DNA from: a virus
Reading direction: 5' to 3' (one strand)
Virus record (IMG/VR): IMGVR_UViG_3300028883_000974
Span: 1-49,663 of that record
Length of the DNA: 49,663 bases
In this document: piece by piece, positions 1 through 49,663 of the stretch
Layout: each line of letters begins with the position of its first letter
Numbering within the stretch: the first letter of the stretch is position 1
Program-made: the position numbers and the translations under genes
The notes under the pieces: model-generated
Seen by the model: only the letters and a program-made list of their open reading frames with translations
What the model was told of the DNA's origin: nothing
Databases searched by the model: none

Positions 1-18
1 TCTGTAAGGATTTACAGA
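1..18. repeat. Inverted repeat of TTACAGA boxes
   Basis: TCTGTAA, a 4-base spacer, then TTACAGA form a perfect 7-4-7 inverted repeat just upstream of the first integrase. The same TTACAGA box occurs twice upstream of the second integrase (48406-48425). Sharing between the two integrase leaders suggests an integrase arm-type or regulatory site; this is inference from position only. A second small inverted repeat (CTGTC/GACAG, 67-81) lies between it and the start codon. Confidence 0.4.
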
Positions 19-100
19 ACGTTGCTCCCGGAAGAGCCGGTGTAACCAAATAAACTGACACCTGTACTGTCACCTAGACAGCACAGACTGGAGGATTTGG

Positions 101-1444
101 ATGCATCGGTTTTCTTTGTATATGAGGGGAAAGGTCTTCTACGTGAAGTTCTGGAATGAAGAAATTCAGAATTATGATCATGGGGTCAGCACTGGTAAAC
201 GTTCCAGAAACGAGGCCCTGGTGAAAGTCAACGAATGGCTTCGCTACGGGTATACCGGAAGAGATCAGGAAAAGACAACAATCCAGGATCGACTTCAATT
301 TCAAACTATTCTCTACTATCTATCCACCATGGAACTCACTGATAAACAGAAGGATCGTCTTGTCGATGTTCTGGTTGATCAGGGAATTGTCACTGAAAAT
401 GCTACCCTTCCCGAAGAAGCTGCGGAAGAAGAATCCATTCTTCTCATCCCCTTCCTCGAGGAGTTCTGGGATTACGACAACTCTCCCTATGTCCGGGAGA
501 AGCATGCCTACGGCCAGAGTATCGGTAAACGTCACTGTTATGAACAATCGAAGAGAATTTCTCACTGGAGATCTTATTTTGCCCCGGATACCCGGCTCAA
601 GGATGTCACAAGAGAGGATCTCAAGTTCTTTCAGCTGGAGCTCAAGGATAAGGAACTCGCTCCAAAAACGATCAATAATATCGTAACGGTCGGGACCGTT
701 CCTTTCGGCTGGGCTGCCGATCGGGGAGATCTGGAAGTGAATCCTGCAATCGGCTTACGAAAATTCTCAGGAACCTCAAAGAAGAGAGACATCCTCAATC
801 CTGAAGAGGTCCAGCAGCTGTTTTCCTCCAAGTGGGATGATGAACGATCAAGAGTCGGCAACCTCTTGGCAATGACAACTGGGCTCAGAGCGGGAGAAGT
901 AGTTGCCCTGAGAAAAGAGGATATCCAGGGAGATAAACTCATGGTCCGCCACAGCTGGAGTTTCTCTGACGGCCTGAAGGCACCAAAGAATGGAGAAGAG
1001 CGGGTAGTTCCCCTCCTCCCTCAGATCAAGACAGAGCTGCTGAATCTTCTCAAGACCAGTCGCTATGGGAATGAGGGCTTCATATTCTATGGAACGGAGA
1101 AAGATAAACCAATGAATATTGATGTCCTCAATAAGGGTCTCTCAAAAGTCTATGTCACCATGAAGCTGCCGGTTGATAAACGGGAAGATGCTGCCGAACA
1201 GGAGAAGGTCAGGGATGCCATGATTGATCGAGGTATCTGTTTCCACTCCTGGAGGCATTTCTATGCCACTCATCTGGCTGATAAGATCGAGCTCAGAACC
1301 GTTCAGCTTGCGACCGGACATAAGACTCCTGCAATGGCAGCACACTATGCTGATCATGCTCAGGGTTCTCACCTGGACCAGGTATCGAAGGCAGTAAGCG
1401 ATGTTTTCAATGAAATGATGAGTCCAGAAAGCATCAGTGCATGA
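101..1444 (+). CDS. int: Tyrosine-family site-specific integrase (intact copy)
   Basis: Phage-type tyrosine recombinase of 447 residues, expected to integrate and excise the element at the tRNA target. An N-terminal SAM-like core-binding region (about 120-235) precedes the catalytic domain. Visible catalytic residues are Arg263 (GLRAGEV), His382 and Arg385 (HSWRH), His407 (TGHK) and the nucleophile Tyr416 (HYADH). The ATG at 101 has a good ribosome binding site, GGAGG, six bases upstream. Residues about 140-355 are nearly identical to a second copy at 48444, which lacks the catalytic C-terminus, so this is the only integrase in the window that can be active. An excisionase-like gene follows on the same strand. 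Position at the extreme left suggests that the left attachment site lies just outside the window. Family assignment is secure; target choice is inferred from the tRNA fragment at 48293. Confidence 0.96.
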   Translation: MHRFSLYMRGKVFYVKFWNEEIQNYDHGVSTGKRSRNEALVKVNEWLRYGYTGRDQEKTTIQDRLQFQTILYYLSTMELTDKQKDRLVDVLVDQGIVTENATLPEEAAEEESILLIPFLEEFWDYDNSPYVREKHAYGQSIGKRHCYEQSKRISHWRSYFAPDTRLKDVTREDLKFFQLELKDKELAPKTINNIVTVGTVPFGWAADRGDLEVNPAIGLRKFSGTSKKRDILNPEEVQQLFSSKWDDERSRVGNLLAMTTGLRAGEVVALRKEDIQGDKLMVRHSWSFSDGLKAPKNGEERVVPLLPQIKTELLNLLKTSRYGNEGFIFYGTEKDKPMNIDVLNKGLSKVYVTMKLPVDKREDAAEQEKVRDAMIDRGICFHSWRHFYATHLADKIELRTVQLATGHKTPAMAAHYADHAQGSHLDQVSKAVSDVFNEMMSPESISA

Positions 1445-1467
1445 TTTTACTTTTTACTATACATTTG

Positions 1468-1496
1468 TTGACTAGTTTATCACTGTAGTGATATAG
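1468..1496 (+). promoter_or_regulatory. Promoter with internal operator palindrome before the excisionase-like gene
   Basis: TTGACT (1468-1473), a 17-base spacer and ATATAG (1491-1496) resemble a sigma-70 promoter. A perfect 7-2-7 palindrome, TATCACTGTAGTGATA (1478-1493), occupies the spacer and reaches into the -10 box, a classic arrangement for a repressor operator. It lies about 70 bases upstream of the gene at 1568 and is not the same sequence as the palindrome in the immunity region (35971-35988), so a different regulator, perhaps the small DNA-binding protein itself, may bind it. Confidence 0.55.
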
Positions 1497-1567
1497 TTGG
1501 TCTAACATTGTTAGGGCTTCGCCCAGTGCTCCCCAGGTTGGTTCCATAGAGAAGGAGTACTTAATAG

Positions 1568-1780
1568 ATGTTAGAAAAACCGCAAGCCAAAGGATTGGAT
1601 TCTTTAGCTGGACTGCAGCCGCTGCTTACCTACAAGGAAGCTGCAGACATACTTGCTGTAAAACCCCAGACGCTCAGGCAGTGGGTTTCGGCCAAACGGA
1701 TTCCGTATGTGAAGATCGGAGCTGCTGTCAGGTTCAGTCCTGATCAGCTGGAAGATTTTATCAAAGGATCTTCGAGGTAG
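1568..1780 (+). CDS. Excisionase-family (MerR-like HTH) DNA-binding protein
   Basis: A 70-residue protein of the helix-turn-helix 17 / excisionase type. The signature runs from about residue 19: a Leu-Thr-Tyr-x-Glu-Ala-Ala start, a winged-helix recognition segment ending in a Leu-Arg-Gln-Trp stretch, and a C-terminal wing with Val-Arg-Phe. Proteins of this family act as recombination directionality factors (Xis) or AlpA-like regulators. Its place directly after the integrase, behind a promoter carrying an operator-like palindrome, fits an Xis role with autoregulation. A GGAG ribosome binding site stands at about -13. The Xis role is inferred from context; the DNA-binding fold is well supported. 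Confidence 0.85.
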   Translation: MLEKPQAKGLDSLAGLQPLLTYKEAADILAVKPQTLRQWVSAKRIPYVKIGAAVRFSPDQLEDFIKGSSR

Positions 1781-1785
1781 CCGGT

Positions 1786-1938
1786 ATGGGAAAAGAACAG
1801 CTACAGAAATTAGCACTTTGGATACAGAAGGAACTTGGATCACTCGATCATGGAGAGATCCACATCACCCTGAAGGTTCGGGACAAGCACCTTGCCCTGA
1901 TCGAGAAGACGAAGATCGTGAAGGAAAAACCTGAGTGA
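1786..1938 (+). CDS. Small hypothetical protein downstream of the excisionase
   Basis: A 50-residue open reading frame starting five bases after the excisionase stop and ending just before a terminator, so it looks like the last gene of the int-xis transcript. It begins MGKEQLQKLALWIQ and has an amphipathic N-terminal helix followed by a short Lys-rich segment with a beta-like pattern (IHITLKVRDKHLALI). I do not recognise a family. Tight spacing and a bounded transcript are the evidence that it is real; no independent motif supports it. Confidence 0.55.
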   Translation: MGKEQLQKLALWIQKELGSLDHGEIHITLKVRDKHLALIEKTKIVKEKPE

Positions 1939-1951
1939 TCGAGCTTAGAGA

Positions 1952-1976
1952 CCAGCAGAGAGATCTGCTGGTTTTT
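1952..1976 (+). terminator. Rho-independent terminator after the int-xis unit
   Basis: Perfect 7-bp stem CCAGCAG/CTGCTGG with a 6-base loop followed by five T residues. It lies 13 bases after the stop of the 50-residue gene and separates the rightward integrase unit from the convergent gene at 2009. Confidence 0.85.
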
Positions 1977-2008
1977 CTTAAATAATTTAAATATAAGATT
2001 TTAATTTT

Positions 2009-2986
2009 TTAAGATTCTAACTTCTTTATTTGCTCATGAATTATTTCATTTACTCTATAATCGCTCAAAGCTTGAAATTGATCAAAAACGGATGGATCAG
2101 TAAGCATCTCTTTTGAAAGATCATTGCTCAAAACGAATTTGTAGTAATCTAAATCTTTACAAAGCCAATATGTAAATGTTTCCATCATCTTATTCCTAAT
2201 TTCTATCGAATATTCAATTAAGTGATTTAATAGAACTTCCAATACACTAATAATACTCTTGTAATTTATGATAGAATAAGATTTTTCATAGTATGCACTT
2301 TTACTGTACCATGGATATTCTGGATTAACCTTTACAATAATTTTGTTCAGATCCTCGTTCCACAATAGAACCCGAGCAATACTGAATAGTGTATCAATAA
2401 AGTAGTAATCCGAAACTTCGGAATCATAATCACATCCTTTAGCGTAATAGAACTTCTCAATGAAATTTTTAAGGTTACTAAGAAATGTTTTATGGTAGAG
2501 AGTTAGTTCCATCATATTAGGGATCAATGTAAAGCTATCTATAAGAATGGGGGTAACAGTTCCTGGTTCTTTATATGTTTTCAACTTTATGCTTTTTACT
2601 CTTTTGGTATTATCAATTTCTCTAATAGCATCCCAAAATATTGGTTTAGAAATAAAAATATTTTCCGATTCAATATCTACCAGTACAATAAATACGTTTG
2701 TATAGTAGGAAATTTCTGCCCAGTAATTCAAAGTGCTTTGTTTGATATTACTGACAGTGACATAACCTTGCTTAGTTTGAGCAACCTTCTTCCTTGCTTT
2801 TAATTGTATTTTTATTATTCGACCAGTAACTTGATTTTTTTTAACCAATTCATATTCAAGATCAATTCCATAATCGTTGCTTGTTATACTTCGGACAATA
2901 CCCATGTTTCTGAGACTATATAATAATATTGAGAGAGATTTTTGTTCATTAATATGTTGTTCTGGCCGATTGGGTAATGTGTACAT
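2009..2986 (-). CDS. DUF4365 family protein (PD-(D/E)XK-like), probable defence accessory
   Basis: A 325-residue protein. The start at 2986 is chosen over an upstream in-frame codon at 3022 because a GGAGG ribosome binding site stands 4 bases before it. The N-terminal ~160 residues look like DUF4365: a Gly-Ile-Asp-Leu-Glu segment (Asp42, Glu44) and then Gln61-Leu-Lys63, a spacing typical of PD-(D/E)XK nuclease folds. The rest (about 165-325) is AT-rich, helical and unrecognised. DUF4365 proteins are often found next to restriction and other defence genes; here the neighbour is a DUF262/DUF1524 protein on the same strand 150 bases upstream. Nuclease activity is inference from the fold. Composition is far more AT-rich than the phage genes, which suggests separate acquisition. 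Confidence 0.75.
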   Translation of the reverse strand: MYTLPNRPEQHINEQKSLSILLYSLRNMGIVRSITSNDYGIDLEYELVKKNQVTGRIIKIQLKARKKVAQTKQGYVTVSNIKQSTLNYWAEISYYTNVFIVLVDIESENIFISKPIFWDAIREIDNTKRVKSIKLKTYKEPGTVTPILIDSFTLIPNMMELTLYHKTFLSNLKNFIEKFYYAKGCDYDSEVSDYYFIDTLFSIARVLLWNEDLNKIIVKVNPEYPWYSKSAYYEKSYSIINYKSIISVLEVLLNHLIEYSIEIRNKMMETFTYWLCKDLDYYKFVLSNDLSKEMLTDPSVFDQFQALSDYRVNEIIHEQIKKLES

Positions 2987-3133
2987 AATACCTCCGTAAT
3001 GATACCTACATTGCTGACACACGAATTAGAATAACATAGTTGATATTGTAAGCAGAAGAAATAAATTATCAGAACTTCAGGACTAGTGATAAAATTGAAA
3101 TCTATTTCTTTACCCTTTTCTATGTTGTATCTC

Positions 3134-4930
3134 CTATAGTCTTGAGTAGTATTCTTTTATTTTTTTTGCCATAAGAGTTCTTCGCTCTTCTAAAAAGGTT
3201 TCATAATGCTCAATATTCATATTTTCTATACCGTCTGGTATGCAATGAAGCTTGAAATTACTCATCATTTCATCCATGTCGTTAATTGCGCCATATGCTG
3301 CATTTTGATTATTCACATGATAAAGTAGTTCCGAAAAATACTCTGAGGGGGCTCTATCCTTAATGGCTATATTGATTTCACTCTGCATCATAACATAGTT
3401 AGCAATTTGATTATATTTCCCTTTAGTTAAACCATTTCTCTTTAGATAGTTTTTAGGAAAGAGGTGATGCACATCTCCACGGTGAGTAATTAGATCGCTA
3501 ACAGTTATATCACGTGAAAGAAATCCTTTATCATTCATCTTCACTTGTGCTGCTAAGTAAACTTTAAAATAGGGACTAGATGCCACTGAAGTATTCATTT
3601 GTTGCGGCAGTCCTGCTGTCCAGAAAGCTTCTCCCAGTACTGCTTGTTCAATTTCAGAAATAGTTCTCTTTATGCCATTTTCATCTATATGACGAATATC
3701 CAAATCTATTTGTGATTCGGGTGAACCTGAGTATCGTCCTGTGAGGAGTGACATAACAAACCATCTTCTTACGTATGTTTCAATCTCTACCGGCGAAACA
3801 CTCTGAGCTTTTAGGACCAAATAAAGGATATATGCAAAATTAAGAGCATTCTGTGATCGAACCATACTAGAGTCAACAAATCCAGCAGACCGTATTACCA
3901 TTAGGAATCGTTTAAAATTTGTCTCATTCATAAATTGAAGGATTCCTTTTTCCAATAATTCGAAGGATTTCTTTGCAATTTCTTCTTCGTAGCTTCTTGT
4001 CTCGAAATTTCTTCCTGACAACAAAGCAACTAAATCCTCAAGCCTCCCTCTTTTAAATTTTGAAGTAAAAGAAACCCTTAACATATCTTTGTAAGATGGA
4101 TCATAAAGATCATCATTTTCGTTTTTCAACCAGCTCATCTTCTGAAAATAATCAGTAGAAGCAAACTCAGTATCCATTTGCTTGATTATCGGATGGAATT
4201 CAGGCGCAACTGCAAGATGGCAGAAATAATCAATACATTTTCGAATTTCGTTTCCACCATAATCTTCATTGGTTGCAATTTTTGACATCGCAAAGTCTGC
4301 TTGACTCAGTTCAACCCCCTGAGAATTTATTCTGATGAAAATTTCAGTAACAGTTTCAATATCTAAATCTGAATTGAGTTCAATAAGACCTATTGGATTG
4401 TTCAAAATACCTTTTAACAATTCAATACTTTGAAATATTTCTGCATGGTTATCTGTATTATTTTTTTCACAATAATCATTTACAAATGTATATAACTGAA
4501 TATCAGGACTAACTAGTTTTGAGATATCGGGTATCCAGGTCTTATCTTTTTGGATTGCGGGATTAGTTACTTCAAACTTTTTTTTAACTGGGTGGAAAGC
4601 TATGGTGATTTTTGTCTTTCTATAATCCTTAGTAATTATCTCTTTCCCCAATAATGCTGCCATTAGAGCAGTAACTCTCTGCTGCCCATCAATAAGGATT
4701 CTTTTTCCTATTGAGGTTGTCCCATCTTTCAATTTTACATTTGGATTACGCCAAGCAATTAAATAACCAATGGGATATCCTTCATATAGACTATCCATCA
4801 AATCCCTCACCTTTGCTCCATTCCACACAAAAGGTCTTTGTATTTCAGGTATTGCAATTTCTTGAGATTGAATCCAAGTAAGTATTGTTTGGATTGGATG
4901 CTGGTTTACTGAATATCGTTGGATTGTCAT
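3134..4930 (-). CDS. DUF262 + DUF1524 (GmrSD-like) protein
   Basis: A 598-residue protein with the architecture of GmrSD-type (type IV) restriction enzymes. The N-terminal DUF262 domain shows [10 protein letters not shown] (27-36) and the nucleotide-binding DGQQR motif (81-85). The C-terminal DUF1524 domain carries an HNH-like His-His-Leu-Phe-Pro-Lys motif near residue 487 followed by a conserved Asn-x3-Met...Asn-x-Ile-Ala pattern. In the known family the two halves use NTP hydrolysis to direct cleavage of modified (for example glucosylated hydroxymethylcytosine) DNA; substrate cannot be predicted here. The ATG at 4930 follows an AGGAG site. It lies in a cargo position between the lysis end of the phage late operon and the integrase block, on the same strand as the DUF4365 gene. 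Confidence 0.88.
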
Positions 4931-5022
4931 AAAGGCTCCTGCTTAGATTTAAAGGATAAAAGTATTGTGATACCTAATGCCGATTAAATCAAGTTATAGT
5001 AGAGTTTTTTTACAGACAACAC

Positions 5023-5484
5023 CTAGTGATTCCCCGTCACTCCCTGTTTTTTCTCATAGGTTCTCATCCCTGCTAATCCAAGCATTCCGGTCATGATCGG
5101 GATCATCAGGGAGAGATCTATTACAGGAAACTCGAATACTTTTCCTGAAGCTGATAACACTGCGATCGCCCAGGGTCTTAAGATGTAGTTGTTCGCCAGG
5201 GAGAGTCCGCAGACCCAGCCGATGAACGGTCTCCAACCTGCCACGAAAGCAGACTGGTGCTGCGCTTCCGCAAGATTGATCTCAAGCTGGGTGTGCTTCT
5301 GCAGATTCTCTGCTTGAAGGGCTATCTTCTCAAGCTCCGCTTTCTTCTCCGGGCTTATCTCTCCAGTGATTGCTGACCTGATACCGGTAGCCAGATTAGA
5401 GATCCCACTGCTCACCGACTCCACCACCGTACTGGCAGCTTCTGCAGTCTCCTTTGCTCCAAATATTTTTCCTAACCAGCTCAT
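5023..5484 (-). CDS. Phage holin (3TM, gene-transfer/lambda-like prophage type)
   Basis: A 153-residue protein resembling the 3TM holin family. The N-terminal ~75 residues are soluble and helical, with a Glu/Lys-rich segment. Hydrophobic stretches follow at about 80-114 (including the family-typical RPFIGW motif) and 118-140. Holins form inner-membrane lesions at the end of infection. It is the last gene of the leftward late operon and lies directly downstream of a coiled-coil/TM protein, an expected lysis-cassette position. No endolysin gene was found next to it. Confidence 0.82.
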   Translation of the reverse strand: MSWLGKIFGAKETAEAASTVVESVSSGISNLATGIRSAITGEISPEKKAELEKIALQAENLQKHTQLEINLAEAQHQSAFVAGWRPFIGWVCGLSLANNYILRPWAIAVLSASGKVFEFPVIDLSLMIPIMTGMLGLAGMRTYEKKQGVTGNH

Positions 5485-5493
5485 AGCTTCCCC

Positions 5494-5886
5494 CTACACT
5501 GTTATTTTCTCAAAGATGATCACCAGGGTCGAAACTGCCCCGATTCCGGCAGCTATCACCTTGATAACTGTCGCACTCCAATGCTTCTTTTCCCTATCCA
5601 GCAGCTGCTGCTCATGAATCCGCTTCAAGGTTGGACAGGATTCCTCCCGGGAGAGATTATAGGCAGTGAACTCACTTCTCAGCTGCTTGATCTCCTGGGC
5701 AGAATCCTCAACTGCCTTCGCATAGCCATTCTCTACCAGAAGCGTATTCAGCCGGTTCACCTGTTCACTCATCGTCCGCAGCATCGGCTCAGTGGTATCA
5801 AGCCGGTGCTGATTTGACTTCACATTCTCATACATCGCCTGGACGATCTGCAGTACATTTGCTTCACTCACGATCGGATCTCTCAT
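5494..5886 (-). CDS. Coiled-coil protein with C-terminal membrane anchor (lysis-region)
   Basis: A 130-residue protein. Residues about 10-75 are predicted by eye to form coiled coil (heptad-like Leu/Val spacing around MLRTMSEQVNRLNTLL) and residues about 103-125 form a single transmembrane segment (TVIKVIAAGIGAVSTLVIIF). That architecture resembles XhlA-type or spanin/holin-accessory proteins. It overlaps its upstream neighbour by 4 bases and precedes the holin gene by 9, so it is co-translated with the lysis region. Exact function not recognised. Confidence 0.7.
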   Translation of the reverse strand: MRDPIVSEANVLQIVQAMYENVKSNQHRLDTTEPMLRTMSEQVNRLNTLLVENGYAKAVEDSAQEIKQLRSEFTAYNLSREESCPTLKRIHEQQLLDREKKHWSATVIKVIAAGIGAVSTLVIIFEKITV

Positions 5887-6275
5887 GCTCCCTCCTCCAG
5901 GATATCCTGGGCATCAGTCAATTTCAGATAGCTCTTCACAAAGGGATACAGAATCTCCAACTGCTCTTCCTTCAATACCGGAATACCTACTGAGAAAATA
6001 TCAGAAGCCCGGAACATCCCGGTCCACCGGTAGAGGCTCGACTGAACCACATTCAGCACGGGGCCGCCGAACTTCCCGTTTGAAACCGGTTCGGTCAGCT
6101 GTTCCATTGCCTTCTTCGACTCTCTGCTAGGGTACGCAGAGAAGTTGAAGGAGACCATCACTGATCCATCAGCTCCATCAGAGCCGAAGGCTACGTTCTC
6201 AATAGCCCAGTAAGCCTGCTCAAACTGATGAAACAGAGCATTCTGCGTTTTATCCAAATCCATTACTATTCCCAC
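5883..6275 (-). CDS. Hypothetical phage late protein
   Basis: A 130-residue protein with a GTG start at 6275, preferred over the ATG at 6263 because AGGAG stands seven bases before the GTG while nothing stands before the ATG. No family recognised. The sequence is soluble with mixed alpha/beta character, no membrane segment and no lysozyme, amidase or peptidase motif that I can see. It sits between tail fibre and lysis genes and overlaps the next gene by 4 bases, so a tail-tip, fibre-associated or lysis-accessory role are all possible. Confidence 0.65.
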   Translation of the reverse strand: MGIVMDLDKTQNALFHQFEQAYWAIENVAFGSDGADGSVMVSFNFSAYPSRESKKAMEQLTEPVSNGKFGGPVLNVVQSSLYRWTGMFRASDIFSVGIPVLKEEQLEILYPFVKSYLKLTDAQDILEEGA

Positions 6276-6287
6276 AGTAATTCTCCT

Positions 6288-6926
6288 TTAGTAGTTATCC
6301 GGCAGCACGGCATATTCAGGAATCCCTGCCGATATCACAGTCCCTTTCAGACTGGTGTTGTTGTATAGATCGCTCACCCAGGAATGAGAGGGAGTAACGT
6401 CATATACCGAAGAGCTGCTATGTACATACGGGGTCCCCTGGGAGGACTTCAGGTATCCTTTTATATACCGTCCTTGAATCCGGTTGTTGTAGTCGAGATG
6501 AGCTCCCAGGCCATAGATCTTCAGCACTCCGGTATTGAAGGACGGGTAGTAGTTATTGGTGTTGTTGATCCGCAGCCTCCACCAGATCCGGTCGCTGTTC
6601 GCCCGGTATTTCCCGTTCGAGGCAGACTCACTCGTGGTGATATTGATCTCGAACATATAGGAGTCTTTATCTCCGATATTTGTCTGCCGGTGTTCACTCA
6701 CCCAGGAGGAGCCGTTCCAGTACTGCAGCTCATAGGCATTGAGCCCATACCCGATCCAGACATCTTTTATGTAGCAGCGGAACGTAAAAACCGAAGCGAC
6801 AAAATAGACATGCCGGTAGGCAGTACCTGAGCCTGATGAGACCAATTGCCCATCTGACCAGGACTTTGAAAAAAGCACCCCTGTTGAGAAACCTGATTGT
6901 CCCAAAACACTTCCTGCCGTTGCCAT
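6288..6926 (-). CDS. Putative tail fibre / distal tail protein
   Basis: A 212-residue protein rich in Ser, Asn, Tyr and Gly. The middle (about 60-140) has a discoidin/galactose-binding-like pattern: LQYWNGSSW, then a segment with RIWWRLRINNTNNYY. Such beta-sandwich folds are common in phage receptor-binding proteins. It follows the large fibre gene with a 1-base overlap of stop and start. Receptor binding is inference from composition and position. Confidence 0.6.
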   Translation of the reverse strand: MATAGSVLGQSGFSTGVLFSKSWSDGQLVSSGSGTAYRHVYFVASVFTFRCYIKDVWIGYGLNAYELQYWNGSSWVSEHRQTNIGDKDSYMFEINITTSESASNGKYRANSDRIWWRLRINNTNNYYPSFNTGVLKIYGLGAHLDYNNRIQGRYIKGYLKSSQGTPYVHSSSSVYDVTPSHSWVSDLYNNTSLKGTVISAGIPEYAVLPDNY

Positions 6927-8614
6927 CAGTTGAATACCGCCCCATGTACAGTATCAGCAAATACTTCAATCCCGTGGATCTCGCTGAACCTGGAATTAGA
7001 CTCTCCGATCTTGTAAGCATTATCTGCAGAGGGCATGATATTCTTCACTTTGATTCCTTCTTTCACACTCTCCACTGCGATATCAACCACGCAAGAGGTT
7101 GCCCTCGTTGCGGTATTGATTGAAACAACAAATATGCCATCAGGATCATAGATCTCCAGAGAGGTACCGCTTAGCAGGAGGGAGTACTTGGAGGCCAAAG
7201 TAGAAGTAATTGACAGAGTTGTCATAGTCGGGCCATCAATATAGTTGAAGTACCCACTTGGATCATAGGTGATCGAAAAGCTCCCGGTGAACGGCATCGA
7301 GGTCCCCACAGGAAGAGCAGAGAACTGAGCGATCAGCTCACTGCAGACAAAGTGGATAAAAGCATCTGTGCTGCTGTTCCAGAGAGTAACTCCGTCATCA
7401 GCAGCATTAGCGACAAACGTTGAGGGGACCGTCTCATACACTGAACTCAGGTTCTCTGCTGTGCTCATGAGTGGAGGGAAAGGATCTGATTCACATTGCC
7501 GGATGATATACAGAGTCCCATTCGATATAAAATCCCCGGCAAGGGCAAACATCGACCGGGACCCGCCATTATAATAGACGACCTCTGAGAAACTGTAGGA
7601 GCCGAACTGTCCCGAAACCCCGGCAGCTGCTGGGTTGTCCATCATATACTCGCTCAAGGTGTAGAAGTAGCCCAGGGTCTTGTAGATATCACCGGAAGTC
7701 TTAGAATAGCTGGTGGACCCTGCAGACCCTGCCTTCTGTGTGGAGAACTCAGGAGAGGTGAAGATCCCGGAAACCGAGGAATTGATCAGAGAAGCATCCC
7801 TGGCAACAAGAGAGCCTGTAGGACTGGCATGGAACTTGGTCACTCCATCCACCGTAAGCTCAATGCCATGATCCTTATCAATATGAATGGTATACACTAC
7901 TCCATTCACAGTCTCTTCTATGATCAGCTTTCTGACCGTCGCATCGTTGATGAAAGCCTCTTCTGAAATCAGAGAATCTATGAACGCAGTATTCCCTGTC
8001 AGCTCGTTCACGAAGAGATTGTTCACTGCCAATCGGCTGAAGAACTGAGTCTGGGTATACTGCAGGAGAGCATCGAACTCTGCCTGGGTAACATCGGACT
8101 TCTGAAAGATCACCTCGGTCAATACGGTCCGAATTGCTGAAGTCATATCTACAGCCCGCTCATAGAGGATCGCAGAGGTGGTATTCTCCGTTGCATCATT
8201 CTTCATTCGCCCGATACAGAGCCAGCCTGCAATACTCACGATAACACCATCCTTCCCATAGGAAGCATCGACTATCTTGAATTGGTTCTGCAGGTAATCA
8301 TAGCTGGCAACATAGGCTTCACCTGTAGAGAGCTCTACTACCAGGAATCCATCGATCACCGCATTGGGATTGATCATGCTCTTTTTGACCGTGATCCTGG
8401 TATCCTGATAGTAGATGAAGCCATCCACATCAGAGGGATCTCCAGCCTCATCGTACCCATGCAGATAGACCTCTCCCGGATTCACAGCAGTGAAGGTCGA
8501 GTAGTTCATCTTCAGTCCCAGGCCAATAGAAGATGCTCCCCGGGGACCGGCAGGTCCCGGGACTCCGTCGTCTACATTGACTATGGTGATCTGGTTCTTG
8601 GTTATCAGGCTCAT
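6926..8614 (-). CDS. Tail fibre with collagen-like start and chaperone-type C-terminus
   Basis: A 562-residue fibre-like protein. Near the N-terminus a short collagen-like stretch (GVPGPAGPRGA, about 18-28) precedes a domain with a YQDTRITVKK segment. A helical trimer-forming segment lies around 150-225. The C-terminus ends with NAYKIGESNSRF and a final Glu-Ile-His-Gly, resembling the phage fibre ends that in longer relatives lead into an intramolecular chaperone (S74) domain, which is absent here. It is in the late operon after the tail-tip proteins. Confidence 0.75.
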   Translation of the reverse strand: MSLITKNQITIVNVDDGVPGPAGPRGASSIGLGLKMNYSTFTAVNPGEVYLHGYDEAGDPSDVDGFIYYQDTRITVKKSMINPNAVIDGFLVVELSTGEAYVASYDYLQNQFKIVDASYGKDGVIVSIAGWLCIGRMKNDATENTTSAILYERAVDMTSAIRTVLTEVIFQKSDVTQAEFDALLQYTQTQFFSRLAVNNLFVNELTGNTAFIDSLISEEAFINDATVRKLIIEETVNGVVYTIHIDKDHGIELTVDGVTKFHASPTGSLVARDASLINSSVSGIFTSPEFSTQKAGSAGSTSYSKTSGDIYKTLGYFYTLSEYMMDNPAAAGVSGQFGSYSFSEVVYYNGGSRSMFALAGDFISNGTLYIIRQCESDPFPPLMSTAENLSSVYETVPSTFVANAADDGVTLWNSSTDAFIHFVCSELIAQFSALPVGTSMPFTGSFSITYDPSGYFNYIDGPTMTTLSITSTLASKYSLLLSGTSLEIYDPDGIFVVSINTATRATSCVVDIAVESVKEGIKVKNIMPSADNAYKIGESNSRFSEIHGIEVFADTVHGAVFN

Positions 8615-8623
8615 ACTTTCCCT

Positions 8624-9670
8624 CTAGCTCACCGAACAGGTGATAGTCGATTTCACATCCACATCTGAGGTTCCCACTGAGATTGTCTTCCCCGTCTTCG
8701 AAGAAGATGCATCAGCGAAGGTCCTTGAGTTTCCATCCTTATTAGTGATCGTCCAGGTGTAGGTATAGCCGGTTCCCGCAGCATCGATCTCCACCCCGTT
8801 CTGAAAGAGCTTGGCTGAAAGGTCGGTAGTCCCTACCCCGTTCTTGAAGACCGTTCCTGCAGTGGATTCGATAACCACCTGGACAGGATCGGTCATATCA
8901 GTGAAGGCGATCACATCATAGAAGGAATCCCCGTTGGTGGGAGAAGAGGCATCATTATCAGTGATCTTCACCTTGAACTGCTGCAGACCATCGACCATTG
9001 CCGGGGTGACAGCAAGAGTATTGCTGGTCTGACCGGCCATGAGATCCCAATCTGCACCGGCCCCTTCATCAGGATTCCCTGGAGCATATTTGAACCACTG
9101 GTATGAAAGCAGAGTCGTATCGAGGGTCGCTCCCCGGTAAAGTTCTGCCTTGGCTGTGAGAGAGGTCGGCTCACTGTTCTTGAACACATTCCCGCTCGGG
9201 GCATGGACGGCAGCAACAGCGATATTGTTCCCGTCGATGACCTTCGAGAGGTTGATGCTCATCTTGTAGGTAAGATTGAGTCCGGTTGCCGAATCGTGAT
9301 AGACGATTGTACAAAGATACTCGATCGCATTGATACTGCCGGTCAGCTTATTCGCTGAGACGGTGAGAATATGACTCTTTGCCCCGGACAGCGCTTCCCC
9401 TGAAGTGAGGGCTGCGAAGGAACTCTGATCGGAAGGCTTTCGCTGCCAGGTGACCGACTGCACTGCCGAGTCTGTGATCTTATCGGTCCCGCTGCCCAGG
9501 ATGAAAAGACTGGGAGAGAGTACCAGAGAGGTGCTGCCCCAATCCGGGGTATAGGTCCCGGTATCAGCCGAGTACCGCTGAGTCTTCGGTAAGTTTGATG
9601 AGATGAACCCGGTGAGGGTCAACGCATCGTTGTAATCCATAATCGTAATCTGTCCAACTGAAACTGCCAT
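8624..9670 (-). CDS. Tail protein with Ig-like repeats
   Basis: A 348-residue all-beta protein. At least two repeated Ig-like modules are visible: each begins with a Val-Phe-Lys-Asn segment (about 158 and 275) followed by a Leu-Thr/Ser-Ala-Lys strand and a Tyr-Gln-Trp or Tyr-Thr-Trp core strand. Similar modules occur at the C-terminus of the upstream tail protein (starting near IFRPALTDTT), so the same beta-domain has been reused in neighbouring tail genes. Likely a tail-tip or fibre-attachment structural protein; surface adhesion is possible. Confidence 0.65.
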   Translation of the reverse strand: MAVSVGQITIMDYNDALTLTGFISSNLPKTQRYSADTGTYTPDWGSTSLVLSPSLFILGSGTDKITDSAVQSVTWQRKPSDQSSFAALTSGEALSGAKSHILTVSANKLTGSINAIEYLCTIVYHDSATGLNLTYKMSINLSKVIDGNNIAVAAVHAPSGNVFKNSEPTSLTAKAELYRGATLDTTLLSYQWFKYAPGNPDEGAGADWDLMAGQTSNTLAVTPAMVDGLQQFKVKITDNDASSPTNGDSFYDVIAFTDMTDPVQVVIESTAGTVFKNGVGTTDLSAKLFQNGVEIDAAGTGYTYTWTITNKDGNSRTFADASSSKTGKTISVGTSDVDVKSTITCSVS

Positions 9671-9687
9671 GTCTGTTTTCTCCTTAT

Positions 9688-11406
9688 TTATATCAGTTCA
9701 CAGAAGAATGTCGCTCTGCTCTCAACATCTTCATCGGTAATATGCAAGCTCTTGGAACCCACCGAGTAATGGGCTGAATTCCAGATAGCATCTGCTGCAG
9801 GATCGAGGGAGGACCGGGTCCACCGAAACCGGGAAGGAGCATACTGATCAGTAATCTCCGCTCCCTCCTGATAGACTCGAGCCTCCAGCGTGGTATCGGT
9901 CAGGGCAGGCCGGAAGATATTTCCCTGGTCTGAAACCACGATCAGAGTGACCGCAGCTTCCCCTTGCTCTCCCTTCCCCGCTTTCGCTGCCTGGTAGGCA
10001 GTGGTAATCGCTTCAAGCTCCCCGAAGGAAGCCACACCCCTTGCCGTGTACCGGTAGCTGTTCAATCCATCGGTCCAGCTTTCACTGATGATCACTGCCA
10101 GGGTATCGAGAGCTGGATCGCTCTGCCTGAGGGAGACTACATCCCCTATGGCCACCAGCTTTTCCCGGAGGGTGAACCGGTATTGGATATTCCCGAACTG
10201 CTGGTTTCGGTAGAGTCCTGAAGCAAGCTTTTCAGCAGCTTCAAGAGAGAACACGAATTCACTGCTCTCCTCTTTCGGATCTGCAGATCCCACCGGCAGC
10301 ACTGTCTGTCTGACTGAGGAGCGAAAGAGCGCTCTCCCGTAGATCTCCAGCACATATAGCTTCAGAGCCTCTTCAGTGAAATTGTGCAGGAGAACCTGTG
10401 CCTGATGCTTATCAAAATTCTGCAAATTCACTGCAATACCAATATCAGAGAGAATCGAGAGCCTGTGGTTCTCAGAAGTAACGAGGGTAATGTCATCATT
10501 CTTCACCCTCGTCTTTCTTGACTGATACGCCACATCAAGCCACTGGGTCTGATAGGTCTGGCGAGTCTCGATCACATCCCCATCTTCCGGATAATACCGG
10601 TCAGGCAACAAGGTCACCCCTGAGGCTTCCTTATCCACCCCGACCGGGAGATTTGCCGTATAGAGCCTGACCTCCTCAAGGGTCTCAAGTCCCGCCCAGG
10701 TCAGGCAGATCCCGTCATAGGAGGTATCTTCCTTCGCTATCTCAAAGGTCTCCACAGTTGAGATCTGCTGATCGATCACGGCAAAGGGAATATAGGTATC
10801 CCTGTTCCACTGATAGAGGAAGAATCGTCCTTCTCCATCAATACTGAACACGTACCCATAATCTCGGAGCAGTGAATCCAGCAGCTGCCGGTAGGTGTAC
10901 TTCTCTGCTGCTACACTGACCATCTGGACCGTCTCAGCGGCTAGCACTCCATCTGCAGCAATAGCCGAGGAATCGTAACCGGCAGCCAGCAGGATCGCTT
11001 CATAGGCTGCTCTCACCGTAACGGGAGGAGCTGAAATCGAAACAGGTAGCTGGAAATCTTCCTGAAGAGGAAGATCCAATTTCCAGGAAGCATCCCTGAT
11101 CTCCAGGAATATAGTTTCAACCTGCTTGGCCTTTCTCAGATCAAGAGCAGGAGCAATATAGCCCGAGAAGAGAGGAGTCTCATCAGAGGTATACACCCGG
11201 CAGACTATCTTCTCATTCGCTTCTGCTGCCATGATCCGAGCGACAAGGAGCTGATCATACTTCAGATCTACCGAGCAGGTATCGATGACACTCTCACAGT
11301 TCTCATTGTAGAGATTTCGGGTTATCGAGAAGCTGTTGGCTCTCACCAGGGTGGAGACATCTACCGGGTCCATCTGGCCGGGGAAGTAGAGGAGCAGCTG
11401 AATCAT
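9688..11406 (-). CDS. Tail hub / tip protein (baseplate-like)
   Basis: A 572-residue protein immediately after the tape measure gene (4-base overlap), where siphophages encode the distal tail and hub proteins. The N-terminal half resembles tail-hub (gp27-like) proteins: a beta-rich domain (about 1-110), then YRQLLDSLLRDYGYVFSIDGEGRFF (split: YRQLLDSLLRDYG at ~178), typical of hub proteins that fold the tail tip. The C-terminus (about 475-572) is an Ig-like module beginning after a GKGEQGEA linker and resembling those in the next gene. Exact equivalent in lambda (M/L/J region) not assigned. Confidence 0.68.
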   Translation of the reverse strand: MIQLLLYFPGQMDPVDVSTLVRANSFSITRNLYNENCESVIDTCSVDLKYDQLLVARIMAAEANEKIVCRVYTSDETPLFSGYIAPALDLRKAKQVETIFLEIRDASWKLDLPLQEDFQLPVSISAPPVTVRAAYEAILLAAGYDSSAIAADGVLAAETVQMVSVAAEKYTYRQLLDSLLRDYGYVFSIDGEGRFFLYQWNRDTYIPFAVIDQQISTVETFEIAKEDTSYDGICLTWAGLETLEEVRLYTANLPVGVDKEASGVTLLPDRYYPEDGDVIETRQTYQTQWLDVAYQSRKTRVKNDDITLVTSENHRLSILSDIGIAVNLQNFDKHQAQVLLHNFTEEALKLYVLEIYGRALFRSSVRQTVLPVGSADPKEESSEFVFSLEAAEKLASGLYRNQQFGNIQYRFTLREKLVAIGDVVSLRQSDPALDTLAVIISESWTDGLNSYRYTARGVASFGELEAITTAYQAAKAGKGEQGEAAVTLIVVSDQGNIFRPALTDTTLEARVYQEGAEITDQYAPSRFRWTRSSLDPAADAIWNSAHYSVGSKSLHITDEDVESRATFFCELI

Positions 11407-14400
11407 ATCGCTACCCTCCCCAGTTTCTTCAGCCTCTTTCCGGCTGCATCGAGTCTGGCATACAGATCATCTACCCCGTACACATCCCCGGTGATCGTGA
11501 TATGAATGTCCTGGCCACCAGAGAGTTGAGGTCCGTGGATGTTACTGCTGGTGATCGGTGAGATCTGAACCCGCTCCTTGCCCCCGGGATTATCCCCTAC
11601 AGCCATGAGCATGGGACCGGAGGTGACAAAATCGGCTCCCCGGGCAGCACCGGGTACGGTAATCCCGTAGGTTGCAGCAAGCTCCTCCACTTCAGAATCA
11701 GAGAGTCCATCCATTGAGGCGATTGCAACGAGGAGCTTTTCGTACTTGTCAATCTCAGCTTCCAGGTTCTCATCAGCTTTGGTCCAGAATTTCGTCCAGC
11801 CGGATAAGCCTTCCAGCTCTTCCTTGAGATCAGTGATCGTTCCCTGTACCCCTTCTATAAGCTGTGACTGGTTATCATAGGAATCCTCTTCTCTCTGGTA
11901 GGAGGTATTGGCAGCCATGGCCTGGGAGAAATAATCTTCTCCGGTGAGCTCTCCACGTTCCCAGCGATCCCGGAGGATCTCCATCTCCAGATCATGCTGG
12001 GCTGCAAGCAGTTCCATCTGTTCTGTGATTGCCTCACGCCTCTGATCTGCAAGTTCAGCTTCAAGATCCAGAACATCGGCAAAGAGCTCAGTGATTGCCG
12101 AGTGCTGCTCATCAATGAGGTCATTGGCTTCCTTTGTGGCCGAGATGGTATCGAAGATCGCCTTGTTGAGTCCCTTGATAGCACCTTCTCCAAGTGCAAT
12201 CAGGGGAGCAAACTGAGGGAAGGCAGCCATTGCCGCATCTGCTGCCCCACCGATAACGGTATTAAGAGCAGCCTCAGCAGAGCCGGAAAGATCAAAATCC
12301 CCCGACCCCAGAGAACCTATTGCATCTTCAAGAAAGCCACTCATCGCTGAAGTCATGGAATCAGATAAACTGTCCCAGGCAGAAGTCGTCTCATCGGTCT
12401 CTTCTCTCAAGGCTTTCAAGGCCTGTTCGATCTGGTAGAGTTCCCACTCGGTATACTCCCCGGTCTCAGAGAGAGCTGCAAGTTTCTCTTCAAGGATCTT
12501 CGTCTTGCTTTCAGTCTCAGAGAGTTCAATCCCCATCTGCTCATATTGGTTTCTCAGGTTAAAAGCTGCCTCATCCACCGATGAGAGAACTTCAGCTATG
12601 CTTGCCGTCTTCTCTCCTGTTTCCAGGAATTCCCGATACTGGGCAATGAACCCGGCAAGAAAATCTGTATCTGCTCCAGCTTGAATGAGTTCCTCAAAGG
12701 TCTTCTTCACAGCTACCTGTTTTTGGTGGAACGAGTCAAACTCTCCACCGGCTGACTCATACGCTGCAGCCATCTGTCCTATGGAGGTCATTTGGGAAGA
12801 GAGCTCGGCTGACATGTCAGAGAACGAGAGCTCAGGTCCTGCGACCTCCTTTTCAGGGAGATCTGCTAAGAGCTCCTTATAGGCTGCAATAAACTCATCC
12901 AGGTCTGCAGTATCAAGAGAACCGGAAGAGACGATATCGCTCAGGAGTTTTCGGGCTGCCTGCTGTTTCCGCTCGAACGCATCGAATTCGATTCCCGCCT
13001 TGGTATAAGCTGCCGAGAGTTCATCGATCGAGGCAAGCTGCTCATCTAATTCTCTCCGGTAGGCTGTGAATGCTTCTGTGCTTGTGACCGTCGGGTCTCC
13101 TGAAGGGCCTTCTGCAAGTTCCAGGAATTCCCGGTACTTGGCGATGAAGGCATCCAAATTCTCGGTTCCGGCTCCGCTGGTCGCCAGGGCTTCAAAGCTC
13201 CGCTGGACCTGTGCCTGTTTCCTGCTGAAGCCATCGAACTCGCCACCGGCTCTCTGGTACGCTGCCTGAAGCTGATCAACCGCAGAGATCTGGGTATCGA
13301 GCTCAGAAGTAAGCGCTGAGAAGTCTACTGCAGGGACCTCGGCAGGAGGTTCCTCGAGATCAGCAAGGAAATCCTGGTAGGCTGCAATGAACTCATCAAG
13401 ATGCTCGGTGTTGATCACTCCACCGGAGACAAGGTCAGTCAAGGCCTTTCTGGCTGCCAGCTGTTTCTCGGTGAAGGTATCAAATTCAATTCCCGCTTTT
13501 TCGTGGGCTTCAGAGAGTCGGTCGATCACAGCGAACTGGCTGCCAATTGCAGAGGTGACCTTATCAAGGGCATCATGGCTCGCCTGATATCTGGCAATGC
13601 TGCTGTCGATGGTGGAGGTGGTACTCCGCTCTTCCTGCTGAACGGTCAGCTGGTCTTTGAGCTGCTGGAGCTTTCTCTCCTCTTCTTGGATCTTCTCCAA
13701 TACACTCTCGACGATCGTATCCCCACCGACAGCTTCCCGAAGCCAGTCCGCACCGCCATAGAACCACTTTTTGGCAAGGGTGTCCGGGTTGGCATAACTC
13801 TCCAGGTTTCGATAGAGTTCATCAACCTTCTCCTGCTGTCTGGCAATGGCTGCCGTCAGGTCAGCAGTGGGGTCCCCGGCAAGAGCCGCATCATAGTTCT
13901 TCTTCGCCTGGGTCGCTTCATTCCAGGCTTCGATCTGTTCAGCGATCTTCAGCTTGATCGGGGTGAAGAAGTTGGTGGTTGCCTCCCCGATGATCTCTTT
14001 GCGCTCTTTCCAGGCTTCATCGTATCGTCTGGCCACATCAAGAGCCAGAACGGTTTCAGAAGAGACATTGGAGAGAGCATTCTTGCTCTGAGTGTAGGCG
14101 ATTTCGAGCCTGGCCTGAGCTTGGGCCTGAAGGAGGGCTTCGCCGCTCAATCCGGTCATTCCCTGCTCCAGGAGCTTTGCCTGGACAGCCGAGTCCCTGA
14201 CAATAACACCCCACTTCTTCATCGATTCCCCCTCACCGCTCATGAGCTTAGTGAGGTCGGAGGTCGCAGCAGCGGCATCCCCGATATTGGGATTCAGCTT
14301 CGCCAGGGCTGCTCCGAGATAGGCTGCCTTTTCAGTGAGGTTCAGTGCCTCAACCCCGGCAAGACCGAACCCGGTCAACAAGTCCCCGGTCTCAGCAAGG

Positions 14401-15017
14401 ATTCCCATCATGGTAGTGTCGGCATAGTTAAAGGTATCAGCGAGCTTCTTCACCCGCTCGGTTGCGAGGTCTGTGATCCCCTCATAGGTGATCGCAAACT
14501 TCTGGGCTCTGGCCTCCGATTCTTCAAAGGCTTCCCCGGAGTCTCTGATCATACTGACAGCAGAACTGATCGCAGCAGTCACCCCCACGAAGGGAAGGAC
14601 GGTCCGTAAAAAGGTTGCCGTCACTGCCGAGGCAGTTCTCACCGTTGCTGAATAGGTTTTATTAGCTGTTGTGAGTCTCTGGAGTGAGGCTGCATTACTG
14701 TCATAGCGACTTTTAAGCCGGGTGACCGTGCTATCTAACGGGTCCAGCCCCTGCCTGATAAGCCGTTCGATCTCACGACGAAGGAGCTGCTGCTCTTTTT
14801 CTAGCGATGCAGTCTCCCCGCCGAAGTATTTTGCCGCCTTTGCATTGCGTGAGAGTCGTTCTTCAAATTTTTCGAGATGTCTTGCACTGGCAGCCTGGTC
14901 GAGTTTAGACACAGAAGTTGCAGCTGACTTAGCCTCAGCCTGAAAAGCTTTCAGGTTGGCTTCAGCACGTTTGCTGTCAGCATCGATGACTAACTGTATC
15001 TTGGCTCCGCTCGGCAT
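11403..15017 (-). CDS. Tape measure protein
   Basis: About 1204 residues from the ATG at 15017, which has AGGAG eleven bases upstream; an in-frame GTG at 15053 is an alternative with a weaker site. It sets tail length and is threaded through the tube. The N-terminal half is helical; hydrophobic segments lie around the TATFLRTVLPFVGVTAAIS stretch and again near AAMAAFPQFAPLIALGEGAI. The middle contains four tandem ~82-residue repeats encoded about 13.55-12.57 kb, in an alternating A-B-A-B pattern (A units with AGIEFD and LDEFIAAY, B units with AGGEFD and YREFLE). It follows the frameshifted tail chaperones, as in lambda. Confidence 0.95.
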   Translation of the reverse strand: MPSGAKIQLVIDADSKRAEANLKAFQAEAKSAATSVSKLDQAASARHLEKFEERLSRNAKAAKYFGGETASLEKEQQLLRREIERLIRQGLDPLDSTVTRLKSRYDSNAASLQRLTTANKTYSATVRTASAVTATFLRTVLPFVGVTAAISSAVSMIRDSGEAFEESEARAQKFAITYEGITDLATERVKKLADTFNYADTTMMGILAETGDLLTGFGLAGVEALNLTEKAAYLGAALAKLNPNIGDAAAATSDLTKLMSGEGESMKKWGVIVRDSAVQAKLLEQGMTGLSGEALLQAQAQARLEIAYTQSKNALSNVSSETVLALDVARRYDEAWKERKEIIGEATTNFFTPIKLKIAEQIEAWNEATQAKKNYDAALAGDPTADLTAAIARQQEKVDELYRNLESYANPDTLAKKWFYGGADWLREAVGGDTIVESVLEKIQEEERKLQQLKDQLTVQQEERSTTSTIDSSIARYQASHDALDKVTSAIGSQFAVIDRLSEAHEKAGIEFDTFTEKQLAARKALTDLVSGGVINTEHLDEFIAAYQDFLADLEEPPAEVPAVDFSALTSELDTQISAVDQLQAAYQRAGGEFDGFSRKQAQVQRSFEALATSGAGTENLDAFIAKYREFLELAEGPSGDPTVTSTEAFTAYRRELDEQLASIDELSAAYTKAGIEFDAFERKQQAARKLLSDIVSSGSLDTADLDEFIAAYKELLADLPEKEVAGPELSFSDMSAELSSQMTSIGQMAAAYESAGGEFDSFHQKQVAVKKTFEELIQAGADTDFLAGFIAQYREFLETGEKTASIAEVLSSVDEAAFNLRNQYEQMGIELSETESKTKILEEKLAALSETGEYTEWELYQIEQALKALREETDETTSAWDSLSDSMTSAMSGFLEDAIGSLGSGDFDLSGSAEAALNTVIGGAADAAMAAFPQFAPLIALGEGAIKGLNKAIFDTISATKEANDLIDEQHSAITELFADVLDLEAELADQRREAITEQMELLAAQHDLEMEILRDRWERGELTGEDYFSQAMAANTSYQREEDSYDNQSQLIEGVQGTITDLKEELEGLSGWTKFWTKADENLEAEIDKYEKLLVAIASMDGLSDSEVEELAATYGITVPGAARGADFVTSGPMLMAVGDNPGGKERVQISPITSSNIHGPQLSGGQDIHITITGDVYGVDDLYARLDAAGKRLKKLGRVAI
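12570..13550 (-). repeat. Four tandem ~250-bp repeats inside the tape measure gene
   Basis: The protein shows four consecutive copies of a unit with the pattern hydrophobic-x-Ala-(Ala/His)-x3-(Ala)-Gly-(Ile/Gly)-Glu-Phe-Asp-x-Phe-x2-Lys-Gln and ending Phe-Ile-Ala-x-Tyr. Units 1 and 3 resemble each other more than 2 and 4, and vice versa, so a two-unit block appears to have been duplicated. Boundaries are approximate (marker Glu-Phe-Asp codons fall near 13480, 13230, 12975 and 12730). Confidence 0.8.
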
Positions 15018-15331
15018 ACCGGCAGCTTCTCCTTTTCTCTCTGTCTTTCCCACCTCTGCATGGAGGCAAGTTCTGCTTCAAATCTCTTGATCCAACGGAT
15101 CACGATCGGTCTCTCATCCAGGGTCCCTTTCCCGTTTGGAAGGACCTGCAGGACATGGTAGTCATGCCATAGCCCATGCAGGCTCACGAACAAAGCGGTC
15201 CGTAATCCTGCGATTCTTCTCCCTTCGATATAGCCTTCCGGCTCCGGGACCGGGATACTCGGAGGATCTTTACCCTCACGCCACTCGGTTGCGAACCAGC
15301 CCAGGCAGGAGAGCTGGAACGCAAGAATCAG
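14990..15331 (-). CDS. gpT-like extension of the tail assembly chaperone (-1 frame)
   Basis: A 113-codon open frame that begins directly after the slippery site at the end of the 115-residue gene and runs without a stop to 14990, overlapping the tape measure start. It would be made only as the C-terminal part of a -1 frameshift fusion of about 228 residues (gpG-gpT equivalent). The frame starts LILAFQLSCLGWFATEW and later has HGLWHDYHVL and IRWIKRFEAELASM. It has no usable start of its own before an internal TTG at 15193. Lambda-like phages need both the short and the fusion product to assemble the tail around the tape measure. Confidence 0.85.
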   Translation of the reverse strand: MILAFQLSCLGWFATEWREGKDPPSIPVPEPEGYIEGRRIAGLRTALFVSLHGLWHDYHVLQVLPNGKGTLDERPIVIRWIKRFEAELASMQRWERQREKEKLPVCRAEPRYS

Positions 15332-15675
15332 TTTTTTGACTCTTCCTCATCCGGTTCCTCATAGAAGAGGTGATAAATGATCTCCTTCAGGAGCTCTGAA
15401 GCCCTCCTGCTCTTTGCAGCAAGAAGCTTCTCTGCAGTATCGATCGTCTCTTTTCCTACGGTGAAGTTAGTGATCGAGAAGATCTTCCTGGCAATCCGGT
15501 TGTAGTCATACATCTTCCGGTAGATCCCGTTATCATTGAGGGTGTACTCATACTCAGCCATTTCCCGGGCAGTAAGGTGCTCGAGCTCGATGACAATCTG
15601 CTGATCTATCGGTCTCTGCTCATTTCCCCACAGTCTCGGGATAAATCGCTCATGCAGTGCTGCACTAATCTCCAC
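15328..15675 (-). CDS. Tail assembly chaperone (gpG-like), zero-frame product
   Basis: A 115-residue protein, acidic at the C-terminus (YEEPDEEESKN). It has the size and position of lambda gpG: after the tail tube gene and before tape measure. Residues 25-60 contain HLTAREMAEYEYTL. Its end carries a slippery heptamer so that a share of ribosomes makes the 228-residue fusion with the downstream -1 frame. The start overlaps the upstream small gene by 11 bases. Function is inferred from gene order and the frameshift signal rather than from sequence motif. Confidence 0.85.
   Translation of the reverse strand: MEISAALHERFIPRLWGNEQRPIDQQIVIELEHLTAREMAEYEYTLNDNGIYRKMYDYNRIARKIFSITNFTVGKETIDTAEKLLAAKSRRASELLKEIIYHLFYEEPDEEESKN
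15331..15337 (-). promoter_or_regulatory. Programmed -1 ribosomal frameshift heptamer A-AAA-AAC
   Basis: On the coding strand the last codons of the upstream gene read TCA AAA AAC TGA, giving the canonical X-XXY-YYZ slippery heptamer A AAA AAC immediately before the zero-frame stop. Slippage by one base back joins this frame to the 113-codon open frame. Position, between tail tube and tape measure, is exactly where lambda carries its G/GT frameshift. Confidence 0.88.
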
Positions 15676-15868
15676 TCTTCGCCTCCTGCGTTTTCTTATG
15701 CTTAACGAACTTTCCGGTATCCTTTGCTTTCGTTCTTATGGTGATCGTGGTGATCACCTCTTCCCCCAGGTACCGGGTCTCCTTATGCTCCGCATTGGAG
15801 ATCTCTTCCCCGTTCTCAGCGTGGATGGAGAAATCGCCGGGCCTGATTCGTTTGATTCTCAACTCCAT
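15665..15868 (-). CDS. Small hypothetical tail-region protein
   Basis: A 67-residue basic protein beginning MELRIKRIRPGDFSI, with beta-strand-like alternation in its first half and a Lys-rich end. It lies between the tail tube gene (10-base gap) and the chaperone gene (11-base overlap). Family not recognised. Tight operon packing supports it as a genuine gene. Confidence 0.65.
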   Translation of the reverse strand: MELRIKRIRPGDFSIHAENGEEISNAEHKETRYLGEEVITTITIRTKAKDTGKFVKHKKTQEAKSGD

Positions 15869-15878
15869 TTCAGCCTCC

Positions 15879-16529
15879 CTATGCTACGGTCTTGAGATAG
15901 GTATCCCGGTAGTTCAGCTGCAGCTGCAGGGAGAAATCCTGGTTACCTTTCAAGGGTTTGTTCAGGGTCACTGAGGTGATAAGACCTGAAAGGATCGTCC
16001 ACTCCTCACTCTCTCCGCTTACTGCCGATTCATAGGCACAAACTCCGAAGATGATCTCATCTCCCTTCGGCTCAGTCACAGTGATCGATCCGGCCCCGTC
16101 ATCGATGCTCAGAGTTCCGGTCCGGTTCTTGAGTTCCTTCTGCAGCTCATCTCCGATCCGGTTATAACCGCTCAAAGAGTAGGTGCTGTTCGGGTAGCCT
16201 TCATCCTGGAAGTGAGCAGCACTATCGCCCTGGACGGTGTCTTCCACCACTCCTCGGCTTGCTGAGACTTCCCCGTCTGTTGCCCACTCGATCACAGAAG
16301 CCTCAAGGGGAATCACGATATCGCCATCAGCTGGAGTAATCAGATCAGCTGCGGTATGGAAGATCGTTCCAACCTTCTTCCCTGCAGGGAGCGTACTGAC
16401 TGTCGCATGTTTTGCCGCCACCAGATACCAGCCTGCGGTGAGCTTGATCAGCCCGTCACCGGAGATCTGCTCTCCAGGTTTGAAATAGTAATGCTTGCCG
16501 TCTTTACCGGCAGGTCGTTCTTTTGACAT
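15879..16529 (-). CDS. Major tail tube protein (gpV-like)
   Basis: About 216 residues from the ATG at 16529 (AGGAG 11 bases upstream); an upstream TTG at 16538 sits too close to that site. Mostly beta-structured, with IVIPLEASVIEW around 70-85, a bulge typical of tail tube proteins, and a closing segment LKGNQDFSLQLQLNYRD that matches the ligand of many tail tube ends (splittable as NQDFSLQLQ). It follows the tail completion genes and precedes the chaperone pair, matching lambda V. Hexamers would stack to form the tail tube. Confidence 0.78.
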   Translation of the reverse strand: MSKERPAGKDGKHYYFKPGEQISGDGLIKLTAGWYLVAAKHATVSTLPAGKKVGTIFHTAADLITPADGDIVIPLEASVIEWATDGEVSASRGVVEDTVQGDSAAHFQDEGYPNSTYSLSGYNRIGDELQKELKNRTGTLSIDDGAGSITVTEPKGDEIIFGVCAYESAVSGESEEWTILSGLITSVTLNKPLKGNQDFSLQLQLNYRDTYLKTVA

Positions 16530-16544
16530 AGTCTTCAAATCTCC

Positions 16545-16955
16545 TTATCTATAGAGTCTGTTCATTCGTACCTGCAGCTGCACCATCACAGCAGCATGTA
16601 CCTGCGGACCACTGGGCCACTTCTCTTCCCCTGTTACCGAGGTCTCAGTGAAGGCTTCCCCAAAGGTTGCCCCTGCATCGAGACTCTCGATCAGCAGGTC
16701 CTGGTACTGATCCATCTGAGCATCACTGCCGGGAGGGAGCCTGATCTCTACAGTCACATCCCCGATCCGCTGATCCTCATCGATCGATGAGCCCCACAGG
16801 GAGACGGTTCCCACACAGGCATATTCACCCCGGTTATCATCTACCCGGTAGAGGCCCCAGTTCCTGACTGGAGTCAGGCCTGCTTCACTCAATCTCACAT
16901 TCAGATCACTGCTCAGGTGATCAACAATACTCTCCAGCCGTTCTCTCGTCTTCAT
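16545..16955 (-). CDS. Tail terminator-like protein (gpU position)
   Basis: A 136-residue protein located between a Z-like gene and the tail tube gene, the position of lambda gpU, which caps the tail at the head-proximal end. It starts MKTRERLESIVDHLSSDLN and has a beta-rich middle (VTVEIRLPPGSD). The stop of the upstream gene overlaps its start by 4 bases. Assignment rests mainly on gene order and size. Confidence 0.62.
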   Translation of the reverse strand: MKTRERLESIVDHLSSDLNVRLSEAGLTPVRNWGLYRVDDNRGEYACVGTVSLWGSSIDEDQRIGDVTVEIRLPPGSDAQMDQYQDLLIESLDAGATFGEAFTETSVTGEEKWPSGPQVHAAVMVQLQVRMNRLYR

Positions 16956-17350
16956 CTGGTGAACTCCTCCAAGATCTCCTGCTCAAACTCACGTGCCCAA
17001 AGGTGGACCTGTGCCTGGGCCTCCTGAGGGACCTTCCGTGTCACCACCCATTTTCCCCGCTCCTTCTTCCCCGATCTGAGCATTCGTCCCCGCTCAAACA
17101 GGTTCATCGGGATGGAGGTCAGCCGGGCTTTCTCTCCTCGACCGGAGATCCGGTAGTTGACCATACTCCGACCCAGGGAGTCCTGGCTCTTGGTAAGCAG
17201 GATCTCCTGCCCCGAAAGGAACTGGCTTTTCATCAGAGCTTTGATCCTCGTTGCGGTGAAGCCGAGATACCGGCTCCGCATCTCGGGGAACCGCTCGACT
17301 ACCCGCTCCAGGGCTTCAAGGTTCACGAAGGCATGGGCTGAAAACCTCAT
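16952..17350 (-). CDS. Minor tail / tail completion protein (gpZ- or gp10-like)
   Basis: A 132-residue basic protein with an N-terminal helical region (LEALERVVERFPEMRSRYLG) typical of HK97 gp10 / lambda Z-type tail completion proteins, which help attach the tail to the head. It overlaps both neighbours by 4 bases. Assignment by pattern and position. Confidence 0.65.
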   Translation of the reverse strand: MRFSAHAFVNLEALERVVERFPEMRSRYLGFTATRIKALMKSQFLSGQEILLTKSQDSLGRSMVNYRISGRGEKARLTSIPMNLFERGRMLRSGKKERGKWVVTRKVPQEAQAQVHLWAREFEQEILEEFTR

Positions 17351-17670
17351 ACCTGCAGCTCCAGAGTCGTGATTCCATCCTGTCCCGGTTCACGAATGTT
17401 CATGACCTGGTAGGATCTCTCCCGTATGTTCAGCTGCATCCCGGTCCTGATTCGAACCGGCATGGCTGCCTCATAGACCCGCATCGCAGCATACCGGGAG
17501 GGAATCGGGATCTGGCCTTCGGTGACGAGCTCCCGGTAGGAGTGCTCGAAAATACCCGATGCTTCATATACCTCCTTCCCATCAATAATGAGGAAGGGTA
17601 TGGCTGCTTCACTCACTCCCAGGATGGAAGCAGTATCAGCAGCTATCTGATCCCAGAATTCCGTTCCCAT
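17347..17670 (-). CDS. Head-tail connector protein (gpFII-like position)
   Basis: A 107-residue, predominantly beta protein between the capsid gene and the Z-like gene. The length and slot correspond to lambda FII, the head-tail joining protein. Contains a segment PVRIRTGMQLNIRERSYQV near the C-terminus, compatible with the beta-barrel of such connectors. No catalytic motif. Function from position. Confidence 0.62.
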   Translation of the reverse strand: MGTEFWDQIAADTASILGVSEAAIPFLIIDGKEVYEASGIFEHSYRELVTEGQIPIPSRYAAMRVYEAAMPVRIRTGMQLNIRERSYQVMNIREPGQDGITTLELQV

Positions 17671-17673
17671 TCG

Positions 17674-18711
17674 TTACGCCACCTTCACCACGCTGTAGGA
17701 GTCGATATCGATCGGCACCATCAGCGGACAGCTTCGAAGCCTGGTGATCACCTGGTCGGGGTTGGTCTCCTTGAGCTGGTCGAGCATATACTCGGCCTGC
17801 ACCATGTCCATATACTCGGCATCGAAGAAGCCGGTGAAGTACTGGTCATAGCGGGTCTCCTTAGAACCCACCCAGATCCAGCCGTCAGGGGCATAGCGCT
17901 TGGTCTCAGTCCCATCAAAGTACCGGCCGCCATACACCCAGATCTCTACTGTTGCCTCAGTGAGTTCCAGAGCTCCCTTCAGTGATGCCTGCATAGCAGG
18001 GTTATAGGAGGGAGCATTGAGGTTCCCGAAGCTGATCCAACGAGAAGATGCAGGAGAGCCCATCATGGCCATGACTTTCTTGTTGTTCCTGAAAGCCTGC
18101 CAGGCGGTGATACTCATAATCACCATGTTGGTCGGTGTACCTGATTCCTCTTCATTAAGAGCAATGATGTCATCCAGATCTTTGAAAGGATCTGCAGTAT
18201 CAGAGGTCCACTTGGTGGTAAGATCCACTTTATGGGTATCCTTCAAACCGAAGTCGAAGGTCTTATCACCTGCAGTGATCTTGCCGGTGAAGAGTGCGGA
18301 GGAACACTGGTATTCCACTGTCCGAAGCCAACGGCTTCGCAGTTCCCTGGTGTTGCGTACCAGCTCGTCCACCCCGGTCTTCACCCCGTGAGTCCCGAAG
18401 GGAGTCACTCCCGCAGGTCTCTTTGAGGCATGGGTATAGTTGAAGGCCACCGATTCATTGATGAACGGAGGCTGGAACTCGTCAGTCGAGTACCCCGCTT
18501 TCGAAATGATCCTCGCCGGTTCCTGGTGCTCGGTGTACCCGGCCAGGTACCTTGACTTGTTGATCTTATCGACCATGACCTTCACATCAGCGGTCACGAT
18601 CTTCTGGCTCTGGGAATTCCCCCAGAGGGTTGCATAGAGAAACATGGGAAGTCCCAGGCTCTGCTCATAGGCCCGGGCCATCTGTTCCCGGGTAAAGATA
18701 TCTACTTTCAT
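17674..18711 (-). CDS. Major capsid protein E (lambda gpE family)
   Basis: A 345-residue protein of the phage capsid E family, HK97 fold, which builds the icosahedral shell. Recognisable features are the N-terminal arm with MFLYATLWGN, a central LVRNTRELRSRWLRT helix, the PDGWIWVG strand and a C-terminal LRSCPLMVPIDIDSYSVVKV. Length matches the family (about 340). It follows the decoration protein gene with a 1-base overlap, as D-E in lambda. One of the most secure assignments in the window. Confidence 0.93.
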   Translation of the reverse strand: MKVDIFTREQMARAYEQSLGLPMFLYATLWGNSQSQKIVTADVKVMVDKINKSRYLAGYTEHQEPARIISKAGYSTDEFQPPFINESVAFNYTHASKRPAGVTPFGTHGVKTGVDELVRNTRELRSRWLRTVEYQCSSALFTGKITAGDKTFDFGLKDTHKVDLTTKWTSDTADPFKDLDDIIALNEEESGTPTNMVIMSITAWQAFRNNKKVMAMMGSPASSRWISFGNLNAPSYNPAMQASLKGALELTEATVEIWVYGGRYFDGTETKRYAPDGWIWVGSKETRYDQYFTGFFDAEYMDMVQAEYMLDQLKETNPDQVITRLRSCPLMVPIDIDSYSVVKVA

Positions 18712-19328
18712 TAATAGTTCCCTCCTACAGTCTCAATCTGGATCATGCTCCTGGCTCTCATCTGATCCCGGTAGGCAGCAATGCTCTCTCCTTCAGTCAC
18801 GATGAGGAGTGCTGCATCAAACTCACCGCTCTCCCAGCCCTTGCTCGGTACCTCGGCTTCTAGGGCATCAACATCGAGCATCAAAACCTGCTCTGCAGTC
18901 CCTGTTCCATCAGTCGCATCGGCTGCGACCATCTTGTGTTTACCGGTCCCGCTCACCGTGATAGTGAAAAAGTCTCCTGCGACGAAGGCTGCTGCACCAG
19001 CACTGATCGTAAGGTTCAGCTCCCGGGAAGTGAACGGCTCATCTGCAACTGCATAGCCGCAGGCTTCTCCCTCCGGGGAGATGATATTGAACCCTGATCC
19101 ATTGCAGATCAGCTGATAGAGTCCCTTCTTCACCAGGGGTCCGACAGTGATACTATTTACTGTCCCATCGCCGGTGTTCCCGGCATCTGCTGCAGCGGCT
19201 GCTGCACTCTTGATCTCAGAGAGCACAGTCCCTTTGAGCAGGTTCTGCCCTGCAGCGATGATATTCGCTTTCGCTGTTACCCAGCCTCCAAGCAGTACGT
19301 TCCGTACTTCACTCACATTCGTATCCAT
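18711..19328 (-). CDS. Head decoration protein (gpD family)
   Basis: A 205-residue protein in the position of lambda D, between the protease/scaffold and the major capsid genes. The C-terminal ~120 residues show the decoration-protein pattern (AALLIVTEGESIAAY, then a closing segment), and a GVL-type N-terminal arm is replaced by an Ala-rich insert (about 40-50). Decoration trimers stabilise the expanded shell. It is longer than lambda gpD (about 110) because of the extra N-terminal domain, common in relatives. Confidence 0.85.
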   Translation of the reverse strand: MDTNVSEVRNVLLGGWVTAKANIIAAGQNLLKGTVLSEIKSAAAAAADAGNTGDGTVNSITVGPLVKKGLYQLICNGSGFNIISPEGEACGYAVADEPFTSRELNLTISAGAAAFVAGDFFTITVSGTGKHKMVAADATDGTGTAEQVLMLDVDALEAEVPSKGWESGEFDAALLIVTEGESIAAYRDQMRARSMIQIETVGGNY

Positions 19329-19332
19329 CTAC

Positions 19333-19719
19333 TTAGGCCTCCTTTCCACCCAATCGATCGAGCTCGGCATCGATGCTTGCCCGGTCAATGCCGAAGATGT
19401 TCACCTGATTCTTCGAGGGAACAACTTCCCCTGCCGGTTCCTGCGGGATATGCTCCAGGACCTTGGCATCTTCTTTTCGTCCAGCCTTCATCTGCTCAAG
19501 CTGGCTTTTGAGATGGGCATTGACTTTCACTGCCGACTCCTCAACACTCCAGCCGGAGTTGATGGCTTCTCTGGTGATCTCTTCAGGACCGCCAAGTTCC
19601 AAGATTGCTGTGATTCGTTCACGTTCTGCTTCGGCAGTCACGTGAGCGTTCGAATCATCCGTTACAGCTGCAGCAGGAGTCTTATCGATCTCTTCTGCTT
19701 TCTGCTTCTCTGTTTTCAT
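19333..19719 (-). CDS. Nested scaffolding protein (Nu3-like) from internal start
   Basis: A 128-residue product in the same frame as the protease, starting at its residue Met262. A strong ribosome binding site, AGGAGG, lies four bases before this ATG (19724-19729), although it is inside the open reading frame. The product is hydrophilic, highly charged and helical (MKTEKQKAEEIDKTPAA, later AHLKSQLEQMKAG), as expected for a capsid scaffold. The lambda family makes Nu3 by exactly this internal initiation. The ribosome site is seen; the scaffold role is inference. Confidence 0.82.
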   Translation of the reverse strand: MKTEKQKAEEIDKTPAAAVTDDSNAHVTAEAERERITAILELGGPEEITREAINSGWSVEESAVKVNAHLKSQLEQMKAGRKEDAKVLEHIPQEPAGEVVPSKNQVNIFGIDRASIDAELDRLGGKEA

Positions 19720-20502
19720 ACTGCCTCCTATAGATTCCAGGCTCTCACCCGGTTCGTATGCGATATCGATACTGTTGATGAGTTCATCAATCAGTCCGAG
19801 TGTAAGTGCTTCCTCAGCCAGGAAGACTTTTCCCTGCCCGTAGGTTTCCTGCACCATCTTTACCGGGACACCCCGGCCTTCAGCTACATCGGCCTCGAAC
19901 AGCTCTGCTATTCCTGATACCAGTTTCTGGTATTCACTCTTTCCCTCAGCACTTTCAGGATCGGGAGCTTTATGCTCTGAGGAGCGGTAGATCACTTCCT
20001 CATAGCCGGAGTCCTTTGCTTTTCTGAAACTGATGAAGGCTCCGATGGACCCGATCATCGAGGTCTTCGAAGCGGAGATCCTCCCTGCCTGGGACGCCAG
20101 CCAATAGGCACCAGAGGTGCAATGCCCTGATATATGAGCATGAACCGGTTTCGGTGAGGTCCTGATGACTTGAGCGAACTCACTTAAGCCTGAAACCTCC
20201 CCGCCGGGAGAATCGAAGTAGAGTTGAATCTTCTCTACTGCCGGATCTGTCACGGCCTTGCCAAAGACATGCTGCAGATACCCGGTAGGCAGGCCTCCAA
20301 GCAGCCAGGTCTCAAAGGACCACTGCCGGGAGAGTACTCCCTGGATCTTTATGCAGGCGGTTTTCCCTTCTTTCCAGTAGGGAGCAGCAACCTCTTCAAA
20401 GGCTGTCTCCAGGTCCTTACGGTCCTGAACGGAATAATTCATAGTCTGGATAGCTGCCAGATCAGTGCTGTAGGTCGTATCGATTGCCCATAAACCTCTC
20501 AT
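19333..20502 (-). CDS. S49-family head maturation protease (gpC-like)
   Basis: A 389-residue SppA/S49 serine protease. Visible motifs are FDSPGG (96-101) and TSGAYWLAS (129-137), in which Ser130 is the expected nucleophile, followed by the SMIGSIGAF stretch (148-156). In lambda, gpC cleaves scaffold and portal during capsid maturation. The portion after residue 262 is a separate hydrophilic helical domain with its own internal start (19719), the lambda Nu3 arrangement. The stop overlaps no gene; the start overlaps the portal stop by 4 bases (ATGA). Confidence 0.93.
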   Translation of the reverse strand: MRGLWAIDTTYSTDLAAIQTMNYSVQDRKDLETAFEEVAAPYWKEGKTACIKIQGVLSRQWSFETWLLGGLPTGYLQHVFGKAVTDPAVEKIQLYFDSPGGEVSGLSEFAQVIRTSPKPVHAHISGHCTSGAYWLASQAGRISASKTSMIGSIGAFISFRKAKDSGYEEVIYRSSEHKAPDPESAEGKSEYQKLVSGIAELFEADVAEGRGVPVKMVQETYGQGKVFLAEEALTLGLIDELINSIDIAYEPGESLESIGGSMKTEKQKAEEIDKTPAAAVTDDSNAHVTAEAERERITAILELGGPEEITREAINSGWSVEESAVKVNAHLKSQLEQMKAGRKEDAKVLEHIPQEPAGEVVPSKNQVNIFGIDRASIDAELDRLGGKEA

Positions 20503-22046
20503 GCTTCTTCCTCTTTTTCAGGTATAGGTGCCTCCTGGTAGAGCCCTCTGCTCTTCATCTCCTCCATCTCGTCATGCAGGTCATCGAGAACTTCATCAAG
20601 ATCGAAGCCGAGCGCTGCTGATTCCTTCTTCCTGGAAGAGAGCTTGCCGTTGATCCGGTCAATGGCAGCTTTCACTTCCACTGCAGGATTGATCTGCCCA
20701 GGAGCGATCCCCACCCAGGAGGCATGGCAATAGGCTCGTCTGGTTGCTATATTATCGAAGAAGCCGGGACAACTGATCCGTCCCTGCAGGACCTCCTCAG
20801 TCAGCCACTCTTCATAGATGTGCTGACAGAAGAGAGCAAAGTCATTCCGATCTCTTCGAACAGTCTTCCAATACTCATTCTGTGCTGCCTTGCTTGCAGA
20901 GTACGAAGATGAGAAAAACTGGATAAGAATCTCATAAGGAATCTGCAGTCCCATGCCGACCAATATCAGGGAGGATTTGATAAACTCCCCGAAGGCTGAG
21001 TTCGGTCTTGCAGGATCAAAGCTCTGGACTTCATCTCCTGGTCTTCCCTGCAGAACCACGCCGGGTTCGAGAGAATAATCGGGAGCATCAGGATAGGTGG
21101 TCTCAGGATTTCGGGTAATGGGAGTCTTTCCCAGGATTGAGCTGGCATCCCCCGAAGGGGTCTTGATGAACAGCCCGAACAGAGAATTGACTTCACTTGC
21201 GGTGATCTCACTCTCGAAGTATCGATCCAGTTTCTTGATTGTCTCGGTAACCGGTGAGAGAAACGGTTTGCCCCGGTACTCTTTTGGTCGTTTCGGGGTA
21301 TAGCAGAGAAAGGCATTTCGTCTCTTGCTCTTTGCCCCGACAAACGGGACATAGACTGCTGTCTGATCTTCAAGTGAGTTCTCTGAAGGATGGACATACA
21401 CCCCGACCGGCCGACCCTGAGCATCAAGCTTCACCCCGTTTACCAGGGTTTTGCTGTTACTTTTCAGGTGATCATTTCGTACACGGTCAGCCTCTATGAT
21501 GTTCACTTTCAAACCGTTCACTGTCCGGTCCTCATGAGCCAGGGGCAAGGTAACAAGAACATCACCGCTGGTGAGTTTTGAGAGGTACATGAGGAACTGC
21601 AGTTGGTTGAAGGTGAACTGGCCGTGGAAGTCACAGTCAGTGCTCTCTGCCCAGAGTTTCCAACGCTGCTTGATTTGGATCTGGAGAGCTTCTATCTGTT
21701 TCTTTGATAAGGGGACCACATTCTCCAGGATCGAGGGCTGCATCTTGAGCCCTGTCCCGATAGTGTTTGATGCATTGATATAGACTGCCCCGGCTCCGAT
21801 AGAGGTATAGGTCACCAGGCTCCTGGAGTAATTCCTAAGCTGGGCTAATGAGTAATCAGTGTCATCTCCAACCGGCAGGGTATTTGACAATCCATACCGG
21901 GTCTTCTTACCAGTATAGCCAGCAGAAGAGCCGAAAGCATACGCATCAATAGCAGCCTTGGCCTGAATCCGCTTGATGCCGGCTGCTGGGGAGATATAGG
22001 AAATGAAGCGATCGAGTGTTGAGATCTTAGAAGTTCGGTCTGACAT
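20499..22046 (-). CDS. Portal protein (lambda gpB family)
   Basis: A 515-residue lambda-type portal. Motifs include SLAQLRNYSRSL near residue 65, the LPLAHEDRTVNGLKV segment with IEADR around 165-185, and a long C-terminal coiled region ending in PIPEKEEEA. Twelve copies form the ring at the packaging vertex and bind the terminase. It overlaps the gpW gene by 20 bases and the protease gene by 4. Length agrees with the family (about 500-530). Confidence 0.94.
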   Translation of the reverse strand: MSDRTSKISTLDRFISYISPAAGIKRIQAKAAIDAYAFGSSAGYTGKKTRYGLSNTLPVGDDTDYSLAQLRNYSRSLVTYTSIGAGAVYINASNTIGTGLKMQPSILENVVPLSKKQIEALQIQIKQRWKLWAESTDCDFHGQFTFNQLQFLMYLSKLTSGDVLVTLPLAHEDRTVNGLKVNIIEADRVRNDHLKSNSKTLVNGVKLDAQGRPVGVYVHPSENSLEDQTAVYVPFVGAKSKRRNAFLCYTPKRPKEYRGKPFLSPVTETIKKLDRYFESEITASEVNSLFGLFIKTPSGDASSILGKTPITRNPETTYPDAPDYSLEPGVVLQGRPGDEVQSFDPARPNSAFGEFIKSSLILVGMGLQIPYEILIQFFSSSYSASKAAQNEYWKTVRRDRNDFALFCQHIYEEWLTEEVLQGRISCPGFFDNIATRRAYCHASWVGIAPGQINPAVEVKAAIDRINGKLSSRKKESAALGFDLDEVLDDLHDEMEEMKSRGLYQEAPIPEKEEEA

Positions 22047-22260
22047 GCAGTGGACCTCCTAATCCCTCTAGGATATCGATCTCCCGCTGCCAGAAGTGAA
22101 TGACTTCCTGAATCTCAGCGATATGGGCCCGAGTCACCCGCTGCTTGGAGCCATCAGCATGAGTAAGCTCATACGAGGACCCACTGAGCATGACTGCCTG
22201 TAAAGCGGAGATTGCCTGATCTCGGTACCCGATCATCTGATCTTTTTCTAATCCTAACAT
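22027..22260 (-). CDS. gpW-like head-tail joining protein
   Basis: A 77-residue protein directly before the portal gene, the lambda W position. Pattern: an N-terminal helix (YRDQAISALQAVM), a beta hairpin (SYELTHADGSKQRVT) and a C-terminal helix (AEIQEVIHFWQREIDIL), which is the gpW fold order. No convincing ribosome site precedes the ATG at 22260; the phage sequence ends here and the AT-rich cargo island begins, so the original translation signal may have been lost or displaced. An internal ATG at residue 9 is a weak alternative. Confidence 0.8.
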   Translation of the reverse strand: MLGLEKDQMIGYRDQAISALQAVMLSGSSYELTHADGSKQRVTRAHIAEIQEVIHFWQREIDILEGLGGPLHVRPNF

Positions 22261-22371
22261 ACGGCAATTGTAGTTAGAGCATCAGAGGGTCACAATGTCA
22301 GGATTTTGATTATTGAAATGTTGGAGATTCCTGTTACATTTAATAAATAAAGCATACAGTGTAGATTGCGT

Positions 22372-22400
22372 TTGCAAATACTCTAGTCACACTGTATTAT
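22372..22400 (+). promoter_or_regulatory. Sigma-70-like promoter of the AbiTii-HEPN gene
   Basis: TTGCAA (22372-22377), a 17-base spacer and TATTAT (22395-22400) stand about 30 bases before the ATG at 22430, which has AAAGG upstream. This would give the island its own rightward transcript, independent of the surrounding leftward late operon and so active in the lysogen. Confidence 0.6.
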
Positions 22401-22429
22401 AACTATGATAACACCATTAAAGGTTCGAT

Positions 22430-23443
22430 ATGAATAAATTACCCCGTTCAAAAAAACTATATAGTGATGCTTTGGTTTTTGCTGAAGAGATTTTATCAGA
22501 CATTGAATTAACTAGAACGCCACTTACTAACGTTTCTCTAAAGCTTTCAAGATTATTTAGATTATTAAATGATTCTTACAAACAGAATATGTTCCAGTAT
22601 GAAGCTTCTGGATATCCACATTCTCCAGGAGGCTATCCTCCAGAGATCTGGGCTATGCTAAAAGATGCAAACAGAATTGAAACTTCAGAGGATAAAAATG
22701 GCAAGGTCAATCAACATGGATATTGGTCAAGCATTGAACAATTAGAATCACAAATAGAAACAATCAAGACTAGAATAGCCGTGTCTATGGATCCCGATAT
22801 ATCCATATCGTCTGCAAATCCTGGTCAGTTTCTTACAGCTCCTATCGGAAATAAGTTTGAAAGAGACTCTTTACAAAATGCTATGCAGAAATCTATTGAA
22901 AGGTTATCTCAGAGAAGGGCTTTTTTACATGTAACAATTTCTGACATCTATACAGAATTAAAATACTCATCTCTATCAGATGATATTTTCTCACAGATAA
23001 GAGAAACTGTTGATATTAAAATTTCAGATAAAGTCTCCTCTTCTTTACAAAAGTTCACCTCTGCCTATGATAATTTGAAATCGGATAATCCTGAAGATTG
23101 GGCTAATGCTGTTCATAGTTGTAGAAGAATACTCCAAGACCTTGCAGATCACCTATATCCTCCTAGAGAAGATAAAATAATAGGCAATAAAGGCTCAAAT
23201 ATTAAAATAAAGCTTGGCAAAGATAATTATATAAATAGATTGATAGCGTTTATTGAAGATAATTCTGAATCAACCAGATTTAAGGAACTGGTCGGATCAA
23301 ATATCAGTTACATAGGGAATCGACTTGATGCAATATTCCGAGCAGCGCAAAAGGGGTCACATTCGGATATAGTGAACAAAGAAGAAGCTAGCCGTTATAT
23401 TATTTATACCTACCTGATTCTTGGCGATATTCTTTCATTATAG
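22430..23443 (+). CDS. AbiTii-domain protein with C-terminal HEPN-like RNase motif
   Basis: A 337-residue AT-rich protein. The N-terminal ~70 residues match the AbiTii pattern (EILSDIELTRTPLTNVSLKLS, then a short helical turn and EASGYP), a domain known from abortive-infection proteins. The C-terminal region, about 225-337, shows RRILQDLADHLYPPRED and then Arg304-x6-His311 (RAAQKGSH), fitting the HEPN RX4-6H catalytic signature of RNA-cleaving toxins. Between them is a coiled, Ser/Lys-rich linker. It is followed 41 bases later by an AlbA_2 protein on the same strand. Transcribed against the phage operon from its own promoter. RNase activity is inference; domain assignments are by eye. Confidence 0.72.
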   Translation: MNKLPRSKKLYSDALVFAEEILSDIELTRTPLTNVSLKLSRLFRLLNDSYKQNMFQYEASGYPHSPGGYPPEIWAMLKDANRIETSEDKNGKVNQHGYWSSIEQLESQIETIKTRIAVSMDPDISISSANPGQFLTAPIGNKFERDSLQNAMQKSIERLSQRRAFLHVTISDIYTELKYSSLSDDIFSQIRETVDIKISDKVSSSLQKFTSAYDNLKSDNPEDWANAVHSCRRILQDLADHLYPPREDKIIGNKGSNIKIKLGKDNYINRLIAFIEDNSESTRFKELVGSNISYIGNRLDAIFRAAQKGSHSDIVNKEEASRYIIYTYLILGDILSL

Positions 23444-23484
23444 AATTTATAACTTCTAGTAGAATAAAATTTGGAGGATAGTCA

Positions 23485-24756
23485 ATGATAAATCTAGGGT
23501 TTAATCCATTTGGGAAAGAAATTAAATCTATTGATAAAAACGATCTTGAAATCCTAAAAACTGTCTGTGAAGGTTGGTATGTCGAATATAAAATCAATTT
23601 CACTGATCCAAAAAAAATTGCCAAATCTGTAGCTTCATTTGCTAATGCCCATGGTGGTCTTATTTTCATTGGTGTTCAGGCAAATGCTAAAACAAACACC
23701 GCTACAGACTTTCTTGGAAGTAGTATTGAGTTAGATTTTATTCATAACTCAATTCGGGGAAATATAAATCCATTCCCTTATTATGAAATTGAATGTGTAG
23801 ATATACAGAAAGATAATCCTTTGGTGATTATTGTTGTGCCCTCCAGTGATGATTCACCACATATCCATAGCGATGGAAGAATTTATCGTCGACAAGATTC
23901 ATCTTCAGACCCTTTAAAAGAAAATAACCGTTCAACAATTGATGAACTTTATAAGAAAAAGGAGCAATTACAACTAGAGAAAGATGCTTTTAGAAACATA
24001 GACTATGGTTTTTGTAAAGGAGAAGATGAAAGACCCTTTTTATGTATTTATATAAATACCCATCCTTTTCGAAGTGCTATTATAAAAGATTTTCATCGTA
24101 CAAAAATGATGGATCTAATCAGAAAGCATTTCAATGAAGAGTTCGAATTATCATTGGAAGGTAAAATTGTTGTAAAGGGAAATATGAACTTTGATACAAT
24201 CCATCGTAACTATGAATCTATTACTTTAAGAAATTTGAACGGATCTGATCTGGCATATCATGGAATTACCCTTGAACTGGAGGAATCCTATTGTTTCAAA
24301 GCATTGATACCTTTGGATTACCTAACCTTCTCAAATTACTCACAGGAATTTGGGGAATATATAGAAACTCATAAAATCAAATCGATGGATATTATTAAGT
24401 TTTTAGATTTAGATTCTCTTGTAAAAATTACTTTTGGAATACTCTATAAATATTTTTCTTTCTTGAGCCTTTTAAAATATGAACAATCTATAGAATTTAC
24501 TTTTGAGACGCAAAACTGCTATAGAACCTCTTTATTTGGATCTTCTGATTATTATAAAGAATATATTACAAAATATGGGATTCCAATCTGTCTGAAACCT
24601 ACTCAACGATATCCACAGAACCCTCTGCCAATAACAATCCAGTCTGTATCTCAAGATTATGTTAAAACTATTGCATTATTTGTTGCTGAATTAGTATCAG
24701 GGTTTGGAATATCAAAGGAAGAGGTTTTCTTTATTTATAATTCAGATAGTAAATAA
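23485..24756 (+). CDS. AlbA_2/Schlafen-type (AAA_4) putative nucleic-acid-binding protein
   Basis: A 423-residue protein with the AlbA_2 (Schlafen AAA_4) signature at the N-terminus: Glu34-Tyr-Lys36 in a VEYKINF segment, then SFANAHGGLIFIGV (51-64), and around 120-135 a strand ending in IYRRQDSSSDP, typical of the domain. The middle and C-terminus (to 423) are not recognised. The gene has a GGAGG ribosome site and lies 41 bases after the AbiTii-HEPN gene, so the two form one transcript. Paired AlbA_2 and AbiTii/HEPN genes suggest a two-gene defence module. AT-rich relative to the phage. Confidence 0.8.
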   Translation: MINLGFNPFGKEIKSIDKNDLEILKTVCEGWYVEYKINFTDPKKIAKSVASFANAHGGLIFIGVQANAKTNTATDFLGSSIELDFIHNSIRGNINPFPYYEIECVDIQKDNPLVIIVVPSSDDSPHIHSDGRIYRRQDSSSDPLKENNRSTIDELYKKKEQLQLEKDAFRNIDYGFCKGEDERPFLCIYINTHPFRSAIIKDFHRTKMMDLIRKHFNEEFELSLEGKIVVKGNMNFDTIHRNYESITLRNLNGSDLAYHGITLELEESYCFKALIPLDYLTFSNYSQEFGEYIETHKIKSMDIIKFLDLDSLVKITFGILYKYFSFLSLLKYEQSIEFTFETQNCYRTSLFGSSDYYKEYITKYGIPICLKPTQRYPQNPLPITIQSVSQDYVKTIALFVAELVSGFGISKEEVFFIYNSDSK

Positions 24757-24814
24757 AAAAATTCAATCTTTACATAGAGCGTAAATTCAAAAATATATTA
24801 ACTTTGTTGAACTG

Positions 24815-24900
24815 TTACATCATACCCAACCGCAGCAGCAGCTCCCCTACGTGCAATTGAACTCTTAAATCCCTTGGATATTTCATATAGTTTTGCCTCC
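24815..24900 (-). pseudogene. Remnant of a terminase large-subunit 3' end
   Basis: On the - strand this stretch encodes ...IARRGAAAAVGYDV followed by a short tail and stop, resembling the C-terminus of the intact terminase (ARAAAAAVGYDAQI) 1 kb away. The DNA around CATCATACCC is directly repeated at both places (about 24818 and 25922). It appears to be the end of a second, diverged terminase gene left behind when the cargo was inserted. A fortuitous 23-codon frame with GGAGG upstream (ATG near 24887) overlaps it in another frame. Confidence 0.6.
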
Positions 24901-25021
24901 TAGCGAAAACTATTGTGACAGCTACTGAGGTACTTGAACTGTTTATGTCTATCTATCATTGTTTCTTTCATTGTTTCCTTGCCCATTACGTCCGATTAAC
25001 CTGTTAAAACTACTGTTTTTG

Positions 25022-25711
25022 TCAGGTTGAAGCGATTGTTAGGTTTTTTATTTTTTTAATATCACCCACAAGGAAAACACAAGTAATTATCCAGGGAATT
25101 AAAGATAGTAATGAAAAGACCATTCCAATAATTCCCATTGTCGCAGGTACAAGCATAAAAATGCCTGACAAAATGCCCATTTTTACAGTTCTTTTTGAAA
25201 AATATTCAATTTTACTAAAAGATTTAAATAGTAGAATAAGTGATAATCCACTTAGAATATAATAAATAAAATATGAAGATCCCTTATAAACACTTAACAG
25301 TAATTCTCCTGCAGCAATTAAGGAATATTTCTGAATTTCATTTGTTGCCTCAAAGTACTTATTAGAAATAGTATACATTTCAATAAATCGATTTGATGAA
25401 AAATATATGGTTAGACTAATAAACGCTAAAATGAAAGCAAATATAGTAAGATTATTCATATATTTTTTGATGATTATAAGTAGTGATAAATAAAGGAAGA
25501 TCATGAGAATATTGCTAAATACATATACAATATCAAAACCTATAAATCCAATTATGGGGGTGTCTTTATATAATGAAAACCATTCTATTATCGTATTCGG
25601 ATGCGGAAACATAATAAAGAGAACCATCTGGATCGGTATCAAGGCGACTATTGAATTAATAATTATGGTGCTAAAATTACAATACGAGACAATATTTGAA
25701 TGATTCTTCAT
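25022..25711 (-). CDS. DUF4386-like multipass membrane protein
   Basis: A 229-residue strongly hydrophobic protein with about six membrane-spanning stretches (around 15-35, 55-80, 85-108, 128-150, 155-172, 178-220). The overall pattern and length resemble DUF4386 membrane proteins of unknown function. It has a CAGGAG ribosome site seven bases before the ATG. It lies between the terminase remnant and the intact terminase, on the same strand as the phage late operon but with a very AT-rich composition. Role unknown; it could be a passenger or a membrane effector of the island. Confidence 0.6.
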   Translation of the reverse strand: MKNHSNIVSYCNFSTIIINSIVALIPIQMVLFIMFPHPNTIIEWFSLYKDTPIIGFIGFDIVYVFSNILMIFLYLSLLIIIKKYMNNLTIFAFILAFISLTIYFSSNRFIEMYTISNKYFEATNEIQKYSLIAAGELLLSVYKGSSYFIYYILSGLSLILLFKSFSKIEYFSKRTVKMGILSGIFMLVPATMGIIGMVFSLLSLIPWIITCVFLVGDIKKIKNLTIAST

Positions 25712-25738
25712 GCGTGTACTCCTGATTAACTTAAATTA

Positions 25739-25831
25739 TTAGCGCAGCAATAAAGCCTCGTAAGCAATCAATTCTTCGTATGGAGAGATAGCAATTTTTT
25801 CAAATTCTTCACACTTTGGCTTGCTCATCAT
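25739..25831 (-). pseudogene. Orphan short ORF, likely remnant of an inserted gene
   Basis: A 30-codon frame with two adjacent ATG codons (25831/25828) encodes MMSKPKCEEFEKIAISPYEE and a short tail; the same open frame continues upstream without a start to about 25872. It sits directly before the DUF4386 gene and after the terminase stop. It reads like the N- or C-terminal stub of a larger protein. I do not recognise the family. It could also be a small leader peptide or antitoxin-like gene; no independent support. Confidence 0.35.
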
Positions 25832-25912
25832 TTCGTTCAGCTTTATCTCATTAAAATCTATTTCATCTGATTGCGCAACATCTTTCTAAGAATAGCAAAT
25901 ACCTCAGTTGAT

Positions 25913-27706
25913 TTATATTTGTGCATCATACCCCACCGCCGCTGCCGCAGCTCTGGCATAGATATGGGTATCCAGAGCTTCATTCCGTTCTCTGATCTTT
26001 ACCCATTCCCATTTCACTTTCGATCGCTTATCCCTCGGAGTCGTTTTCTGAAGGACCTCGGCACAAAGCTGCTTGAAGTATTCATCTTCCCGATCTTCCG
26101 GGAAATGGCACCAACCGAAGGGAAAGGGATCATCTCCCTCCGGTGGTTTCTGCTTGAGCCAGTGGAAAAGTTCGCTCTTCAGGAATGAAGACCCCACTTC
26201 ATAATGAAACAAGGCATTTCGCATATGCTTCCCACCGATATGATCTACAGCTTTTGCTCCAGAGATTGGAGCCTTCAGCCGATCTGAACCCTGGATAGCG
26301 AGGACCCGGTCTTGGGGATATCCCCTGCAGAAATGATATACCGTCTCTGTATTATACCCGGCATCGATGCAGATTCCTGAGAGATATAGGGCTTCGCCGG
26401 TTGGAGGCATCCACTGTTTGGTCATGAGCATAGCAAGTTCTTCCCAGCATCGGTCATTCAGGGAGTTGGTAGTATGATCGGCAGTGAATACGTGATACTC
26501 AACACTCCAATGCTCGAACCGTTTCCCCCAGCCAATTACTTCAACCTCGATCCGGTTCTCCTGGACATCGGCACCGGCAGTAAGCATCACAATATCCTCG
26601 TGGATCTCACCTGAGCGCCAAGATTCTTTCCGGCCTCGGAGGACCTCCCAGTCCTGCTGCTCAGATTTTTCTTCCCAGGTCTCAGCCAATTCATCATTGA
26701 TAAACGAGATCAGCTTGTTCACATTACCCTGGGCATCGAGCCACTGCTCAACCAGCGATTCCCAGGTTGTCCACCCTACCGGGGCATAGAGAGAGCTGAT
26801 CTGATAACTTCTGATACTCTTAGATGCTGTATGAGGATTGGTCGGCCTCCACTCCCCTTTTTTCAGCATCAGTTCTTTGTGATAGTTCTTGATCACACCC
26901 TTGCAGTGAGGGCATTCATACCATACTTCCCGGTCACCGGCTGAAGTCTTCTTCCACTTCATCTGAGTCCATAGTAGGATCTGATACTCACCACAATGAG
27001 GACACGGAACAAAGAACTTTCTCATATCCCCGGCAAGATACCCAGCTTCTACCTTTGATCTGCCTTTAACCGAAGGCTTGGAGATCGCAACAGCTTTGGA
27101 GTTCGGATAGGTCCTGAGTCTTTTCAGCAGCAGGGTCCAGGGATCTCCTCGACCATTAAGATCTTCCGGCCACTCATCGATCTCATCTCCGATCGCTATT
27201 CTCTTTGGTGAGGAAATGAGGTCAGTGATCGATCCGGCATTCCCGATATTCAAGCTGCCGCCGAGAAACAGTTTCAACCTGGTAGTGTTGCCTCCCTCCA
27301 GGGTTCGTTTCTTCACGATCGCATCCCTGATGACCGGGGTGCTGGTGATCATCGGATCGATACGGGTCTTGGAGTTCTTGTCCACCATCTTCTCCCCAGC
27401 CCAGACGACCAGGATCTCCGAGGGATCATAGTGAATGTAGTACCCAATCGGATTACATACTCCAGCCTCGGTAGCTCCCATCTGGGAAGCTTTCATAATG
27501 TAGACCACCTTCACTCTTGAGTTGGCAGACAATACATCCATGATCTCTTTCCAGAAGGGAGTACGGTCAGTTCTATATGGCCCCGGCTCGGCTGAGCCTT
27601 TGGGAAGTACCCGGTACCGGTCAGCCCACTGACTGACCGTGAGATCTGCAGGAGGCTTCAGACCTCTGGACCAGGATTTCAGAATTATAGCTGTTTCAGA
27701 TTTCAA
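25913..27706 (-). CDS. Terminase large subunit (lambda gpA family)
   Basis: A 597-residue gpA-type packaging ATPase/nuclease. Residues 72-80 (KASQMGATE) form the Walker A-like loop, DEIDEW (174-179) the Walker B region, and two Cys-Pro-His-Cys pairs (235-238 and 265-268) a zinc finger characteristic of the gpA family. The C-terminal half holds the nuclease domain (ADVQENRIEVEVIGW). It cuts at cos sites and drives DNA packaging. Its start overlaps the small-subunit stop by 11 bases. The 3' end borders the AT-rich cargo island. Length matches lambda gpA (about 640) with a slightly shorter C-terminus. Confidence 0.95.
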   Translation of the reverse strand: MKSETAIILKSWSRGLKPPADLTVSQWADRYRVLPKGSAEPGPYRTDRTPFWKEIMDVLSANSRVKVVYIMKASQMGATEAGVCNPIGYYIHYDPSEILVVWAGEKMVDKNSKTRIDPMITSTPVIRDAIVKKRTLEGGNTTRLKLFLGGSLNIGNAGSITDLISSPKRIAIGDEIDEWPEDLNGRGDPWTLLLKRLRTYPNSKAVAISKPSVKGRSKVEAGYLAGDMRKFFVPCPHCGEYQILLWTQMKWKKTSAGDREVWYECPHCKGVIKNYHKELMLKKGEWRPTNPHTASKSIRSYQISSLYAPVGWTTWESLVEQWLDAQGNVNKLISFINDELAETWEEKSEQQDWEVLRGRKESWRSGEIHEDIVMLTAGADVQENRIEVEVIGWGKRFEHWSVEYHVFTADHTTNSLNDRCWEELAMLMTKQWMPPTGEALYLSGICIDAGYNTETVYHFCRGYPQDRVLAIQGSDRLKAPISGAKAVDHIGGKHMRNALFHYEVGSSFLKSELFHWLKQKPPEGDDPFPFGWCHFPEDREDEYFKQLCAEVLQKTTPRDKRSKVKWEWVKIRERNEALDTHIYARAAAAAVGYDAQI

Positions 27707-28256
27707 ATTGCTTTACCTCTTCTGAAAGGGTATGGAGGATCGTATCGATCTCCAGTCTCATTGTTTCCCTCGTATCCTCTTCATTCCCCCCAGCCTGGTA
27801 GGCTGCATGAGTTTTCTGAGCCAGACGATCCGGGAGATTCCTTAAAGAGTCGGTCAAGTGCTTGGCAATCTGGTAGGAGATCCCCACTGCAAGCTTCCGC
27901 TCGATAAGCTCACCGGAATCTTTCCGATACTCCAGCTCTGCCTGCAGGGCAACATACTCAGCCTTCTTCGCCTGGGCGATCGCCTTCTTCCGTGCCCAGT
28001 CAGTAAACTCCTCATCAGTAGAGGAAGGAGATCCCTTGAACTTCTGCTGGGTCGTTTCAGATTTCTTCTTCCTCCCCCGTTCGGTCCGGTTGAACTCGAA
28101 CTGCCGCTTGGCAATCTCAAAGACTATTTTCCCGTCCTCGGTGATTGCCTCCCCGAAGATGTTCCCCCGGGCAATGGCATTGGAGACTGCACTGCGGGAA
28201 ATATCGAGCCGACGGGCAAACTCAGCTTTGGGGATGATCTCAATCTTCTTACTCAT
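27696..28256 (-). CDS. Terminase small subunit (Nu1-like DNA-packaging protein)
   Basis: A 186-residue protein just upstream of gpA. Residues 9-30 (AEFARRLDISRSAVSNAIARG) form a winged helix-turn-helix that in Nu1 binds cosB. The central region (95-140) is a basic coiled helix and the C-terminus (about 140-186) would bind gpA. Length agrees with lambda Nu1 (181). The 163-base untranslated interval before it (28257-28419) is the expected place for cos. Confidence 0.88.
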   Translation of the reverse strand: MSKKIEIIPKAEFARRLDISRSAVSNAIARGNIFGEAITEDGKIVFEIAKRQFEFNRTERGRKKKSETTQQKFKGSPSSTDEEFTDWARKKAIAQAKKAEYVALQAELEYRKDSGELIERKLAVGISYQIAKHLTDSLRNLPDRLAQKTHAAYQAGGNEEDTRETMRLEIDTILHTLSEEVKQFEI

Positions 28257-28419
28257 CTCTATCTACCCCTATCAACACTATCTGCCACCAAATCGATTTA
28301 CAAAATTCGAAGTAGCGCAGATACAAATGCCCGGGCGCACGACCCCTCGGTATCCACCCATATCCCCAGAAGAACCTACCCCTTGCCGACTACCACCAAC
28401 AACGGCCATTGTCTTCATC
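28257..28419. other. Non-coding interval upstream of the terminase genes: candidate cos region
   Basis: This is the only untranslated gap of this size in the packaging-gene part of the operon. It contains the GC-rich stretch GGGCGCACGACCCC (28333-28346), similar in position and pattern to lambda cosN (GGGCGGCGACCT), which also lies just upstream of nu1. Neighbouring bases are rich in short direct ACC/CCC patterns. Assignment as cos is inferred from position and resemblance; no end mapping is possible here. Confidence 0.4.
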
Positions 28420-28620
28420 TTATGCACTCTCACTGCCATAATCCCCATCCTCCAACAGGTCATCAAAGGTGGTCATCCCATCCTCAAGAGTCTGCCCGGT
28501 CTCTATGAGCTTCTTCAGCTTTGCATAGGTCAACCCGTAGGTGCTGCACACCTCAGCCACCGAATCGAAAATCTTTATCGAGTAGGTAGTGATCGCTATG
28601 ATCTTTCTATGATTTGCCAT
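28420..28620 (-). CDS. Small NUMOD1-like phage protein
   Basis: A 66-residue protein starting MANHRKIIAITTYSIKIF with a DSVAEVCSTYGLTYAKLKKL segment, the pattern of NUMOD1/GIY-associated helix-turn-helix modules that recognise DNA and occur as free-standing phage genes. It shares one base with the stop of the VRR-NUC gene. Stop lies at 28420, before the candidate cos interval. Function beyond DNA binding unknown. Confidence 0.68.
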   Translation of the reverse strand: MANHRKIIAITTYSIKIFDSVAEVCSTYGLTYAKLKKLIETGQTLEDGMTTFDDLLEDGDYGSESA

Positions 28621-28979
28621 TAAGCCTCGTCTCCTCCATCTTCAATACTTCTCTTTCCCTCGAGGATCACCTGCACATCCTCCACACTTCTCACCACGGC
28701 ATAGAACACCCCGTTCTCCTCACACCGCTTCTTGAATCGCCTCTGGTTATCAGAGAGCTGCCCGGCCTCTGTCTTCACCTCCAGGTAGCCGATCTCTCTA
28801 TGAGGGAACCACACCACCAGGTCAGCAGCACCTGGTCTCAAGCCCATGGTGATCATCCGCATGGTCCGCAGCTTATCAGCACCTGCTCCCTCATTAGGGA
28901 CCGAGTGACAGAAGATCCCCTGCCCCGATAAGTATTCCACGATCTCAGCCTGAATCCTGGCCTCTGCATTTCTCTTCAT
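28620..28979 (-). CDS. VRR-NUC domain nuclease
   Basis: A 119-residue stand-alone VRR-NUC (PD-(D/E)XK) nuclease. Active-site residues are Asp53 (GAADLVVW), Glu67 and Lys69 (YLEVKT) and Gln79 (SDNQ). Such phage proteins behave as small structure-specific or Holliday junction-type nucleases acting in recombination or DNA packaging. It follows the replication genes and the iteron block and is co-directional with the late operon. Confidence 0.9.
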   Translation of the reverse strand: MKRNAEARIQAEIVEYLSGQGIFCHSVPNEGAGADKLRTMRMITMGLRPGAADLVVWFPHREIGYLEVKTEAGQLSDNQRRFKKRCEENGVFYAVVRSVEDVQVILEGKRSIEDGGDEA

Positions 28980-29021
28980 TCTTCTCTTTTCCTTCCAATC
29001 CTTAGTACATCCTGTCCCGCT

Positions 29022-29186
29022 GGTAGTGGTAGTACCGGTAGTACTCTATAGAGTACTACTACCGTTACTACCGATACTGACCACCTCTGCCCCCTTGGTA
29101 GTAGTTTTCATTACTACCGGTATACTACCGACTACTACCGGGTAGCTCCTGGTATTCCTACCGTAGTACTACCGATACTACCGAGC
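29022..29186. repeat. TACTACCG repeat array with perfect palindrome: candidate replication origin or control region
   Basis: About seven direct copies of TACTACCG plus one inverted CGGTAGTA are packed into roughly 165 bases, together with a perfect 22-bp palindrome (29038-29059; half-site GTAGTACTCTA). The array overlaps the 3' end of the primase-helicase gene (stop at 29135) and extends into the 155-base gap before the VRR-NUC gene. Iterons beside a replication primase suggest an origin, though autoregulatory or recombination roles are possible. No CRISPR-like spacing is present. Confidence 0.65.
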
Positions 29187-31222
29187 CTTGTGAGCATCAT
29201 GACCGAAGAGGTTTCTCCGTCGATAATCAAATAGCCAGCCTGGTATTCCTGGACCACCCCTTCGGCCATTAACCTGCTGATCATGGATCTTGGATCTGAG
29301 ACCTTGAATTTCTGGTTCAAGTTCCCCTCCTTGATCTCCGGGTTCATGCTCTTGATATAATCCTTCCAGGCTGATTTGGTGATATAGGGAATCCCGTCAA
29401 TAGCCTCAGCTCCTGAACCCAGCCAGGCCTGGAGCAAGTCATTGACCCGTTCCTGCTGTTTGGCATCCCGCTGCTGCTTCATTGGGGTAATTCCCTCGGT
29501 CACCACTGCACTGGTTACCACTTCTCCATCTTCATCCAGCCAGGGAAGCTGTACCTCTTCAAGTTCCACATGGATAGCTTCAGTCATCTCAGCATCCTTC
29601 ACCTTCTTCTGGGAGATGGTGATCGGAGTATTCGCTCCTCCCGGCTCTATGCTGATATCGACATCCATGGCAGCTCTCCAGGCTGAAGATCCCCGGGCTC
29701 GATGCTGAGCCTCCGAGTTCACTCCGGTATGGTGGACCAATGCTACCGAGCAGGAGAATTCCCTCATGAGGTGAGCACAGGCATCCAGCATCGATTTCGC
29801 ATCCTGGGCACTGTTTTCATCCCCGGCAAAGAAACGATGGAGAGTATCCACCACGATCAGCTTCGGCTGGATCTCCAGAGAGTGGATATTGCTGACCGTC
29901 TTACCCAAGCCTTCGGCAGTATTGAGATCGACTGCTCCCACCGAGAGGGTCATATCGAGCTGATTGATCTGGTGGTACTGCTTCCAGGCTGCGATCCTGC
30001 TTCTAAGCCCGTAATGCCCCTCTCCTGCGAGATAGACCACATGGCCGCTCTGCACCTTCTGCCCCAGCCAATGAGTCTTCTTTGAAGCAATATGAAGGCA
30101 CCAGTCGAGGACCACAAAGGTCTTTCCAGACCCGGAAGGCCCATGGATCATGATCATAGCCTCTTCCTGCAGCCACCTGCGTACCAGCCACTTGAGCGGG
30201 GATGGATGCTGCGAGAATTCATCAGCAAAGACCAGCCAGGAGGGAGCTTTCGGTTGCAGCAGCTCTTTCAGATCTCCACCTGAGAGCAGGTAATCATTCG
30301 CATCTCCGATCTCCGGCGGCATGATAACTTCTGCTCCCGCAGCCTTCGCTGCCTCATCAGCACACTTCTTCCCGGTCCCGGATTCATCGTTATCAGCAAC
30401 GATAATGAGCTTTGAGGTGGGAAGCATCTCCCTGATTGAGGAGGTCACAGGGATCAGGTTCTTTGCATTGTAGGCGATAACAACCGGCTCTCCTGTAACT
30501 TCATGAATGCTTGCAGCTGTTGCATAGCCTTCTGCGATATAGACCCGTTTCCCGGTATTAAAATCTCCTAACCACCAGAAACAGCCTCCAGCTTTTCCTC
30601 CCGAGTGGAAGAGCTTCTTTCCCGACTCAGCAATGTACTGCAGGGTTGAGAGCTCTCCCTCTGGGGTGAACAGAGGCAGCATGAGCCGACCATCTTTAGA
30701 GATTTTGATCCCATGAGAGCCCACCTGTTTTTTCTGTAGATACCGATGATCCTCAGGTGCAGCTTCTGCAACTTCCCAGAGTTGCTGGCAGTTCTCTGCG
30801 GTCTCCTGATACTTCTGCTCCCGCTGTGTATCCCGAATTTCTGCTGCAATCCTCAGCCGTTCAGCCACCTTCATCGATTCCACAGCAGTGAGTTCCCGTC
30901 CGATATCAGCCCGCCACTGGTGTTTCTTCTCTTCCTTCCAGGTCCCGAATGCTCCTGCAGGGATTCCATCAGAGAAGGCCACATACCAACCGGAGAGATC
31001 TGACCGGGTGCCGTCTGCAGAGAATCGGTGGATCTCACCATTGAAGGTAATCCCGTTTGGCGCATGGAGCCCTGCATCCTGGATAGCTTGAGATAATTGT
31101 ATTTCTGGAGGGATAACCGCCTCTTCCCGATACTCCCAGGGCTGACCCAGGAGTTCGACGATATTACCCACTCTTCGAATTGCTGCTAGACTCAAAACGG
31201 CACCCCATCGAAAGATTCCCAC
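29135..31222 (-). CDS. Toprim primase - RecA-fold helicase (replication protein)
   Basis: About 695 residues, fusing a Toprim primase domain to a RecA-like (AAA_25/RepA-type) helicase. The Toprim segment shows VYIAEGYATAASIH (about 226-240) and IIVADNDESG (about 276-285). The helicase Walker A is HGPSGSGKTF (about 357-366), Walker B IVVDTLHRFF, and the VALVHHTG motif follows. The likely start is uncertain: GTG at 31222 has no ribosome site; a TTG or GTG downstream (around 31195 or 31175) overlapping the previous gene is also possible. It would prime and unwind phage DNA at the origin. The last ~17 codons run through the repeat block. Confidence 0.88.
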   Translation of the reverse strand: MGIFRWGAVLSLAAIRRVGNIVELLGQPWEYREEAVIPPEIQLSQAIQDAGLHAPNGITFNGEIHRFSADGTRSDLSGWYVAFSDGIPAGAFGTWKEEKKHQWRADIGRELTAVESMKVAERLRIAAEIRDTQREQKYQETAENCQQLWEVAEAAPEDHRYLQKKQVGSHGIKISKDGRLMLPLFTPEGELSTLQYIAESGKKLFHSGGKAGGCFWWLGDFNTGKRVYIAEGYATAASIHEVTGEPVVIAYNAKNLIPVTSSIREMLPTSKLIIVADNDESGTGKKCADEAAKAAGAEVIMPPEIGDANDYLLSGGDLKELLQPKAPSWLVFADEFSQHPSPLKWLVRRWLQEEAMIMIHGPSGSGKTFVVLDWCLHIASKKTHWLGQKVQSGHVVYLAGEGHYGLRSRIAAWKQYHQINQLDMTLSVGAVDLNTAEGLGKTVSNIHSLEIQPKLIVVDTLHRFFAGDENSAQDAKSMLDACAHLMREFSCSVALVHHTGVNSEAQHRARGSSAWRAAMDVDISIEPGGANTPITISQKKVKDAEMTEAIHVELEEVQLPWLDEDGEVVTSAVVTEGITPMKQQRDAKQQERVNDLLQAWLGSGAEAIDGIPYITKSAWKDYIKSMNPEIKEGNLNQKFKVSDPRSMISRLMAEGVVQEYQAGYLIIDGETSSVMMLTRLGSIGSTTVGIPGATR

Positions 31223-31380
31223 TGGTCACAGGCTTTGATCGTTCGGGCAAACTGCTCGGGTGGTTCAGTAGCATATTGTGTGCATACTCCGGTTTCGGAG
31301 TAATGAAAACAGGTATGGCAGCATTTGGGAACTTCGCCTCTCAGCCAGGCGGTAACAAAATCAGGTTCTGGATGTCTCAT
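31192..31380 (-). CDS. Small Cys-rich phage protein
   Basis: A 62-residue protein with CCHTC (20-24), a further Cys at 32 and Cys50, a probable zinc-binding arrangement. The upstream helicase stop overlaps the start by 4 bases, and the gene overlaps the primase start. Small zinc-binding proteins of this kind are common between replication genes of siphophages; function unknown. Confidence 0.6.
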   Translation of the reverse strand: MRHPEPDFVTAWLRGEVPKCCHTCFHYSETGVCTQYATEPPEQFARTIKACDQWESFDGVPF

Positions 31381-33014
31381 ATGATCCTCCTTGCAAGGAA
31401 GGAGCTTTCTGCAGACTCAACTTCCTCTTCTTCTCGTCTCTCCCAGACTCTCTCTGTGACCCGGTAGAATTTCCCATCCCTCCGGTAAGAGATCGCATCG
31501 GGAGGTCTTCTCAGGCTGAATACCATACAGAGCTCATCAGTATTCCAGCTCTCATTAATCTCGACCTGGCAGCTTGCTGCTATGAACTTCAGGGAGCCTA
31601 TAGCCTTTCTTCCGGCATAGCCTTCATGGAAGATGCAGAGATACTCTGTGACCGGCATATCAGAGAGGCTTCCGAAGTAGGTGATCTTCACCATCTCCTT
31701 CCCGCTCTTTTTGCTTGTGTGAGGAGACCAGAGCCAGCTGATAACCACCAGGTTGCTCTCTTCCTTTCCCATGATGTCATCGTTATGCAGCTGCCAGTCA
31801 TGGTGTTCTGCTGCAGGGAACTCATAGCCACAGTACCTGCAGATCTTTGCCTGAGCTGCCAGAATCTCGTCACAAGCGGGGCAGACCTTCGAGGGAGGAA
31901 GGGCATCACTATCCTCCTGCTTTCTCCCCGGAATTCTCACATTCGTGATCGGTCCATGGGTTTCCACGACACCGGCGAAATCGAGTACCAGACAGTGATC
32001 GGTATGGTTCTTCAGCCTCAAGCCCCTGCCTGCCATCTGGATATACAGTCCCGGGGAGAGAGTCGGTCTCATCATGACAATAAGATCGATATCGGGATAA
32101 TCGAAGCCGGTAGTCAGTACGTTGGCATTTGTCAGAGCCCTGATCTCGCCAGTCTTGAACGAATCGATGATTCTCTCCCGCTCCTTCTTGCCGGTGGACC
32201 CGGTGATACAGTCAGCTCCGATTCCATGAGCTATGAGGATCTCCTTCACATGCTGGGCATGGGAGACCCCCGTACAGAAGAAGAGCCAGGATTTCCTCAA
32301 TCCCGCCAGGCTGATCACTTCTTCAATGACAGCCTCAGTCTTTGCGGTGATATCGACAGCTTGCTGCAGCTCCTTCTCGATATACTCCCCACCCCGTTTA
32401 TGGACTCCGTCTGCTGAGAGCTTCGACCTGGTAACTTTGCTCCTGAGATCTGCAAGATAGCCCTGCCTCTGAAGCTCCTCGATGGTGATCGGCTCGATCA
32501 GGTCATCGAATAAGGCAGGAGCATCAGTGATCAACCCATGTCCCATTCGAAAGGGAGTCGCAGTTAATCCAATGACTCTGAGGTTTGGGTTCAACTCCTG
32601 AAGTCTCTTCAAGAATGACCGATAGGTCCCTTCTGCCTTATGCGAAACAAGATGACATTCATCTATGATGCACAGATCGATATGCCCTACTTCATGGTTC
32701 CTGATCGACTGGATACCGGCAAAGGTGATCGGTTCTCCGAGCTCCTTCCTGCCGATTCCGGCAGAGAAGATCCCCAAAGGGGCATTGGCCCAATGAAGCC
32801 TCAGCTTCTGGGCATTCTGCTCAATGAGCTCTTTCACATGGGTGAGCATCAGTATCCGGGTCTCCGGCCAGTTCTGGATCGCATCCTTACAGAGCTCTGC
32901 AATGATATGACTTTTCCCGGCTCCGGTGGGCAGCACCAGACAGGGATGTCCCTCATGAGTCTCGAACCAGTTGTAGAGATCTTTGAGTGCTTTCTTCTGG
33001 TAATCTCTTAACAT
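31377..33014 (-). CDS. DEAD/DEAH-type superfamily 2 helicase with zinc ribbon
   Basis: A 545-residue SF2 helicase. Walker A LPTGAGKS (28-35), DECH box (118-121), LTATPFRMG motif III (about 154-162), and a C-terminal helicase domain with QMAGRGLRL (motif VI, about 330-338). A CPAC...CRYC zinc ribbon lies near 385-405, followed by an unrecognised domain (about 410-545). Such phage helicases work in replication or recombination with the nearby Cas4-like nuclease. It overlaps that gene by 7 bases. Confidence 0.92.
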   Translation of the reverse strand: MLRDYQKKALKDLYNWFETHEGHPCLVLPTGAGKSHIIAELCKDAIQNWPETRILMLTHVKELIEQNAQKLRLHWANAPLGIFSAGIGRKELGEPITFAGIQSIRNHEVGHIDLCIIDECHLVSHKAEGTYRSFLKRLQELNPNLRVIGLTATPFRMGHGLITDAPALFDDLIEPITIEELQRQGYLADLRSKVTRSKLSADGVHKRGGEYIEKELQQAVDITAKTEAVIEEVISLAGLRKSWLFFCTGVSHAQHVKEILIAHGIGADCITGSTGKKERERIIDSFKTGEIRALTNANVLTTGFDYPDIDLIVMMRPTLSPGLYIQMAGRGLRLKNHTDHCLVLDFAGVVETHGPITNVRIPGRKQEDSDALPPSKVCPACDEILAAQAKICRYCGYEFPAAEHHDWQLHNDDIMGKEESNLVVISWLWSPHTSKKSGKEMVKITYFGSLSDMPVTEYLCIFHEGYAGRKAIGSLKFIAASCQVEINESWNTDELCMVFSLRRPPDAISYRRDGKFYRVTERVWERREEEEVESAESSFLARRII

Positions 33015-34027
33015 GCTGCCACAATCTCCCCGTCGAAGAGCTTCCTGATCTGATCTATCACCTCATCGCCGAAAGGCCCTCCGATTAGGAGCTCTCTGCT
33101 CGAATACCCAGCTTCTCCGTTGATAACCTCCTGATCACCGATACGCCAGCAGGCATTCCATTCAGAAGACTTCTCTTCAACCAATTTCCAGGGGACCAGA
33201 TCAGGATGAAAAACATGGGCTCTGCAGCCTGTGCTTTGAGCCTCCTTCGGGATCTCGGCCTGCCAACGGGCACAGGTCCAGGTACTGTTCACCTCTGGTG
33301 TTGCATGGGCACAGGTCCTGCAGTTGATCTCCTGAGTAGGATGGGAATCAAAACAGAAGGGATGGGCAGCACAGAGTCTGCACTGGTACCAGGAGGGATC
33401 AGCAGATAGAGGCTCTGGGATTCTCTCGCTGAGAGCGATCCTCTTTCCCCGCTCGATATATTTCTCACCGATACCCCGATCAATATAGACCCGCTCGGTA
33501 TAGAGCCGGTCATCATCCTTGCAGACTGCATAGTAGAGAGCTCTGGTAATATTCGCTCTCGTCATAGAGCACTGCATCTGGATAAAATGCTGCCACTTCG
33601 CTTTTTCGACTCCCTTCTTCTCAAGCTCATCAAAACTCTTCTTTGAGTGAGTTTTACACTCCCAGACATGGGTGGTCTTTGGAGCTTCAGGGAGTCCGGT
33701 ATAGATAATCCCGTCAGGGGAACCCTGGACATGGGACCCGGCATAGATGGTTCTCTGATATCGTCCGGTCTCCCGAAGATCCACCCCGATCGCCCTCAGG
33801 TCGGAAGCTGCAGTGAGCTCTTCATCCTGCCCTCTTCTGAATAACCGCTTGATCCTACCTGGGAATTGTTCCCTTACCGCCCAGCGGAAAGAGAGCCAGA
33901 GCCATCGGTCGCAGGGATGCCCAAGGAGAGAGAATCCCAGATGATAACGGGGTTTCTCTGATAATTCCTCATGGTATCGGTTGATAAGGGATATTGTATT
34001 GTTCTCAGGCTCTGGTATAATAGCCAT
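33008..34027 (-). CDS. Cas4/RecB-type Fe-S PD-(D/E)XK exonuclease
   Basis: About 339 residues from the ATG at 34027, chosen because of an AAGGAGGA site just upstream (an in-frame codon at 34060 lacks one). Nuclease motifs: Asp105 (GSPDGII), Glu123 and Lys125 (WECKTHS), Gln150/152. The Cys39 near the N-terminus plus a C-terminal CRLCAAHPFC (C-X2-C-X5-C) match the four-Cys iron-sulphur cluster of the Cas4/AddB nuclease family. A second Cys-rich segment (CRTC, then later TWTC and GCRAH) follows, unusual for the family. Probably processes ends for the Sak4-type recombinase. Confidence 0.85.
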   Translation of the reverse strand: MAIIPEPENNTISLINRYHEELSEKPRYHLGFSLLGHPCDRWLWLSFRWAVREQFPGRIKRLFRRGQDEELTAASDLRAIGVDLRETGRYQRTIYAGSHVQGSPDGIIYTGLPEAPKTTHVWECKTHSKKSFDELEKKGVEKAKWQHFIQMQCSMTRANITRALYYAVCKDDDRLYTERVYIDRGIGEKYIERGKRIALSERIPEPLSADPSWYQCRLCAAHPFCFDSHPTQEINCRTCAHATPEVNSTWTCARWQAEIPKEAQSTGCRAHVFHPDLVPWKLVEEKSSEWNACWRIGDQEVINGEAGYSSRELLIGGPFGDEVIDQIRKLFDGEIVAAC

Positions 34028-34105
34028 GCACTCCTCCTTGATTCGCATTTCGATAGACACTCCTCAGGAATCACTTCCTGAGGGTGTGATATGGTTGGTA
34101 GCCTG

Positions 34106-34606
34106 TTATCGTCTCGCCCAGGGAGGGGTGCTTTTGTCTTCTGCCGGCGGCACTGCGCCAGGAGATACCTGTACAGATTTCGGAGCCTGGAAGGATGGGA
34201 CTGCACCCTCCTTCTTTTTGTAGCCCTTCACCTCGTTTCTCGGATCGGGATACTCCTCAGTAGTCTTGGAAAGTCCCACCTTGATGCTGCAGGTGCCTCC
34301 AACCAGTTCATTGGTATCCTCTACCCGCACCAGGCCGATAGCCCTGATCAGAGAACCGAGCTGTTTGTGAGCGATCTCCATGGTCTGTGGATTGCGGTTG
34401 ATGAAGTTGATCAGGTCAAAGACGATCCTTCCTTCATGAGTGGGACCGGTGATACTGAACTGGAGATTGATATACTTTCCCCCGCTCTTTGCTTCCTTGA
34501 TATCAGCTTCTTTGATTTCTGCATCATACCAGCCGGCTGGAATCGGTTCGTAGGAGTCTTCCTGAGGAAGATCTGCCTCGTTATATACTTGTCCTAGATA
34601 TGCCAT
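34106..34606 (-). CDS. DUF669 protein, putative ssDNA-binding recombination partner
   Basis: A 166-residue DUF669 family protein. Motifs: PAGWYDAEIKEADIKEAKSG near the N-terminus and INLQFSITG, with LINFINRNPQ around 70-80. The C-terminal tail is Pro/Gly-rich and ends PPWARR, a tail typical of single-stranded DNA-binding partners. DUF669 genes usually accompany Sak4-type recombinases in phages, as here. Confidence 0.82.
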   Translation of the reverse strand: MAYLGQVYNEADLPQEDSYEPIPAGWYDAEIKEADIKEAKSGGKYINLQFSITGPTHEGRIVFDLINFINRNPQTMEIAHKQLGSLIRAIGLVRVEDTNELVGGTCSIKVGLSKTTEEYPDPRNEVKGYKKKEGAVPSFQAPKSVQVSPGAVPPAEDKSTPPWARR

Positions 34607-34623
34607 ACGCTCTCTTGTTCTCC

Positions 34624-35013
34624 TTATGCTTCATCCCGGGAGATGGAAAAACTCAATCTTCCAGGTTTCGTAGTGATCGCTGCGAGCATTGGTCCCGTGA
34701 CTTCAGGATCACTGCTATTCCAGACACTCTTATTGACCTCAGCCTTCCAGCGAAACAGCTTTGATAGCTGATCGGTCGTTCCATGAATATCAGCGATTCT
34801 CTGCAGCTTCACCTCATCAATTTTGCGGGTCATTCGTCCGGTCACCTTGATCTTGAAGGGACCAGCCGGTATCGACTTTGTCCCTTCGAAGCTTTCAGGG
34901 ACCTTAAGCTGATTGCCGAGCCAATCCTCGATCTCTCGCCTCTGTTCTACGGCAGCTTTCTCTGCCAGTTTCGCCTCATCCCAGGCTTTGCAGGCTCTCT
35001 CGATCTCAGTCAT
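34624..35013 (-). CDS. Hypothetical phage protein between recombinase and DUF669 genes
   Basis: A 129-residue protein starting MTEIERACKAWDEAKLAEKA, with a coiled N-terminus and a beta-rich C-terminal half. The same type of small gene occurs at this spot beside Sak4 genes in many siphophages; I know no assigned function. It overlaps the Sak4-type gene by 4 bases. Confidence 0.6.
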   Translation of the reverse strand: MTEIERACKAWDEAKLAEKAAVEQRREIEDWLGNQLKVPESFEGTKSIPAGPFKIKVTGRMTRKIDEVKLQRIADIHGTTDQLSKLFRWKAEVNKSVWNSSDPEVTGPMLAAITTKPGRLSFSISRDEA

Positions 35014-35687
35014 GCTGCACCCCCTCCGATCCTGGAAATGATCAGTCCCAGATCAGGGCTCTCCCAGGGAGACAATTTCCCGGAGCGGTCCTTTGCCGTC
35101 CAGATCCCGTCTGCATCACACATAAGAGCCCGTTGGGTTACTCCATCACTATCCTTCTCGACTCTGAGCGCCAGGACCTCATCGAAAAAATAGGGAAGCT
35201 GCTGCCCAGTCTTGTTTCCCGGCATTGAGGGTGAATAGAGAATTCTTCCCATCTCATCCTGGGTCTTCTCGAGCTTTGCTGAGAAATAGACATGCTTCCC
35301 CTGAATATCACGGAAGGCACGAATGAGATCGGTGATCTGTTCCTGCATGGCCCCGTAGGCCTGCCGGGGATCTTTGGCATGCTTTTTCTCATAATTCAGC
35401 ACCACCTCAGCGATTTCCGAGATGGAATCCAGGCAGATGCTCATGAATTCACTCCCCTCTTCACTGGTGAGCCAGCTGTAGGCATCCTGCAGATCGGCAA
35501 CTGATGAGATCTCGATGAACGGGATATCCTCATCTGCCAGTGATAGCAGGCCGGCCTCCGCTGATAACACAATCGGTTTCGGCAAGGTTTTCACCAGAGT
35601 AGTCTTACCGGCACCGGCAGCACCGTAGACCAGCAGTTTCACACCCTGGACTGCAATGTCCCTGGTTGTCTGTAATCGTATTGCCAC
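35010..35687 (-). CDS. Sak4-type RecA-like recombinase (AAA_24)
   Basis: A 225-residue RecA-fold ATPase. GTG start at 35687 preceded by AGGAG. Walker A GAAGAGKTT (22-30), Walker B-like ICLDSIS (about 84-90). It matches the short phage Sak4 single-strand annealing/RAD51-like family. It is the first gene of the leftward operon, downstream of the predicted early promoter, and would pair with the DUF669 protein and the Cas4-like nuclease in recombination-dependent replication. Confidence 0.85.
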   Translation of the reverse strand: MAIRLQTTRDIAVQGVKLLVYGAAGAGKTTLVKTLPKPIVLSAEAGLLSLADEDIPFIEISSVADLQDAYSWLTSEEGSEFMSICLDSISEIAEVVLNYEKKHAKDPRQAYGAMQEQITDLIRAFRDIQGKHVYFSAKLEKTQDEMGRILYSPSMPGNKTGQQLPYFFDEVLALRVEKDSDGVTQRALMCDADGIWTAKDRSGKLSPWESPDLGLIISRIGGGAA

Positions 35688-35906
35688 TTCTTCTCCTTGT
35701 ATTGGTATTCAATCTTTTCCCTGGTTCTTGTACCACGTAAGAATCAGGAATCCCGTACCACTCTCCGGGCAAAGCTGTATTGTCAGGGGCAGAACCCCAG
35801 GTTGGTTTCAATCAATGAGTCTGAAATGCATGTATGTGTGATATCAGAGATTCCTCACCATAACTGTGGTTCGAAATCGATATATATGATCTACTTTTTC
35901 AGATCG

Positions 35907-35933
35907 AAAATCAGGAATGATCCATCTGATTTT
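35907..35933. promoter_or_regulatory. 8-11-8 inverted repeat in the early leader
   Basis: AAAATCAG, 11 bases, then CTGATTTT form a perfect 8-bp inverted repeat in the untranslated leader of the predicted leftward transcript (about 31-57 bases after its start). On the - strand the structure ends in TTTT, so it could be an attenuator or weak terminator; it could also be a regulator site. Confidence 0.4.
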
Positions 35934-35970
35934 GCGTTTGTTTACAGCATTCATTGTTATCATGTTTGTT

Positions 35971-35999
35971 ACTATACATCTGTATAGTTTTATGTTCAA
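35971..35999 (-). promoter_or_regulatory. Early leftward promoter overlapping a perfect operator palindrome
   Basis: On the - strand TTGAAC (35999-35994), a 17-base spacer and TATAGT (35976-35971) form a strong sigma-70-like promoter for the leftward operon. A perfect 8-2-8 palindrome, ACTATACATCTGTATAGT (35971-35988), covers the -10 box and half the spacer, the expected site for the CI-type repressor encoded next door. The transcript would carry a leader of about 277 bases before the Sak4-type gene. Confidence 0.7.
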
Positions 36000-36057
36000 G
36001 ACGTTTTTGCATATGTTTTTTATGCTTACATATGGCTATATATACACTAATAAACAC

Positions 36058-36086
36058 TAGTCAACACGCAGTTATTTCAATATACT
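36058..36086 (+). promoter_or_regulatory. Repressor promoter giving a leaderless mRNA
   Basis: TAGTCA (36058-36063), a 17-base spacer and TATACT (36081-36086) place the predicted start of transcription at or within one base of the ATG at 36094. No ribosome site precedes that ATG. This is the arrangement of the lambda cI transcript from PRM. Confidence 0.55.
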
Positions 36087-36093
36087 CCCACGT

Positions 36094-36810
36094 ATGATAG
36101 ATTTCTGGAAAAGAGTTAAAAAAAATTTAGACCCCGAGAAAAACCAGAACTGGTTGTGTAATGAAATAGCAGTTTCAAGCGGCACAATGTCCAGCTGGAT
36201 CACCCATGACAGACTGCCCAAAGCTGACCTGGCAGTCAGAATCGCCAAGGCTCTGGGAGTATCAGTGGAATACCTGGTAACCGGGGATGATGAAGAGTTC
36301 AGCCAGAATCAGGAGACTGTTTCACAGGCTGTGCGCCAGCATGCAATCTACAGGACCCCGAGGAATCAGGAGATCCCCCTCAACCCTGAGGATGATGTAC
36401 TCATGCTGCCGGTACTGGATCAGAAAGCTTCTGCCGGGTATGGAGCCATGCAGATAGATGATCAGTTATCAGGGAACCATATCCCCGTCCTGAGAAGACT
36501 GGTATCAAGTTATACCATTTCATCCCTGAAAGCTGTTGAAGTCCGGGGAGACTCCATGACCGGAGTCAGAATGTTCGATGGAGATATTGTTGTTTTTGCT
36601 GCTGGGTATATCGCATCAGAAGGGATTTACGTGTTATCAGTGAACGGCGATGTCCTAGTTAAACGGGTAGAATTCGACTCCTTTGACAAAACCATCAAGG
36701 TATCCTCAGAGAACCCCAGATACCCCGATATAAAGACAGTATCAATCGACGATGAGAATGTAGAGATCAAAGGAAAAGTTGTGGCGTGGTTCCATTGTCA
36801 TCCGTATTGA
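36094..36810 (+). CDS. CI/LexA-type phage repressor (HTH + S24 peptidase)
   Basis: A 238-residue repressor. The N-terminus (residues about 18-65) is a helix-turn-helix of the Xre type (NEIAVSSGTMSSWI). The C-terminal S24 domain has Ser154 (RGDSM) and Lys190 (VLVKRV) as the catalytic dyad, with an Ala-Gly cleavage bond expected at 114-115 (ASAGYG). RecA-stimulated self-cleavage during SOS would inactivate it. It is divergent from the leftward operon and would bind the palindrome at 35971-35988. No Cro-like gene is seen beside it. Confidence 0.93.
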   Translation: MIDFWKRVKKNLDPEKNQNWLCNEIAVSSGTMSSWITHDRLPKADLAVRIAKALGVSVEYLVTGDDEEFSQNQETVSQAVRQHAIYRTPRNQEIPLNPEDDVLMLPVLDQKASAGYGAMQIDDQLSGNHIPVLRRLVSSYTISSLKAVEVRGDSMTGVRMFDGDIVVFAAGYIASEGIYVLSVNGDVLVKRVEFDSFDKTIKVSSENPRYPDIKTVSIDDENVEIKGKVVAWFHCHPY

Positions 36811-36872
36811 TGATAAGATTATGGGGATTTCCACCTATTTATTTGTTTAACTGAAATGTAAAGGCAAAATGT

Positions 36873-37445
36873 ATGAAAGATAGAGAAGCATTCAAAATAA
36901 TCAGAGCCGCAGTGCTGGAAGCAGTAAAATTAGAGAGAGTCAAAAGAGATTTCAATCTTTTTGGCAGAGGGCATGAAGCCAGGCTGACATTGGATAGACA
37001 GCTTGCAGGAATCTTAAAAGGTCTTGATATCCCTCGGGCATTCATTTCGGGATATGGAGCCAATTATCATTACCCAGTAAGAGTTTTCAAAACAGCTCAG
37101 AAGCTTTTAAATAAAAAGTTGAAAAACAATCCATTTGAAATATGTGATGGTTATTTACATGATGTTAAGCTTAGAACAGTCATTATCATTATTTCAGATT
37201 GGCCTAGCGGAACGATGTCAATTAAATTTGGGTCTTCGTTGTTTGCTTCATTAGATGTTCCGAAAAATAAAATTGAGCTATTGCAAATGGCACCTGATCG
37301 TATCTTCAGAGTTGAAACTCGAATATCTGAATCTGATTTTAGAAAAGAAATGAACACTCGGAATATGGCATCAATAGCTAACGTGCTTTTTATTGATAAC
37401 CCAGAAATAACCAGAACATACTGGCCTTCAGAGAATAGGTCATAG
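36873..37445 (+). CDS. Hypothetical protein between repressor and defence operon
   Basis: A 190-residue AT-rich protein starting MKDREAFKIIRAAVLEAV, with a ribosome site AAAGG upstream. An N-terminal helical segment is followed by a mixed region (TVIIIISDWPSG at about 103-114). No family recognised; no membrane segments or catalytic motif that I can name. It follows the repressor on the same strand with a 62-base gap, so it may be a lysogen-expressed gene. Confidence 0.6.
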   Translation: MKDREAFKIIRAAVLEAVKLERVKRDFNLFGRGHEARLTLDRQLAGILKGLDIPRAFISGYGANYHYPVRVFKTAQKLLNKKLKNNPFEICDGYLHDVKLRTVIIIISDWPSGTMSIKFGSSLFASLDVPKNKIELLQMAPDRIFRVETRISESDFRKEMNTRNMASIANVLFIDNPEITRTYWPSENRS

Positions 37446-37795
37446 TCGGGCTTCACTGTCATCAGAGTTATACCTATTCCCTTCCTTTCTGAGTATAGCA
37501 AAACCCTGTTAAAGTCCAAAACCACAATAATCGTAACTATACCAACGGGAAAATGCTATTAATCAACTTCTATAGACTTCTATCTACGATAATTCCTTGA
37601 TAATTATTTACTACCATTATAAAGTATAAAGGGTAACGTAAAATCACATGTATCACCATTCAAGATCACTCTCTCATTTTGAGTGCAAAGATGAACATGA
37701 TAAATGGGAATTAAGTAAATTTGTTCGAAATAGGTTTTAAAAGAACCTGTTTTACAAGTAACAGATACCTATTTACGAAGACTATAGGAGCCTTT
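37446..37795. other. 350-base intergenic region before the DUF499 operon
   Basis: No gene seen. It contains a tandem direct repeat ACTTCTAT at 37566-37573 and 37576-37583, exactly one helical turn apart, suggesting a regulator site. A weak promoter candidate TTGATA (37597-37602) with TATAAA at 37618-37623 has a short 15-base spacing. An inverted repeat AGGTT/AACCT lies near 37732-37748. The AGGAG ribosome site of the DUF499 gene is at its right end. Confidence 0.4.
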
Positions 37796-40700
37796 ATGAA
37801 AACCATCCGCAGCGCATGCAAACTACAGCCGAACGCTTTGGAGATCTCAGTAGGAAATCAGATTGAGAAACTCGATCAGATAATTCATGACACAGATGGA
37901 GAAGCCTTCTTTGAGAAAACCTTCATTACTGATGGGATGAGGGCTTTACTGACGAAAGGGATGGCTCGATTAGCTGGAAAGTCAAATGATACAGTCTTTC
38001 ACCTTAAACAAGCTATGGGTGGTGGTAAGACCCATGTTATGATTGGTTTTGCACTTCTTGCAGCTAATCCAGAACTTCGTAGAAAACTGATCGGAACTAT
38101 ACCGTATCAATCTAATTTTCAAACGTCAAAGACAGCTGCATTTAATGGAAGAAACAACCCAGAGACATACTACTGGGGTGAGATAGCCAAACAACTGGGA
38201 GAAGAGAAACTATTCAGGAAATATTGGGAGTCAGGTCCAAAAGCTCCGGATGAGGATGCTTGGTTGCAGCTGTTTTCTGGTGATGATCCTATCCTGATTC
38301 TCCTAGACGAAATACCACCCTATTTCCATTATTATAATACTCAGTCACTTGGGCAGGGGACCATAGCAGATGTCGTAACAAGAGCTTTTTCAAATATGCT
38401 CACGGCTGCATCAAAGAAGAAAAATGTATGTATTGTTGTTTCTGATTTAGCTGCAGCATATGACTCCGGTGGCAAACTGATTCAAAAAGCTTTAGACGAT
38501 GCTTCACAGGAACTAGGTAGAGCTGAAGTAAGTATAACTCCTGTCAATCTTGAATCTAATGAAATATATGAGATCCTTCGCAAACGGTTATTCACACAAC
38601 TTCCATCAAAGGATGAGATCGCAGATATTTCTGCAGCCTATGCAAATAGATTATCTGAAGCTGCGAAAGCAAAATCAGTTGAACGTAGTGCTGAGGCGAT
38701 TGCGAATGAAGTTGAATCGACCTACCCTTTTCATCCAAGCTTTAAGAGTATTGTTGCTCTATTCAAGGAGAATGAAAAATTCAGACAAACGAGAGGCCTT
38801 ATGGAGCTTGTGTCTCGGCTTCTCAAATCAGTCTGGGAGAACTCTGAGGATGTATATCTCATAGGAGCACAGCATTTCGACTTATCTATTCTTGAAGTCA
38901 GAGAAAAAATCGCTGAGATCTCGAAAATGCAGGATGTCATAGCTCGGGACCTTTGGGATTCAACATTTGGAGCTCATGCTCAGGTCATCGATTTACAAAC
39001 AGGAACCTCCTATGCCAAACAAGTTGGAACTATGCTATTGATGGCAAGTCTATCTACTGCTGTTAATTCTGTGAAAGGTCTTTCAGAAGCTGAACTCATG
39101 CAGTACCTCATAGACCCATTACATCAGGCTAGTGATTTCAGACCGGCTTACGAAGAACTGAATAAATCTGCCTGGTATTTGCATCAGACTCAAGAAGGCC
39201 GAAGCTATTTTGATCATCAGGAAAATTTAACGAAAAAGCTTCAGGGTTATGCTGAAAAAGCTCCCGGCAATCAAGTTGATAAACTGATTAGAGAGACCCT
39301 TGAGGGAATGTATAAGCCAACTACTAAGGAAGCATACGGAAAAGTTCTACCCTTGCCAGATATGGAAGAAGCTGATGCAGCTCTGAAAACAGGAAGAGCA
39401 TTATTGATCATCAGCCCTGATGGGAAAGTTCCCCCGGCTGTTGTCCAGAATTTCTATAAGGATCTGATTAACAAAAATAATATGTTAGTCCTCACTGGAG
39501 AGAAGTCTTCTATGGCAAATATTGAGAAGTCTGCACGTCATGTATATGCCACTCTGAAAGCAGACCCTGAAATAAGTGCAACACACCCACAAAGAAAGGA
39601 GCTTGATGAAAAGATCGGGCAATATAAACAGGATTTCCAAACTACGGTAATAAGTGTATTTGATAAACTTCTTTTCCCTGGGAAGATGCAGCATGAGGAT
39701 GTTCTTCGAGCGAAGGCTCTTGATAGCAGCTATCCTGCAAATGAAAAATATGATGGTGAGAAACAGGTGATTAAGACTCTCACTTCAGATCCTATGAAGC
39801 TATATACAAATATCCCAGAGAATTTCGATGCTCTTAAAGCCAGGGCAGAACAACTGCTCTTTGGCTCCCAGGACGACATGCTGGAGATCGAATTAAAAGA
39901 GGGCATGAAACAGAAGACTCAAATGCCTTGGATTCCTTCAAAGGGGTTTGATGAGTTAAAACAAATTGCTTACCAGCGGGGCATATGGGAAGATCTTGGG
40001 AATGGGAAAATCACGAGAAAACCCCGGCCTAAGACAACCAATGTCATTGTTTCCGAAGACGGATCTGCCGATGATAAAGGGTTTATACGTATAAAAGTTG
40101 AAACGAGCAATGCTGGCGATAATCCTAGAGTTCATTATGAAGAGGATGGCGAAGTTACGGTAAACAGTTCGGTATTGAACGAATCACTTCTAACAACCAA
40201 CGCTTTACGAGTTCAATTCCTGGTAGTTGATATTACAGGGAAAAGCCAGACAGGAAGCCCCGTGACTTGGGAGAATAAACTTGTTTTACGAAATAGGCTG
40301 AATGAGGCTGACAGAGCTGTAGAGTTGTTCGTAGCCCCCCGAGGGAAAATCCGTTATACCCTTGATGGATCAACACCTAGAAATGGAACAGAGTACACAG
40401 AACCTATAGAGATTGGCAAAGGAAAGGCAAAGATCTATGTATTTGCCGAATGTGAAGGCATAGAAGTCGAGAGAACTTTCCAATTCGCTGAGTCCGGCAA
40501 TAAAGATATTGTGTTCATTAAGGAGAAACCCGCCCAATTATATGCAACCTCTCCAAAGAAGTTAGATAATTCATCAAAAACCTTCCAGGGGTTGAAGCTT
40601 GCGCAAGAGAAGAATTTGCTGTTTGAACAAGTAATTCTCATGCTTGGGACCTCACCCAAAGTTGTCCATTTGTCATTAGGAGAAATGAAAATCCCAGCTG

Positions 40701-40861
40701 ATTATATCGAAAAGACACTGATTCATTTCCAATCACTTTTTCAGGATGAGATCCCTATAGTCATGCAGTTTAAGAAAATACATGCGGATACTGGTCATGA
40801 TTTAGAGCAATTTATTAAAAAGTTAGGTATTGAAATTAAGCAAGAAGAGGTGAGCCAGTGA
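37796..40861 (+). CDS. DUF499 P-loop ATPase of a methyltransferase-helicase defence operon
   Basis: About 1021 residues from the ATG at 37796, chosen for AGGAG six bases upstream over an upstream in-frame ATG at 37721. The N-terminal DUF499 domain carries a Walker A AMGGGKTH (73-80) and Walker B ILLDEIPPY (about 168-176). The C-terminal part (about 780-930) has a beta-rich segment with a chitobiase-like RYTLDGSTPRNGTEY motif. DUF499 proteins are known together with DUF3780, DUF1156 methyltransferases and helicases in phage-defence loci. First gene of an operon in which each gene overlaps or abuts the next. Confidence 0.9.
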   Translation: MKTIRSACKLQPNALEISVGNQIEKLDQIIHDTDGEAFFEKTFITDGMRALLTKGMARLAGKSNDTVFHLKQAMGGGKTHVMIGFALLAANPELRRKLIGTIPYQSNFQTSKTAAFNGRNNPETYYWGEIAKQLGEEKLFRKYWESGPKAPDEDAWLQLFSGDDPILILLDEIPPYFHYYNTQSLGQGTIADVVTRAFSNMLTAASKKKNVCIVVSDLAAAYDSGGKLIQKALDDASQELGRAEVSITPVNLESNEIYEILRKRLFTQLPSKDEIADISAAYANRLSEAAKAKSVERSAEAIANEVESTYPFHPSFKSIVALFKENEKFRQTRGLMELVSRLLKSVWENSEDVYLIGAQHFDLSILEVREKIAEISKMQDVIARDLWDSTFGAHAQVIDLQTGTSYAKQVGTMLLMASLSTAVNSVKGLSEAELMQYLIDPLHQASDFRPAYEELNKSAWYLHQTQEGRSYFDHQENLTKKLQGYAEKAPGNQVDKLIRETLEGMYKPTTKEAYGKVLPLPDMEEADAALKTGRALLIISPDGKVPPAVVQNFYKDLINKNNMLVLTGEKSSMANIEKSARHVYATLKADPEISATHPQRKELDEKIGQYKQDFQTTVISVFDKLLFPGKMQHEDVLRAKALDSSYPANEKYDGEKQVIKTLTSDPMKLYTNIPENFDALKARAEQLLFGSQDDMLEIELKEGMKQKTQMPWIPSKGFDELKQIAYQRGIWEDLGNGKITRKPRPKTTNVIVSEDGSADDKGFIRIKVETSNAGDNPRVHYEEDGEVTVNSSVLNESLLTTNALRVQFLVVDITGKSQTGSPVTWENKLVLRNRLNEADRAVELFVAPRGKIRYTLDGSTPRNGTEYTEPIEIGKGKAKIYVFAECEGIEVERTFQFAESGNKDIVFIKEKPAQLYATSPKKLDNSSKTFQGLKLAQEKNLLFEQVILMLGTSPKVVHLSLGEMKIPADYIEKTLIHFQSLFQDEIPIVMQFKKIHADTGHDLEQFIKKLGIEIKQEEVSQ

Positions 40862-41445
40862 GTGAAACAACAGTAGATTTTGGGGCTCCTTCCGGTTTTG
40901 GGCTGCACCATTTTTATGTGGATATTCCTGCAACACCACGATCAGCGATAAGCATTTTTGAAGATTACGGATTTGATGGTGATGAACAGCGAAGGGAAAC
41001 TGTTGAATGCCGTGTACAATTAGCTAGAGAACTATGGACTCAGATCCGTGATGAGGTAAGAAAGGATTTCAATTCAAGGTTGAAATCGAAAAAACAAAGT
41101 ACTGGATCTTGGACAACCGGGAAAATAAAACTTGATAGATTCCTGGGTAGAGAACTCTGCGTGATAGCCTGGGCTGCTGAACATGCAGCTCCAGATGAGT
41201 GTTCTATCATTTGTCAAAAATGGTTAGCTCTTAGACCTGAGGAACGATGGTGGCTGTATTCAAAAACATCGACTGAAGCACGATTAGCAAATCAAACCAA
41301 TCGTGGTTGGCGAAAAGCCCTTTACTGTGCTTTATCAGATGGAGAAAACATACAAGCCCCACCAAAGGTGAATCCCAAGCTGAGAAAAAAAGACGAAAAT
41401 GATTTAACTATGAGCCTCTTTGATTCAGCTAAAGGAGATTTTTAA
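40858..41445 (+). CDS. DUF3780 protein of the defence operon
   Basis: A 195-residue DUF3780 family protein with GTG start overlapping the DUF499 stop by 4 bases and AGAGGTGAG just before it. Features: a Gly-Phe-Gly-x-His-His start (about 12-18), KLDRFLGRELCVIAWA (about 90-105), ERWWLYSKTSTEA (about 127-139). Function unknown; it always appears with the DUF499/DUF1156 partners and may link ATPase and methyltransferase. Confidence 0.86.
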   Translation: MSETTVDFGAPSGFGLHHFYVDIPATPRSAISIFEDYGFDGDEQRRETVECRVQLARELWTQIRDEVRKDFNSRLKSKKQSTGSWTTGKIKLDRFLGRELCVIAWAAEHAAPDECSIICQKWLALRPEERWWLYSKTSTEARLANQTNRGWRKALYCALSDGENIQAPPKVNPKLRKKDENDLTMSLFDSAKGDF

Positions 41446-44279
41446 TGGCACTAAAACCCTTTGAATGGAAAGATAAACCTGCACTGATTGAAAGCCTTCT
41501 GCCCGTACAGAAAATCTCAGCTGAAAGCTTCAAAGAACAAATGGCAGGATCTGGAAAGACTCTTACGGCTTTGGGCAGCTATTGGAAAGGTCGTAAACCA
41601 CTAATCCTCAACAAAGCTTGTATACTTGGAGCTCTTCTCCCTTCAACCGGCAATAATCTGAAAGATCTTGAGATATTTGAGATGCTTATGGGTATGGACA
41701 GTCAAACAATGCTCAAGCGAATAGAAGCTTCTCTTTCATCGAGTAAGGCTTACGAGGCTGGAGAATGGTTGATTGAGCCATACAATGAACAAGTTAGAAA
41801 AGCAAAACGTCCCGAAGAATTGCCAGAGGATCTATTTGATCACGTTTGGGAAAAAGTAAATGAGCATTTTGGAACAGAAGCACACTCTTTTACCGAGCTC
41901 ATTGAGCAGGTTGGAATAGCAAGATTCGGCCATAGACCTAAAGTTGCAGATGTATTCTGCGGATCAGGGCAGATCCCTTTTGAAGCTGCTCGGTTAGGAT
42001 GTGATGTATATGCCTCTGATCTAAACCCCATTGCTTGTATGCTGACTTGGGGTGCCTTTAATATTATTGGAGCTTCTAAGGAGAAGAGAACAGAAATTGA
42101 AGAAGCGCAAAATAATCTTGCTCGGCAGGTTGAAAAAGAGTTTGATGCTTTGGAAATAGAAATTGATCAAAGGGGTTGGAGGGCGAAAGCTTTTCTATAT
42201 TGTCTTGAGGTTATTTGCCCAATTACTGGCTGGAAAGTTCCGTTATTACCATCTTTGATAGTAAATAAACTGTATGGAGTTATTATTTATCTGGAAAGTG
42301 ATACTCATAAAAAAAGATATAATATTTTAGTCAAGTACTCAGATGATGCAAAAGAAATTGAATTGGCTAAGAATGGTACCGTACAAAATGGTTATCTTGT
42401 TCATTCTCCTGATGGAATTGAGACTCATAGAGTCAGCATAAAATCTATCCGAGGGGACCATAAGCATAATAGAGAAAATAAAAACCGTCTTAGATTATGG
42501 GAGAAATCAGACTTCATTCCACGACCCGATGATATTTATCAAGAACGATTATACTGTATTCAGTGGATGCGGGATAAACCAACAGGGAAAGGAAGTGAAT
42601 ACGAGTTCCGATCTGTTACTGCTGATGATTTAGAGCGAGAACAGAAAGTCATTGACTATGTTGGGGCTCATTTGGAGGAATGGCAAGAGAAGGGGTATAT
42701 CCCTGATATGAAGATTGAACGAGGATACAACACTGATCAACCCATCCGTGAACGTGGATGGACGCATTGGCATCATTTGTTTAATGCACGGCAATTACAT
42801 ATGATGGGTATCCTTACCAAATTTACATCTACAAAACCTGAATTTTATACTATGATACCTGCCATGCTTAACTTGCAATCAAAATTATGTAGTTGGCATA
42901 ATGATGGGCGAAAAGGTGGTTTGCAAAATGTCTTTTCAAACCAAGCTCTTAATACACTATTAAATTTTGGATCAAGAGGATTGAAAGATCTCATTCATTA
43001 TTTATATAGAAACCCAAAGGGAATAACCATCGAAGGAAAAACATCCATTGAGTCGCTTCCAGCAAACCAGATAAATGAAAATTCTGATCTATTTATTACT
43101 GACCCACCCTACGGCGATGCGGTTAAATACGAAGAAATCACAGAATTTTTTATTGCCTGGTTAAGAAAAAACCCACCAAAAGAGTTTGCTGACTGGACCT
43201 GGGATAGTCGTAGAGCTTTGGCTATCAAAGGTGAGGATGAAGGGTTCCGACAAGGGATGGTAGCATCATATCGTAGGATGGCAGAGCTCATGCCTGATAA
43301 TGGCCTCCAGATCATCATGTTCACCCATAAGAGTGGTTCTATCTGGGCTGATATGACTAACATCATTTGGGCAAGTGGTCTTCAGGTAACAGCTGCCTGG
43401 TACGTAGTAACCGAAACAGATTCAGCTCTTAGGCAGGGAGCAAATGTGACCGGAACTATTATTCTTGTCCTTCGAAAGAGGAAGCAAAACCTTGAGACTT
43501 TCCGGGATGATTTAGGATGGGAAATCGAAGCTGCAGTTAAAGAGCAGGTTGAAGCGCTGGCGGGGCTTGACCGAAAAATACGGGATGAGAGATCAGAGGG
43601 TCTCTATACTGATGCGGATCTCCAGATGGCAGGGTATGCTGCTGCTCTCAAAGTCCTCACCTCTTATTCTGTTATTGATGGAAAGAATATGGTGACAGAG
43701 GCTGAAACTCCTCGACAAAAAGGAAGAAAGACGTTTGTAGATGAGATGATCGAATTTGCAGTGCAAACAGCAGTTCAATTCCTTGTCCCTGTAGGCTTCG
43801 AGAAATCGGAGTGGCTGAAATTATCACCTATTGAACGATACTATCTAAAGATGGTTGAAATGGAACATCAGGGAAACAAAACCCTTGATAACTATCTCAA
43901 CTTCGCAAAAGCTTTCAAAATACACCACTATGAGCACGTCATAAGCGATAACTCGAAGGCAAATTCAACGAGGTTGAAACTCTCTACAGAATTCAAAGGC
44001 AGTATGATGTCTGGAGGGAATGAGATATCTGACACCCCGCTAAGATCATTACTTTATGCGATGTATGAAATATCAAAAGAGGTTGAGGTTCAGGATGTAC
44101 TGTTGCATTTAATGGAGAATGTTCCAACATATATGCAGAAAAAGGTTCTTCTAAGCAAGATGGCTGAATATATCGCTGAGAAAAGAGCCATTTTAAAACC
44201 AACGAAACAATTCAGACCGGATAATGAGGCTAGTAATGCCAGAATTATTGCTGAAGCAATAAAAAATCAGAGGTTATAA
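41445..44279 (+). CDS. DUF1156 adenine-type DNA methyltransferase
   Basis: A 944-residue methyltransferase. The N-terminal DUF1156 region is seen in ALIESLLPVQKIS (13-25). SAM-binding motif I is DVFCGSGQIPFEAA (169-182) and the catalytic motif IV is DPPYGDAVKY (starting near 553). About 370 residues lie between them, including the target-recognition part. Probably N6-adenine (motif DPPY fits N4-cytosine too). One base overlaps the DUF3780 stop, AGGAG precedes the ATG. It likely marks host DNA so that the ATPase-helicase partners attack unmodified phage DNA; the target sequence cannot be read from here. Confidence 0.92.
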   Translation: MALKPFEWKDKPALIESLLPVQKISAESFKEQMAGSGKTLTALGSYWKGRKPLILNKACILGALLPSTGNNLKDLEIFEMLMGMDSQTMLKRIEASLSSSKAYEAGEWLIEPYNEQVRKAKRPEELPEDLFDHVWEKVNEHFGTEAHSFTELIEQVGIARFGHRPKVADVFCGSGQIPFEAARLGCDVYASDLNPIACMLTWGAFNIIGASKEKRTEIEEAQNNLARQVEKEFDALEIEIDQRGWRAKAFLYCLEVICPITGWKVPLLPSLIVNKLYGVIIYLESDTHKKRYNILVKYSDDAKEIELAKNGTVQNGYLVHSPDGIETHRVSIKSIRGDHKHNRENKNRLRLWEKSDFIPRPDDIYQERLYCIQWMRDKPTGKGSEYEFRSVTADDLEREQKVIDYVGAHLEEWQEKGYIPDMKIERGYNTDQPIRERGWTHWHHLFNARQLHMMGILTKFTSTKPEFYTMIPAMLNLQSKLCSWHNDGRKGGLQNVFSNQALNTLLNFGSRGLKDLIHYLYRNPKGITIEGKTSIESLPANQINENSDLFITDPPYGDAVKYEEITEFFIAWLRKNPPKEFADWTWDSRRALAIKGEDEGFRQGMVASYRRMAELMPDNGLQIIMFTHKSGSIWADMTNIIWASGLQVTAAWYVVTETDSALRQGANVTGTIILVLRKRKQNLETFRDDLGWEIEAAVKEQVEALAGLDRKIRDERSEGLYTDADLQMAGYAAALKVLTSYSVIDGKNMVTEAETPRQKGRKTFVDEMIEFAVQTAVQFLVPVGFEKSEWLKLSPIERYYLKMVEMEHQGNKTLDNYLNFAKAFKIHHYEHVISDNSKANSTRLKLSTEFKGSMMSGGNEISDTPLRSLLYAMYEISKEVEVQDVLLHLMENVPTYMQKKVLLSKMAEYIAEKRAILKPTKQFRPDNEASNARIIAEAIKNQRL

Positions 44280-44282
44280 TCA

Positions 44283-47000
44283 ATGGCTCTTAAACGTTTC
44301 TCTTCCAGGACAAAACAGCTTGATACTGAATTCTTAGCTAAATCTCTCACTGGGGCAAAACGTTACTTTCGAATTGCAGGCTATTTTCGTAGTTCGATTT
44401 TTGAACTTGTAGGTGAAGAGATTTCCCAGATCCCTGAAGTAAAGATCATCTGCAATTCAGAAATTGATCTCATTGATTTCAAAGTAGCAACAGGCCGTTC
44501 TGTAGCACTGAAAGAACGTTGGAATGAAATTGATGTTGAATCTGATGCTATGTTGTACAAAGATAGATATCAGAAGCTTGATGCTCTTTTACATGCTGGG
44601 AATGTCGAGATCCGGGTAGTTCCTAAAAACACATTATTTCTCCACGGGAAGGCAGGCTCCATCCACTACCCCGATGGCACACGAAAATCATTTATTGGAT
44701 CAGTAAATGAGTCAAAAAGTGCATTTACTTCAAACTATGAGTTGGTCTGGCTTGATGATGATGAGGAAAGTGCGAACTGGGTTGAAGAAGAGTTCTGGGA
44801 ATTGTGGAAAGAAGGTATTCCCCTTCCTGATACTATCCTTGAAGAGATACATCGTGTTGCAAACCGTAAAGAAATCACGATAAATGCGCTGAAGCCTGAA
44901 GAAGTTCCAGCCGCAGCAATGGCTGAAGCCCCGATTTATCGGGGAGGAGAGCAATTACAACCCTGGCAACGATCTTTTGTCACGTTATTTCTTGAACATA
45001 GAGAAACCTATGGTAAAGTTCGGCTTCTCCTTGCAGATGAAGTAGGTGTTGGAAAAACTCTTTCTATGGCTACGAGTGCTTTAGTTAGCTCCCTTCTTGA
45101 AGATGGACCTGTACTTATTTTGGCTCCTTCTACTTTGACAATACAGTGGCAGATAGAGATGAAGGATAAGCTGGGAATCCCAAGTGCAGTCTGGTCCTCT
45201 CAACAAAAAGTCTGGATAGGTGTTGAAGGGCAGCAGCTTTCGCCGAAGGGACATGCAGAATCAATAAAAAAATGCCCGTACAAAATAGCAATTGTATCAA
45301 CTGGGCTGATCATGCACCAAAGAGAAGCTGGTGATTATATAAAAGAAGCAGGAATGCTTTTAAAAAATAAATATGGCACAGTAATTCTTGATGAAGCTCA
45401 TAAAGCCCGATTGAGAGGTGGTTTTGGTGAGGCTTCTATAGAACCCAATAATCTATTAGCATTCATGCTGCTTATTGCAAAGAAAAGCAAACATATTATT
45501 CTAGGGACAGCAACACCAATTCAGACCAATGTTAGAGAATTGTGGGATCTTATGCGAATTCTGAACAGCGGAGCAAATTTCGTTTTAGGTGATACGAGCT
45601 CTTTATGGCAGGATTTTGAACGAGCCATTCCAATTATCACCGGACAGCAACAGATCCCTACCAGTGAAGAGGTTTGGGAGTGGATAAGCAATCCTCTACC
45701 CCCATCATCTGAAGATGACTTAATCGCAAACATAAGAGACTTCTATTATATCAAAGAAAATGAATTCTCTTGCTCGTATGATTACGAGGACTTAGATTTC
45801 TTGGTGAAAGAAATGTGGTTGTCCCAGATGATTAACTCAACATATTTCCAGAAAATTAATCCAGTACTTAGACATGTTGTACTGAGGAAAAGATCTCAGT
45901 TAGAAGAACAAGGTCTCTTAGAAAAAGTTGGGGTAAATACTCACCCCATACTATCAAAGGCTGATCAGTATCAACATAGGTTTTTGGGTCTTGGGATAGG
46001 AACCAACACGCCTTTTGAAGTGGCCTATAAAAAAGCTGAAGAGTTTAGTGAATTGTTACAATCGAGAGCAAAGGTTGGCGGATTCATGAAAACTTTAATG
46101 CTTCAGCGAATCTGCTCAAGCTTTGAGTCAGGGTTGAAAACAGCCCGAAAGATGCTCAGTCATACCCTCCCACAGGATGAAGATGACAACTCGGAACAGG
46201 TTGAACATGTACTTTCGAACATGTCTCCGGCAGAGGTTGAATGCTTAAAAGAAATCGAGAGACAGCTATCACGACCTGAAGCTGTTGATTCAAAACTCGA
46301 TACCGTTAAATGGTTTTTGACAACATTTCGCTCCGATGGAAAAACATGGCTCGAACATGGGTGCATAGTATTCAGTCAGTATTATGACACAGCTGAGTGG
46401 ATAGCTCGGGAATTAGCTAAATCTTTTACGGGGACTGTAGTAGCTGTATACGCTGGTGCTGGGAAAAGCGGGTTATTCCTAAATAGTGAATTCAACTCTG
46501 TAGAACGTGAATTGATCAAGACTGCTGTGAGAAATCATGAGATCCGTCTCGTAGTAGCTACCGATGCAGCTTGCGAAGGATTGAATCTCCAGGCTCTTGG
46601 GACCTTGATAAATATAGATCTTCCTTGGAACCCTTCCCGTTTGGAACAGAGGCTCGGTCGAATCAAGCGCTTTGGCCAGGTTCGTAAAACTGTAGATATG
46701 CTGAATCTTGTATATAGTGGAACCCAGGATGAAAAGGTTTATTCAGTCCTCTCTGAGCGCCTCAAAAACACTTATGATATTTTTGGAAGCCTGCCTGATA
46801 CCATTGAAGATGACTGGATTGAAGATGAGGAGGCTTTGGCTGAACACATCGATGCATATATCCACGAACGTGAGAAAGCTCAGAATGCTTTCACTGTAAA
46901 ATACCGAGATTCAGTAGATCCTGAAGCTAATAAGTGGGAATTATGTGCTAAAGTCCTATCGAGAAGAAACATTATCGATGAGCTGAGTAAACCATGGTAG
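44283..47000 (+). CDS. PLD-domain SF2/SNF2-type helicase of the defence operon
   Basis: A 905-residue protein with an N-terminal phospholipase D-like nuclease domain (His121-x-Lys123 in LHGKAGSIH, then GSVNES about 12 residues on) fused to an SF2 (SNF2-like) helicase. Walker A ADEVGVGKT (about 252-260), DEAH-like ILDEAHKAR (about 367-375), GTATPIQT, and a C-terminal domain with RLGRIKRFGQ (about 790). Three bases separate it from the methyltransferase. Probably the DNA-translocating and cleaving effector of the system. Confidence 0.92.
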   Translation: MALKRFSSRTKQLDTEFLAKSLTGAKRYFRIAGYFRSSIFELVGEEISQIPEVKIICNSEIDLIDFKVATGRSVALKERWNEIDVESDAMLYKDRYQKLDALLHAGNVEIRVVPKNTLFLHGKAGSIHYPDGTRKSFIGSVNESKSAFTSNYELVWLDDDEESANWVEEEFWELWKEGIPLPDTILEEIHRVANRKEITINALKPEEVPAAAMAEAPIYRGGEQLQPWQRSFVTLFLEHRETYGKVRLLLADEVGVGKTLSMATSALVSSLLEDGPVLILAPSTLTIQWQIEMKDKLGIPSAVWSSQQKVWIGVEGQQLSPKGHAESIKKCPYKIAIVSTGLIMHQREAGDYIKEAGMLLKNKYGTVILDEAHKARLRGGFGEASIEPNNLLAFMLLIAKKSKHIILGTATPIQTNVRELWDLMRILNSGANFVLGDTSSLWQDFERAIPIITGQQQIPTSEEVWEWISNPLPPSSEDDLIANIRDFYYIKENEFSCSYDYEDLDFLVKEMWLSQMINSTYFQKINPVLRHVVLRKRSQLEEQGLLEKVGVNTHPILSKADQYQHRFLGLGIGTNTPFEVAYKKAEEFSELLQSRAKVGGFMKTLMLQRICSSFESGLKTARKMLSHTLPQDEDDNSEQVEHVLSNMSPAEVECLKEIERQLSRPEAVDSKLDTVKWFLTTFRSDGKTWLEHGCIVFSQYYDTAEWIARELAKSFTGTVVAVYAGAGKSGLFLNSEFNSVERELIKTAVRNHEIRLVVATDAACEGLNLQALGTLINIDLPWNPSRLEQRLGRIKRFGQVRKTVDMLNLVYSGTQDEKVYSVLSERLKNTYDIFGSLPDTIEDDWIEDEEALAEHIDAYIHEREKAQNAFTVKYRDSVDPEANKWELCAKVLSRRNIIDELSKPW

Positions 47001-48127
47001 CTAGCTTACCCTCACCAAGTAAAATTCTTATTCCATATATTGCTCATAGAAATATTAACCACATCTACTTCGTTCAATACCGATTAACAAGTGGAAAACT
47101 TGTATACTTTAAAACCTCTTCAGGTTTATATCCAGAAAAGAAACCAAATGATGCACTGTCATATGTAAAAGTAATAGAACCTTTACTACTATTTGATAAG
47201 GTCTATATTACAAAAGATGACCTTATCTATCTTTATACCTTGATAGAACTTCCAGTTCTTAAAGAATTACTCGAAAATAAAATTTTAATCCCTATAAATA
47301 CAGAATCATTTAGATTCATAAATAATTATGATCCAGATACTTCTCATATGGTTTTTATGACTGATAAAGGATTAGAAGGTCATGCAGGATTCCCAGAACG
47401 ACGGAAAATAATTCCACACTCAGTAGAAAAGCTATTTGAAGATTCATGTTACCAATTTCAAAATACCAGTAGATTTATTGAGAAGATAATCAACAGTTCT
47501 AACGACGATTTGCAGAATCAAGAAATGCTAAATCTGTTAGGATTAAATCAACCAGAAGAAAGAGTTGATGAAATATATTCAAACACTTACAAGTATAATA
47601 GGCTTTTTTATTCAAACTATTTTTGCTCCTTGGCAGCAGATCTTAACATTAATTCTCTAACTCAAGATGATTTTCTATTCTCACTAATTTCTCGAAGAAT
47701 TCAAGCTTATAAAGCTACATTATCTGACGAGAATGTTGTTCCTGCATTTGAAAGTATAGTAAATTTTGAAAAAATTATTGACCTCTCAACATTAGTCACC
47801 CAATATAAACTCACATTTAAAGAAATACTGAAAATCAGAAACTCCAAAGATGGGATTACTTTCAGGAATTGGATTAGACAGTCAAACAGTGATTCATCAA
47901 AATTTAATCCTGAAGAATTCCTTTCATTGTATCATGCTGCATGTTTTCAGCAGAATTGTATATATAAACTAAGAGACACATTACCATATAAAATCATTAC
48001 CCCCATAATGTCTTTGATTCCTTGGGTTGGAATAGGAACGACCATTGGAGACACTCTATTGAGTCTTTTAGGAAAAGGCTGGTCTCCACGGTTTTTTATC
48101 AACAAATTCAGGGAATTGAGCAAATGA
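46994..48127 (+). CDS. Unrecognised fifth gene of the DUF499-DUF1156 operon
   Basis: A 377-residue AT-rich protein whose ATG lies 7 bases inside the helicase stop region, indicating translational coupling. The N-terminal part (about 50-100) has ALSYVKVIEPLLLFDKVYI and LPVLKELLENKILIPI, a pattern I associate with uncharacterised defence-linked proteins. A hydrophobic segment lies near 332-352 (PIMSLIPWVGIGTTIGDTLL), possibly membrane-interacting. No catalytic motif recognised. Its position as the terminal gene of the operon makes it a candidate effector, immunity or accessory component. Confidence 0.72.
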   Translation: MVASLPSPSKILIPYIAHRNINHIYFVQYRLTSGKLVYFKTSSGLYPEKKPNDALSYVKVIEPLLLFDKVYITKDDLIYLYTLIELPVLKELLENKILIPINTESFRFINNYDPDTSHMVFMTDKGLEGHAGFPERRKIIPHSVEKLFEDSCYQFQNTSRFIEKIINSSNDDLQNQEMLNLLGLNQPEERVDEIYSNTYKYNRLFYSNYFCSLAADLNINSLTQDDFLFSLISRRIQAYKATLSDENVVPAFESIVNFEKIIDLSTLVTQYKLTFKEILKIRNSKDGITFRNWIRQSNSDSSKFNPEEFLSLYHAACFQQNCIYKLRDTLPYKIITPIMSLIPWVGIGTTIGDTLLSLLGKGWSPRFFINKFRELSK

Positions 48128-48292
48128 GAATTATTGCCAAAACTGTACAATATCAACTGTAGCATTTTTTAAAGTTTCAGGTTGTTTCTTTATAAGTAGT
48201 TAAAAATTGGTAAATTTTGCTATTTACATAACTCGTTTTTTCGACTACACTTATCTACAATTGGTTACACCAGAAGGAGTTATTGAGGCGTT
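48128..48292. other. Intergenic region between defence operon and attachment site
   Basis: No gene seen. AT-rich; a run of T residues (about 48165-48171) follows a weak palindrome-poor stretch, so no strong terminator is evident. The sequence changes to tRNA-derived DNA at 48293. Confidence 0.5.
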
Positions 48293-48334
48293 CTCATAAC
48301 CCGGAGGTCGCAGGTTCGAGTCCTGTCCCTGCTA
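48293..48334 (+). other. Attachment site: 3' half of a CAT-anticodon tRNA (tRNA-Met type)
   Basis: The anticodon loop CTCATAA (48293-48299) starts a proper tRNA 3' half: 3' anticodon strand CCCGG, variable loop, T-arm GCAGG-TTCGAGT-CCTGT (one G-T pair) and acceptor strand CCCTGCT with discriminator A at 48334. The bases upstream cannot pair with the anticodon strand and no 5' half is present, so this is a fragment, not a gene. That is the signature of phage integration into the 3' end of a tRNA gene, with a crossover at or near the anticodon loop. No CCA is encoded. Confidence 0.8.
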
Positions 48335-48337
48335 ACA

Positions 48338-48363
48338 AACAAGTTGTTACAAAACAACAAGTT
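48338..48363. repeat. AACAAGTT direct repeats around a short inverted repeat
   Basis: AACAAGTT occurs at 48338-48345 and 48356-48363; between and across them GTTGTT (48343-48348) and AACAAC (48353-48358) form a 6-bp inverted repeat with a 4-base loop. Located directly after the tRNA fragment, these could be integrase core or arm sites. Confidence 0.4.
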
Positions 48364-48405
48364 ATGAATGATTCACCGGAAGAACCGGCGTTCTTTCAAT
48401 CCAAC

Positions 48406-48435
48406 TTACAGATGGAGTTACAGATAGCCCATCTG
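48406..48435. repeat. TTACAGAT direct repeat and CAGATGG/CCATCTG inverted repeat
   Basis: TTACAGAT occurs at 48406-48413 and 48418-48425, and CAGATGG (48409-48415) pairs with CCATCTG (48429-48435), just before the second integrase start. The TTACAGA box also occurs at 1-18, before the first integrase, suggesting a shared integrase-arm or regulator site. Confidence 0.45.
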
Positions 48436-48443
48436 ACAGGAGA

Positions 48444-49562
48444 TTGAAAATGCGCCGGTTTTGTGTTTATAAGCGCCACGGGCAGGATACCTACTATGCC
48501 CAGATCAAGAATCCAGAAACAGGGAAATACCTGGCAGCCAGATCCACCGGGACCACCGATCAGTCCGAAGCCTACATGATTGTTTCCGATTGGCTGCAGA
48601 ACGGAATTCCCCAGAAGAAATCAAAAGCAAAGAAGAAACCGCTGAAAGAGATCTTCACGCTCGATACGATCATCGAGGTACTGCACACCCTCGAGTTATC
48701 TTCCCAGGATGCTATACGGATCACCTCTGTCCTCCAGGACAAGGGAGTCATCGGGAATGTTGCTCTCAAGAAGGAACAGAAATCAGAAGCCCTCCTCCTC
48801 CCCTTCCTCAAGGAATTTTGGGATTACGACAATTCTCCCTACGTCCGGGAGAAACATGCCTACGGTCAGAGCATCGGAAAACGTCACTGTTATGAGCAGT
48901 CGAAGAAGCTCAACCACTGGAGAGATTACTTCGATCCCGAGACCAGGCTCGTTGATGTCACCAAAGATGATCTCAGGGATTTCCAGCTCACGCTCAAGGA
49001 TAAGAACCTCGCTCCTAAATCGATCAATTCAATTCTCACAGTGGGAACCGTTGCTTTCAAATGGGCAACCGATCGTGAGGAACTTACCACAAATCCGGCA
49101 AACGGCCTCAGGAAATTCTCAGGAGCTTCAAAGAAGCGGGATATCCTGAATCCTGAAGAGGTCCAGCAGGTATTCTCTGCTTCCTGGGATGATGAGCGCT
49201 CGAGAGTCGGGAACCTTCTTGCCATGACTACCGGCCTCCGAGCCGGTGAAGTTGTCGCTCTGAGGAAAGAAGATATCCAGGGAGATAAACTCATGGTCCG
49301 GCACAGCTGGAGCTTCTCTGATGGCCTCAAGGCCCCGAAGAACGGGGAGGAACGTGTCGTGCCTCTCCTCCCCCAGGTGAAGACAGAGCTACTGAAGCTG
49401 CTCAAGAGCAGTCGCTACGGGGATGAAGGCTTCATATTCTATGAAACAGCGAAAGATAAACCGATGAATATAGACGTCCTCAATAAGGGGCTCACTGCCG
49501 TCTATGTAGCCATGAAGCTGCCGGAAGATAAACAGGGAAATATTGAAGAGCAGGTTGTTTAA
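48444..49562 (+). pseudogene. Second tyrosine integrase, C-terminally truncated
   Basis: A 372-residue relative of the left-end integrase, matching it closely from the EFWDYDNSPYVREKHAYG segment to about residue 360. The catalytic Arg is present (TTGLRAGEV), but the frame ends shortly after EDKQGNIEEQVV, before the His-x-x-Arg box and the Tyr nucleophile, so it is unlikely to recombine DNA. The N-terminal ~110 residues have diverged. The ribosome site AGGAG precedes the ATG. It lies next to the tRNA fragment, where the integrase of a tandemly integrated second element would be expected. Confidence 0.9.
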
Positions 49563-49663
49563 CGTAGAATAGAAATGTAGGGAAGGGGGTGCGGACAAAA
49601 CACACCTACCCAGGATGCATGGCAATACGCCCGCCTCGTTGCGATATCATCAAAGAAACCGGG
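49563..49663. other. End of integrase homology; unassigned sequence at window edge
   Basis: Homology to the first integrase stops near 49556. The following 101 bases include a short open frame from an ATG near 49618 (MAIRPPRCDIIKETG, cut by the window end). I do not recognise it; the sharp end of homology suggests an insertion, deletion or rearrangement that truncated the integrase. Confidence 0.3.

Follow-up and report, generated by a model that had tools for sequence, protein, structure and literature searches.

Replication initiators that read iterons 3' of their own gene with their own C-terminus are already known from P4 and from SaPI and SCC elements, and pRN1 has an origin of a like kind. 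The helicase of P4 alpha is of the SF3 type, and the crr region, as inspected in its sequence, adjoins the alpha gene on its 3' side, with 8-bp type I iterons in both direct and inverted orientation. P4 alpha is a Toprim primase-helicase whose C-terminal winged helix binds the origin repeats (PMC4234260). The SaPI Rep/ori system and SCC Cch2 are built in a comparable way, with iterons that immediately follow the gene of the initiator helicase and are read by its C-terminal domain (PMC7581432). The plasmid pRN1 (replication protein ORF904) depends on a stem-loop 3' of the replication gene, and a similar stem-loop has been noted in BPP-1-like phages; in both cases the protein is a primase-helicase with a C-terminal winged helix, and the structure of the stem-loop is kept while its sequence changes (PMC4234260). 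Iterons or a protein-DNA code were not recognised at these stem-loops in that paper (PMC4234260); on inspection, the stem-loop of Bordetella phage BPP-1 (BIP-1) is made up of four copies of TTTGCCTCG, two of them direct and two inverted. RSF1010 (IncQ) oriV represents another arrangement, with a RepA-type hexameric helicase, iterons and priming hairpins (PMC4234260, PMC8965321).

The locus described here belongs to a 49,663-base virus record (IMGVR_UViG_3300028883_000974), which was analysed over its whole length and is referred to as the window. Behind the gene of a 695-aa primase-helicase stands an array of iterons around a dyad (Table 1), which very probably constitutes a self-encoded replication origin that the primase-helicase would read with its own C-terminal domain; both the binding and the initiation are what we infer from the comparisons given below. 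The protein joins a Toprim_3 domain (residues 227-316) to an AAA_25 RecA-fold ATPase (residues 331-503; Pfam and PHROGs), that is, to a helicase domain of the RepA type (Pfam AAA_25, E 4e-36), and no SF3/D5 domain is present among its Pfam hits. The gene immediately upstream of it encodes an SF2 helicase and not a Cro-like protein. Terminase genes are found further on (25913-28256), with terS 0.8 kb downstream of the array.

Table 1. Positions of the replication genes and of the elements of the proposed origin (window coordinates unless another locus is named)
Feature	Position	Strand	Basis or remark
Toprim-RepA-type primase-helicase, 695 aa, proposed origin-binding initiator	29135..31222	-	Pfam, PHROGs, relatives
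C-terminal domain modelled as winged helix, residues 570-695, proposed origin-binding	29138..29515	-	AF2 model, structural neighbours, iteron co-variation
Gln637 codon (CAG)	29312..29314	-	best predictor of iteron base 3; residue 638 in the stop-to-stop ORF (one extra leading residue)
VRR-NUC / Holliday-junction-resolvase-like nuclease, gene next after the proposed origin	28620..28979	-	Pfam, PHROGs
Upstream replication/recombination operon: SF2 helicase, Cas4-type exonuclease, SSB-like protein, Sak4-like annealing protein	31377..35687	-	Pfam, PHROGs
Proposed origin of replication, iteron array and dyad	29022..29186	.	repeat and palindrome counts; architecture in relatives
22-bp perfect palindrome GTAGTACTCTATAGAGTACTAC, CTNNAG-type centre (CTATAG)	29038..29059	.	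palindrome scan, folding
Inner iteron pair, one side of dyad (CGGTAGTA x2, 9-bp spacing)	29057..29073	-	
Inner inverted iteron pair, opposite side of dyad (GGTAGTA at 29028, 29037)	29028..29043	+	
Outer iteron array (29112, 29123, 29133, 29167, 29176), extending into last primase codons	29112..29183	-	
GGGGGC box	29089..29094	-	counterpart in relatives: GGGGCAAAA
CAGCGGG box, beyond inverted iterons	29016..29022	-	counterpart in relatives: mostly GATGCGG/TGCAGG
Relocated origin-like element with GGGGCAAAA box	L351 about 743 = G001 about 16743		

The 8-mer TACTACCG has eight exact copies in the 49.7-kb window, seven on the plus strand and one on the minus strand, all of them within 29036-29183, against a mean of 0.40 and a maximum of 3 copies in shuffles of the whole window. 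An earlier note on this DNA had counted seven direct copies and one inverted copy and had regarded their density as far above background, and both statements hold. With the 7-mer core GGTAGTA the number rises to 10 copies in 29028-29182, seven in one orientation and three in the other (29028, 29037 and 29097), two of the inverted ones having been missed before; this array is the densest 7-mer cluster of the window. The perfect palindrome of 22 bp, which had been reported as well, proves to be the longest in the window, the runner-up measuring 16 bp. When folded as single-stranded DNA, the 62-nt core is far more stable than its shuffles (z -4.1 and -3.9 for the two strands). Three of the eight TACTACCG copies are situated wholly or partly within the final primase codons (stop 29135-29137), which agrees with the overlap noted formerly, and the other copies are, together with the palindrome, intergenic and ahead of the nuclease gene starting at 28979. 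The origin reading gains support from the fact that array and dyad exceed chance and adjoin replication and recombination genes. Against it, GC skew makes no switch at 29 kb and tracks gene direction. The protein tail GSIGSTTVGIPGATR of the primase-helicase is encoded by iteron DNA: its last ~16 residues (window 29138-29183) are translated iterons and overhang the ends of most relatives.

As in P4 alpha and SaPI Rep, a short repeat in several direct and inverted copies is found beside the initiator gene. With P4 alpha and crr the window further shares the Toprim primase-helicase, the C-terminal winged helix, here a modelled one, and the position of the iterons 3' of the gene; it differs in having a RepA-type AAA_25 domain in place of the SF3-type helicase, and P4 has GGTGAACAG iterons, a crr without CTNNAG dyad and a second, distant ori. 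SaPI and SCC initiators contain DUF927 or D5/Primase_Cterm helicases, in contrast to the Toprim and AAA_25 domains and the conserved central dyad seen here. Since the SF3 helicase is missing, the window element is not filed as a member of the P4 or SaPI family. pRN1 and BPP-1 depart from it by an AEP primase joined to an SF3 helicase and by a large loop instead of a short CTNNAG dyad; BPP-1 and P4 crr both show the arrangement of two and two iterons without such a dyad. RSF1010 divides the work between three proteins, RepA, RepB' and RepC, whereas primase, helicase and the proposed binder are united here in one chain, and the RSF1010-type arrangement of a separate RepC binder and RepB' primase with ssi hairpins is not present. 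What is different at this locus is that Toprim, winged helix and a RepA/RecA-fold helicase form one chain, and that a recurrent CTNNAG dyad, Toprim-linked boxes and a residue-to-base rule go with it. In the literature searched, which took in little of the subscription journals, no description of an iteron/dyad origin was found for Toprim-RepA phages.

For comparison, some 175 additional RepA-helicase loci were taken from phage isolates, bacterial genomes and viral contigs, these being the best 80 per scan of ~600 or more homologues, mostly from metagenomic phages. The best inverted-repeat core was sought across each whole locus, and a success was counted when it fell in the zone from -60 to +450 of the helicase stop. 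The top-scoring site was located in this zone in 108 of 163 loci, compared with 6.4% (about 10) expected. The architecture found 3' of these RepA-type helicase genes, mostly Toprim-RepA, comprises two iterons, a CTNNAG-centred dyad and two inverted iterons, usually 30-250 bp downstream of the helicase stop codon; CTTTAG (62 of the 108), CTATAG (19) and CTTAAG (5) are the commonest centres. Site scores have a median near 29, coding-region controls reach at most 14, and the same scan of the whole 49.7-kb window gives the array at 29 kb as its best-scoring site. Typical cores, written on the helicase strand, are CGGTAGTAACGGTAGTAGTACTCTATAGAGTACTACCGGTACTACC in the window, GGGAACGGAACGGAACACACACCTTTAGGTGTGTTCCCAGTTCCC in L026, GGTAACTATGGTAACTACTCCCCTATAGGGGAGTTACCACGTTACC in L005 and GGTTCACCTGGTTCACACACCTTATAGGTGTGAACCAATGAACC in PB15. 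Among the isolates that share the layout are Alteromonas phage PB15, where the proposed origin is near 19.6-19.9 kb, and Idiomarinaceae phage 1N2-2, where it is near 34.3 kb. The iteron letters vary by phage (GGTAGT, GGTAAC, GGAAC, GGTTC, TGACCC and others). A relative of 92% identity (L004) preserves both the array and its iteron letters, and in more distant ones the layout persists with changed letters.

The layout also follows RepA genes of bacterial chromosomes that encode a helicase only, as in Methylotuvimicrobium buryatense (L141), so the dyad is independent of the Toprim domain. Two boxes are linked to Toprim, and the helicase-only RepA group lacks them: GGGGCAAAA in most cases precedes the dyad centre by 39-43 bp, and GATGCGG/TGCAGG in most cases follows it at 21-25 bp. 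GGGCAA occurs in 39 of 71 Toprim-group loci, where 1.4 would be expected. In one phage (L017, 2173-4065) a primase-polymerase-like N-terminus replaces Toprim, and the related C-terminus and a GGGACA dyad layout are kept; the type of primase can apparently be exchanged while the reader of the origin stays.

After the helicase gene of some relatives, among them L007, L016 and a freshwater clade around L289/L326, no site was recognised, which counts against the origin reading; the detection script is blind to dyads with longer loops, by which the fraction of loci without a site is overstated. In the freshwater clade another ORF directly follows the primase gene, with no repeats. One member (G001) has an equivalent element, TTTCTTACACATTTTGCACATATATCCTTAGGATATGTGCATTGTGTAAAGCGG preceded by GGGGCAAAACAGCG, about 9 kb from its primase gene and upstream of a terS-like gene, and on account of this copy the element looks like a separable module; no equivalent was found in the sister contig G003 or in the L326 contig. 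Repeats of other kinds (GTGCGGCA, CGCGAGGTT and TTGCGGAAGTC) directly follow RepA-helicase genes of a Klebsiella plasmid and a Salmonella island, both also with capsid genes, and of Methylomagnum and Caenibius plasmids (L342, 3930-4200; L345, 3970-4420; L344, 4900-5620; L343, 3960-4270); the CTNNAG dyad is mostly missing there. The notion of a hairpin obligatory in all RepA systems was rejected, the island and plasmid repeats of L342, L344 and L345 having no clear CTNNAG dyad.

The C-terminal ~120 residues of the primase-helicase are its least conserved region except for the very start of the protein. This domain models as a winged helix in AlphaFold2 (pLDDT 77.5, pTM 0.61), and so, more confidently, does a second type of C-terminus accompanied by the same origin layout (pLDDT 87.5, pTM 0.77). 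One layout occurring with two modelled winged-helix types was counted in favour of the origin reading. Nearly all structural neighbours of the domain are winged-helix proteins, with middling Z values (best 6.9, all below 8); as Foldseek gave no close solved relative (no E below 0.001), the assignment is based on topology and many middling matches, and a family's absence from the match lists carries no weight against it.

Between loci whose helicase domains are at least 90% identical, similarity of the origins correlates with identity of the C-termini (rho 0.67) and not with that of the helicase domains (0.26). No other column of the protein is as informative about iteron base 3 as that of Gln637. 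In the discovery clusters Gln goes with GTA in 15 of 15 and Lys, Val or Thr with GGA in 12 of 12 (Fisher 6e-8), and in held-out clusters the figures are 8 of 8 and 4 of 5 (Fisher 0.007), p-values which are indicative only since the discovery clusters share ancestry. The rule, which had been spotted by eye ahead of the held-out test, was kept in 12 of 13 scoreable held-out clusters, whose C-termini share no more than 92% identity with the discovery set; the single breaker is L332, with Lys and GGTAC. Asn in this column is paired with several iteron types. From these alignments one residue, Gln637 here, appears to predict iteron base 3, Gln corresponding to GTA and Lys/Val/Thr to GGA.

A natural comparison is offered by L048 and L078, which differ in 27 of 680 residues; only three of these differences (Q to V, S to A and P to T, within eight residues) affect the C-terminal domain. 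L048, with Gln, has iterons of the GGTAAC type and L078, with Val, of the GGAAC type, changed on both sides of the dyad. DNA identity is 94-95% before the stop codon and 88% beyond the origin, and drops to 72% in the origin because of this switch. Judged by co-variation, repeat specificity would be set by the C-terminal domain, and the former guess that the Toprim-helicase is the binder may be narrowed to its last ~120 residues. Free variation of the repeats between relatives had been named in the earlier note as an argument against an origin; the letters do change, though together with the protein and not freely, and by this co-variation with the helicase C-terminus the origin claim is strengthened. 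The candidate origin proposed at that time is supported, since most relatives have the layout on the 3' side of this helicase gene and its letters co-vary with the C-terminal winged helix.

The following course of initiation can be suggested. The origin would act in cis beside the gene of its own initiator, whose C-terminal winged helix would bind the CGGTAGTA iterons. Since the inner iterons, two direct and two inverted, flank the CTATAG-centred dyad, they would set two helicase assemblies face to face. Melting or extrusion of the dyad might then expose single-stranded DNA, possibly in hairpin form; a TNNA loop closed by C-G gives a stable DNA hairpin. On the exposed strand the ring helicase could load and the Toprim domain could prime nearby, the conserved GGGGC and GCGG boxes being candidate priming sites. 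At the SV40 origin, two helicase rings of large T are loaded by short sites that stand in inverted pairs about a centre; the likeness to the window is one of layout, the protein being unrelated. In vitro, the replication protein of pRN1 showed no detectable specific binding to its origin (PMC4234260), which counts against the proposed reading.

Some other functions of the array have to be weighed. That a separate initiator, for example a small Cro-like protein, reads the iterons of an origin to which the primase-helicase is merely recruited seems very unlikely: RSF1010 with its iteron-binding RepC is a precedent (PMC4234260), and several isolates have a Cro-like gene ahead of the primase, yet in the window that position is taken by the SF2 helicase, and the iteron letters follow the primase C-terminus down to a difference of three residues. 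A packaging site (cos or pac), in which the repeats would be bound by the small terminase subunit beside a symmetric cleavage site, was thought of because terS is so near. The terminase genes do follow in the window, the site of relatives is often placed between the primase gene and terS, and that of G001 is just upstream of a terS-like gene. Such a function is nevertheless highly improbable, as the iteron type goes with the helicase C-terminus and not with TerS. L020 has the iterons of L048, yet no TerS homologue in the 4 kb examined, and the iterons of L078 differ from those of L048 although TerS is 76% and TerL 97% identical; by this dissociation among the three loci a lambda-type cos was rejected. 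Moreover, terS of phage PB15 is about 6 kb off the site, and the architecture also follows the helicase-only RepA genes of bacterial chromosomes.

An element of transcription or RNA, namely a terminator, attenuator or operator of the primase operon, would suit the position at a 3' gene end and the strongly palindromic sequence, which would fold as RNA too. It is given hardly any probability, for there is no Rfam match, the dyad has no T-run, the sole terminator-like match is a different, weak stem on the other strand, and a 3' location is ill-suited to repressing the preceding gene; a scan for promoters and terminators gave only weak matches at chance level. The co-variation with a DNA-binding domain and the repeats beyond one dyad would also be left unexplained. 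A palindrome with flanking inverted repeats near replication genes resembles, finally, the targets of a protelomerase, a resolvase or a ParB-like protein. A resolution, telomere or partition site is scarcely credible, however, when no such enzyme is found among the window proteins scanned (a subset of the ORFs of a record that may be incomplete) and the co-varying partner is a helicase.

With the array taken as an origin read by the primase-helicase, a wider proposal can be made, the chances of which we regard as evenly balanced: RepA-helicase phages and islands might share one origin design with an interchangeable winged-helix reader and a legible code, the position of Gln637 setting base 3, and the Toprim-only GGGGCAAAA and GATGCGG boxes might be fixed priming sites. 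If this were true, replicon specificity and the compatibility of co-resident elements could be deduced for hundreds of viruses from their sequences. Most phages known from sequence only have no annotated replication origin, and the layout, recognisable by sequence alone, predicts where replication starts. It also names the domain and the residue that would choose the origin and makes the co-evolution of initiator and origin testable with natural proteins three residues apart. RepA-type helicases, which in RSF1010 work with a separate iteron binder, are linked by it to initiators made of a single protein, those of P4, SaPI and pRN1.

Other parts of the window deserve a mention. A tyrosine integrase is encoded at its edge (101-1444) and a CI-like repressor (CI/S24, 36094-36810) is divergent from the replication operon, and these two genes suggest a temperate phage or prophage. 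Beside the phage operon, at 37721-48127, four genes match the PADLOC candidate-defence models DUF499, DUF3780, DUF1156 methyltransferase and PLD-helicase with very high scores; this cluster of lower GC (about 0.40), which also holds an unassigned ORF of 377 aa, is a probable restriction/defence cassette. Within the block of structural genes a patch of GC 0.31-0.35 (22430-24756) contains AbiTii-like and Schlafen/AlbA_2 genes on the plus strand and is likely a defence insertion in the phage.
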